Part shown: positions 1-41,835 of the stretch, piece after piece | How positions within the stretch are numbered: the stretch's first letter is position 1 | Layout: every line of letters starts with the position of its first letter | DNA from: Sphingomonadaceae bacterium | GTDB taxonomy: Bacteria; Pseudomonadota; Alphaproteobacteria; Sphingomonadales; Sphingomonadaceae | DNA length: 41,835 nt | NCBI GenBank assembly: GCA_020630295.1 | Contig: JAHDBR010000014.1 | Span: 1 to 41,835, forward strand | Direction of reading: 5' to 3' | Made by a program: the position numbers and the translations under genes | Notes under the pieces: model-generated | Told to the model about the DNA's origin: nothing | Database searches by the model: none | The model's input: the letters and a program-made list of their open reading frames with translations, nothing else

Positions 1-129
1 GAGATGAAGTTCCAGATCAACTCGCAGAACTGCGTCCACTGCAAAACCTGCGACATCAAAGACCCGAACCAGAACATCAACTGGACCACGCCCGAAGGCG
101 GCGGCGGGCCGAATTATCCGAATATGTAG
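1..129 (+). CDS. Electron transfer flavoprotein-ubiquinone oxidoreductase, C-terminal end (partial)
   Basis: Only the last 42 codons are inside the window; the gene starts upstream. The visible tail contains [13 protein letters not shown] followed by a [12 protein letters not shown] ending, which is the characteristic C-terminus of ETF-QO. The cysteines belong to the [4Fe-4S] ferredoxin-like domain (three are visible; the fourth ligand would lie upstream). The family passes electrons from reduced electron transfer flavoprotein to ubiquinone at the inner membrane, linking fatty-acid and amino-acid oxidation to respiration. The reading frame ends at TAG 127-129. Identification from the tail alone is firm because this motif is highly conserved. 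Confidence 0.93.
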
Positions 130-177
130 GGACGTTGACGATCAAACCTTGCCAAGTTCAACCGTTGAAGAATCGGC

Positions 178-552
178 ATGGATAGCCAATTTTTCGATAC
201 TCAGAACGCTGGCGATCCTGTTCTTTTACAGCACTTTTTCTGGTTCTTAGGACATCCAGAAGTTTGGCTGACGCTGGTCGCGTGGGCCGTGCTGTTGTTG
301 GGTGCAGTGAAGCTTTGGCGCAGATTGAAAAGCGCAAGAAAGACCGGGTGGTTGGCCGCTTTGACGCTATCGCTAATTGCCCTTCTTGGCTGCCATATTT
401 GGCTTTCGTTTCATGCAATGACCGCGTTCGCGCAAGGGTTGGGTGAGCCACTGGTCGCGCTTGGCTACGTGCAATGGATCACATTTTTGCTGGCACTGTT
501 TTCGGCAGGTTGGATTGTTTATGACTGGATTACCTCCAGATTTCAGCGTTAG
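178..552 (+). CDS. Small three-helix membrane protein with a cytochrome oxidase subunit I-like N-terminus
   Basis: A 124-residue protein with three predicted membrane segments, at about residues 30-48, 57-80 and 93-118. Residues 5-31 (FFD...AGDPVL.QHFFWFLGHPEVW) closely match the segment leading into helix VI of haem-copper oxidase subunit I, normally GGDP-L-QH-FWFFGHPEVY. The CuB-ligand histidine position is kept, but the tyrosine that is cross-linked to it in real oxidases is Trp here, and the other haem ligands are missing, so it cannot be an oxidase. After this segment the similarity to subunit I stops. It starts at ATG 178, 48 bases after the ETF-QO stop, and ispE follows 9 bases after its end, so co-transcription with ispE is possible. 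Function is unknown. Confidence 0.72.
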   Translation: MDSQFFDTQNAGDPVLLQHFFWFLGHPEVWLTLVAWAVLLLGAVKLWRRLKSARKTGWLAALTLSLIALLGCHIWLSFHAMTAFAQGLGEPLVALGYVQWITFLLALFSAGWIVYDWITSRFQR

Positions 553-561
553 GCATTTCAA

Positions 562-1383
562 GTGACCATCTCCGAAACCGCCTATGCCAAGATCAATCTC
601 GCGCTGCACGTACGTGCGCGGCGCGATGACGGGTATCACGAGCTTGAAACGCTGTTTGCCTTTGTCGATTGCGGCGATGTTTTGACGGCGGATGCAGCGG
701 ATGCGGCGGGGCAGGACAAGGTAACAGTCACCGGCGAATTTGCCGGCACGCTGACCGATCCGTTTGATAATATCGCGGCCAAAGCGCTCGGCAAATTACC
801 GCGTTCGGGTGGCTTGCGAATTTTGCTTGAGAAGAATTTGCCCGTCGCGGCGGGTTTGGGCGGGGGGTCTGCTGATGCCGGGGCGGTGTTCCGTATTGTG
901 CGCGAATTACACGGTCTGCCCGATGACTGGCATGATCGTGCCGCGGCGTTGGGCGCAGATGTTCCGGCGTGTGTAGACAGCCTGACCTGCATCGGGCGCG
1001 GTACCGGCACCGAGCTGGAGACCTTCGAAAGCGACCTCACCGGCACTCATGTCCTGCTGGTTAATCCGCGCATTCCTCTATCGACAGGGCCGGTTTTCAA
1101 GGCATGGGACGGTAAGGATCGCGGGGCGCTGCCGCTGGGTTCGGCATCGGATATTGCGCGGGAAGGGCGCAATGATCTCGAAGCACCGGCAATCTCGCTA
1201 TGTCCGCAAATTGCTGACGTTCTGGCGGTTCTTAGTGATACAGGCGCATTCTTGAGCCGAATGTCGGGTTCAGGTGCCACCTGCTTTGCGCTATATGCTG
1301 ACGGGGAAGCGGCTGACGATGCTGCGAAGGTGCTTGCTGGCCAGCATGCCGGATGGTGGCAGATGCGCGGAAAGCTCAGATAG
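562..1383 (+). CDS. ispE: 4-diphosphocytidyl-2-C-methyl-D-erythritol kinase
   Basis: Cytoplasmic GHMP-family kinase of 273 residues that phosphorylates 4-diphosphocytidyl-2-C-methyl-D-erythritol in the MEP route to isoprenoids. The N-terminus AYAKINLALHV followed by DGYHELETLF is the classic IspE opening. The glycine/serine-rich ATP loop PVAAGLGGGSADAGA lies at about residues 94-108, and a late SGSGATCFAL motif is present. The start is a GTG at 562, chosen because it gives the standard N-terminus and has an AGG about 8 bases upstream. Length is slightly below the usual 280-290. The downstream amidohydrolase starts 10 bases after the stop, so the two are probably co-transcribed. Confidence 0.96.
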   Translation: MTISETAYAKINLALHVRARRDDGYHELETLFAFVDCGDVLTADAADAAGQDKVTVTGEFAGTLTDPFDNIAAKALGKLPRSGGLRILLEKNLPVAAGLGGGSADAGAVFRIVRELHGLPDDWHDRAAALGADVPACVDSLTCIGRGTGTELETFESDLTGTHVLLVNPRIPLSTGPVFKAWDGKDRGALPLGSASDIAREGRNDLEAPAISLCPQIADVLAVLSDTGAFLSRMSGSGATCFALYADGEAADDAAKVLAGQHAGWWQMRGKLR

Positions 1384-1393
1384 GACAATTGCA

Positions 1394-2128
1394 ATGATGA
1401 CCGACGATCTCCCCTACCGCCGTGTGGGTGATGCCAAGCGCGGCGGCATTGTTTGCGTGGCCGATCATGCCTCCAACTTTGTGCCTGATGATGTGGAATT
1501 GGGAATCTCGCCTGATTTGCTGGAAAAGCACATTGCTTATGACATCGGTACAGACGGCATCGCTGACCGAATGGGTCGCCGCCACGGTATCGGCGCGCAT
1601 ATCGCCACGGTCAGCCGACTGGTGTGCGATTTACACCGTATCGAAGATGCGCCCGGAATAGTGCCGACAGAGAGCGACGGTCATCTGATTGCGGGTAATA
1701 TCGGCGCCAATATAGAGGCCCGTTTGGAGCGTTTTTACCGGCCCTATCACGCAGCGATGGCAGAGTGGCTGGATGAGGCAGATCCAGAACTTATCGTCGC
1801 TTTACATAGCTTTACGCCAAAACTTGAATCAAAAATCGAGGATCGCCCGTGGGAAGTGGCGCTGCTTTATAATCAGGATGACAGCGCCGCGCGCCATGCG
1901 ATCCGGCTGTTCGGTGAAGAGGGGCTGACGGTTGGCGATAATCAGCCATATTCAGGCAAGCAATTGAACGCCACGATGGACCGCCATGCTGAAGCGAAAG
2001 GCCGCAAATATCTGACCATTGAAATCCGGCAGGATTTGATCGGGACGCGTGCGGAACAGGCGCGCTGGGCGGCATTGGTGACGGACGTATCCAACCGTGT
2101 GGCGCTTGCGCTTAAAGGTGAAAGCTGA
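1394..2128 (+). CDS. N-formylglutamate amidohydrolase family protein
   Basis: A 244-residue member of the N-formylglutamate amidohydrolase family, which hydrolyses N-formyl-L-glutamate to glutamate and formate, for example at the end of a histidine degradation branch. Family features visible are an early ADHASNFVPDD, then HIAYDIGTDGIADRMG, a later VALHSFTP, and IEIRQDLI near the C-terminus. The open frame extends back to 1274 inside ispE, but the tandem ATG codons at 1394 and 1397 just after the ispE stop, with AGG near 1382, give the better start. There are no hut genes nearby, so the physiological substrate is open; related proteins are often annotated only by family. Confidence 0.88.
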   Translation: MMTDDLPYRRVGDAKRGGIVCVADHASNFVPDDVELGISPDLLEKHIAYDIGTDGIADRMGRRHGIGAHIATVSRLVCDLHRIEDAPGIVPTESDGHLIAGNIGANIEARLERFYRPYHAAMAEWLDEADPELIVALHSFTPKLESKIEDRPWEVALLYNQDDSAARHAIRLFGEEGLTVGDNQPYSGKQLNATMDRHAEAKGRKYLTIEIRQDLIGTRAEQARWAALVTDVSNRVALALKGES

Positions 2129-2269
2129 ACCGCAGCCACGGCGACAGCGCGCGATCATTGAGGCGCGCCAAGTTTTTCTGTTTCGGTTGGCTCTTCTGCT
2201 AGGCTAGGTAAGCTGGCAAAGCATAGTCTTTCCATGCGAGACTGACCCCAGACCAGACCGGAGCCATCA

Positions 2270-4126
2270 ATGCCAGCCTATCGTTCACGGACTACCACCC
2301 ATGGCCGCAACATGGCCGGAGCGCGGGGATTGTGGCGCGCCACAGGTATGAAAGACGGCGATTTCGGCAAACCGATCATCGCGGTGGTCAACAGCTTCAC
2401 CCAGTTTGTCCCGGGCCACGTCCATTTGAAAGACCTTGGCCAGATGGTCGCGCGCGAAATTGAGGCGGCGGGCGGTGTCGCCAAGGAATTCAACACTATC
2501 GCGGTGGATGACGGTATCGCCATGGGTCATGACGGGATGCTATATTCCTTGCCGAGCCGCGATCTGATTGCTGATAGCGTGGAATATATGGTCAACGCCC
2601 ACTGCGCCGATGCGATGGTGTGCATTTCCAATTGCGACAAGATTACTCCCGGTATGCTCAACGCAGCGATGCGGCTGAATATTCCGGTTGTGTTCGTATC
2701 TGGCGGACCGATGGAGGCCGGGAAGGTCATTCTGGATGGCAAAGAGAAGGCGCTCGATCTGGTCGATGCCATGGTCGCGGCTGCCGATGAAAGCTATACT
2801 GACGAGCAAGTGACGGAGATTGAACGCTCTGCCTGTCCGACCTGCGGTTCGTGTTCAGGGATGTTCACCGCCAATTCGATGAATTGCCTGACCGAGGCAT
2901 TGGGGCTGTCGCTGCCGGGCAACGGATCGACGCTGGCGACCCATTCGGACCGCAAGAACCTGTTCCTGCGGGCAGGGCGGCTGATCGTGACATTGGCGAA
3001 GCGATATTATGAGGAAGACGATGCAAGCGTGCTACCGCGCTCCATCGCCAGCTTCTCTGCGTTTGAAAATGCGATGAGCCTCGACATTGCGATGGGCGGT
3101 TCGACTAATACGGTGCTGCATTTGCTGGCCGCAGCGCATGAGGCGGGGGTCGACTTCACGATGGAGGATATTGACCGTCTCAGCCGCCGGGTGCCGTGCC
3201 TGTCCAAGGTCGCTCCGGCGAAGGACGATGTGCATATGGAGGATGTCCACCGTGCAGGCGGCATCATGGCGATCCTTGGCCAGCTGGATAAGGCAAATCT
3301 GCTCAATACTGCGCTGCCAACGGTCCATAGCCCCACGCTGGCCGATGCGCTGGATGATTGGGATATATCGCGCACGCAGAACCCTAGCGTGCAGGAATTT
3401 TTCCGCGCTGCGCCCGGCGGTGTCCCCACACAAACCGCTTTCAGTCAGTCACGCCGCTGGGATGCGCTGGATGATGACCGGGAAAACGGCGTTATCCGCA
3501 GCGCAGAACACGCCTTCAGTCAGGATGGCGGACTGGCCGTGCTCTCCGGCAATGTCGCGTTGGACGGCTGCATCGTGAAAACTGCGGGTGTGGATGAAAG
3601 CATTCTGACATTCTCAGGCCCTGCGAAAGTGTATGAAAGTCAGGATGATGCGGTAACTGCAATCCTGACCGGACAGGTGGTGGAGGGCGATGTCGTTGTC
3701 ATCCGGTATGAGGGCCCGCGCGGCGGACCTGGCATGCAGGAAATGCTGTATCCGACCAGCTATCTCAAATCGAAAGGATTAGGCGCAGCCTGCGCCTTGC
3801 TGACGGACGGGCGTTTTTCCGGGGGAACTTCGGGTCTGTCTATCGGCCATGTGTCTCCCGAAGCAGCCGAAGGCGGCGCTATCGGTCTGGTGGAGCCCGG
3901 TGACATGATCCACATCGACATACCGAATCGGACAATTTCGCTGGCAATTTCAGATGACGAAATGCAACGCCGCCGCGCAGATATGGACGCAAAGGGCAGC
4001 GAGGCATGGCAGCCGGTGAAGCCGCGCGACCGCGCCGTGTCGCCCGCATTGCAAGCTTATGCTGCAATGACGACAAGCGCCGCACGAGGTGCTATCCGCG
4101 ATGTCTCACAATTGAAAAGAGGTTGA
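2270..4126 (+). CDS. ilvD: Dihydroxy-acid dehydratase
   Basis: A full-length 618-residue IlvD that converts 2,3-dihydroxy-3-methylbutanoate (or the 3-methylpentanoate) to the 2-keto acid in valine, leucine and isoleucine synthesis. The N-terminus ([23 protein letters not shown]) is canonical. Iron-sulfur cysteines are visible in [12 protein letters not shown] and in the [19 protein letters not shown] block. The C-terminal half carries [12 protein letters not shown] and the [10 protein letters not shown] motif. ATG 2270 is preceded by GGAG. It stands 141 bases after the amidohydrolase and probably has its own promoter. A lipoprotein gene follows 1 base after its stop, so the two are likely one transcript. 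Confidence 0.98.
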
Positions 4127-4127
4127 G

Positions 4128-4502
4128 TTGATCCGTTATTCACGCATGATTCTGGCGGCTGGTATTATTTCATTGGCCGCGTGTTCTCCCGATGTTGACC
4201 AACCTCAGGCAGAGGATGGTGCGGAAAAGATTGCCTGCGCTTTAGGCGAGGGCGGCGATTTCGCTTCCGAATGCCTTGTCGAGCGTGATGAAGTCGACGG
4301 AGCGATATTCCTGACGGTGCGGCACCCTGATGGCGGTTTTCGCCGCTTTGAACAGCTGGCGGACGGACGCGGCCTGATCGAGGCAGACGGCGCGGACCAA
4401 GTCGTGCGCACTTTGGATGACCAGACACTTGAAATTCAGGTCGGCCCGGACCGGTACCGTTTCACGGCTACTGTTCGCGGCGCCGATGCAGCGGCTGAAT
4501 AG
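4128..4502 (+). CDS. Small predicted lipoprotein of unknown function
   Basis: A 124-residue protein with a short signal peptide: basic start (MIRYSR), hydrophobic core (MILAAGIISLAA) and a lipobox SLAAC at residues 16-20, so it should be lipid-anchored after signal peptidase II cleavage. The mature part is acidic and compact, with two other cysteines (in KIACAL and ASECLV) that could form a disulfide. A TTG at 4128, one base after the ilvD stop and behind AAAAGAGG, is preferred. The in-frame ATG at 4146 would remove the positively charged start that signal peptides need. I do not recognise a function; the coupling to ilvD suggests co-expression only. Confidence 0.75.
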   Translation: MIRYSRMILAAGIISLAACSPDVDQPQAEDGAEKIACALGEGGDFASECLVERDEVDGAIFLTVRHPDGGFRRFEQLADGRGLIEADGADQVVRTLDDQTLEIQVGPDRYRFTATVRGADAAAE

Positions 4503-4528
4503 GCGCCGCGTCTAGCGCCGATCTCCGC

Positions 4529-5761
4529 TTGCCGGAGCGCGCGCAGAAGCCTACGCGGCTTGCCGTGAACGATATTTCGGAAATCATCAGAATCGCTGCG
4601 AAAGGCGATGGTATCACTGCCGACGGGCGGCACATTGCAGGTGCTGCGCCGGGAGACATGATCGCTGCGGACGGTTCAATTACGCCCGGTCCGCATCATC
4701 AGACGCCTCCGTGCCGGCATTTCGGCAAATGCGGCGGCTGCGATTTGCAGCACGCTGATAACGCAGCCTTGCGCGATTTCATCGGGTCGCGCGTGGCGAA
4801 TGCCGCCGAAGGGCAGGGCATCCCAGTTGGCGAGCTGCTGCCCGTACATATGTCCCCGCCACACAGCCGTAGACGCGCCACGCTGCACGCGGTGAATGGC
4901 GGCGGCAAACCATTAATGGGCTTCCGCCAGAACGGATCGCACAAAATTGTCGATATGGCGGAATGCCATGTCATCGCGCCTGCCTTGCTGGATGTGGCTA
5001 AGGCTCTGAGGGCGGTCTTGGCGCGGCGCAAAGGTAAGTATGCCGCAGACATAGAGCTAACCCTGACCGATCAGGGCGTGGATATGTCGCTAAAGAACCT
5101 TCCGATTGAGGGGTTGGAGCAAACCGAGGCGATGCTTGATTTTGCGCGCGATACCGGTCTTGCGCGGCTGATGCTGGATCAAGGGTACGGGCCAGAAGCG
5201 ATGTGGGAGCCTGATCCCGTCACTGTGACGCTATCTGGCGTTCCAGTGGGTTTTCCCAGCGGTAGTTTTCTTCAAGCTACGCAGGACGGTGAAGACACAT
5301 TGGTGGCGGACGCAAAAGCATGGCTGGACGGGGCCGCGACCGTAGCCGATCTGTTCGCGGGCCTTGGCACCTTCGCCTTTGCACTGGCGGGCAAGACCAA
5401 GGTTTTGGCGGCAGAAGCAGCGCGTGATGCGCATTTCGCCTGCCAGATGGCGGCGCGCGCGACGGGTAAGCCGGTTCACGCAATCCACCGCGATCTGTTC
5501 CGCAATCCGTTGCAACTGGACGAATTGAACAAGTTTTCGGCGGTTTTGCTAGATCCGCCGCGTGCGGGCGCGCGCGATCAGGCCGATTTGCTGGCGCAAA
5601 GCACCGTCGAGAAAATCGTCTATATAAGCTGCAATCCGTCCAGCTGGGCACGCGATGCTAAACGGTTGGTGGAGGGCGGCTACCGGTTGGAGAAGCTGCG
5701 CCCGGTCGGCCAGTTCCGCTGGTCCACCCATGTAGAATTGTCGAGCTTGTTTGTGCGCTGA
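4529..5761 (+). CDS. TrmA/RlmC/RlmD-family class I SAM-dependent RNA 5-methyluridine methyltransferase
   Basis: About 410 residues, in the TrmA/RlmC/RlmD family that transfers a methyl group from S-adenosylmethionine to C5 of uridine in rRNA or tRNA. An N-terminal TRAM-like part is followed by an iron-sulfur motif C-x5-C-x2-C (CRHFGKCGGC, about residues 62-71) and a later Cys in MAECHV. The SAM site is DLFAGLGTFAFAL (about residues 272-284). LDPPRAGA and YISCNPSSWARD, the latter with the catalytic cysteine, mark the active site. Which uridine is modified cannot be told. The start is uncertain: the TTG at 4529 is given; GTG 4565 is possible, and no ATG lies near. Confidence 0.9.
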   Translation: MPERAQKPTRLAVNDISEIIRIAAKGDGITADGRHIAGAAPGDMIAADGSITPGPHHQTPPCRHFGKCGGCDLQHADNAALRDFIGSRVANAAEGQGIPVGELLPVHMSPPHSRRRATLHAVNGGGKPLMGFRQNGSHKIVDMAECHVIAPALLDVAKALRAVLARRKGKYAADIELTLTDQGVDMSLKNLPIEGLEQTEAMLDFARDTGLARLMLDQGYGPEAMWEPDPVTVTLSGVPVGFPSGSFLQATQDGEDTLVADAKAWLDGAATVADLFAGLGTFAFALAGKTKVLAAEAARDAHFACQMAARATGKPVHAIHRDLFRNPLQLDELNKFSAVLLDPPRAGARDQADLLAQSTVEKIVYISCNPSSWARDAKRLVEGGYRLEKLRPVGQFRWSTHVELSSLFVR

Positions 5762-5770
5762 TCCGGCGGA

Positions 5771-6547
5771 TTATTGACGCAGAGCTTCCAAAATCTGCGC
5801 TTCCAGCCAAATGCGCGATTCTGGTTCGACATATGCGTGGCTGGCACCATCGCAGCGGTACATATCCGGCGCATTATCCTGCCACTGCGCATCAAATGCC
5901 TGACCCGTACGGTCGCGTCCTGCAATCAGGAATCGGACAGGTCCGTCAAATCCGCCCAAACCGGCGCGCATTTCGCTGAGCAGCGAGCTTTGCGGTGCCG
6001 CAGGGCGTGCTGCATTGCGAAGGCCCGATGCAAGTTTTCTGAAGCTGACTTTTCCTGTAAGAAGCCGGATTAACTCTTTCGGGTTTCTCAGTTTTTCAGA
6101 ATAGCGCGACCGGACCGCATCGGGTGTCATCGCCGTGTCATCCTGCGCATCAAAAATCCATGGATTGGACAGTATCAGGCCGTCGCAATCGCGGCCTTTC
6201 GCAAGCATAAGCGTGCTGGCCGCATCACAATTTCCAAATGCAATCACGCGGTTGATCTGCGGCGCAATACCGCGAAATGCCTCAATCGCGGCGGCCAGAT
6301 CTTTCTTGGCCATGCGGAATCCGCGATTTTCACCGTCGCTGTCGCCAATCCCTCGTCGGTCATAGCGGAATACGGGGAAGCCGGCTTTGGCAATTTGGGC
6401 CGCTAATTCGGCTTGACCGCCAAACGCGCCGCTGCGGATTTCATTTCCGCCTGACACGATCAGCAGCCCGGTTGATCCGGGCGCTGTATCCAGCGTCCCG
6501 GCCAGCGCTTTGCCCTGACATTCAAAGGTGAGGCTAAGGCGGCTCAT
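5771..6547 (-). CDS. Exosortase A system-associated hydrolase 1 (alpha/beta hydrolase)
   Basis: A 258-residue alpha/beta-hydrolase of the family found with exosortase A loci (TIGR03100 type). It shows SGGNEIRSGAFGGQ early, then FRYDRRGIGDSDG (about residues 60-72). The nucleophile elbow is FGNCDAAST with Cys107 at the position normally held by Ser, an acid candidate lies in AGRDRTG, and a late GASHAYV supplies a histidine. A cysteine nucleophile as in dienelactone hydrolases is therefore likely. Its ATG overlaps the stop of the preceding hydrolase-2-like gene by four bases (ATGA). It is the last gene of the four-gene minus-strand operon. The substrate is unknown; an acyl or aminoacyl thioester or ester of the adjacent ACP pathway is a reasonable inference. 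Confidence 0.85.
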   Translation of the reverse strand: MSRLSLTFECQGKALAGTLDTAPGSTGLLIVSGGNEIRSGAFGGQAELAAQIAKAGFPVFRYDRRGIGDSDGENRGFRMAKKDLAAAIEAFRGIAPQINRVIAFGNCDAASTLMLAKGRDCDGLILSNPWIFDAQDDTAMTPDAVRSRYSEKLRNPKELIRLLTGKVSFRKLASGLRNAARPAAPQSSLLSEMRAGLGGFDGPVRFLIAGRDRTGQAFDAQWQDNAPDMYRCDGASHAYVEPESRIWLEAQILEALRQ

Positions 6548-7230
6548 TCTTGCAACAATCCGACAGCGATGGCCGCAGCGATTGCATCAGCTTGTTCGGG
6601 GTCATGATCGGGTTCAGCGCGCAGCCATAGCCCCGCGCCGGACAGGTTCTCCTGTCCGATTTCGATCAGCAGTTCGCTGTCCGGCAGCGGCGTGTCTGAC
6701 AAAGCCGCAAACATTTCCGCATTTATCGACCAACCCGCTAAATTAGCGCCGTTCTCGCGTGCGGCATTGCCGAATTCCTCAGCCGAAAAGCTGTCACCGG
6801 CCTCTTTCGCAGAAATACCTTGCGCGCGGATCATAGACCTAAGCTGCCGTGCGCCTGCCTGAGGCGCATAACGCCAGCCCGGCAGCGTATCCGGCGCGCA
6901 CATCGCACCCGTCCGGACAGTCAGCAAATGCGTGGCCCTGAATTGCTCTGCCGCGGATGCCGCAGCGGCCCGCCAACCAGCCAGCGTTTGCGCCGAAAGA
7001 GGGGCAAGACTGTCATTGCAGCCGGGCAAGTCAGGCAAGATGCAATCAATGCCGGACAAATCCAGCCGGTACATTACTTCTACGGTAAGGTGCCGCAGCT
7101 TATTGGCTTCATCAAACAAGGCGGGAAGAACCAGCAATCGGTAGTCGCGCGATTTGTCGAAGACCAGCGCGGTTTCCTCGCTCGTGCCACCATTCGGCAG
7201 CGGAGCAGTCCATTGGACGAAACTGCGCAA
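6544..7230 (-). CDS. Exosortase A system hydrolase-2-like protein, no obvious catalytic nucleophile
   Basis: A 228-residue protein. Its N-terminal half reads like an alpha/beta-hydrolase (LLVLPALFDEANKLRHLTVEVM, then GIDCILPDLPGCNDS at about residues 60-74), matching the exosortase A-associated hydrolase 2 group in layout. Where the GxSxG elbow should be the sequence reads LLTVRTGA, with no serine or cysteine nucleophile, and no clear late catalytic His is visible. It may be a non-enzymatic partner of hydrolase 1. The start is a TTG at 7230, two bases after the ACP stop; no ATG lies further upstream in frame. It overlaps hydrolase 1 by 4 bases. The family assignment is by context and partial motif match, so it is less certain than that of its neighbours. 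Confidence 0.68.
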   Translation of the reverse strand: MRSFVQWTAPLPNGGTSEETALVFDKSRDYRLLVLPALFDEANKLRHLTVEVMYRLDLSGIDCILPDLPGCNDSLAPLSAQTLAGWRAAAASAAEQFRATHLLTVRTGAMCAPDTLPGWRYAPQAGARQLRSMIRAQGISAKEAGDSFSAEEFGNAARENGANLAGWSINAEMFAALSDTPLPDSELLIEIGQENLSGAGLWLRAEPDHDPEQADAIAAAIAVGLLQE

Positions 7231-7232
7231 GG

Positions 7233-7562
7233 TCAGCTTTCGATAGATTTTGCCTCGGCAAATGCCAGCAACCCGCCATAGGTTTCCAGCATTTCACCGT
7301 CGACATCGTCATCTTCAATCAGGATGGAAAGCCGGTCTTCCATTTCAGTCAGCAGACCTGCGACAGCCATGGAATCGAGTTCCGGCAAGTGGCCGAACAG
7401 CCCGGTGTCATTGTCAAAGGCTTCGACATCATCAGCATCAAGACCCAGAACGTCGCACAGAATTGATCGCAATTGCGTGTCAATTTCATGGCGGCTCGGG
7501 GCGAGACCTTTCGGTTGCTCGCTTTCGGCTGCGGTGTTCTCTGTCGCGTGCTCGCTGTTCAT
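7233..7562 (-). CDS. Acyl carrier protein of the exosortase A accessory module
   Basis: A 109-residue acidic carrier protein. After a low-complexity N-terminal extension of about 24 residues, a carrier domain follows with helix 1 (HEIDTQLRSILCDVLGLD) and the phosphopantetheine site ELDSMAVAGLL, in which Ser64 would carry 4'-phosphopantetheine. The ATG at 7562 is preceded by AGGGGA about 12 bases upstream; a TTG 21 bases further upstream is possible but lies within or before that ribosome site, so the ATG is preferred. It sits between the GNAT-type transferase and the hydrolases and faces the AMP ligase across the divergent junction. Together they suggest that a carboxylic or amino acid is activated, loaded on this protein and transferred. 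Confidence 0.88.
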   Translation of the reverse strand: MNSEHATENTAAESEQPKGLAPSRHEIDTQLRSILCDVLGLDADDVEAFDNDTGLFGHLPELDSMAVAGLLTEMEDRLSILIEDDDVDGEMLETYGGLLAFAEAKSIES

Positions 7563-7597
7563 AAGCGTGCAAATCCCCTGCAATTGCGGCGCTGCGT

Positions 7598-8563
7598 TTA
7601 GCTTCGCAGATGCGAAGGCGCAACCCGGCGTAGCATTCGTTTCAATAGAGCCGGCCAGGCTTTCGGTTGCACCGGATCAAGGCAGTCAATCCGGTAGCGC
7701 GGTCTGTCCTGCTCCATCCAGTCGGATTTATAGGCATCGTTGCCGGTTCCGAAATCAACCAGAGACACGCCATCGGTATCGATCACCCGTTCAAGCAAGG
7801 CTGCGGTTAACGTGGTTCCCGCTGACAGGTTTTTGTGCTCTTCCAAATGTGCCAGCTTGTGAATGTAGGCGGTGCCGCCTTCTACAGTCCAGAATTGCGC
7901 GGCCACTGCCTCGCCGCCGAATTTGGCGACTGCAAGCCGGATCCTGCCCGCATCACCTTCCTGCTTTGCGAAATGGCGCAGCAATTCAGGATCGCCCTCC
8001 GCCGGCTTCCAGCTGCACTTATAGATTGCCTCATATTGCGCCCACGCTTCATTGTCGAAACTGGTATGGATGGCGACATCGACCTTCTTGGCCTTGCGTT
8101 TTAAAGTGGTGCGCATCTGGCCCGGGCGCTGAGCCCAATATTCTGCGAAACTGCGGCCGCCCGTCGGCAGGACATGATTATGGTCACATTTTTCCAGCGT
8201 CACGTTCCAGCCGGCCTCTTTAAAGGCTTCGGCTAGTGCTTCAGCGGATCCGTCTTCATCCGGCACGGGAGACATGACGATGCGGTGCGATTTACCGCGC
8301 AGCGACTGCGCAATTGCGGTCAGTTCAGGTCGCGCGGCAGCGCCAAGAGGCTTCCAGATAAAGCTGTACCAGTTGGTTAGCGATTCGACTTGGTCGCCGC
8401 GCGGTGTCAGCACAAGGGCAGTACCGCCAGCTTTGGCGATCAGCAGGTGCTGACCCGCTTGTGCTAGCAAGGCAAACCACTCCGCCCGCTCGAAAGGAGA
8501 AGGCGCAATTGCAATCGTCTCTTGCAAGACGTTAACCCTGTCGTGATAGCTAACGCTGATCAC
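7598..8563 (-). CDS. GNAT/FemAB-like acyl(aminoacyl)transferase (Acetyltransf_6 type)
   Basis: A 321-residue member of the CelD/FemAB-like GNAT group, with a double GNAT-like architecture. Recognisable blocks are SFAEYWAQRPGQMRTTLKRK, a conserved WKPAEGDPELLRHFA, and LVDFGTGNDAYKSDWM near the end, typical of this family. Such enzymes move acyl or aminoacyl groups onto amines, often in polysaccharide loci. The start is GTG 8563, about ten bases downstream of a full AAGGAGG Shine-Dalgarno (8574-8580). It is the first gene of the minus-strand operon; the ACP starts 35 bases after its stop. It is a likely acceptor of cargo from that carrier, by inference from context. Confidence 0.86.
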   Translation of the reverse strand: MISVSYHDRVNVLQETIAIAPSPFERAEWFALLAQAGQHLLIAKAGGTALVLTPRGDQVESLTNWYSFIWKPLGAAARPELTAIAQSLRGKSHRIVMSPVPDEDGSAEALAEAFKEAGWNVTLEKCDHNHVLPTGGRSFAEYWAQRPGQMRTTLKRKAKKVDVAIHTSFDNEAWAQYEAIYKCSWKPAEGDPELLRHFAKQEGDAGRIRLAVAKFGGEAVAAQFWTVEGGTAYIHKLAHLEEHKNLSAGTTLTAALLERVIDTDGVSLVDFGTGNDAYKSDWMEQDRPRYRIDCLDPVQPKAWPALLKRMLRRVAPSHLRS

Positions 8564-8573
8564 CAGTTATTTT

Positions 8574-8580
8574 CCTCCTT
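8574..8580 (-). promoter_or_regulatory. Perfect Shine-Dalgarno for the GNAT/FemAB-like gene
   Basis: The minus strand reads AAGGAGG here, a full anti-16S match ten bases before the GTG start at 8563. It supports the GTG choice. It lies in the 38-base gap between two divergent start codons. Confidence 0.75.
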
Positions 8581-8601
8581 TGACTCGCATACGGAAGCCG
8601 A

Positions 8602-10128
8602 ATGCCGGAAACGCCAAACCCAGTCCCGCAGCCGCTAGACCATCTCGCTGAATGCGGGAAGGACAGCAGCCCTGCATTGGTGTTGCGCGATAGGACGCTT
8701 AGCTTCAAGGACTTAAAGGACCGTGTGGGCCGTCTTAGTGCTTGGTTAAGAGATAAAGCAGGCAAGGATGGTGCGCGCGTGGCCATCTGGGCGGCGAAAA
8801 ACGAGCTTACCTGTTTGATGCCGCTTGCCGCCGCACGTGCAGGTTTGGTCAATGTACCGATTAACCCGCTGCTTAAACATACGCAGGCTTCGCATATTTT
8901 GCACGATTGCGGTGCCGTTTTGCTGATCGGCAACAAGGCCCGTCTCGAGAGTCTGGAAGATGGTGATTTGCCTGCGGCCTGCGATGCAATTGTCGAGGAT
9001 GATCTGCTCGCCGCACTGGACGAAATTGAGAGCCCGCTACCGCCATCGGAGGCAAACCCCGATGATTTATGCGCCATTCTCTATACGAGCGGGTCCACGG
9101 GGAAGCCGAAAGGCGTGATGCTCAGTCACACGAATCTGTGGCTCGGGGCGGTCAGTGTGGCACATTATCTGGAAATGGCAGAAGACGACGTGACGCTGGG
9201 CGTTTTGCCGCTGTCATTTGATTACGGTCAGAACCAGCTTTTAAGCACATGGTACGCTGGCGGTTCTGTCGTCCCGCTGGACTATTTATTTGCCCGCGAC
9301 GTTGTTCGCGCATGTGAGAAATATGGCGTGACAACTCTCGCAGCTGTGCCGCCTTTATGGGTGCAACTGACCGAGCTCGAATGGCCGGACGCATCAACGC
9401 AGAAAATGCGGCGTTTGACCAATAGCGGCGGTGCGCTGACAGAGGAATTGGTGGAGGATCTTCAGGCTATCTTCCCTGACGCCAAATTATTTCCGATGTA
9501 CGGTCTGACCGAAGCGTTCCGGTCCACGTTCCTCGATCCTGACTTGGTAAAAGCGCACCCGACGTCGATGGGCAAGGCGATCCCGTTTGCGGAGATATTG
9601 GTCATCAATGATAATGGAGCGGTTGCTGCGTCAGGAGAAGAAGGCGAATTGGTCCATTGCGGGCCACTGGTGGCGCAGGGGTATTGGCAGGATGCGGAAC
9701 GTACCGCCCAGCGTTTCAAACCGGCTCCCGCTGCTTCGCAATATGGCGGCGTGGCGGTGTGGTCAGGCGACCGGGTGAGAAGAGATGCGCAGGGACTACT
9801 CTATTTCGTGGGCCGCCGGGATGCGATGATCAAAAGCGCAGGAAATCGGATAAGCCCGCAAGAAATCGAGGATGCGGCAAGAGCAACCGATCTGGTCGCT
9901 GAGGCAATCGCACTTGGTTTACCCGATGCCAAATTGGGGCATGAAATCCATCTGGTTGTCAGAGCGGCACCTGATGCGCCAGACGCAGTAGCCCAGTTGC
10001 CGAAGAAACTTGCAAAGGAATTGCCCAATTTCATGCAGCCCCACCATATTCACTGGCGCGAGGCTATGCCGCTAAATCCCAACGGCAAGATTGACCGGAC
10101 CGCGCTCAAGAAAGACATACAGACATGA
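8602..10128 (+). CDS. AMP-forming acyl-CoA ligase/synthetase, exosortase A system-associated
   Basis: A 508-residue ANL-superfamily adenylating enzyme (TIGR03098 type by context and length) that activates a carboxylic acid as its adenylate and then forms a thioester. The P-loop motif YTSGSTGKPKGVMLSH is at about residues 161-176, MYGLTEAF is near residue 300, YFVGRRDAMIKSAGNRISPQEIE is the hinge region, and the catalytic lysine is K496 in NPNGKIDR. The thiol acceptor may be the ACP encoded across the divergent junction rather than CoA; that is inference. Its stop overlaps the start of the decarboxylase by 4 bases (ATGA), so the two are translationally coupled. Only 38 bases separate its ATG from the divergent GTG of the transferase gene. 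Confidence 0.9.
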   Translation: MPETPNPVPQPLDHLAECGKDSSPALVLRDRTLSFKDLKDRVGRLSAWLRDKAGKDGARVAIWAAKNELTCLMPLAAARAGLVNVPINPLLKHTQASHILHDCGAVLLIGNKARLESLEDGDLPAACDAIVEDDLLAALDEIESPLPPSEANPDDLCAILYTSGSTGKPKGVMLSHTNLWLGAVSVAHYLEMAEDDVTLGVLPLSFDYGQNQLLSTWYAGGSVVPLDYLFARDVVRACEKYGVTTLAAVPPLWVQLTELEWPDASTQKMRRLTNSGGALTEELVEDLQAIFPDAKLFPMYGLTEAFRSTFLDPDLVKAHPTSMGKAIPFAEILVINDNGAVAASGEEGELVHCGPLVAQGYWQDAERTAQRFKPAPAASQYGGVAVWSGDRVRRDAQGLLYFVGRRDAMIKSAGNRISPQEIEDAARATDLVAEAIALGLPDAKLGHEIHLVVRAAPDAPDAVAQLPKKLAKELPNFMQPHHIHWREAMPLNPNGKIDRTALKKDIQT

Positions 10129-11351
10129 AGCCTTTAGGCCCGATACCTGCCGGATATGATGCGATTGAAGGTGAGCTTTCGATCGGGGGCAAGGGCGCCC
10201 GCGCCTTGATAGAGGAGGCCGGGGGCAGTCCAGCTTTCATCTATTCAAAGGATCTTCTGGCGAAACGGGTGGTCGATTTGCGCGCCGCAATGCCGGACCG
10301 GCTTAAGATTAATTACGCCATCAAGGCCAACCCGTTCGCGCCTCTGCTGGAATTTATGTCGCCACTGGTAGACGGGTTTGACATCGCTTCGGGCGGGGAG
10401 CTGAATATGCTCCAGCAGCTGGACTTCGATTTGAAACGCGTCAGTTTCGCCGGTCCCGGCAAGCGCGATCTGGAACTGGAATCCGCTATTCGCGCCGGTG
10501 TGACGATCAATCTTGAGTCCGAAAACGAGGCACGGCGCGCGTTGGACATCGCCGAAAAGATCGGTGCGGAGCCGCGGCTGGCCATACGCGTTAATCCCGA
10601 TTTCGAATTGCGCGGTTCGGGCATGAAGATGGGCGGCGGAGCCAAGCCTTTTGGTGTCGATCAAGACCGCGTGGCGCAGCTGGCCCGGGAAATTCTTTCG
10701 GCAGGCGCGGACTGGCGCGGGCTGCATATCTTCACGGGCAGTCAGGCCCTGAGCGAAGACGCATTGATCGAAGCGCAGGCAAATGTGCTCGATCTGGCAG
10801 ACCAACTCGCACAGGAAATCGGCCAGCCTTTGCCAAAGCTGAATATGGGCGGCGGATTCGGTATTCCATATTTCCACGGCGACGAACCGTTAGATATTGT
10901 CGCAATCGGAGATGCACTCTCTGATCGCTTCGACACATTGCCTGTCACTCTGTCAGAAACAGAATTGTGCATCGAATTGGGCCGGTATCTGGTGGGTGAG
11001 GCAGGTGTATATCTTACCGAAATCGTTGACCGGAAGGAAAGTCACGGCGTTACGTACCTTGTGACAGATGGCGGATTGCATCATCAATTGGCGGCTTCCG
11101 GAAACTTCGGAACGGTTGTTCGCAGGAACTATCCGGCAGCAATTGCTACCTATTTTGATGCGGAACCGGCCGAAGAGGTTAACATCGTCGGATGCCTGTG
11201 TACGCCGCTCGACCGATTGGCCGATAAGGCCCATTTACCGAGGGCAGAGGTGGGCGATCTGGTCGCGGTATTCTGTGCTGGCGCATACGGAGCTACAGCA
11301 TCGCCATCCGACTTTCTTGGCCAGGGCGCGGCCCGTGAATTGCTGATTTAA
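10125..11351 (+). CDS. PLP-dependent decarboxylase, exosortase A system-associated
   Basis: A 408-residue fold-III (alanine racemase-like barrel) decarboxylase related to diaminopimelate and ornithine decarboxylases (TIGR03099 type). The PLP lysine is K67 in INYAIKANPF, the phosphate-binding glycine loop is NMGGGFGIPYF (about residues 240-250), ELGRYLVGEAG follows, and Cys384 in VFCAGAYGAT is the residue given by the partner subunit in dimers. The substrate is not evident; lysA function cannot be excluded, but the overlap with the AMP ligase and the exosortase context favour a dedicated pathway. It would provide an amine or a decarboxylated amino acid for the ligase/ACP module. Confidence 0.9.
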   Translation: MKPLGPIPAGYDAIEGELSIGGKGARALIEEAGGSPAFIYSKDLLAKRVVDLRAAMPDRLKINYAIKANPFAPLLEFMSPLVDGFDIASGGELNMLQQLDFDLKRVSFAGPGKRDLELESAIRAGVTINLESENEARRALDIAEKIGAEPRLAIRVNPDFELRGSGMKMGGGAKPFGVDQDRVAQLAREILSAGADWRGLHIFTGSQALSEDALIEAQANVLDLADQLAQEIGQPLPKLNMGGGFGIPYFHGDEPLDIVAIGDALSDRFDTLPVTLSETELCIELGRYLVGEAGVYLTEIVDRKESHGVTYLVTDGGLHHQLAASGNFGTVVRRNYPAAIATYFDAEPAEEVNIVGCLCTPLDRLADKAHLPRAEVGDLVAVFCAGAYGATASPSDFLGQGAARELLI

Positions 11352-11368
11352 CGTTTGAAATCAGCCTG

Positions 11369-11390
11369 TCCCACATTGGGACTAGCCCAT
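11369..11390. repeat. Two overlapping short inverted repeats after the decarboxylase gene
   Basis: GTCCC-ACATT-GGGAC (11369-11383) and TGGG-ACTAG-CCCA (11378-11390) share the GGG arm, so only one stem can form at a time. They lie 18 bases after the decarboxylase stop. There is no T-run, so a classic intrinsic terminator is not supported. They could be a weak transcription barrier or protein-binding sites between the two operons. Confidence 0.4.
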
Positions 11391-11409
11391 ACTAAACAAC
11401 GGTAAACGC

Positions 11410-11439
11410 AAAAAGGATAACGGTATATTCACCCTTTTT
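11410..11439. promoter_or_regulatory. Inverted repeat around a possible -10 box ahead of the XrtA operon
   Basis: AAAAAGG (11410-11416) and CCTTTTT (11433-11439) flank TATATT at 11424-11429, which is a good -10 match on the plus strand. No convincing -35 is seen 16-18 bases upstream. The arrangement would suit an operator that overlaps a promoter needing an activator, or an A/T-rich stem after the previous gene. It is the best promoter candidate for the export/chain-length operon that starts at 11534. Confidence 0.35.
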
Positions 11440-11468
11440 AGCGACAACGCACTCCTAGTCCGCGGGTA

Positions 11469-11498
11469 GTGCACGCTCAGGTAGCGCCTGAAATGCAC
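11469..11498. repeat. Imperfect hairpin in the probable leader of the XrtA operon
   Basis: GTGCA..TCAGG-TAGCG-CCTGA..TGCAC forms two stacked stems (11469-11473 with 11494-11498, and 11477-11481 with 11487-11491), 36 bases before the start codon of the export lipoprotein. It could fold in the leader RNA or be a dyad operator. Confidence 0.4.
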
Positions 11499-11533
11499 AT
11501 TCCACCCGCTCAATTGGCAAGGGATGCGCATCA

Positions 11534-12178
11534 ATGCCGAATACAAAGTTTCCAAAGCTGCTTGCAGGCAGCGCCATGGCTGCACTGGCCCTGACAGGGT
11601 GTGCGTCTACCGGCGGAGGTCAGCTTCCTCCGGCATCATTTGTTGCCATGCAGGAAGGCCCGGGCGAAGAATATATTATCGGCCCGCTTGATGAGTTGAC
11701 CATCCATGTCTGGCGCAATCCAGAATTGGGAGCCGAGAAAATTCAGGTCCGCCCCGACGGACGGATCACCACACCGCTGGTCACTGACATGCCAGCTGTG
11801 GGCAAGACGCCGTCCATGCTGTCACAGGATATTCGCCTTCAGCTCTCGCAATATATTGAAGAGCCGCTGGTTTCTGTGATTGTTACAAAGTTTGCCGGCA
11901 CATTCAGCCAGCAGATCCGCGTTGTCGGCGCAACCGAGCAACCCGCATCGCTTCCGTACCGTGCGAATATGACTGTCCTTGACGCAATGATTGCGGTCGG
12001 CGGTCTTTCAGAATTCGCGTCGGGTAACCGCGCCAAACTGATCCGTTTCGACAAGTCTAAAGGCAAGCAGCAGGAATATGCGCTTCGCTTGGGGGACCTG
12101 CTGAAAAAAGGTGACAGCCGCGCGAACGTACTTTTGGCACCGGGCGATGTGATCATCATCCCGGAAAGCATGTTCTGA
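11534..12178 (+). CDS. XrtA-system polysaccharide export lipoprotein (Wza/GfcE-like)
   Basis: A 214-residue outer-membrane polysaccharide export protein. A signal peptide ends in the lipobox LTGC (Cys23), so it is a lipoprotein. The Poly_export domain begins at EYIIGPLDELTIHVWRNPEL (about residues 46-65), followed by a SLBB-like region (IRVVGATEQPASLPYRANMTVLDAMIAVGGL) and a C-terminal PGDVIIIPES. It forms the outer-membrane exit for the polysaccharide made by this locus. The ATG at 11534 has AAGGGA upstream. It is the first gene of the ten-gene operon. The matching chain-length protein begins 16 bases after its stop. Confidence 0.94.
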   Translation: MPNTKFPKLLAGSAMAALALTGCASTGGGQLPPASFVAMQEGPGEEYIIGPLDELTIHVWRNPELGAEKIQVRPDGRITTPLVTDMPAVGKTPSMLSQDIRLQLSQYIEEPLVSVIVTKFAGTFSQQIRVVGATEQPASLPYRANMTVLDAMIAVGGLSEFASGNRAKLIRFDKSKGKQQEYALRLGDLLKKGDSRANVLLAPGDVIIIPESMF

Positions 12179-12194
12179 GGGGACGGCTGAGAAC

Positions 12195-13715
12195 ATGAAC
12201 GAAGTTTTCGAAGATCTGCGCGCAGCGCTGTTTTCTGTCTGGCACCGCAGGTGGTTGGCGCTCGCCATCGCTTGGGGTGTGTGCGTGGTCGGGTGGCTTG
12301 CAGTCGCCTTGATCCCGAACGCCTACGAATCGGAAGCACGTATCTACGTGCAGCTTGATGACGTGTTGGCCGAACAGATCGGTATCGCAGGCGGCGCAGA
12401 ACGCGAGATTACGCGGGTCCGTCAGACGCTGACCAGCGCTGTCAATCTGGAAAAAGTCGTTCGTTCGACCAAATTGGGCGAAGACATTGCCGACCAGCGC
12501 GACATGGAAGCGGCCATTGCATCGCTTACCGATGACGTGTCGGTTCGCAGTGAAGCGGACAATCTGTTCGAACTGAAAGCCGAGATTGGCAAAAGCGACC
12601 TTACGGACTCCGAAAACGCACAATTATCGACTGCTGTTGTACAGAAACTTATTGATATCTTCCGTGAGGAAAACATTGCCGGCAACCGCGGCGACGTGGC
12701 CGAGACTTTGGTATTCCTCGACCAACAACTGGAAGATCGAAAACGCGAACTGGAAGCTGCCGAGCAGCGCCGTTTGGCGTTCGAATCCGAGAACCCCGAT
12801 CTGATTGGCGGAACCGGAACTTTGTCGACAAAGATTGGCAGTTTGCGTTCCGAACTGCGCAGTGTTGAAGCCGATCTGGCTGCTGCACAAAGCGCATTGG
12901 CGGCAATTAACGGCCAGCTTGCAGGCACTCCGCGTACTGTGGTTACGCCGGGCGTTACCGGCGGTGCACGCGCCGCACTGGCCGATGCACGCGGACAGAT
13001 GGCGAGCCTTCAGGCCCGCGGCCTGACTTCAAGCCATCCCGATGTAGTAGCGCTGAACAAGCAAATCGAGCTTCTGGCAAAACAGGCTGCGAACGAAAAC
13101 CCAAGCAGCGTGGGATCACCGAATCCGGCCTATACTATGCAGGTTTCAATCAAGGCCGAGCGTCAGGCCAATGTGCAGGCTCTGGCATCGCGCCAGGCAT
13201 CGCTGCAATCCGAGCTGACATCTCTTATGGCTAGCCAGTCATCCGAGCCAGGCGTTGCCGCTGAGGCAAACCGCATCAGCCGCGATTATGAAGTGCTCAA
13301 AGAGAAATATGACGAGCTGCTTCAGGACCGCGAGGAAATGAAGTTGCGCGGACAGGTCGAGAATGAGCGTAGCTCGTTCAAATTCGAAGTTATCGATCCG
13401 CCAACATCTCCGCGGTCACCCTCGGCACCGAACCGGCCATTGCTGCTGATCGGTGTGTTGATTGCGGGACTGGCCGCAGGCGTCGGCGGCGCATTCGCGA
13501 TCGGCCAATTGCGTTCGACCTTTGCGACGACTGCAAAACTGGAACGTGCGCTTGATCTGCCTGTTCTGGGCGCGATTTCGCACACGCTTACCGATAGCGC
13601 CCGCGAAATCCGCAACAAACGGATGAAGTATTTCATCGCTGGAACGGCTGCTTTGGGCGGTCTGTGTGTTATTCTACTCGCGGTGGAGTTCCTCCAGCGC
13701 GGCATGGTCGCGTGA
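12195..13715 (+). CDS. XrtA-system polysaccharide chain-length determinant protein (Wzz-like)
   Basis: A 506-residue inner-membrane polysaccharide co-polymerase. Membrane segments lie near residues 17-36 (RWLALAIAWGVCVVGWLAVA) and about 416-437, and a further hydrophobic stretch near the end (YFIAGTAALGGLCVILLAVEF) is a possible third. The large region between them is predicted coiled coil, rich in QLEDRKRELEAAEQRR-type sequence, and is expected in the periplasm; a proline-rich IDPPTSPRSPSAPNRP precedes the second segment, as is typical for Wzz proteins. There is no kinase domain; the tyrosine kinase is a separate protein encoded directly after it, so this is a split co-polymerase/kinase pair. 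It controls chain length and works with the export lipoprotein. Confidence 0.93.
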   Translation: MNEVFEDLRAALFSVWHRRWLALAIAWGVCVVGWLAVALIPNAYESEARIYVQLDDVLAEQIGIAGGAEREITRVRQTLTSAVNLEKVVRSTKLGEDIADQRDMEAAIASLTDDVSVRSEADNLFELKAEIGKSDLTDSENAQLSTAVVQKLIDIFREENIAGNRGDVAETLVFLDQQLEDRKRELEAAEQRRLAFESENPDLIGGTGTLSTKIGSLRSELRSVEADLAAAQSALAAINGQLAGTPRTVVTPGVTGGARAALADARGQMASLQARGLTSSHPDVVALNKQIELLAKQAANENPSSVGSPNPAYTMQVSIKAERQANVQALASRQASLQSELTSLMASQSSEPGVAAEANRISRDYEVLKEKYDELLQDREEMKLRGQVENERSSFKFEVIDPPTSPRSPSAPNRPLLLIGVLIAGLAAGVGGAFAIGQLRSTFATTAKLERALDLPVLGAISHTLTDSAREIRNKRMKYFIAGTAALGGLCVILLAVEFLQRGMVA

Positions 13716-13725
13716 GGGGCTGGAT

Positions 13726-14835
13726 ATGACCGAACATAAAAACATCCCGCTGCCTGACGGTAACGAGCCTGAAAAGAATGAAGGCAGCACCGAAAGCTCG
13801 CTTTTTGAGCGTGCTAGCGGAGCGTTCGGTTTTGACCCGTTCAAACCGACACCAATCAAAACCAAGCTGCCCGAACGCGAAATGAAGCGCGCCAAAGTTC
13901 GTGCGAAAAATCGCGGCAAAGATGACGCAAAAGAGATCGCGGCAGAAGGTGCCCCTCAATCGGCTCCGCGCAGCGATCACGCCGAAAAAATTGAGGCGGA
14001 GGTTTGTGCGCCTGCAGAAAATCTGCCTGTTCCGGCTCCGACAACTATGCCTGCCGTCGTGCCGGCAGCAGAGCTAACAGTCGATCAGGACGTTGGTTCA
14101 GTGGCTCTTTCAGGCAAGAAGTTCCCGGTAGACCGGGAGTTCCTGCGCGAACAAGGCATGATTGTCCCCGAAGGCGCAGTGACCGCGCTGATGGAAGAAT
14201 TCCGCATTGTTAAGCGGCAGATTCTCAAGGCTACCCTTGAGCGCGGCACCGGTAAATCGCGCCGCATCCTGATCTGCTCGCCGCACCCGAATGAGGGTAA
14301 GACATTCTGCGCGACCAACCTCGCAATTGCGATGGCGGCCGAGCGGGATGGCGAAGTCCTGCTGATTGATGCGGACTTTGCCAAGCCTTCCGTACTGTCC
14401 ACCTTAGGCCTGCCGAAAGGTCCAGGTTTTATGGATTGCCTGGCTGACGCTTCGGTCCAACCTGAAGATTTAGTCATCGGTACGGATATTCCTGGCTTGT
14501 GGGTCCTGCCTACGGGCAATCAGACGACCAACGACAGCGAGTATCTGGCCAGTGAACGGACGGGTGATGTGCTCGACCGCCTGACCAATGGCGCGCCAAA
14601 CCGCATCATCATCTTCGATACTCCGCCTGCTTTGTCGGCATCACCTGCCGCGGAACTGGCCCGTCATGTGGGACAGGCTCTGCTTGTCGCACGAGCGGAC
14701 AAGACCGGGCAAAGCGCGCTTGAAGACGCGTGTCAGCTTCTGTCGGCCTGCCCTGACATTAAACTCCTTCTCAACGCCGCACATTTCAGCCCGAGCGGGC
14801 GGAAATTTGGTTCCTACTATGGATATGGGGAATAA
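13726..14835 (+). CDS. XrtA-associated tyrosine autokinase (BY-kinase)
   Basis: A 369-residue cytoplasmic BY-kinase. The first ~150 residues are charged and low in complexity, with Ala/Pro stretches. The kinase domain follows: a Walker A-like SPHPNEGKTFCAT (about residues 185-197), Walker A' VLLIDADFAKPS (211-222) and Walker B IIIFDTPPA (294-302). The tail SYYGYGE carries three tyrosines as a short autophosphorylation cluster. In this family cycles of autophosphorylation tune assembly with the Wzz-like partner. ATG 13726 follows the partner's stop by 10 bases and has a GAGG upstream; the open frame runs back into the partner gene but that extension is unlikely to be used. Confidence 0.92.
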   Translation: MTEHKNIPLPDGNEPEKNEGSTESSLFERASGAFGFDPFKPTPIKTKLPEREMKRAKVRAKNRGKDDAKEIAAEGAPQSAPRSDHAEKIEAEVCAPAENLPVPAPTTMPAVVPAAELTVDQDVGSVALSGKKFPVDREFLREQGMIVPEGAVTALMEEFRIVKRQILKATLERGTGKSRRILICSPHPNEGKTFCATNLAIAMAAERDGEVLLIDADFAKPSVLSTLGLPKGPGFMDCLADASVQPEDLVIGTDIPGLWVLPTGNQTTNDSEYLASERTGDVLDRLTNGAPNRIIIFDTPPALSASPAAELARHVGQALLVARADKTGQSALEDACQLLSACPDIKLLLNAAHFSPSGRKFGSYYGYGE

Positions 14836-14841
14836 CCCGCC

Positions 14842-16500
14842 ATGAAAAAACTTACCTTCACCACCATTGGCGCAGTCATCGCGCTCGGAATTACAGCTCC
14901 CGTTGCTGCGCAAGACAATTCGCGCACGGATGAGGATAGCAGCGAAAGCCGCGGAGGCGGCACCGGACGGCCTGATGTGGAGCCTTATATCGAGGTGTCC
15001 CAGATTGCTGTCGCGGAACTTTCGCCCGGCAATGATGTCGTCACCTATACGCAGGTAGCAGCCGGTGTGGATGCTTCCGTTACCGGACGCAACAATGGCG
15101 GCTCTGTATCGCTGCGCTACGAACGTAACATTGGCTACGGCGATGAGGCCCTGAACAGTGATACTGTTTCCGGTATCGCACGCGGTTATGCCACCATTGT
15201 TCCAAAAGCCCTGACGGTGGAGGCAGGCGGTATCGCCGCCCGTACCCGTGTTGATGGCAATGGCGGTGCGACGCTCAACCCGCTCAATGGCGAAGATACA
15301 GAATCGCGGATTTACTCGGCCTATGCCGGACCAAACGTCCATACACAGGCCGGTGATGTTGAAGTGAACGCCAATTACCGGATCGGTTACACGCGAGTTG
15401 AAACGCCTGATGCGCTGAATGTAGCGCCTGGCGCGCAACCGGTGGACGTGTTCGATGAAAGCGTCTCGCAAAGTGCGGCAGTGCATCTGGCAACGCGTCC
15501 CGGTGAACCATTGCCAGTAGGCGTGGGCGTTGGCGCAGGCTGGAATCAGGAAGATGTGTCCAACCTCGACCAGCGAGTGCGCGATGCGTACGTCCGCGGT
15601 GATATCACAGTGCCGATTTCGCCAACGCTGGCGGTAGTCGGCGGTGTCGGATATGAGGACGTTGAAGTTTCAAGCCGCGATGCGCTGCGTGATGTGAACG
15701 GTGACCCGGTCATTGGTGACGATGGCCGCTTGGTTACGGACAGTTCGCAGCCGCGCCAGCTTGCCTATGATGTATCGGGCCTGATCTGGGATGCCGGTAT
15801 CGTGTGGCGGCCAAGCTCACGTACGTCGTTCGAGGCTCACGTTGGCCGGCGTTACGATTCGACCAGCTATTACGGCAGCCTTGCCTATACGCCAAACAAA
15901 CGCAGCTCATTGAGTGTGTCGGTTTACGATACTGTTAGCGGCTTCGGTAATCAGCTGAACACGGCGCTGGCCAATCTGCCAACCGAGTTCACTGTTAACC
16001 GCAACGCGTTGACCGGTGATCTTGGCGGGTGCCTAGGCGGCTCTGAAGGCGCTGCCTGCCTTAACGGAGCGTTCTCCTCGGTACGTTCGTCTGTATTCCG
16101 TTCGCGCGGTGTGTCGGCCAATTATTCGACTAAAGCGGGCCGTCTGACGACCGGTGTCGGCTTCGGCTATGACCGCCGCCGCTTCATTGCCGCACCTGGA
16201 ACGGTTCTGGCTTCTGCTAACGGCGTATTGGATGAAAGCTACTATGCAGCATTTTTCCTATCGGGTGATATTGACCGCAATTCAGGTTTCACCACCAACG
16301 CTTATGCAAACCTGATCCAAAGCGGGTTCGACGAATCGGGTGATGTTCTCGCGGTAGGTGCTTCGGCAGCCTATAACCGCAGCATTACATCGCGTTTGTC
16401 CGCGCGGGCAGCCGTGGCGCTGGATCATATCGACAGCGATGTTGCTCTCGAAGACTTCACAGCAGCATCGGCCTTGATCGGCCTTCGCTACGGTTTCTGA
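14842..16500 (+). CDS. XrtA-locus outer-membrane beta-barrel protein (TIGR03016-like)
   Basis: A 552-residue secreted protein. It has a clear signal peptide (MKKLTFTTIGAVIALGITAPVAAQ, cleaved near residue 24), an acidic linker, then many alternating-pattern strands and a terminal aromatic (GLRYGF), all typical of an outer-membrane barrel. It sits in the position usually taken by the 'PEP-CTERM system-associated' barrel family of these loci. It has no PEP-CTERM tail and so is not an exosortase substrate. Its likely role is outer-membrane passage or docking of the polysaccharide. The loop near residues 393-408 (GGCLGGSEGAACLNGA) holds two cysteines that could form a disulfide. It starts 6 bases after the kinase stop. 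Confidence 0.85.
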   Translation: MKKLTFTTIGAVIALGITAPVAAQDNSRTDEDSSESRGGGTGRPDVEPYIEVSQIAVAELSPGNDVVTYTQVAAGVDASVTGRNNGGSVSLRYERNIGYGDEALNSDTVSGIARGYATIVPKALTVEAGGIAARTRVDGNGGATLNPLNGEDTESRIYSAYAGPNVHTQAGDVEVNANYRIGYTRVETPDALNVAPGAQPVDVFDESVSQSAAVHLATRPGEPLPVGVGVGAGWNQEDVSNLDQRVRDAYVRGDITVPISPTLAVVGGVGYEDVEVSSRDALRDVNGDPVIGDDGRLVTDSSQPRQLAYDVSGLIWDAGIVWRPSSRTSFEAHVGRRYDSTSYYGSLAYTPNKRSSLSVSVYDTVSGFGNQLNTALANLPTEFTVNRNALTGDLGGCLGGSEGAACLNGAFSSVRSSVFRSRGVSANYSTKAGRLTTGVGFGYDRRRFIAAPGTVLASANGVLDESYYAAFFLSGDIDRNSGFTTNAYANLIQSGFDESGDVLAVGASAAYNRSITSRLSARAAVALDHIDSDVALEDFTAASALIGLRYGF

Positions 16501-16518
16501 TCTCAGGGGATAGAACAG

Positions 16519-17670
16519 ATGTTTGATGATTTTTATGGCCTGACGGGACGGCCTTTCCAGCTGACCCCAGATCCGAATTTCTATTTCGAGAGTGCGACGC
16601 ACCGTAAGGCGTTATCGTATCTCGGATACGGAATGGCGCAAAGCGAAGGCTTCATCGTTATCACGGGTGAGGTGGGTGCCGGTAAATCGACACTGGTCGC
16701 GCATATGATGCAGAAGGTTGATCGCAACCAGCTGACCGTCGGCCAGGTTGTGACCAGTAATCTGGACGGCGACGAGCTGGTCCATGTGGTGGCTCAAAGC
16801 TTCGGACTTGATGTCGAGGGGCAGGACAAGGCTGCGGCGCTGGGTGCGATTGAAAATTTCCTGCACGAAGAGGCCCGCGAAGGCCGCCGGACTCTGCTCG
16901 TCGTGGACGAATCGCAGAACCTCTCTGTCGAGGCTCTGGAAGAGCTCCGGATGCTGTCCAATTTCCAACTCGGTTCGCATCCTTTGCTGCAATTGCTGCT
17001 GCTCGGTCAGCCAGAATTCAAGCAAGTCTTGGCGCAGCATGAAGAGCTGGAACAATTGCGCCAGCGGGTTATCGCGGCGCACCATTTGCAGGCAATGGAG
17101 CCGGGCGAGCTCGAGCCTTACATCAAGCACCGCCTTGAATGTGTTGGCTGGAACGGCAACCCCGACTTTGACCAGCGCGTGTTTAAAGAATTGTATGAGG
17201 CAACGGACGGTATTCCGCGCCGGGTCAACCAAGTGGTTACACGCTTGCTGTTGCTGGGCGCTGTCGAACAACGCACGCGGATCGACAATGCGATGCTGAC
17301 AGCGGTTATGACAGAAATGATGGGAGACAACACGTTCCCAGAAGCTGCGCCAAAACCGATGGACAAGATTGCACCGGCTCCTGCGCCGGGTCCGATAAAG
17401 CACGCCGCCCGGCCTGCTGCGCCGGCTCCTGCACAAATGGCGGCAAATGTTGGCACGCGCGAGGATGAAATTCGCGAATTGCAACAGGCGGTCGTGGAAC
17501 TGTCTTCGCAAGTGGACACCGGCGGCGAAGCGGCAGAGATTGCCAAACTTCGTGACCAGATCAGACTTCTTGAAGCACGTTTGGAAGAGCAAGAGCGGAC
17601 TGTCCGCCATGTTCTGACAATGCTGATTGAGTGGATCGAAACCGGCGAATCACCGCGCGCTGCAGCGTAA
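16519..17670 (+). CDS. XrtA/PEP-CTERM system-associated AAA ATPase (ExeA-like)
   Basis: A 383-residue general-secretion ExeA-type ATPase. It opens with the family signature FYGLTGRPFQLTPDPNFYFES (residues 5-25). Walker A is GEVGAGKST (residues 50-58) and Walker B is LLVVDESQNLS (about residues 130-140). Arginine-rich IPRRVNQVVTRLLLLG follows. The C-terminal ~100 residues are Pro/Ala-rich and then coiled coil (EIAKLRDQIRLLEARLEEQERT). No peptidoglycan-binding domain or membrane segment is seen. ATG 16519 is preceded by CAGGGGA. The deacetylase gene begins 13 bases after its stop. Its precise role in exopolysaccharide export is not known. Confidence 0.92.
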   Translation: MFDDFYGLTGRPFQLTPDPNFYFESATHRKALSYLGYGMAQSEGFIVITGEVGAGKSTLVAHMMQKVDRNQLTVGQVVTSNLDGDELVHVVAQSFGLDVEGQDKAAALGAIENFLHEEAREGRRTLLVVDESQNLSVEALEELRMLSNFQLGSHPLLQLLLLGQPEFKQVLAQHEELEQLRQRVIAAHHLQAMEPGELEPYIKHRLECVGWNGNPDFDQRVFKELYEATDGIPRRVNQVVTRLLLLGAVEQRTRIDNAMLTAVMTEMMGDNTFPEAAPKPMDKIAPAPAPGPIKHAARPAAPAPAQMAANVGTREDEIRELQQAVVELSSQVDTGGEAAEIAKLRDQIRLLEARLEEQERTVRHVLTMLIEWIETGESPRAAA

Positions 17671-17683
17671 GAGTAGAGCTCTC

Positions 17684-18571
17684 ATGAAACATTCTCCGAT
17701 TGCGGCTGCGCCGGTCATCAACGGCCTCTCGGTCGATGTAGAAGACTGGTTCCAGGTTGGAGCGTTCGAGAATGTCATCGAGCGTAGCGACTGGGACGAC
17801 CTTTCTCTGCGCGTCGAGGATAATGTTGTCCGCATTCTCGATATGTTTGACGAGGCAGATGTGAAGGCAACGTTCTTCACGCTTGGCTGGGTTGCGCAGC
17901 GGCATGGTCCGCTCATGCGCCGCATTGTCGAGGCGGGTCATGAACTGGCCAGCCACGGTTATGACCATGCGCGCGTGTTTACATTCAATCAGAAGGAATT
18001 TGGCGAGGATATACGCAAAGCGCGGGAAATTCTCGAAGACGCCTCCGGTGCATCTATTACCGGGTACCGTGCGCCGAGCTTTTCCATCGATCAACGCACG
18101 CCGTGGGCCTATGTCGAACTTGCGCAGCAAGGCTACGCCTATTCCAGCAGCGTGGCACCCGTAGCGCACGATCACTATGGCTGGCGCGATGCACCGCGAT
18201 TTGCGTTCCGGCCTTTACCGGGGGCCGATTTGATCGAAATCCCCGTAACCACGGCTATGCTTGGCGGGAAACGTGTGGCGGCGGGCGGCGGCGGGTTCTT
18301 CCGCGTATTGCCATATGCGTTCTCACGCTGGGCGATCCGGCAGGTTAATCGCGAAGAAGGACGCCCTGCGGTGTTCTATTTTCACCCGTGGGAAATTGAT
18401 CCGGATCAGCCGCGAGTACCAGGCGCGCCGGTCAAATCACGGCTGCGGCATTATACCAATCTCAAAAAGATGGCGCCGAAATTGCGTGATCTGGTGGGTG
18501 AATTTGCATGGGGCCGGATGGACATGATTGCCCACCGCGAGGCGGCACTGGTCGAGGAAATGCCCGCATGA
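17684..18571 (+). CDS. XrtA-system polysaccharide deacetylase (NodB-like, DUF3473)
   Basis: A 295-residue carbohydrate esterase family 4 protein. The metal/catalytic Asp motif SVDVEDWFQ is at about residues 15-23, the zinc histidines are in SHGYDH (about residues 90-95), TGYRAPSFSID is motif 3, and a conserved FYFHPWEID lies near residue 230, followed by the DUF3473 C-terminal part. No signal peptide is seen, which is usual for this group. It should remove N-acetyl groups from hexosamines of the polysaccharide or a precursor, exposing free amines. The ATG at 17684 is preferred over the upstream in-frame start, which lies inside the ATPase gene. It overlaps the FemAB gene by four bases. Confidence 0.93.
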   Translation: MKHSPIAAAPVINGLSVDVEDWFQVGAFENVIERSDWDDLSLRVEDNVVRILDMFDEADVKATFFTLGWVAQRHGPLMRRIVEAGHELASHGYDHARVFTFNQKEFGEDIRKAREILEDASGASITGYRAPSFSIDQRTPWAYVELAQQGYAYSSSVAPVAHDHYGWRDAPRFAFRPLPGADLIEIPVTTAMLGGKRVAAGGGGFFRVLPYAFSRWAIRQVNREEGRPAVFYFHPWEIDPDQPRVPGAPVKSRLRHYTNLKKMAPKLRDLVGEFAWGRMDMIAHREAALVEEMPA

Positions 18572-19647
18572 ATGCGCCGTTTCCTCTGTCCTCGGAAACA
18601 ATCTCCGTTGCCGATCTGCGCGATCCGGGGGAAGTCTGCCGCATCGAACGGTTTGTCGCCGACAATGCAGGTACGATTTTCCAGCGTCCCAAATGGCTTC
18701 AGGCGGTCGACCGCAGCACCGGTCATAAGGCATCTGGCCTTGTCGCGGAAAGATGCGGTCAGATTACCGGATGGCTTCCATTTAGCGAAGTCCACTCACC
18801 GTTATTCGGCCGCGCTTTGGTATCCAGCGGCTTTGGTGTCGGCGGCGGCCCGTTAGTGGCTCTGCACGATGGCGCGAATGAGAATACCGCACAAGCACTT
18901 TGTAAATCGGCAGAAGAGGTCGCTATTCGTAGCTCATGCCCGTCTATCGAATTGCGCAACGGAGATGCTCCGGCGGGATGGCATAGATGGAATGACAGCC
19001 ATTGCGGTTTCGAAACCGATCTGGCCGATGATGACGAACAGCAATTACTGGCGATCCCGCGTAAACAACGTGCCGAGGTTCGCAAAAGCCTGAAACTTGA
19101 TCTTGAAGTCAGTGTTGGCACCCAGCCAGCTGATCGCGGTGCGCATTACGCGGTCTATGCCGCCAGCGTCCATAATTTGGGCACGCCGGTGTTTCCGCGC
19201 GCTTTGTTCGATACGATGCTCGATATGTTCGGCGACGATGCCGACATCTTGACGGTGCGGCATCAGGGCGAGCCTGTTGCCAGCGTTCTGTCATTCTATC
19301 ACGGCGGCGCTGTGTTGCCATATTGGGGCGGGGGCACCTTTGCCGCGCGCCATCTGCGTGCGAATGAACGGATGTATTACGAATTGATGCTGCACGCCCG
19401 AAATCGTGGGTGTGATCGGTTCGATTTTGGCCGCTCGAAAACCGGCAGCGGTCCTTACAATTATAAGAAGAATTGGGGCTTCGAGCCGCAGCCATTATCC
19501 TATGCCAGCTGGACTGCGCCGGGCCATGAACCGCGCGATCTAAGCCCCAACAACGAAGCCTATTCAGCCAAGATCGAACTTTGGAAAAAGCTGCCTTTGG
19601 CGCTGGCCAACCGGATTGGCCCCAGCATTGCGCGCGGTCTTGCCTGA
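18568..19647 (+). CDS. FemAB-family XrtA/PEP-CTERM system-associated protein
   Basis: A 359-residue FemAB-like protein (TIGR03019 type) with two GNAT-like lobes. Visible blocks are FVADNAGTIFQRPKWLQAVD, IPRKQRAEVRKSLK, NLGTPVFPRALF, and a late CDRFDFGRSKTGSGPYNYKKNWGFEPQPL characteristic of the family. FemAB proteins transfer aminoacyl groups, classically to peptidoglycan. Here a role in adding an acyl or aminoacyl group to an amine on the polysaccharide, possibly exposed by the deacetylase just upstream, is plausible but unproven. ATG 18568 overlaps the deacetylase stop (ATGA) and its own stop shares a base with the next start (TGATG). Confidence 0.92.
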   Translation: MNAPFPLSSETISVADLRDPGEVCRIERFVADNAGTIFQRPKWLQAVDRSTGHKASGLVAERCGQITGWLPFSEVHSPLFGRALVSSGFGVGGGPLVALHDGANENTAQALCKSAEEVAIRSSCPSIELRNGDAPAGWHRWNDSHCGFETDLADDDEQQLLAIPRKQRAEVRKSLKLDLEVSVGTQPADRGAHYAVYAASVHNLGTPVFPRALFDTMLDMFGDDADILTVRHQGEPVASVLSFYHGGAVLPYWGGGTFAARHLRANERMYYELMLHARNRGCDRFDFGRSKTGSGPYNYKKNWGFEPQPLSYASWTAPGHEPRDLSPNNEAYSAKIELWKKLPLALANRIGPSIARGLA

Positions 19648-20879
19648 TGGGCGATATACTGTTTCTTGCCCACCGGATGCCGTTCCCGCCTGACCGCGGT
19701 GACAAAATTCGATCGCACCATTTATTGGCCGAGTTGCGCAAACTCGCGCCCGTTCATGTTGGCTGCTTTGGCGACACTGATGGTGATTTTGCCCACGAGC
19801 AGGAACTGGCGGACGCCGCCAAAACCTATATTCTTCCGCGTCGGACAAAATCGATGGCGCGCGCCGGGCTGGAAGCCTTGGCCAGCGGTCAGCCGGTCAG
19901 CCTGACTGCTTTTCATGACCCCAAGATTCATGAATGGGTCAAACAGACCATCCGCGACAATGATATCGCGACAATCTTCGTTTTTTCAGGCCAGATGGGC
20001 CAATATATTCCTGACGATTTTCAGGGCAAGATTGTCATCGATCTTTGCGATGTAGATTCGGCGAAGTTCGACGCTTATGCGCAAGACGGCACATTCCCGC
20101 GCAAATGGATTGATGCGCGTGAAGGGCGGGTCTTGTCGCACGTCGAAAGCAAGCTGGCGGCTCGCGCCGATCACACCCTGTTTGTGAGCGAGGCTGAGGC
20201 TGCATTGTTTTGCAACCGTTTGCCCGCAACGGCGAACCATTCTGTGGTCGCTGTCCGCAACGGCATTGACGCAAACTTTTTCGACCCGTCAAAGGTCAGC
20301 GCGCATCCTGAACTTTCTAACGATAGCGGACCGCATCTCGTCTTTACCGGCCAGATGGATTACGCGCCTAATGTCGCGGCAGCGCAGCGGGTAATGGACC
20401 GGCTGTTGCCGCAGATCCGTAAAGTTCATCCAAACGCGCAGTTCCACCTTGTTGGCCGCGCGCCGGTCGCAAAACTGACCGCGCGCGACGGGCAAGACGG
20501 TATCAGAGTTTGGGGCGAAGTTCCCGATGTCAGGCCGTTCCTGAAATCCGCCGATATCGTTGTCGCGCCGCTGGAAATTGCCCGGGGCGTGCAGAACAAG
20601 GTTCTGGAAGCGATGGCGATGGCGCGGCCTGTCCTGCTATCTGCCGAAGCGGCAACCGGCATCGATGCGATTGACCGGACCCATTTCGCAATCGGGCGGG
20701 ATGACGGCGAACTGGTCGAAACGGCCTGCGCTCTCATCGCTAATCGCTCCGAAGCAAACCGGATGAGCATGGCCGCGCGTGAATATGTCGTCACGCAGCA
20801 GGGCTGGTGCGCCATGCTCGCGCCGTTGGCAGAATTATGCGGATTCGAAAATTCGGAAAGATGCCGCGATGCCGCTTGA
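19647..20879 (+). CDS. XrtA/PEP-CTERM system-associated sugar transferase (GT4-like glycosyltransferase)
   Basis: A 410-residue GT-B-fold glycosyltransferase of the TIGR03087 group. It opens with ILFLAHRMPFPPDRGDKIRSHH (residues 4-25), the nucleotide-free acceptor lobe start. The donor lobe has LVFTGQMDYAPNVAAAQRV, VWGEVPDVRPFLKSADIVVAPLEIARGVQNKVLEAMAMARPVL, the classic GT4 E-x7-E region. It would add a sugar to the lipid-linked repeat on the cytoplasmic face. The start is the ATG sharing a base with the FemAB stop; an earlier in-frame start inside that gene is less likely. It ends 11 bases inside the exosortase gene. Confidence 0.93.
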   Translation: MGDILFLAHRMPFPPDRGDKIRSHHLLAELRKLAPVHVGCFGDTDGDFAHEQELADAAKTYILPRRTKSMARAGLEALASGQPVSLTAFHDPKIHEWVKQTIRDNDIATIFVFSGQMGQYIPDDFQGKIVIDLCDVDSAKFDAYAQDGTFPRKWIDAREGRVLSHVESKLAARADHTLFVSEAEAALFCNRLPATANHSVVAVRNGIDANFFDPSKVSAHPELSNDSGPHLVFTGQMDYAPNVAAAQRVMDRLLPQIRKVHPNAQFHLVGRAPVAKLTARDGQDGIRVWGEVPDVRPFLKSADIVVAPLEIARGVQNKVLEAMAMARPVLLSAEAATGIDAIDRTHFAIGRDDGELVETACALIANRSEANRMSMAAREYVVTQQGWCAMLAPLAELCGFENSERCRDAA

Positions 20880-22431
20880 TCTGGCCATGCGAAACGCTGT
20901 CCCGAATTTTGCGAAACCGGCGTTGCCAGAGGCTTGGAAAGGCCCCTTGCTTCGGCTGTCGATTGCGTGGGCCGCATTGTTCGTGCTGACGCTGCGCGAT
21001 TGGCTGACAATGTTTGACCAGTGGTGGAATATTTCCACTTATAACCATGTCTTGTTTGTGCCTCTGATCGCCGGATGGTTGATCTATTGGCGTAAGGAAG
21101 AACTCGCCGCAATCGTCCCAAAAGCATGGTGGCCCGGACTGCTGGCGCTGGCTGGCAGCCTGTTTATGTGGCTTCTGGGATCTTTGGCCGGCGTAAATAC
21201 GATTAGCCAGTTCGGCGCTGTTTTAGCGCTCCAGTCCTGCGTTGTGGCGCTGCTCGGGCTGCGCGTGGCGGCGGCGTGTTTCTTCCCGCTGGCATATCTG
21301 CTGTTTCTGGTACCCTTTGGTGACGAGTTGGTACCGGCGCTGCAGATGATTACCGCAAAGCTGGTGATAGCATTGACCGAATGGAGCGGAATTCCCGCCG
21401 TTATTGACGGAGTGTTTATCGACACGCCGGTTGGTCTGTTCGAAGTTGCCGAAGCCTGTTCGGGCGTGAAGTTCTTGGTCGCGATGGTCGCGCTGGGAAT
21501 TCTGGTCGGGTATACGTGCTTCAAATCCTGGAAACGGCGGATCATTTTTATGAGCGCAGCGGTGGCGCTGCCGATTTTGGCCAACGGCATTCGTGCATGG
21601 GGAACCATTTATATTGCGCAGTTCCAAGGCGTGGAATTTGCCGAAGGGTTCGACCACATTTTCTACGGTTGGGTATTCTTCGCGCTGGTTGTCGGCGCAT
21701 TGCTGGCCGGTGCGTGGCGTTGGTTCGATCGGGAGCCTGAGGAAGTCGGCGCAGACTTTACGCAGCTAGTTCAGCGCCCGTGGTTTTCCAGAATCGAAAA
21801 TGCATGGATGGGCCAGAACAGCGCGGTGATTGCGGCCATGTTCCTGATCGTGGGCATCGGAGCGTGGCAAGCCACTGCTTCGCGCGTGGAGGCGAGTGTG
21901 CCGGCACAAATCGCGCTGCCAGAGGTCGCTGGCTGGACACGCGTCGATTATACCCCTGTGGTAGCTTGGGAGCCAAAGGCAAGCGGCGCCGACCACCGGT
22001 TGATAGGCCGTTACCGCAATCAAGACGGGCAGGAAGTCGACGTTTTCTTCGCTCTCTATTCCGCTCAGGAAGAAGGCCGCGAGGCATCGGCCTTCGGGGA
22101 GGGCGCCTTGGTGCCGGACACGGCATGGCGCTGGGTTGAGCAGGGACCGCGCGTTGCCGGCGCCATGAGTGATTATTATCTGGCATTCGGCCAGCAGAAG
22201 CGACTGGCGCAAACCAGCTACCGGACGGGTCAAATTCTTTCGGGCAGCGCATTGCAACTCAAACTTGCCAATATGCAGGACAGGCTGTTGTTGCAGGACG
22301 CACCGACGATGCTGCTGATCCTGTCGAGCGAGCAGAATAACGACCAGTCGCTGGAGCAATCCATCGCCAATTTCCGTCAATCGATCGGCGATGAAGGCGA
22401 ATGGATGGACCGCATCGCAGGCCTGCGTTAG
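20869..22431 (+). CDS. xrtA: Exosortase A fused to an EpsI-type domain
   Basis: A 520-residue integral membrane transpeptidase. About eight membrane segments lie in residues 28-285 and hold the exosortase triad: Cys197 in EVAEACSGVKF, Arg242 in ANGIRAWG and His263 in FDHIFYGW. A further segment near 310-330 leads into a ~190-residue soluble EpsI/DUF3485 domain (about 335-520; AGWTRVDYTPV, FFALYSAQEEGREA, LPDTAWRW-like). Exosortases cleave PEP-CTERM tails and attach the protein to another molecule, as sortases do. The fusion to EpsI is common in this group. The ATG at 20869 has GGAAAG 8 bases upstream and overlaps the glycosyltransferase end by 11 bases; an earlier ATG at 20861 is out of frame. 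Confidence 0.95.
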   Translation: MPLDLAMRNAVPNFAKPALPEAWKGPLLRLSIAWAALFVLTLRDWLTMFDQWWNISTYNHVLFVPLIAGWLIYWRKEELAAIVPKAWWPGLLALAGSLFMWLLGSLAGVNTISQFGAVLALQSCVVALLGLRVAAACFFPLAYLLFLVPFGDELVPALQMITAKLVIALTEWSGIPAVIDGVFIDTPVGLFEVAEACSGVKFLVAMVALGILVGYTCFKSWKRRIIFMSAAVALPILANGIRAWGTIYIAQFQGVEFAEGFDHIFYGWVFFALVVGALLAGAWRWFDREPEEVGADFTQLVQRPWFSRIENAWMGQNSAVIAAMFLIVGIGAWQATASRVEASVPAQIALPEVAGWTRVDYTPVVAWEPKASGADHRLIGRYRNQDGQEVDVFFALYSAQEEGREASAFGEGALVPDTAWRWVEQGPRVAGAMSDYYLAFGQQKRLAQTSYRTGQILSGSALQLKLANMQDRLLLQDAPTMLLILSSEQNNDQSLEQSIANFRQSIGDEGEWMDRIAGLR

Positions 22432-22441
22432 AGGCGCTATT

Positions 22442-24340
22442 ATGTGCGGTATTGCTGGCATATTCCATTGCGGGACCCCGAAACCCGTTGATCCGGTTCG
22501 GATCGAGCGGATGTGTGACGCCATCGCGCATCGCGGGCCCGACGGTAGCGGCGTCTGGACTGAACGCGGGGTAGGGCTGGGGCACCGCCGTCTTTCTATC
22601 ATCGACCTGGAAGGCTCTCCGCAGCCAATGCTGTCCGCAGACGGCGATGCGGTGATTGTGTTCAACGGCGAAATTTATAATTTCAAGGAATTGCGGCGCG
22701 AACTGGAAGGCCATGGGGCCGTGTTTCGCACTGGCGGGGATACAGAAGTCATATTGGCAGCGTGGCAGCGCTGGGGCATTGACTGCCTTCAGCGGCTGCA
22801 GGGAATGTTTGCGTTTGCGCTGTATGATGTGAAAAATAAAGAGCTGTTACTGGCGCGTGACCGGCTAGGCGTGAAGCCACTGTTTATGGCACCGCTCAGC
22901 GATGGCAGTATGGCTTTCGCATCCGAACTCAAAGGCTTGCTGGCGCACCCTCTTTTGCGGCGGGATGCAAACCCGCTTGCGGTCGAAGATTACATGACGT
23001 GGGGCTATATTCCCGATCATACGTCCATTCTTAAAGGCGTAGAGAAACTGCCTGCGGGCCATTTCCGTTTGCTAAAGCATGGCCAAGCGCCGGCCCCTAG
23101 CCGGGAATGGTGGGACGTAAGTTTCGCAGACCGGCATAGAGGGAAAACGGCGGACCTTTCTGCGGAATTGTTGCATCATATGCGCGAAGGCGTTGTGTCC
23201 AGAATGGATGCGGATGTTCCACTGGGCGCATTCCTGTCCGGCGGTGTGGATTCGTCCAGCGTCGTCGCGCTTATGTCCGAGGCCAGCCGTGATCCAGTGA
23301 CAACCTGCTCGATCGGTTTCGATGTCAGCGCGCTCGATGAAACCGGTTATGCGCAAACGGTTGCGGATCTTTTTGCCACCGACCATCACAGCCGGACAGT
23401 TGCGCCGGATGATTTTCAGCACGTTGACGCATTGTCGCATATGTTTGACGAACCGTTTGCCGATGCGTCTGCATTGCCGACATGGCGGGTATGCCAGCTG
23501 GCGCGCGAACATGTGACAGTGGCTTTGTCCGGTGACGGCGCAGACGAGGCGTTTGCAGGTTACCGCCGCCAGGTTTTCCACGCGCGTGAGGAACAAATCC
23601 GGTCTGCAATTCCATCGTTCTTGCGCAAGCCGGTATTTGGCGGTCTGGGATCTGTATGGCCAAAAGCCGATTGGGCCCCGAGGCCGCTTCGCGCAAAATC
23701 GACATTTCTTGCACTCGCGCAGGACGGGAATGAAGGATATGCGAATGCGCTATCAGTCATCCCGCCGAAATTGCGTTTTGAATTGTATTCGGATGACCTC
23801 AAGCGCCAGCTTTCGGATTACCGAGCGGAGCAGCCACTGGTCGCTATGATGCGGGATGCGCCAGCGCGATCTGGCTTGGACCGGGCACAATATGCGGATT
23901 TGAAATTCTGGTTGCCGGGCGATATCCTCACCAAGGTCGACCGGACGAGCATGGCTGTAAGTCTGGAAGCACGCGAACCGCTACTCGATCACCGTTTGAT
24001 AGAATTCGGGGCGAAATTGCCGCATAAAGCGCGCATCCGCGGCGCGCAGGGCAAGTGGCTGATCAAACATACCATGGAACGCTATCTGCCATCGAACATT
24101 CTGTACCGCCCGAAACAGGGATTTGTGACACCCATCGGAGAATGGTTTCGCGGGCCGTTGGCCAGTGCTGCGCAGCAAATTGCCAAGGGCGGACATCTTG
24201 CCCAAACAGGGTGGTTTGATCAGGCGGCGCTGTCCCGAATAGCGGAAGACCATCTTTCCGGGCGGTCCGATCACGGCCGGATATTGTGGCAATTAATGAT
24301 GTTGGACCGCTCAATAAAAAATCTCGGCATTGCCCAGTAA
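22442..24340 (+). CDS. XrtA/PEP-CTERM-system amidotransferase (asparagine synthase-like)
   Basis: A 632-residue class-II glutamine amidotransferase plus asparagine synthase protein (TIGR03108 type). After removal of Met the catalytic Cys2 starts the protein (MCGIAGIF). RGPDGSGVW, the HRRLSIIDL and FNGEIYN motifs complete the glutaminase domain (to about residue 190). The ATP-pyrophosphatase loop is FLSGGVDSSSV (about residues 262-272), and LSGDGADEAFAGYRR and DRTSMAVSLEAREPLLD follow. It would amidate a carboxyl group, probably on a sugar or on a precursor of the exopolysaccharide, rather than make free asparagine; the context is the evidence. ATG 22442 is required for the N-terminal cysteine, so the upstream in-frame start is rejected. 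It ends the operon. Confidence 0.93.
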   Translation: MCGIAGIFHCGTPKPVDPVRIERMCDAIAHRGPDGSGVWTERGVGLGHRRLSIIDLEGSPQPMLSADGDAVIVFNGEIYNFKELRRELEGHGAVFRTGGDTEVILAAWQRWGIDCLQRLQGMFAFALYDVKNKELLLARDRLGVKPLFMAPLSDGSMAFASELKGLLAHPLLRRDANPLAVEDYMTWGYIPDHTSILKGVEKLPAGHFRLLKHGQAPAPSREWWDVSFADRHRGKTADLSAELLHHMREGVVSRMDADVPLGAFLSGGVDSSSVVALMSEASRDPVTTCSIGFDVSALDETGYAQTVADLFATDHHSRTVAPDDFQHVDALSHMFDEPFADASALPTWRVCQLAREHVTVALSGDGADEAFAGYRRQVFHAREEQIRSAIPSFLRKPVFGGLGSVWPKADWAPRPLRAKSTFLALAQDGNEGYANALSVIPPKLRFELYSDDLKRQLSDYRAEQPLVAMMRDAPARSGLDRAQYADLKFWLPGDILTKVDRTSMAVSLEAREPLLDHRLIEFGAKLPHKARIRGAQGKWLIKHTMERYLPSNILYRPKQGFVTPIGEWFRGPLASAAQQIAKGGHLAQTGWFDQAALSRIAEDHLSGRSDHGRILWQLMMLDRSIKNLGIAQ

Positions 24341-24341
24341 A

Positions 24342-24381
24342 TTGTTGGAAAAGATTCATATTCGTCTTTTCCACTGAACAA
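24342..24381. repeat. Inverted repeat just after the XrtA operon
   Basis: TGGAAAAGA (24346-24354) pairs with TCTTTTCCA (24365-24373) as a 9-base perfect stem with a 10-base loop; TTGTT/AACAA (24342-24346 and 24377-24381) adds an outer partial match. It begins one base after the amidotransferase stop. It is AT-rich with no T-run after it, so it could be a weak terminator for the operon or an operator for the RpfF-like gene. Confidence 0.4.
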
Positions 24382-24419
24382 TCTCGTCCCGTCCCGAACT
24401 CAGACATGTAAATTATTAT

Positions 24420-24449
24420 TTGCCAATCGAGTCCCCCCTCATGTAGCTA
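24420..24449 (+). promoter_or_regulatory. Weak promoter candidate before the RpfF-like gene
   Basis: TTGCCA (24420-24425) and TAGCTA (24444-24449) are spaced 18 bases apart, 61 bases before the ATG at 24511. The -35 is fair and the -10 is poor, so it is only a candidate. The 24341-24510 gap has no other gene. Confidence 0.22.
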
Positions 24450-24510
24450 GAAATTGGTGAGGGCCGAAACCACCCATAAATGGGGTCGCAAATGTATCGG
24501 ATCGAGACGA

Positions 24511-25449
24511 ATGGATAGTGGCAGCAAAGGCTTGGATGGCACAGGTGTATCCGCCATGCCCATGGGGGGCGACGAGGAAGAGCTCGTCATCGGTAATCCT
24601 CTATATGCCGGTATCCCTGACGAACTGTTTTCGCTGAAAGAACTGGATGTTCTTTATCAAGAAGAAACGCAAACCTTGTGGTCGTATATGCGGCCCAGCG
24701 GCAGGCCCACCTTCACGCGGGAATTGCTGAGCGACTTCGAAAATTGGCAGAAGCTGATTGCCAAAGGATTTGGCCCGGGCAAAGTCCCGCTAAAGTTTCT
24801 TGTTCTAGGCAGCCGGGCGCCAGGCGTTTTCTGTTTCGGCGGAGATTTGCAGCTGTTTCAGGAATTGATCCGTCAGCGTGACCGCGAGGGCTTGGTCCGG
24901 TACGGGCATCGCTGCTGCGCGATCCTGCACAAGAATATGAATGCGCTCGATATTCCGATGTTGACTATCGGTCTGGTCGAAGGATCGGCGCTTGGCGGCG
25001 GCTTTGAAGCATTGCTGTCATTCGATTATATCGTGGCTGAGCGGAACGCGACTTTCGGCTTGCCGGAAATTATGTTCGGCCTGTTTCCCGGCATGGGCGC
25101 GCATGCGTTTCTGTCGCGCAAACTTGGCAGCGCGATGGCAGACCGGCTGATCGTATCGAATGAAACCTACACCGCTGAAGAAATGTATGATCTTGGGATT
25201 GTGCATCATTTGGCCGAACCGGGCGAGGGGCTGTCCGCGTGTAAGGACTTCATCAAAAAATCGGAGCGGCGCCATGTCGGGCTGACGAATTCCCGCAAGG
25301 CGATGAAAATTGCGTGGAACCTCGAACTTGAGGAGCTGAACCGGATTACGGAACTGTGGGCGGATTCCGCCTTACAGCTCAGCGATCGTGATCTGAAAGT
25401 GATGTGCCGTCTGGCAGGGGCTCAAGAGAAACTGGTGAAAGCAGCCTGA
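24511..25449 (+). CDS. RpfF-like crotonase (candidate DSF-family signal synthase)
   Basis: A 312-residue crotonase-fold protein. It retains the features of RpfF, the enzyme that makes diffusible signal factor fatty acids: GVFCFGGDLQLF (oxyanion hole), EGSALGGGFEALLSFDYIVAE, FGLPEIMFGLFPGMGAHAFL, and a C-terminal ITELWADSALQLSDRDLKVMCRL. The glutamates of the two catalytic positions, E166 in GGGFE and E186 in GLPEI, are both present and are 20 residues apart, as are E141 and E161 of Xanthomonas RpfF. Ordinary enoyl-CoA hydratases are shorter (about 260) and lack this C-terminal segment. It lies 170 bases after the XrtA operon, same strand. Start uncertain: TTG 24454 and ATG 24556 are in frame; ATG 24511 is chosen. 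No RpfC or RpfG homologue is in the window. Confidence 0.82.
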   Translation: MDSGSKGLDGTGVSAMPMGGDEEELVIGNPLYAGIPDELFSLKELDVLYQEETQTLWSYMRPSGRPTFTRELLSDFENWQKLIAKGFGPGKVPLKFLVLGSRAPGVFCFGGDLQLFQELIRQRDREGLVRYGHRCCAILHKNMNALDIPMLTIGLVEGSALGGGFEALLSFDYIVAERNATFGLPEIMFGLFPGMGAHAFLSRKLGSAMADRLIVSNETYTAEEMYDLGIVHHLAEPGEGLSACKDFIKKSERRHVGLTNSRKAMKIAWNLELEELNRITELWADSALQLSDRDLKVMCRLAGAQEKLVKAA

Positions 25450-25465
25450 CGTTTAGACTTGCCGC

Positions 25466-26584
25466 TTAGTAGTCTGCGCCGTGGCCTAGCGCCATGTAAT
25501 CATCGCTCTGCATTTCCATCAACCGGCTGACGGTTCGTTCGAACTCGAAGCTGCCGTCGCCGGCTTGGTACAGGTCCGCAGGTTCTGCGTCCGCAGTTGC
25601 GAACAGCTTCACGCGGTGTTCGTATAGGGCATCAATCAGCGTGACGAACCGGGCGGCCTCGTTCCTGTCGTCTGGTCCCATGACCGGAATTCCGACAATG
25701 ATTACGGTGTGATACGCTTGTGCGATTGCCAGATAATCGCTTGCCCCGCGTGCTTCGGAACATAACCGTTTGAAGCTAAAGACCGCAGTACCCTTCAGTG
25801 CCCTTGGAACGTGCAAAGTACGCCCGCCGCCAAGATCAAGCTGTGCAGATGGCACATTGTCGCCATCATCGGGATCATAGTCGGTCAGGCGGAAAAATGC
25901 CTCCCGCACTTGTGCAGTAGCGGCATCGCCCAACGGAGTGTGCCAAGTGTCCAGCCCGCCCAGCCGGTCAAGACGGTAATCGATTGGACCGTTAAGCGGG
26001 ATAACATCAAGACGTTGTTCGATTAGATCGATAAACGGCAGAAAATGCTCGCGATTTAATCCGTCCTTGTACAAATCCTGTGGAGGTCTGTTGGAGGTGG
26101 TTACGATCGTCACCCCCTCATCGACTATTAAGGCTCGGAACAGGCGGCTCATAATCATCGCATCGGCGGAGTTATTGACCACCATTTCGTCAAAGGCGAG
26201 GCATCGGAGCCCCTCTGCGAGTTTTGCGGCAACCGGCGGGATCGGGTCGCCGCTCTCTTTCTTGCGCTCTTCGCGGAGCAGGGCGTGTACTTCCAGCATA
26301 AAGGCATGGAAGTGGACGCGGCGCTTTTCGTCTATGGCCAGCGCATCGTGGAACAGGTCCATCAACATGGACTTCCCGCGGCCGACACCGCCCCACATAT
26401 ACACACCGCGCGGCGAAGGCTCGCTTTTACCCAGTAGCTTGCTGAAAAACCCGCCTCCAGTTTCGTTGACCAACTCGCCGCGTAGTTTGGCCAGACGCTG
26501 CGCTGCCGCTTTCTGTTCGGGATCGGGCCGCAACTCGCCAGCTTCGACCAGTTGCTCATATCGGGAAACAGGCGTTTGCGTCAT
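25466..26584 (-). CDS. zapE: Cell division protein ZapE (AFG1-like ATPase)
   Basis: A 372-residue AFG1/ZapE ATPase. It begins SRYEQLVEAGELRPDPEQKAAAQRLAKL; Walker A is GGVGRGKSMLMDLF (near residue 65), Walker B is LAFDEMVVNN (about residue 130), and the sensor-type TSNRPPQDLYKDGLNRE follows. In bacteria it acts at the constricting FtsZ ring; the mitochondrial relative AFG1 is linked to respiratory complex handling. Its ATG overlaps the stop of the thioesterase gene by four bases (ATGA), and that gene follows sdhB, so sdhB, thioesterase and zapE form one minus-strand unit. It converges with the RpfF-like gene across 16 bases. Confidence 0.94.
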   Translation of the reverse strand: MTQTPVSRYEQLVEAGELRPDPEQKAAAQRLAKLRGELVNETGGGFFSKLLGKSEPSPRGVYMWGGVGRGKSMLMDLFHDALAIDEKRRVHFHAFMLEVHALLREERKKESGDPIPPVAAKLAEGLRCLAFDEMVVNNSADAMIMSRLFRALIVDEGVTIVTTSNRPPQDLYKDGLNREHFLPFIDLIEQRLDVIPLNGPIDYRLDRLGGLDTWHTPLGDAATAQVREAFFRLTDYDPDDGDNVPSAQLDLGGGRTLHVPRALKGTAVFSFKRLCSEARGASDYLAIAQAYHTVIIVGIPVMGPDDRNEAARFVTLIDALYEHRVKLFATADAEPADLYQAGDGSFEFERTVSRLMEMQSDDYMALGHGADY

Positions 26585-27039
26585 TTCTTCGGAGTGGCTT
26601 TGCGGACAAGACCGGAGAATGCGGCAACCAGATGATCTTCCTGCACAACTTCGCCGCGCATGAACATCAATCGGCCCGTCTCGCGCATGACTTCGACAAC
26701 TGCATCAAGCGGCTCGGTTGGCCTCCCGCCGCCGATGAATTGCGTCGAAAGTTCCAGAGTTACAGCCATTCCGGCCTCGCTTTTTCGGAGCACGTGCATT
26801 GCCGAAAACAGCGATATATCAATGAGCGACAGCGTAACCGCGCCGTGGATCATGTCTTGCAGATTTGTATGGCGGTGTTCGGGCAGCATACGCAATCGGC
26901 ATTTCTCGCCTTCCTGCCGTACCATCATCGGGCCCATCACTTGCGTGTTGAACCGGGTGTTGTCCTTCATATCCCAAGTATACCAGCCGGGCTGGTCGGC
27001 AATTTCGCGATATTCAAAGAAATCCGGCGGCGCGCGCAT
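26581..27039 (-). CDS. PaaI-type hotdog-fold thioesterase
   Basis: A 152-residue hotdog-domain protein of the PaaI/YdiI type. The active-site area RHTNLQDMIHGAVTLSLIDISLF (about residues 56-78) holds the conserved HG...D arrangement, and the central helix and FIGGGRPTEPLDAVVEVMRETGRLMFMRGEVV strand pattern are typical. These enzymes hydrolyse acyl-CoA thioesters. It lies between sdhB and zapE (18 bases after the sdhB stop, overlapping zapE by 4 bases). The substrate is not indicated by the sequence. Confidence 0.86.
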   Translation of the reverse strand: MRAPPDFFEYREIADQPGWYTWDMKDNTRFNTQVMGPMMVRQEGEKCRLRMLPEHRHTNLQDMIHGAVTLSLIDISLFSAMHVLRKSEAGMAVTLELSTQFIGGGRPTEPLDAVVEVMRETGRLMFMRGEVVQEDHLVAAFSGLVRKATPKK

Positions 27040-27057
27040 AGCTTTGCCCGAAACGCC

Positions 27058-27840
27058 TTAGATTGCCCGTTCGGCCATCATCTTCTTGGTTTCTGCAATT
27101 GCCTTCGCCGGGCTCAAACCCTTCGGGCACACATTGGCGCAATTCATGATTGTGTGACAGCGATAGAGGCGGAATGGATCTTCCAGTTCGTTCAGTCGCT
27201 CGCCAGTCATTTCATCACGGCTGTCTGCCAACCAGCGATAGGCCTGAAGCAGAATTGCAGGGCCGAGGAACTTGTCACTGTTCCACCAGTAAGACGGGCA
27301 GCTGGTAGAGCAGCACGCACACAGAATGCATTCGTACAAACCATCCAGTTGCTCGCGCTGTTCCGGTGACTGCAGGCGTTCCTTGCCGCTTGGCGTAGGC
27401 GTGACAGCCTGCAGCCAAGGGCGGATAGAAGCGTATTGCGCGTAGAAATGCGTGAAATCCGGAACCAGATCCTTGATTACTTCCATATGCGGAAGCGGGG
27501 TGATCTGGATATCGCCCTTCATATCCTCAATCGCGGAAGTGCATGCCAGCCCGTTTTTGCCGTTCATATTCATCGAACATGATCCGCAAATACCTTCCCG
27601 GCATGACCGGCGGAATGTCAGGGTCGGATCAATCTCGTTTTTGATCTTAAACAGAGCGTCAAGAACCATCGGGCCGCATTGGTCGAGGTCAATTTCAAAC
27701 GTGTCATAACGGGGATTTTCGCCCGTATCGGGATCGTAACGATAAATCTTGAACTTCTTCACCCGTCCAGCACCTTCGGCGCTGTGAGAACGGCCTTTGC
27801 CGTTGATCTTGGAATTTTTAGGAAGGGTGAAGCTCGCCAT
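27058..27840 (-). CDS. sdhB: Succinate dehydrogenase iron-sulfur subunit
   Basis: A 260-residue SdhB. All three cluster-binding motifs are intact: the [2Fe-2S] set [15 protein letters not shown] with a later Cys in ACTSA, the [4Fe-4S] set [12 protein letters not shown] and the [3Fe-4S] set [15 protein letters not shown]. It carries electrons from the flavoprotein SdhA to quinone in complex II. The usual sdhC, sdhD and sdhA are not adjacent: the upstream gene in this window is a divergent SDR at 28055. So sdhB heads its own minus-strand unit with a thioesterase and zapE. Start is ATG 27840, with AGGA about 10 bases before it. Confidence 0.97.
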
Positions 27841-27892
27841 GGGAAGAAAGTCCTGATCTTTAAGTTGCGTTCGTCTTAGCGAAAATGCCGGT

Positions 27893-27921
27893 CAACACAA
27901 GCCGCCAGCATGGGGTGTCAA
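27893..27921 (-). promoter_or_regulatory. Possible promoter ahead of sdhB
   Basis: Minus-strand TTGACA at 27921-27916 matches the -35 consensus exactly. The hexamer at the right distance (TGTGTT-like, about 27899-27893) is a poor -10. It lies about 55-80 bases upstream of the sdhB ATG. Otherwise the 27841-28054 gap holds nothing I can name. Confidence 0.2.
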
Positions 27922-28054
27922 CGATGCGGCAATGCTGCTCCAGTTCATATAGCTCATACAAACGGACCAGACACGCAAATCCTTCGAAACCGATGTTGCG
28001 CGCCGTGCATCTAAGGCTGACCAACGTGCGGGTTTTAGGGAACTGGGCCATCGC

Positions 28055-28810
28055 GTGATGCGTCTCACTAATATGGATACTACCAAACCCGAAAACATTT
28101 CCCGATGCACCGCAGTTTTTGGTGCGACCGGCGGCATTGGCGCGGCTATTTGCAGCGAAGCTGCGCGGCGTGGAAGCCGCGTGTGGGCCGGATCGCGTTC
28201 AGGTAGCGGTCCCAGTGATGAAGCCATTACTCCGTTCGCATTCGACTTGGAAGACGAGGGCACCATTGCTGCCGCAGCCAAGCTGCTTGCAAGCGATCCT
28301 CCCGACCAGATTATCGTGGCAACTGGTGTCTTAACGCTGGAGGACGGAACCGGGCCAGAGCGCAGTTACCGAAAGCTGGATCAGTCTGCGATGGCGCGCA
28401 TATTCAGTCTGAATACAATCGGTCCGGCGATCATCGCGAAGCATATGTTGCCGCTTTTGCCGCGCGGCGAACGCAGTGGATTTGCCGCACTTTCCGCGCG
28501 TGTTGGATCAATCAGCGATAACGGGCTGGGCGGTTGGCATTCCTATCGCGCATCAAAAGCAGCGCTGAATATGCTGCTGAAAAACTTTGCGATCGAATTG
28601 GCGCGCACGCATAAACTAGCCGTAGTGGCCGGGCTGCACCCGGGTACCGTGGATACCGAACTTTCAGAGCCGTTTCAGGCCAATGTGCCGGACGGCAAGC
28701 TGTTTGCGCCGGAATACAGCGCCGCTGCCATGCTGGATGTTCTGGGCGGCCTGACACCCGAAGATAGCGGCAATGTTTTTGATTTTGCTGGAAAGCAAAT
28801 TCCCGCTTAA
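28055..28810 (+). CDS. SDR-family oxidoreductase, C-factor (CsgA)-like
   Basis: A 251-residue short-chain dehydrogenase. The cofactor loop FGATGGIGAAI is at about residues 23-33 (counting from GTG 28055), NTIGP stands in for the NAG-type motif region, the catalytic Ser is in ALSARVGSISDN and the Tyr/Lys are in SYRASKAA (about residues 169-176). HPGTVDTELSEPF follows, the pattern typical of the CsgA/C-factor-like subgroup. The start may be GTG 28055, ATG 28058 or ATG 28073; AGGGAA at 28037-28042 fits the first two. It is divergent from sdhB and converges with the ATP-grasp gene, with stop codons interlocked in TTAA (28807-28810). Substrate unknown. Confidence 0.86.
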   Translation: MMRLTNMDTTKPENISRCTAVFGATGGIGAAICSEAARRGSRVWAGSRSGSGPSDEAITPFAFDLEDEGTIAAAAKLLASDPPDQIIVATGVLTLEDGTGPERSYRKLDQSAMARIFSLNTIGPAIIAKHMLPLLPRGERSGFAALSARVGSISDNGLGGWHSYRASKAALNMLLKNFAIELARTHKLAVVAGLHPGTVDTELSEPFQANVPDGKLFAPEYSAAAMLDVLGGLTPEDSGNVFDFAGKQIPA

Positions 28811-29823
28811 CCTGCGATCAATGCGTTACGGCGCCAGCTTTCTGCGAGCAATGTTTCGAGCAGATCGGCATGGCTGAAACCTGCATAGCTGGCTGCCTTT
28901 GCCATGACTTTTTCCGACCACAGATTGCAGTTGAGATTGATTTCGATGAAATTGATTTCACCCGTATCCAGATCAAGCCGGAACTCGATGCGGCCATAGT
29001 CAAAGGGCAGCATTTCGCGGGCAAACTTGCGCGCCATGTCTTCAATTTTCGGAGCCAGATCCGGGTCCTCAAACAGCTTTAGCGCTGCCTTCTCTGTGTT
29101 CTGGACCAGATCCCGTTTCTCGTAATAGGTCCATAGGCGCTGCGTGTCCTCACGCTCGTACCACAGCATCGGAAGCGCTACGGGTTCGTCATTCAAAGTG
29201 ATGAAGGCGCACTGGATGTCATAGCCATTGAGATATGGTTCAACGATGGCATCGTGGCCTTGCCCGTGAATGTTCGCAATCGCGTTAGTCACGCCGAACC
29301 AGTCTCTGGCATCGGAAATGCCCCAGCTGGCGGAAGATGCGTTAGGCTTGATGACCCAACGCCCGTCGGGCGCTGCGGGCAAATCCTGCTCAAGAATGGG
29401 CGCGCCCTTGCGGTAACAGAACCAGTCAGCGGTTGGCACGCCCGCATTGCGCGCAACCAGCTTCGACACGCTTTTATCATCCCCTAAGCCGCGCAGGAAC
29501 GGCATCGCGCCGAGATAGGGTATACGGTGCATATTACACAGCAGCGGGATGACCATTTCAGAGTTCACAAAGCCGCCGCGATTGAGCAACGGAAAGATGA
29601 AATCGACTTCGGGCCGCTCGAAAAGAACCTGATAATTGTCTTCAAGTTGAAGATTCAGACCGAGATTTTCCAGCGTTGTGCGGACCTCGTGATGGTAGAT
29701 GGCGTGATTGCCGTCTTCGGGATGCATCCCGCCGCCAAATTTCGCGTGCTTGGCCATATATAGCAGGCGAACCCGCTCTTTGGCCTCGTCCGGAATGCGG
29801 AGCGGTTCGATATTCGTGGTCAT
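28807..29823 (-). CDS. ATP-grasp domain protein (D-Ala-D-Ala ligase-like), substrate unknown
   Basis: A 338-residue ATP-grasp protein. It shows VDFIFPLLNRGGFVNSEMVIPLLC (ligase N-lobe), LGDDKSVSKLVARNAGVPTADWF, the lysine strand RWVIKPNASSASWGIS, IVEPYLNGYDIQCAFI, and C-terminal metal-binding residues in FRLDLDTGEINFIEINLNCNLW, with ...EIN-LNCNL as in D-Ala-D-Ala ligase. The substrates cannot be told, but a carboxylate-amine or peptide ligase is expected. An upstream in-frame start at 29853 exists; ATG 29823 has GGGATG nearby and is preferred. A palindrome TCCGC-A-GCGGA (29870-29880) lies just upstream. It shares the strand with the dehalogenase upstream, 85 bases away. Confidence 0.82.
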   Translation of the reverse strand: MTTNIEPLRIPDEAKERVRLLYMAKHAKFGGGMHPEDGNHAIYHHEVRTTLENLGLNLQLEDNYQVLFERPEVDFIFPLLNRGGFVNSEMVIPLLCNMHRIPYLGAMPFLRGLGDDKSVSKLVARNAGVPTADWFCYRKGAPILEQDLPAAPDGRWVIKPNASSASWGISDARDWFGVTNAIANIHGQGHDAIVEPYLNGYDIQCAFITLNDEPVALPMLWYEREDTQRLWTYYEKRDLVQNTEKAALKLFEDPDLAPKIEDMARKFAREMLPFDYGRIEFRLDLDTGEINFIEINLNCNLWSEKVMAKAASYAGFSHADLLETLLAESWRRNALIAG

Positions 29824-29908
29824 GTAGGCATCCCGTAGCTGGTAGATCACCAACTAATAGAAACTATGCTCCGCAGCGGAAAGCGAAAACTGTTCTGCTG
29901 CGCAATAG

Positions 29909-30802
29909 TTACACGCCCGCATGCTTGGCGGTATCCAGAATGGCCCCCACAAAGCCCAGTGGATCGTCTTCCTGAATAAAATGTCCGCCGCTCAGCGTGC
30001 GGTGCAAATCATGCTTGGCGCCGGGAACACGTTCCTGAAATGCCGCAAACCCGCCCTTGGTAATCGGGTCTTTATCGCTGAAGCAGCAGGTGAAGGGCTT
30101 GTCGAATTGTTCGAGCGATTTCCACGCCTCCAACTGCGCGGGAACTTCTACATTATCACCTAGCGGCACAAGCGCCGGGAATATTCGGGAGCCCGCCTTG
30201 CTGCCGCGCGTGTCATAGGGCGCATTGTAAGCATCGACTACGTCTTGCGGCAGATCGGTCGTCGTCGCCTTTTGAATGATTGCGCCAATCGGGAATACGG
30301 GGCTCATTTTGGCAAAGGTACGCCATTTGGCAAAGGCTGGCGGCGGTTCCTGCCCTGCGGGCAAGCCGCCATTGGATAGAACCACGCCGGCAAATTTGTC
30401 CGGCATTGCCGCAACCAGCCTGAGGCCGATAAGCGAGCCCCAGTCCTGACAGGCAAGAATGACCTGATTGAGGCCCATGGCCTCGAACCATTCGCGCATC
30501 CATGCCACGTGTCCGGCATAGCTATAATCGCCTTTTGAAGTCGGCTTGTCCGATTTGCCGAAGCCGATGAGATCGGGGGCGAGCACGCGGTAACCCGCTT
30601 CGACCACGGGTCCGATCATCTTTCGGTAAAGGAAGCTCCAGCTTGGCTCGCCATGCATCATAAGGACCGGAATACCGTCTCGCGGGCCTTCATCCACATA
30701 GTGCAACCGCAATCCGTCGTTCAAAATGTGATAGCGCGGATCGAACGGGTAATCGGGAATATCGGAAAATCGCGCATCCGGTGTGCGGTGAACCTTGGCC
30801 AT
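29909..30802 (-). CDS. Haloalkane dehalogenase (HLD-I type alpha/beta hydrolase)
   Basis: A 297-residue alpha/beta-hydrolase. HGEPSW (residues 50-55) is the oxyanion/halide region, the nucleophile is Asp120 in ACQDWGSLIG with the halide-binding Trp121 next to it, an acid lies in FSDKDPIT, and the catalytic His is in GGHFIQED. A cap-domain Trp is present (FAKWRTFAK). This set matches HLD-I enzymes such as DhlA. They release halide from small haloalkanes; the natural substrate here is unknown. Start: tandem ATGs at 30805 and 30802 follow GGGAGAGA; the second has better spacing. It is divergent from the methyltransferase gene (88 bases apart). Confidence 0.87.
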   Translation of the reverse strand: MAKVHRTPDARFSDIPDYPFDPRYHILNDGLRLHYVDEGPRDGIPVLMMHGEPSWSFLYRKMIGPVVEAGYRVLAPDLIGFGKSDKPTSKGDYSYAGHVAWMREWFEAMGLNQVILACQDWGSLIGLRLVAAMPDKFAGVVLSNGGLPAGQEPPPAFAKWRTFAKMSPVFPIGAIIQKATTTDLPQDVVDAYNAPYDTRGSKAGSRIFPALVPLGDNVEVPAQLEAWKSLEQFDKPFTCCFSDKDPITKGGFAAFQERVPGAKHDLHRTLSGGHFIQEDDPLGFVGAILDTAKHAGV

Positions 30803-30890
30803 CATTCTCTCCCACAAAAGCGGTGCATTTTGTCTGCCCCTGCTTTTGCGGTATCATGGCTTTGGATGTTACGATTGGGAAGGGGTAAAA

Positions 30891-31526
30891 ATGGGCCTGC
30901 AAAAATGGTGGGATGCGCATGGCGTCCCGCGGCTTATCAAGCTGGCCTGCGGTACTCCGCAGATTATGAAACTTCGGTCAAAAGTGGTGCCTTTGGCGCG
31001 TGGAGACGTGTTCGAATTGGGCTGCGGCGGCGGGATCAACCACCCCTTCTATGACGCTACGGCAATAACGCGTTACGCCGGTATAGATCCGGGCGGAAAG
31101 CTGCTTGAATATGCCAGATCGGCGGCGGAAAAGAAGGGATGGAAGGCCGATATTCGTGACGGTGTCGGCGAAAGCATCCCCTTCGATGATAACAGTTTCG
31201 ACACGGTGGTTTGCACCTACACAATGTGCTCGGTTCAGGACCAGTCGCAAGTTGTCAAAGAGATGCGCCGCATCCTGAAACCGGGCGGACGGCTTCTATT
31301 TCTCGAACATGGCCGGGCACCCGATTCGCCGGTTGCAAAGTGGCAGGACCGGATCGAACCGCTCTGGAAGCCGGTTGCCGGAGGGTGTCATTTGACCCGC
31401 CCGATTACGTCCGCAGTTCGCGGTGGGGGCTTTGAAGTTGAACCAATGGGCGAAGGATATGCGCCCGGAACGCCGAAACCGGTTGGCTGGATGGAATGGG
31501 GCGTCGGAACCAAAACCGGAAACTGA
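30891..31526 (+). CDS. Class I SAM-dependent methyltransferase (Methyltransf_11)
   Basis: A 211-residue methyltransferase. Motif I is VFELGCGGGINHPFY (about residues 42-56), and motif II/III is FDDNSFDTVVCTYTMCSV (about residues 100-117), followed by LKPGGRLLFLEHGRAPD. It resembles the YjgM/UbiE-like and methyltransferase-11 groups that act on small molecules; the substrate is not evident. ATG 30891 has AAGGGG 5 bases upstream; an earlier in-frame start at 30795 is less likely. It is convergent with rne, and the rne terminator hairpin begins 15 bases after its stop. Confidence 0.85.
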   Translation: MGLQKWWDAHGVPRLIKLACGTPQIMKLRSKVVPLARGDVFELGCGGGINHPFYDATAITRYAGIDPGGKLLEYARSAAEKKGWKADIRDGVGESIPFDDNSFDTVVCTYTMCSVQDQSQVVKEMRRILKPGGRLLFLEHGRAPDSPVAKWQDRIEPLWKPVAGGCHLTRPITSAVRGGGFEVEPMGEGYAPGTPKPVGWMEWGVGTKTGN

Positions 31527-31533
31527 ACCGCGC

Positions 31534-31574
31534 AAAAAAATGGCCGCCCGGTCCATCGAAGAACCGGGCGGCCA
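31534..31574 (-). terminator. Intrinsic terminator of rne
   Basis: On the minus strand a perfect 12-base stem (TGGCCGCCCGGT paired with ACCGGGCGGCCA, 31563-31574 and 31541-31552) with a 10-base loop is followed by seven T residues (31540-31534 as read on the minus strand). It starts 21 bases after the rne stop. No T-run follows the stem on the plus strand, so it serves rne rather than the convergent methyltransferase gene. Confidence 0.92.
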
Positions 31575-31594
31575 CTCAATATTGTAGTGTCAGC

Positions 31595-34345
31595 CTATTC
31601 GCCGAACGTGCGTTGCCACCAACCGCGCCGCGGCTTGCCTGGCTTAGCATCATCCTTAGCGGCCTCTGCTTCCGCAGTTTGCGCAGTGTCGGCCGGGCCT
31701 GAAACCACTGCAATGTCGTCAGTCAATTGATCTTTGACCTTCTTGGCAGCTTTCGGTTTGGCCGGTTTGACGTCTGCAGTCTTAGACTCGGCCTTCTTAC
31801 GCGGTTTGCGCTTTGGTTTCGGCTTTTCGTCGGTATCGGCAGCTTCTGTCGCCGCGTCATCCGTATCGGCTTTCGCCGCCTTTGGTTCAGCCTTCTTGCG
31901 CGGTTTCCGCTTTGCTTTCGGCTTTTCTTCAGCAGGGGCTTCCTCTGCGGTTTCTACCGGGGCATCATCAGCCTTGGGTTCTGCCTTCTTCCGGCGGGTC
32001 CGCTTGGGCTTCGGCTTTTCAGCATCATCCGCTGGTGCTTCAGCCGGAGCACTTTCCGTATTTTCTGAAGCGGCAGGGGCCTCGTCAGAACTGTCGGAAC
32101 GATTACCAACTGAAGAGGCATCTTCGCCTTCAGTATCACCGTTTTGTCCGGCTTCACCTCTTCCGCGACCACCACGGCGGCCACGACCACCACGGCGGCG
32201 GCGCTTCTTCTTCGGCTTGCCGTCTTCGTCCAGTTCTTCCTCATTATGGCGGTCACCGCCGCTATCAGAAGTCTGGTTCTCGTCAGAGCCGTTTTCGCCA
32301 TTGTCACCATCGCCGCGTTTGTTGCGACCACGGCCACCACGGCGGCGGCGTTTCTTACGCGGGCGATCTTCATCTTCCTCGTAAGTTTCTTCTACCGGCT
32401 CATCATCATCATCGTCTTCGTCAATGATTGGTTCAAACTTTGGGGCTTCTGTCGGACGGGGGCCAGAACTGCCCACTTCCATCTTCGCGCCTTCGTCTTC
32501 ACCTTCAGGGAGCACTTCGACAGCGACGTTATAACGCTCTTCGATCTCCGCCAGATCGGCGCGCTTCGAATTGAGCAAATAAACCGCAGCTTCGGTACTG
32601 GCGGAGAGCGAAATAACAGTACCTTTACCCTTGGCGGCTTCGTCTTCGATCAGACGCAGGGCAGACAGGCCTGCAGATGATGCAGTGCGGACAAGGCCGG
32701 TGCCGTCGCAATGCGGACATTCGCGGGTCGTCGCTTCCAGCACGCCGGTGCGCAGACGCTGGCGGCTCATTTCCATCAGACCGAAGCCCGAAATACGGCC
32801 AACCTGAATACGCGCCCGATCGTTCTTGAGCGCATCCTTCATTGCGCGCTCTACCTTACGGACGTTGGAATTATATTCCATGTCGATAAAGTCGATCACA
32901 ACCAGTCCCGCCATGTCACGCAAACGCAGTTGGCGGGCGATTTCGCGCGCGGCCTCTACGTTGGTGGCAGTGGCGGTTTGCTCAATTCCGTGTTCCTTGG
33001 TGGACCGGCCCGAGTTAATGTCGATAGATACCAGCGCCTCTGTCGGGTTGATGACCAGATAGCCGCCCGATTTGAGTTGAACGACGGGATCATACATCGC
33101 CCTTAGCTGATCTTCTGCGCCATACCGCTGGAACAGCGGCACAGGGTCGGAATACGCCTTCACCCGGCGCGCATGGCTGGGCATCAACATCTTCATGAAG
33201 CTCTTGGCGGATTTATACCCGTCTTCGCCTTCAACAATGACCTCCTCGATCTCGCGATTGTAAATATCGCGGATCGCGCGTTTGATCAGATCACTGTCCG
33301 AATGGATCAGCGCCGGGGCGCTGGAGCCGAGCGTATTGTTACGGATATCTCCCCACAGACGGGCGAGATAATCAAAGTCACGCTTGATCTCGGTCTTGGT
33401 ACGCGAAAGTCCGGCTGTGCGGACAATCAGGCCCATGGTTTTGGGCAGATTGAGATCGCCGACTACTTGCTTCAGTCGCTTGCGATCCTGTGCGCTGGAA
33501 ATCTTGCGGGAGATACCGCCGCCATGGCTGCTATTCGGCATAAGCACCGTGTAGCGGCCAGCCAGGCTGAGATAGGTTGTTAAAGCGGCGCCTTTATTGC
33601 CGCGTTCTTCCTTCACAACCTGCACCAGCAAAACCTGACGGCGCTGGATTACGTCCTGAATCTTGTAACGGCGGCGAAGAGCCATCCGTTTGGCGCGAAC
33701 TTCGTCCACTTCTTTGGCGCGGCTGCGGCCTTTACCACCGCCTTGACGGCGTGCGTTCTTGCCATTCCGGCCGCGGCGACCACGTCCGCGACGTGACTGC
33801 TGCTTGCTTTCGGAATTATCGTCGGACGCTTCGTCTTCTTCGTCATCACTGTCATCATCATCGTCTTCATCACCATCTACATGGCCTTCTTCGATGGTGG
33901 CGACCTTGTCTTTTTCAGACGTATCGATTTCTTCCATGCCATCTTCGGCCAGATCTTCGGCCAACGCTTCGGAAGATTCGTCTTCGGCGTCATATTCGTC
34001 GCCGGGGACGTTGCCTTCATCTTCTTCTTCAGACCGCAGGCGCGCTTCTTCAGCTGCCGCTTCGGCTTCTTCCGCGAGCAATTGTTCGCGGTCTTCTTTT
34101 GGAATCTGATAATAGTCGGGATGGATTTCGTTAAATGCCAAAAAGCCGTGCCGGTTGCCGCCGAAATCGACGAATGCAGCCTGCAAGGACGGTTCGACCC
34201 GCGTGACCTTGGCTAGATAAATATTCCCTTTGATCTGCTTGTGTTCAGCAGATTCAAAGTCAAACTCCTCAATCCGGTTTCCCTTGAGTACCGCCACCCG
34301 GGTTTCTTCCGAGTGGCGCGCATCGATTAGCATGCGCGTTGCCAT
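31595..34345 (-). CDS. rne: Ribonuclease E
   Basis: A 916-residue endoribonuclease that starts mRNA decay and scaffolds the degradosome. It opens MATRMLIDARHSEETRVAVL. The S1 domain (from about residue 35) is interrupted by a ~140-residue insertion (about 85-222), acidic then Arg/Gly-rich, after which DVIQRRQVLLVQVVKEERGNKGAAL resumes. The metal-binding LVSIDINSGRST and VVIDFIDME and the zinc-link Cys543-P-H-Cys546 are intact. The long C-terminal part is acidic/basic low complexity with three KPKRKPRKKAE-type repeats, and the end is PRRGWWQRTFGE; a C-terminal GWW is the PNPase-binding motif of Caulobacter RNase E. ATG 34345 has a GGAGAA upstream; the open frame continues back to 34528 but without a good site. 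Confidence 0.96.
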   Translation of the reverse strand: MATRMLIDARHSEETRVAVLKGNRIEEFDFESAEHKQIKGNIYLAKVTRVEPSLQAAFVDFGGNRHGFLAFNEIHPDYYQIPKEDREQLLAEEAEAAAEEARLRSEEEDEGNVPGDEYDAEDESSEALAEDLAEDGMEEIDTSEKDKVATIEEGHVDGDEDDDDDSDDEEDEASDDNSESKQQSRRGRGRRGRNGKNARRQGGGKGRSRAKEVDEVRAKRMALRRRYKIQDVIQRRQVLLVQVVKEERGNKGAALTTYLSLAGRYTVLMPNSSHGGGISRKISSAQDRKRLKQVVGDLNLPKTMGLIVRTAGLSRTKTEIKRDFDYLARLWGDIRNNTLGSSAPALIHSDSDLIKRAIRDIYNREIEEVIVEGEDGYKSAKSFMKMLMPSHARRVKAYSDPVPLFQRYGAEDQLRAMYDPVVQLKSGGYLVINPTEALVSIDINSGRSTKEHGIEQTATATNVEAAREIARQLRLRDMAGLVVIDFIDMEYNSNVRKVERAMKDALKNDRARIQVGRISGFGLMEMSRQRLRTGVLEATTRECPHCDGTGLVRTASSAGLSALRLIEDEAAKGKGTVISLSASTEAAVYLLNSKRADLAEIEERYNVAVEVLPEGEDEGAKMEVGSSGPRPTEAPKFEPIIDEDDDDDEPVEETYEEDEDRPRKKRRRRGGRGRNKRGDGDNGENGSDENQTSDSGGDRHNEEELDEDGKPKKKRRRRGGRGRRGGRGRGEAGQNGDTEGEDASSVGNRSDSSDEAPAASENTESAPAEAPADDAEKPKPKRTRRKKAEPKADDAPVETAEEAPAEEKPKAKRKPRKKAEPKAAKADTDDAATEAADTDEKPKPKRKPRKKAESKTADVKPAKPKAAKKVKDQLTDDIAVVSGPADTAQTAEAEAAKDDAKPGKPRRGWWQRTFGE
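31781..32020 (-). repeat. Three near-identical basic repeats in the RNase E C-terminal region
   Basis: The motif EKPK-KR-RKKAE-K occurs three times, encoded at about 31973-32020, 31880-31927 and 31781-31828, roughly 95-100 bases apart and separated by acidic Ala/Thr/Asp-rich linkers. They may bind RNA or partner proteins. Low complexity makes the region prone to expansion and contraction. Confidence 0.7.
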
Positions 34346-34817
34346 TGAATTTTCTCCATGCACGCCCGGGCGGACCAAGCTGCTTAGCCTGGCCGGCTGT
34401 AGGGATGTGCAAATTTGTGTGAATACTGCGGGCGTTGTCGCGCGCAGAAATGAAATGCCGGTTCCGGCGCGTATTCGCCGTAATTCGTGTGTCGAACCGG
34501 AGTGATGTGTCTGCTGATGTGAGCCCACGCGTATGTTGCGCCGCCTGTCCAGCCCGTGTCACGGCGCAGCCTTGCGGCGGCGCGTGATGGGTCGGGGAGA
34601 GGCTTCTCATATCTGCATCAACCTGTCGTGATGCTGCGCCAATGTGCCGCAGCGTAATTTGAAATGTTTCTTAGCAAGCGGGATAAATCCATGCCGTTTG
34701 GGCAGTAATCCGACCTGATAAGGCGAACCCTTTCAATGATTGCGGGGTTAGCACCGTGGGTTTCATGTAGCAACCATATTGCGCAACTTGCCTGCAACAC
34801 CCTAACAGGGATGCGCA
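34346..34817. other. 472-base intergenic region between divergent rne and amidase genes
   Basis: No gene-like reading frame is convincing. It must contain promoters and leaders for both rne (minus) and the amidase (plus). Visible structures are a palindrome GCCGG-TT-CCGGC (34457-34468) and a 7-base inverted repeat CCGGTTC (34458-34464) / GAACCGG (34494-34500) inside the likely rne leader. RNase E mRNAs commonly have long, autoregulatory leaders, which this length would suit. I cannot identify a clear -35/-10 pair. Confidence 0.5.
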
Positions 34818-35687
34818 ATGTCACTGCGTATGCAACTTTGGTTAATATTTTTAGCGCCCGTGCTGTTAATCGCGGGCCTTTATGCGTTTGGGCTGACCAT
34901 ACCGGTCCCGCATCTGGGACGGGACTACGTCGTGAGGCTGCTGCTTCCCGGGGCGGGAAACCCCCTTGATCTGCCTGATGTATTGGGTCCGCCGGACAAT
35001 TCGCGCCCGTTGGTTGTCATTGATGCGGGGCACGGGGGAAAAGATCCGGGCGCCAGCGGTGCGGGTTTTCGCGAGAAGGAAATCGTGCTTGGCCTCGCGA
35101 TTGCCCTGCGTGACCAGCTTATCGAAGAGGGCGGCATACGCGTGGCGTTGACCCGCGATGATGACACGTTCCTTGTTTTGGAAGAACGGCCCGAAATTGC
35201 GCGAAGACTGAATGCCGACCTGTTTATCTCGATCCATGCAGATTCGTCCGGTGAAGTAAGCGGTGTGAGCGGGGCGAGCATTTATACTTTGGCCGAGGAG
35301 GCTTCGAGCGAATCCGCGGCGCGTTTTGCCGAGCGGGAGAACAACGCAGACAATGTGAACGGGGTGGTTCTTGAGGGCCGCAGCCAGGAAGTTAACGATC
35401 TGCTCGTCGAATTGTCGCAAAGGCGGGTTCAGCAAACCTCTGCTGAATTCGCGCAGCTGATTACTCGAGAGGGCGAGGGTGTGCTCAAATTTCATCCCCA
35501 GAGACGGCGCCAGGCTGAATTAGCCGTGCTACGCGCGCCAGACGTGCCCGCCGTGCTGTACGAATCCGGGTATATAACGAACCCGTCAGACGCGCAGCGA
35601 TTGGCGTCGGCGGAGGGAAGGGCAGCCTTTGCAGAGACAATGGCCCGCGCAATTCGTATCTATTTTGCGCGGCAGGCAGGCGAATAA
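34818..35687 (+). CDS. N-acetylmuramoyl-L-alanine amidase (Amidase_3, AmiA/B/C type)
   Basis: A 289-residue zinc amidase that cleaves the bond between MurNAc and the peptide stem. A hydrophobic N-terminal segment (LWLIFLAPVLLIAGLYAFGL, about residues 6-25) is a signal or membrane anchor. The domain begins LVVIDAGHGGKDPGA (about residues 68-82, zinc His); the conserved Glu is in GFREKEIVLGLA, the second zinc His in LFISIHADSS (about 139-148), and the late catalytic Glu in AVLYESGYITNPSDAQ. There is no AMIN domain, so it is a short form. It cooperates with the PBP1A encoded downstream in cell-wall turnover; that pairing is by position and family role. Confidence 0.93.
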   Translation: MSLRMQLWLIFLAPVLLIAGLYAFGLTIPVPHLGRDYVVRLLLPGAGNPLDLPDVLGPPDNSRPLVVIDAGHGGKDPGASGAGFREKEIVLGLAIALRDQLIEEGGIRVALTRDDDTFLVLEERPEIARRLNADLFISIHADSSGEVSGVSGASIYTLAEEASSESAARFAERENNADNVNGVVLEGRSQEVNDLLVELSQRRVQQTSAEFAQLITREGEGVLKFHPQRRRQAELAVLRAPDVPAVLYESGYITNPSDAQRLASAEGRAAFAETMARAIRIYFARQAGE

Positions 35688-35796
35688 GCCGGACATTGAA
35701 GTGGTCGCCGAATGGTCCGCAATGCAAAGCAATCAACAGGTGCGAGAATCGTTCTGGCGCGAGTCAGAAATGCCGTGCTAGAGGCTCAAACCGATT

Positions 35797-38316
35797 ATGG
35801 CTGAAACATCGAAATTCGAATCACTTAGCTACCGCATCCGCCGCGATGCGAGCGGCGTCGTTGGCTGGTTTAAAACCAACTGGCATGATCGGCGCTGGTT
35901 CCGTTGGGGCGCAATCGGCCTCGGTCTTTTCTTGGTGCTATGGCTGATCGCATGGGTATTGCTCGCGCGAAGTCTTCCGGACGCAAATTCACTGGTTGAT
36001 TATGAGCCGCCTTTGCCGACGGTGGTGCGCGGCATGGATGGCGAGATTGTTCATTCATATGCGCGTGAGCGTCGGGTGCAGCTACAATATGCGGATTTTC
36101 CCGAGCAACTTATTGAAGCCTATCTGGCAGCCGAAGATAAGACCTTCTTTAGCCATGGCGGTATCGATGCAGGCGGCTTGGTCGGCGCGGTTATCGATTA
36201 TGTTAGCAAGGTCGGGTCTGACGAACGCGCGGTGGGCGGATCTACCATCACGCAGCAAGTCGCGAAGAATATTCTGCTGACGAATGAGTATTCGATTACG
36301 CGTAAAATCAAGGAGATGATGCTTGCACGCCGTATTGAGGGCGTTCTTTCCAAGCAGGAAATCCTTGAATTGTATCTCAATGAGATTCCGCTGGGTCGGC
36401 GTAGTTACGGGGTGCAAGCGGCCTCGCGCGCTTATTTCGACAAGGATGTGGGCGATCTGGAACTTCACGAAATGGCCTATCTCGCCATTTTGCCAAAAGC
36501 GCCCGAAACCTATAGCCGCGCCAAAAACTTTGACCGCGCGGTAGAGCGCCGGAACTTCGTGCTTGGGCAAATGGCGGCGAACGAATTCATCACGGCGGCA
36601 GAGGCAGAAACGGCCAAGGCTTTGCCACTTGGCATCGCGACACAGCAATCTTCCACCCGGTCTGTAGATGCCGGGTATTTTCTGGAAGAGGTCCGCCGCA
36701 AATTAATCGACGAATTTGGCGAGACAGCCGAAGACAGCAAGAACAGTGTCTATGCTGGCGGATTGTGGGTACGCACGTCGCTGGATCCTGAAATGCAGGA
36801 CGCCGCCCGCAAGTCGCTACGTCGCGGCATGGTCCGGTATCATGGCAGCAAAGGCTGGCGCGGTCCGATCGCGACGATTGACCTTAGCGAAGGAAGCTGG
36901 AGCAGCCAGCTGGCCAGTTCATTCCTCGGGATCAATTACGAAGGATGGCGCATCGGTGTCGTAACAGAGCGTAGCGGCTCTTCCGCAAAAATCGGCTTTT
37001 CTGATGGCGAAGAAGCACCGCTAACCAATCTGCCCAATGCCTTGAAGGCTGGCGATGTCATTGCTGCGCTGAAATCTGGATCAAACTATCTTGTGCGGAC
37101 ATTGCCGGAAGTTTCCGGCGGTTTTGTTGCGCAAGACCCGCAGACCGGACGAATCTTCGCGATGCAGGGCGGGTTTGATAGCCGGCTTGGCTCGTTCAAC
37201 CGGGCCACCCAAGCGAACCGTCAACCCGGCTCTACGATCAAACCGTTTGTCTATGCCACCGGCCTGGATAACGGGATGACACCGGCCACCGAAGTCCCCG
37301 ATCAGACGTACTGTTATTATCAGGGTTCACGATATGGCGAAAAATGCTTCCGTAACTCCGGCGGCGGTGGCGGCGGCGTTCACACGATGCGTTGGGGGCT
37401 GGAACAGTCGCGCAACCTAATGACGATCCATGTTGCGATGGAATCGGGAATGCCCAAAGTCGTAAAAACGATCAAGGATTTGGGAATTGGCAGTTACGAA
37501 CCCTATCCGGCCTTTGCACTGGGTGCGGGCGAAACAACGGTAATGAAGATGGTCAACGCCTATTCGGCCTTGGCCAATCATGGGCGCCTGAATGAACCGA
37601 CAGTGATTGATTACGTGCAGGATCGCCGGGGCAAGGTCGTGTACCGCGCTGACAAGCGGGAATGCACAGGCTGCAACATGGCCGATTGGGACGGTCAACC
37701 GATGCCGCGCCTCGGTGCTCTCGGAAAACAGGTGATGGATGCGCGCACAGCGTTCCAAACCGTGCATATGCTGGAAGGCGTGGTGAAACGGGGTACCGGC
37801 ACAGTCCTGCGTAGCCTCGATCTGCCAATGTTCGGTAAGACCGGCACTACGACTGGACCGAAAGATGTTTGGTTTGTCGGCGGTACGCCGGAAGTAATCG
37901 CGGGCGCTTATATCGGCTATGATAAGCCGCGCAATATGGGCGGCTACGCGCAGGGCGGAACTATTGCGGCGCCTATCATCAAGCAGTTCTTCCAAGAAAC
38001 CAAAGAACGCCAGCGGGGTGATCCGTTTGTGGCGCCGTCCGGTGTGCGGATGGTACGGGTGGACCGGCTTTCTGGAAAACGCGTATTTGATGCGTGGCCT
38101 GGCAGCGATCCGAAGGCCAGCGTGATATGGGAGGCTTTCAAGCCTGACACCGAACCGCCCCGGATTACGCGCCGCGACGAGATTGAGAGCAAGCGCAAGG
38201 AAATTCTCGCTCTGATCCGTAGAGGCTCAACTGCGGCTGCCCGCACACGTGTGCGGCAAGAGGTTCGCGAGGAACCGCCCGAAGACTTTGTCGAAGAGCA
38301 GGGCGGCATCTATTAA
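35797..38316 (+). CDS. mrcA: Penicillin-binding protein 1A (bifunctional transglycosylase/transpeptidase)
   Basis: An 839-residue class A PBP. One N-terminal membrane segment lies at about residues 42-62. The GT51 domain has the catalytic Glu113 in AAEDKTFFSHGG and the GGSTITQQVAKNILL motif. The linker contains an OB-like region (about residues 340-430). The transpeptidase domain has Ser479-x-x-Lys in PGSTIKPF, Ser538-x-Asn in SRN and Lys681-Thr-Gly in FGKTGTTTG. The tail is basic and charged. It polymerises glycan strands and crosslinks peptides in the periplasm. It lies 109 bases downstream of the amidase, in the same direction. Confidence 0.96.
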   Translation: MAETSKFESLSYRIRRDASGVVGWFKTNWHDRRWFRWGAIGLGLFLVLWLIAWVLLARSLPDANSLVDYEPPLPTVVRGMDGEIVHSYARERRVQLQYADFPEQLIEAYLAAEDKTFFSHGGIDAGGLVGAVIDYVSKVGSDERAVGGSTITQQVAKNILLTNEYSITRKIKEMMLARRIEGVLSKQEILELYLNEIPLGRRSYGVQAASRAYFDKDVGDLELHEMAYLAILPKAPETYSRAKNFDRAVERRNFVLGQMAANEFITAAEAETAKALPLGIATQQSSTRSVDAGYFLEEVRRKLIDEFGETAEDSKNSVYAGGLWVRTSLDPEMQDAARKSLRRGMVRYHGSKGWRGPIATIDLSEGSWSSQLASSFLGINYEGWRIGVVTERSGSSAKIGFSDGEEAPLTNLPNALKAGDVIAALKSGSNYLVRTLPEVSGGFVAQDPQTGRIFAMQGGFDSRLGSFNRATQANRQPGSTIKPFVYATGLDNGMTPATEVPDQTYCYYQGSRYGEKCFRNSGGGGGGVHTMRWGLEQSRNLMTIHVAMESGMPKVVKTIKDLGIGSYEPYPAFALGAGETTVMKMVNAYSALANHGRLNEPTVIDYVQDRRGKVVYRADKRECTGCNMADWDGQPMPRLGALGKQVMDARTAFQTVHMLEGVVKRGTGTVLRSLDLPMFGKTGTTTGPKDVWFVGGTPEVIAGAYIGYDKPRNMGGYAQGGTIAAPIIKQFFQETKERQRGDPFVAPSGVRMVRVDRLSGKRVFDAWPGSDPKASVIWEAFKPDTEPPRITRRDEIESKRKEILALIRRGSTAAARTRVRQEVREEPPEDFVEEQGGIY

Positions 38317-38351
38317 CCGGTAGATGTTTGGCCGCGACCATGCGGCTGAAC

Positions 38352-38377
38352 TTTACAATCCGCGCCTGTGCTATAAG
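38352..38377 (+). promoter_or_regulatory. Possible extended -10 promoter of prfB
   Basis: TGCTATAAG (38369-38377) matches an extended -10 box, 59 bases before the prfB start at 38436. TTTACA at 38352-38357 is the nearest -35-like hexamer but is only 14 bases away; a better-spaced -35 is not obvious. Confidence 0.4.
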
Positions 38378-38435
38378 CGGGCGTGCAAGCTTGTCGGCGC
38401 GCGATGCGGGCTGCGAATGTGCGGAAGGAAATCCT

Positions 38436-39563
38436 ATGCGTGCCGAAGGGCAGGCCAATATCGACCGGATCGAAGCTGCGTTGCAGTTGGTGCGCCAATC
38501 GCTCGATTGGGACCGCGCACTGCGCCGTCTGGATGAATTGAATGCGCGGGTCGAGGATCCGACCTTGTGGGATGATCCGAAACAGGCGCAAACAATCATG
38601 CGCGAGCAGAAGCAGCTCGAAGGCGCGGTAAATACCGTCAACGAAATTTCCGGCGAGATGTCCGATGCTGTCGAATTCATCGAGATGGGTGAAGCCGAAG
38701 GCGATGATGACATCGTGCAAGACGGTTTGAACAGTTTGGAGAAGCTGGCTGACCGTGCAGATGCGGACAAGGTTCAGGCACTGCTGGCCGGTGAAGCGGA
38801 CGGTAACGACACCTATATCGAAATTCACGCAGGCGCGGGCGGCACGGAAAGCCAAGACTGGGCAGAGATGTTGCAGCGGATGTATTACCGCTGGGCGGAA
38901 AAGCGCGGCTACAAGGTCGAAATGGTGGATTATCACGCCGGTGATCAGGCGGGAATCAAATCTGCCACCATGCTGGTCAAGGGCGAGAACGCCTATGGCT
39001 ATGCCAAAACCGAAAGCGGCGTTCACCGGCTTGTGCGCATCAGCCCGTATGACAGCGCGGCTAAACGTCACACCAGTTTCAGTTCCGTTTGGGTCTATCC
39101 GGTGATCGATGATGATTTCGAAGTCGACATCAATGAAAGTGATTTGAAGATCGACACGTACCGCGCGTCAGGTGCGGGCGGTCAGCACGTTAATACGACT
39201 GACTCTGCTGTGCGGATCACCCACCAGCCCACGGGCATCGTGGTGGCTAGCCAGAACGACCGAAGCCAGCATAAAAACCGCGCGACCGCGATGAATATGC
39301 TGAAAGCGCGCTTGTTCGAACGCGAAATGGCCGAACGTGAAGCGGCAGCGGGTAGCGAGTACGAGTCCAAAACAGAAATCGGTTGGGGGCATCAAATCCG
39401 CAGCTACGTTTTGCAGCCGTATCAGATGGTGAAGGACCTTCGCACAGGGGTAACGTCCACCGCGCCGGACAATGTTCTGGACGGAGCGTTAGACCCGTTC
39501 ATTTCGGCTGCACTTGCACTGCGCGTAACGGGTGAAACCGTTGAGGTGGAAGACGTCGAATAA
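38436..39563 (+). CDS. prfB: Peptide chain release factor 2
   Basis: A 375-residue RF2 that reads UGA and UAA stop codons and triggers peptide release. The PCRF domain starts the protein (ANIDRIEAALQLV). The stop-recognition tripeptide is S203-P204-Y205 in ISPYDSAAKRHTSF, where E. coli has SPF, and the catalytic GGQ is G248-G249-Q250 in GAGGQHVNTTDSAVR. ATG 38436 has AAGGAA upstream and gives the full-length N-terminus, so no programmed frameshift is needed, unlike E. coli prfB. The open frame runs back to 38328, but that extension is not conserved-looking. Confidence 0.96.
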   Translation: MRAEGQANIDRIEAALQLVRQSLDWDRALRRLDELNARVEDPTLWDDPKQAQTIMREQKQLEGAVNTVNEISGEMSDAVEFIEMGEAEGDDDIVQDGLNSLEKLADRADADKVQALLAGEADGNDTYIEIHAGAGGTESQDWAEMLQRMYYRWAEKRGYKVEMVDYHAGDQAGIKSATMLVKGENAYGYAKTESGVHRLVRISPYDSAAKRHTSFSSVWVYPVIDDDFEVDINESDLKIDTYRASGAGGQHVNTTDSAVRITHQPTGIVVASQNDRSQHKNRATAMNMLKARLFEREMAEREAAAGSEYESKTEIGWGHQIRSYVLQPYQMVKDLRTGVTSTAPDNVLDGALDPFISAALALRVTGETVEVEDVE

Positions 39564-39645
39564 TACGGCAACGATCGCTGATGCGTGTCATTCCCCGATG
39601 TTACGTGATGTTGCACGTCCCGCGCGCGCTGGGTATGGCGGAACT

Positions 39646-40401
39646 ATGAAGCGCATTTCCTTCTTCGTGCCCGCATTATGCGCATTGACCATTATTTCAG
39701 GCTGTAAAGAGGTTGATACGGACCGCCCGGAAACGGCGCTGGAGTTTCCGTTACCTGACCGGCCTGTTTCCGATCTCGGCGCGAATTCGTTCTCCACCGA
39801 AACGGCCCGGGACGGGCGCGGAGAGGCAGAGCGGGTGATGGCACTTGCCGAGATTACGCCGGGCATGACGGTTGCCGATATTGGCGCGGGGGACGGATAT
39901 TATACGGTTCGTCTGGCCGAGCGCGTTGGCGCCGATGGCCGCGTATTGGCGCAGGACATTGATAAGGACGCGCTTGAACGGCTTGGCAACCGGGTTGCTA
40001 AAGAACGGCTCGATAATGTGTCGATAAAACTCGGCGCGGGTGATGATCCGCGGCTGCCCGAAGACAGCTTCGACCGTATCTTTCTGGTCCATATGTATCA
40101 CGAGGTTCAGGAGCCTTACGCGTTTCTTTACCGGCTTTGGCCTTCGCTCAAAGAAGGCGGCCAGGTGATTGTCGTGGATGTGGACCGGCCAACCGACCAG
40201 CACGGTATCGATCCGCTGCTGCTGTCATGCGAATTTAAACGCGTGGGATTTGAATTGATGGCGTTTAAAGATGCCCCGGAGCTTGCGGGGTACTATGCAC
40301 AGTTCAAGGTTGCCGCTACGAGACCGGAACCAAATAAAATTAAACCATGCCGCGGGCCCGGGTCCGCATCGGCAGGCGGGGCAAGCAAAGCGGCGAATTA
40401 G
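39646..40401 (+). CDS. Lipoprotein-type class I SAM-dependent methyltransferase
   Basis: A 251-residue protein. The N-terminus (MKRISFFVPALCALTIISGC) is a lipoprotein signal peptide with lipobox SGC at Cys20 and Lys at +2, which favours outer-membrane retention. A methyltransferase domain follows: motif I VADIGAGDGYYTVRLAERVG (about residues 75-94), acidic residue in VLAQDIDKD, then FDRIFLVHMYHEV and LKEGGQVIVVDVDRP. Such folds with secretion signals do occur, but S-adenosylmethionine is cytoplasmic, so either the site is unusual or the domain has another use. The ATG at 39646 is preferred; the frame runs back into prfB. Confidence 0.83.
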   Translation: MKRISFFVPALCALTIISGCKEVDTDRPETALEFPLPDRPVSDLGANSFSTETARDGRGEAERVMALAEITPGMTVADIGAGDGYYTVRLAERVGADGRVLAQDIDKDALERLGNRVAKERLDNVSIKLGAGDDPRLPEDSFDRIFLVHMYHEVQEPYAFLYRLWPSLKEGGQVIVVDVDRPTDQHGIDPLLLSCEFKRVGFELMAFKDAPELAGYYAQFKVAATRPEPNKIKPCRGPGSASAGGASKAAN

Positions 40402-40427
40402 ACCGCATTTCAAGGAATTGATCTATA

Positions 40428-41834
40428 ATGGCTTTTAAGGGTTTAAGCCCGATTATGTATGGTGGACGCGAAGTCTGGCCATTGATCGAAGGCGGTAAAG
40501 GTGTTTCAGCGACAAACCACGCAAGCTCCGGCGCGTGGGCAGCCGCGGGCGGCATCGGTACCGTCAGCGCGGTAAACGCGGACAGCACCGATGAAAACGG
40601 TGAGGTCATTCCGCAGCTCTACCCGCAGAAAACCCGCCGCGAACGGCATGATCAACTTATCCGTTACGGCATTGATGGCGGTACCGAGCAGGTCAAAAAA
40701 GCCTATGAGATTGCCAACGGGCAAGGCGCCATCAATATCAATGTTCTATGGGAAATGGGCGGTGCGCAGGCGGTTCTGGAAGGTATTCTGGAAAACACCA
40801 AAGGTCTTGTGACCGGTGTCACCTGCGGCGCGGGTATGCCGTATAAGCTGGCAGAAATTGCCGCGCGTTATAACGTTAATTACCTTCCGATCATTAGCTC
40901 TGCACGCGCATTTCGTGCCCTGTGGAAGCGCAGCTATCACAAGGTGCCGGACCTGATGGCGGCGGTTGTCTATGAAGATCCGTGGCTGGCGGGCGGCCAT
41001 AACGGCCTATCCAATGCAGAGGACCCCCGCGAACCGCAGGACCCGTATCCGCGCGTGAAGGCCCTGCGCGAAACCATGCGCAAAGAAGGCGTATCGGAAG
41101 ATTGTGCAATTGTGATGGCCGGCGGCGTTTGGGCGCTAAGCGAATGGGAAAACTGGATCGACAATCCCGAATTGGGCAAAGTCGCGTTTCAGTTCGGAAC
41201 CCGTCCGTTGCTGACGCAGGAAAGCCCGATTCCGCAAGAATGGAAAGATATGCTGCGCACGGTCGAACCGGGTGATGTGCTGCTGCACAAATTCTCGCCT
41301 ACCGGGTTCTATTCATCCGCCGTGAAAAATCCGTTCCTGTTTGATTTGATGCACCGTAGCGAGCGGCAAATCGCCTTTTCAAAAGACCAGACCGATGAGT
41401 GCGATGTGCAACTCGGCTTTGGCGGCAAAGGTGCAAAATTATGGGTTGCGGCAGCGGACCAGGAACGTGCACGCGTATGGATGGGGGAAGGGCACTCGGA
41501 GGCTCTTAAAACACCGGACGATACGCTTGTCTTCGTTACGCCGGAAGCGCGTGATGTAATCCGCAAGGACCAGACCGATTGCATGGGCTGCCTGTCGCAT
41601 TGTGCCTTTTCGTCATGGAAAGACCATGATGATTACACCACTGGCCGCCTTGCCGATCCGCGCAGCTTCTGCATCCAGAAAAATTTGCAAAACATCGCGC
41701 ATGGCGACCCGGTGGATGAAAACCTCGCCTTCGCAGGTCATGCCGCATACCGGTTTAAGAAAGACCCGTTCTATTCCAACAACTTCACGCCGACAGTGAA
41801 GGAACTGGTGGACCGTATTTTGACTGGGGAGTGA
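40428..41834 (+). CDS. Nitronate monooxygenase/2-nitropropane dioxygenase-family flavoprotein with C-terminal Cys cluster
   Basis: A 468-residue TIM-barrel FMN protein. Family features: MYGGREVWPLIEGGKGVSATNH early, GQGAININVLWEMGG, LVTGVTCGAGMPYKLAEIA, IISSARAFRALWKR, IVMAGGVWAL and FQFGTRPLLTQES (FMN phosphate region). It is longer than typical nitronate monooxygenases (about 320-360). The extra C-terminal part holds C385-x2-C388-x3-C392 (CMGCLSHC) and C415, a possible iron-sulfur or metal site. ATG 40428 has AAGGAA upstream. It ends one base before the window end (TGA 41832-41834). The true substrate of this long subfamily is not evident from the sequence. Confidence 0.88.
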   Translation: MAFKGLSPIMYGGREVWPLIEGGKGVSATNHASSGAWAAAGGIGTVSAVNADSTDENGEVIPQLYPQKTRRERHDQLIRYGIDGGTEQVKKAYEIANGQGAININVLWEMGGAQAVLEGILENTKGLVTGVTCGAGMPYKLAEIAARYNVNYLPIISSARAFRALWKRSYHKVPDLMAAVVYEDPWLAGGHNGLSNAEDPREPQDPYPRVKALRETMRKEGVSEDCAIVMAGGVWALSEWENWIDNPELGKVAFQFGTRPLLTQESPIPQEWKDMLRTVEPGDVLLHKFSPTGFYSSAVKNPFLFDLMHRSERQIAFSKDQTDECDVQLGFGGKGAKLWVAAADQERARVWMGEGHSEALKTPDDTLVFVTPEARDVIRKDQTDCMGCLSHCAFSSWKDHDDYTTGRLADPRSFCIQKNLQNIAHGDPVDENLAFAGHAAYRFKKDPFYSNNFTPTVKELVDRILTGE

Positions 41835-41835
41835 G

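Follow-up and report, generated by a model that had tools for sequence, protein, structure and literature searches.

A predicted DSF-type synthase beside the XrtA operon of a sphingomonad and its candidate membrane GGDEF-EAL receptor

A crotonase-like gene that directly follows an exosortase operon raises the question of whether it encodes a synthase of DSF-type signals, whether it belongs to the exopolysaccharide locus beside which it stands, and which protein would perceive its product. The gene considered here lies in a window of 41,835 nucleotides (the whole stretch of DNA that was analyzed; contig JAHDBR010000014.1 of the Sphingomonadaceae assembly GCA_020630295.1). A first-pass annotation of this DNA had described an RpfF-like enzyme, suggested a tie to the exosortase locus and placed the receptor elsewhere in the genome or in another protein type; as a whole, that interpretation is partly supported by the analysis reported here.

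Sequence, tree placement and fold of the synthase

The synthase frame at 24511-25449 (+) is open and encodes 312 aa followed by a stop codon. The features of the gene are as follows:

24511..25449, + strand: RpfF/DfsA-branch crotonase (P0001), predicted DSF-type synthase (ORF, NCBIfam and PDB similarity, tree, fold)
25006..25008, + strand: codon of Glu166, first catalytic-type glutamate (alignment; E in 66/66 XrtA-site rows)
25066..25068, + strand: codon of Glu186, second catalytic-type glutamate (alignment; E in 66/66 XrtA-site rows)
25081..25101, + strand: LFPGMGA block (F192 99% conserved in RpfF-branch rows, absent in 5 plain-crotonase rows)
25345..25398, + strand: C-terminal ITELWADSALQLSDRDLK block (translation and alignment)

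As judged by sequence comparison, the similarity of the synthase to crotonase/RpfF-type proteins exceeds chance by far. The NCBIfam model NF006452 (PRK08788) gave 353 bits, where the cut-off is 177, and the nearest PDB sequences were RpfF-type enzymes with E values from 2e-50 to 7e-44, the next match being at 1e-16. The name of NF006452, crotonase/enoyl-CoA hydratase family protein, gives no specific function. With the RpfF equivalog NF053515 the synthase scored 206.6 bits, below the curated cut-off of 550, and it is not assigned to this Xanthomonas-type equivalog. That cut-off was reached in only 3 of the 398 genomes of a phylum sample. The score was considered as a disproof of an RpfF-type enzyme and dropped, since rows grouping with DfsA (L164-L168, 180–188 bits) miss the cut-off too.

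The GGDL-LF, GLPE--F-LFPGMGA and C-terminal blocks noticed in the first-pass annotation are all present in the translation, as GGDLQLF, GLPEIMFGLFPGMGA and ITELWADSALQLSDRDLK. Both of the catalytic glutamates that it named are also there, E166 and E186, 20 residues apart and aligned with the pair called E141 and E161 in RpfF in a passage of PMC9040811, a paper on acidophiles; the 66 XrtA-site rows that all carry them count some genomes twice. The pair is not diagnostic of RpfF, because it occurs in two of the four distinct plain crotonases of the window’s genome that were aligned (five rows, L002 and L006 being one gene, with seven other crotonase-like places in the genome), and it was dropped as proof. 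Of six other residues (Y131, C135, F189, F192, E275 and R300), each is 96–100% conserved over 159 rows of the RpfF branch and none occurs in the 5 plain rows. This alignment holds 156 synthase loci, with some genomes present twice (e.g. L054/L242); L162, truncated at the edge of its contig, was excluded, and L005 and L008 had no usable ORF.

A Maximum Likelihood tree of 91 rows was generated from 84 of the 156 aligned synthase loci, the window protein, two PDB segments and four plain crotonases. The RpfF clade, which the first-pass annotation had left for phylogeny to establish, was recovered with the window protein grouping with RpfF (3m6m) and DfsA (5fus) in a branch of 87 rows, separated from the four plain crotonases at 100/100, a split in which the outgroup branches are long. 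Within it, the XrtA-linked clade (25 rows, 100/99) was nested in a clade of 46 rows (100/99), the remaining 21 of which each adjoin a TM-GGDEF-EAL gene. The sister of the window’s clade (fork 100/97) consisted of the convergent pairs L084, L141, L088 and L139, and one further synthase paired with a TM-GGDEF-EAL gene, L181, fell outside the 46-row clade on a long branch. At the base of the RpfF branch the order is not supported and the branches are long, so that the clade is placed no nearer to RpfF than to DfsA.

For the fold comparison, the window protein was modeled with AlphaFold (pLDDT 83.8); in a PDB search with this model, ranks 1–12 were all chains of DfsA, Cronobacter RpfF, ‘RpF-1’ and RpfF, after which E falls from 2e-19 to 1e-14. 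The window synthase is thus alike in fold to Burkholderia DfsA and Cronobacter RpfF, its best PDB matches, and has both branch and fold in common with Xanthomonas RpfF. Pseudomonas DspI, for which a passage of PMC13220807 gives homology to RpfF and a connection with a DSF-type acid, came at rank 16 amid plain crotonases, and the chemistry is therefore not strictly tied to the branch. Tree and fold together support the reading of an RpfF-type enzyme.

The XrtA locus around the synthase

The neighborhood of the synthase in the window comprises the following genes:

7233..7583, - strand: XrtA-cluster gene for a small phosphopantetheine carrier protein (domain search)
8602..20879, + strand: rest of the XrtA operon (TIGR profile matches)
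20779..22431, + strand: exosortase A with EpsI domain, TIGR03109 (TIGR cut-off)
22391..24340, + strand: amidotransferase TIGR03108 (XrtA/PEP-CTERM), the gene preceding the synthase, gap 170 bp (TIGR cut-off)
25466..26584, - strand: zapE, encoding an AFG1-like ATPase and convergent to the synthase (family match), in the position filled by the receptor gene in other lineages

The genes between 8602 and 20879 encode an acyl ligase, a PLP decarboxylase, an export protein, a chain-length protein, a tyrosine kinase, an outer-membrane protein, an ATPase, a deacetylase, a FemAB protein and a glycosyltransferase. Ten genes of the operon scored above cut-off (TIGR03098, 03099, 03027, 03007, 03015, 03006, 03019, 03087, 03109 and 03108), and two profiles, TIGR03018 and TIGR03016, were matched below it. 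Exosortase A and its associated genes beyond cut-offs identify the locus as an XrtA/PEP-CTERM locus, and the first-pass description of an RpfF-like crotonase directly after an exosortase operon holds, given the 312-aa frame, its NF006452 score and the ten TIGR matches upstream. A long frame antisense to the carrier-protein gene (7324-8223, +) had no NCBIfam match and is probably a shadow ORF.

On the 3′ side, zapE, a hotdog thioesterase gene and sdhB run convergent to the synthase. A receptor gene adjoining and convergent with the synthase, as seen in the sister rows, is not found at the window, where zapE stands instead. A receptor hidden in the synthase-zapE gap was ruled out by tblastn of the window genome’s own receptor (see below) against 80 loci (L009-L088), which gave matches only in L080 and L084-L088 and none in the XrtA-site loci; the ORFs examined in wider synthase-zapE gaps read like pirin or TonB receptors.

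The synteny with xrtA proposed in the first-pass annotation was surveyed in the best 80 of 113 confirmed synthase loci. XrtA-core genes lay near the synthase in 63 of these; nine others had only the ligase and decarboxylase and eight neither. In all loci of this sample with both genes (62/62) the amidotransferase was upstream on the synthase strand, at 120–443 bp from the aligned synthase start in 41 of the 49 loci measured and at 5.2–5.4 kb in the other eight (including L060 and L065); in L065 the intervening ORFs look like an ABC transporter. The nine loci with the acyl ligase and PLP decarboxylase beside the synthase and no XrtA-core gene seen (L035, L040, L042, L043, L046, L047, L049, L067 and L083) have the small carrier-protein gene in eight cases, the exception being L083, on a 3-kb contig.

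Across 347 genomes of the family, 12 of the 117 genomes with a synthase were without XrtA, and 121 of the 226 genomes with XrtA were without a synthase. The receptor’s sensor domain was present in 11 of these 12 XrtA-less synthase genomes and in 9/9 of those at least 90% complete. In a separate search, XrtA was not found in 10 of 12 synthase genomes, eight of the ten having the receptor; these absences are weak because nine of the ten are metagenome bins. At locus L030, neither an XrtA core nor a ligase lies between the neighboring genes; the crotonase is kept there, as is the receptor in that genome. In addition, no XrtA-operon gene occurred within the 7–20 kb examined around 17 receptor-adjacent sphingomonad loci. 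XrtA is dispensable, in that synthase and receptor mostly persist in genomes missing it. The upstream operon of the window conforms to the known XrtA/PEP-CTERM exopolysaccharide locus, but the synthase is no obligatory component of it.

Receptor genes beside related synthases and in the window’s genome

At loci away from XrtA, a receptor-type gene was located within 3.2 kb of the synthase in 64 of 69 cases, or 61 of 66 distinct loci, since three of the rows (L139, L247 and L261) are copies of others. The partners in the 64 loci were 34 RpfC-like histidine kinases, 25 TM-GGDEF-EAL proteins (22 distinct) and five RpfR-like proteins, as classed by tblastn with kinase, GGDEF-EAL, PAS and TM-sensor queries and by Pfam on samples. 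In every one of them except L181 the receptor gene was downstream on the opposite strand. Among the five loci without a receptor gene, L158 and L162 break off at, or close to, the end of a contig; at L160, L161 and L163 no such gene was seen. The convergent arrangements rpfF-rpfGHC and rpfF-rpfR are already described (in a passage of PMC4504480), so that a third partner type at the same place is telling; an excerpt of PMC8357829 gives the Leptospirillum rpf genes as all in one direction, and convergence is therefore not universal. The window’s relatives share convergence with the receptor gene with the rpfF-rpfGHC locus of Xanthomonas, whereas the two genes are unlinked in the window’s own lineage. 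Many genomes of about 1–3 Mb from one proteobacterial family (f176) carry RpfF-branch genes, and an RpfC-like kinase adjoins the synthase in the three loci examined (L174, L175 and L183).

A profile (A1) was built from eight TM sensors of receptors adjoining synthases. Its search of the window’s genome (G000) gave a single match, at 11521-12117 of contig C41 with E 2e-46, which falls in the following gene:

C41:11452-13425 (L214:9453-11426): 658-aa receptor candidate that carries GGDEF and EAL domains (A1 profile match, Pfam)

The GGDEF, EAL and DDFGTG motifs of this protein are intact. The first-pass expectation of a receptor elsewhere or of another type agrees on both counts with this membrane GGDEF-EAL protein, whose gene lies between those of a cell-wall hydrolase and mdh, on another contig than the synthase. 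The same order, cell-wall hydrolase (PF07486), receptor, mdh, was observed in 22 of 29 loci (L214-L232, L252, L266-L272, L331 and L332). A Pfam search of the C41 protein found nothing before the GGDEF domain, neither an FI nor a PAS input, and did not find the HisKA, HATPase, REC and Hpt layout of RpfC. Among the eight sensors, Pfam gave one DUF3487 (E 0.0005), one LapA_dom (E 0.09) and otherwise no match. The sensor of the relative L084, modeled from six sequences, showed seven long helices (pLDDT 85.9), taken to be six that cross the membrane and one at the N-terminus; a PDB fold search with this model returned no match at E 0.001 or better, and hhalign found no relation between the TM sensor and that of RpfC (probability 1.9). 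The candidate therefore differs from the RpfC/RpfG system of Xanthomonas, in which the partner is a histidine kinase. It resembles RpfR of Burkholderia and Cronobacter in joining a GGDEF-EAL output to the receptor in one protein, although RpfR is soluble with an FI-PAS input and the C41-type input is a membrane domain to which Pfam gives at best the weak DUF3487 match in one of eight.

The receptor tree matched that of the synthases, with 26 rows of separated or receptor-only genes forming one starred clade beside L139, L088 and L141/L084 (L085, L087, L180 and L181, for which no full ORF was taken, and the copy L080 were omitted). Taken together, the receptor of the synthase is very probably the 658-aa C41 protein. 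A receptor gene was also detected in Pontixanthobacter luteolus, a relative whose synthase is 82% identical to that of the window. In one genome with a receptor and no synthase (G044; L229, 4258-12321), the receptor gene adjoins zapE, the hotdog gene and sdhB, with mdh about 2.6 kb away on the other side; a synthase remnant was sought there and not found. This locus is possibly a relic of one undivided ancestral locus, later broken so that zapE kept the synthase as its neighbor and mdh the receptor. A secondary move of the receptor is equally possible, because the observation comes from a single genome, whose receptor falls among those of the separated type in the tree.

Co-occurrence, co-evolution and proposed function

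Co-occurrence was analyzed in the 347 family genomes with E thresholds of 1e-50 for the synthase, 1e-30 for the sensor and 1e-60 for XrtA, giving 117, 125 and 226 positive genomes, respectively. Synthase and sensor were found together in 105 genomes, the synthase alone in 12, the sensor alone in 20 and neither in 210 (odds ratio 92); the corresponding values for synthase and XrtA were 105, 12, 121 and 109 (odds ratio 7.9). The 26 convergent adjacent pairs were left out as a control, because A1 was built from synthase-adjacent receptors and finds these by construction, and the association with the sensor remained (79/12/20/210, odds ratio 69). Fisher values overstate such associations because genomes share ancestry. 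Using a quick rpoB tree (56 of 59 genomes, three having no rpoB match; two rows partial), eight independent pairs differing in the synthase could be drawn on starred branches, in which the sensor agreed in an average of 7.1 (median p 0.016, range 0.008–0.125) and XrtA in 4.2 (median p 0.125). The synthase thus tracks the sensor far more than it tracks XrtA, and its association with the exosortase locus is less tight than the first-pass annotation suggested; synthase genomes lacking XrtA were among those found.

Among the 12 genomes that have a synthase but no sensor, eight were examined (L142 and L253-L259); in all of them, genes for an RpfC-like kinase and a GGDEF-EAL protein lie downstream of the synthase on the opposite strand. 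Pfam confirmed the kinase in 5/5 scanned and gave a REC-PAS-GGDEF-EAL regulator in 2/2 scanned, standing where RpfG has HD-GYP. The 20 genomes with a sensor and no synthase match (four of them under 90% complete; e.g. L229, L231 and L266-L270) possibly belong to listeners that perceive signals made by other bacteria.

Synthase and receptor distances were compared across 14 genomes in which the two genes are separated: the matrices correlated with r 0.82 (partial r 0.77 given rpoB), and 0 of 5000 permutations reached that value. As controls, the partial r given rpoB was 0.28 between the synthase and a fragment of the adjoining amidotransferase and 0.11 between the synthase and mdh (n=12). For the cell-wall hydrolase beside the receptor it was 0.50, so that part of the co-evolution signal is perhaps not specific.

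These data bear on how the link between the two proteins is to be explained. That it reflects shared genome ancestry and not function is very unlikely in our view: both genes occur mainly within one portion of the family, the hydrolase correlates as well and some drawings of the only eight independent pairs reach p 0.125, but the median p is low, the distance correlation holds given rpoB, amidotransferase and mdh correlate less, and 26 genomes have the genes in convergent adjacency. A crotonase recruited to the XrtA/exopolysaccharide system, acting on carrier-protein acyl chains with the TIGR03098 ligase and the TIGR03099 decarboxylase and making no signal, would fit the invariable amidotransferase upstream and the nine loci that keep ligase and decarboxylase (eight with the carrier) where no XrtA core is seen. 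It is nevertheless unlikely, given the odds ratios of 7.9 for XrtA and 92 for the sensor, the 17 receptor-adjacent loci free of XrtA-operon genes, the crotonase kept at L030 in a genome with the receptor, and a synthase sequence that co-evolves with the receptor.

The enzyme could also be an RpfF-branch thioesterase/dehydratase for membrane lipid balance, controlled by contact with the GGDEF-EAL protein and exporting no signal. RpfF-type enzymes have thioesterase activity restrained by RpfC or RpfR (according to passages of PMC13220807 and PMC8357829), and equal co-evolution of synthase and receptor would be predicted. Against this, the partner is built like a signal-transduction protein in all three receptor classes, and the sensor stands alone in 20/347 genomes, as would be expected of a listener; we judge this explanation improbable. 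Our preferred reading, which we hold to be likely, is that of a DSF-type signalling pair whose synthase has settled beside an exopolysaccharide locus and whose receptor belongs to a third class of DSF receptors. What the data show directly is the branch and fold of the synthase, its conserved residues, and its pairing and co-evolution with the receptor.

By analogy with RpfF and DfsA, the synthase would dehydrate a 3-hydroxyacyl-ACP to its cis-2-enoyl form and free the cis-2-enoic acid as a diffusible signal. The C41 protein would perceive the acid through its membrane domain (six helices as read), which would shift its cyclase/phosphodiesterase activity and so change cyclic di-GMP. The ancestral layout would have been a convergent synthase-receptor pair; in the window’s lineage the synthase would have come to stand behind the XrtA operon and the receptor between the cell-wall hydrolase and mdh genes, with co-evolution continuing. 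The exopolysaccharide operon may, speculatively, be a target of the signal, considering its position and one transcript result from an unrelated bacterium: in Leptospirillum ferriphilum, addition of DSF/BDSF raised transcripts of one glycosyltransferase gene of a PEP-CTERM/XrtA system (an excerpt of PMC12122527). Such a link can thus exist elsewhere, which makes signal control of the envelope plausible and control of this operon possible.

The kind of enzyme is already known; what is new is its pairing with a previously undescribed membrane GGDEF-EAL receptor, separated yet co-evolving. Among the matches listed in searches of open PMC papers, none was recognized on DSF signalling in sphingomonads or on such a receptor pair, and none of the open PMC papers joined ‘exosortase’ with ‘RpfF’. 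In its wider form we lean only slightly towards the proposal, which is that DSF receptors comprise, beside RpfC and RpfR, a third core class, a six-helix membrane sensor fused directly to GGDEF-EAL with its own synthase subclade, in Sphingomonadales and some genomes labelled Hyphomicrobiales, that one large lineage split the pair, leaving the synthase beside XrtA while the two co-evolved apart, and that receptor-only relatives may listen. The analysis corrects a natural over-reading, in that the function of a gene is not defined by its adjacency to an exosortase locus, and it ties the sphingomonad members of NF006452 to DSF-type receptors. If the proposal is true, a large alphaproteobacterial group, many of its members marine, would have a DSF-type cell-cell signal, and a new class of membrane receptor would convert a fatty-acid signal into cyclic di-GMP within one protein.
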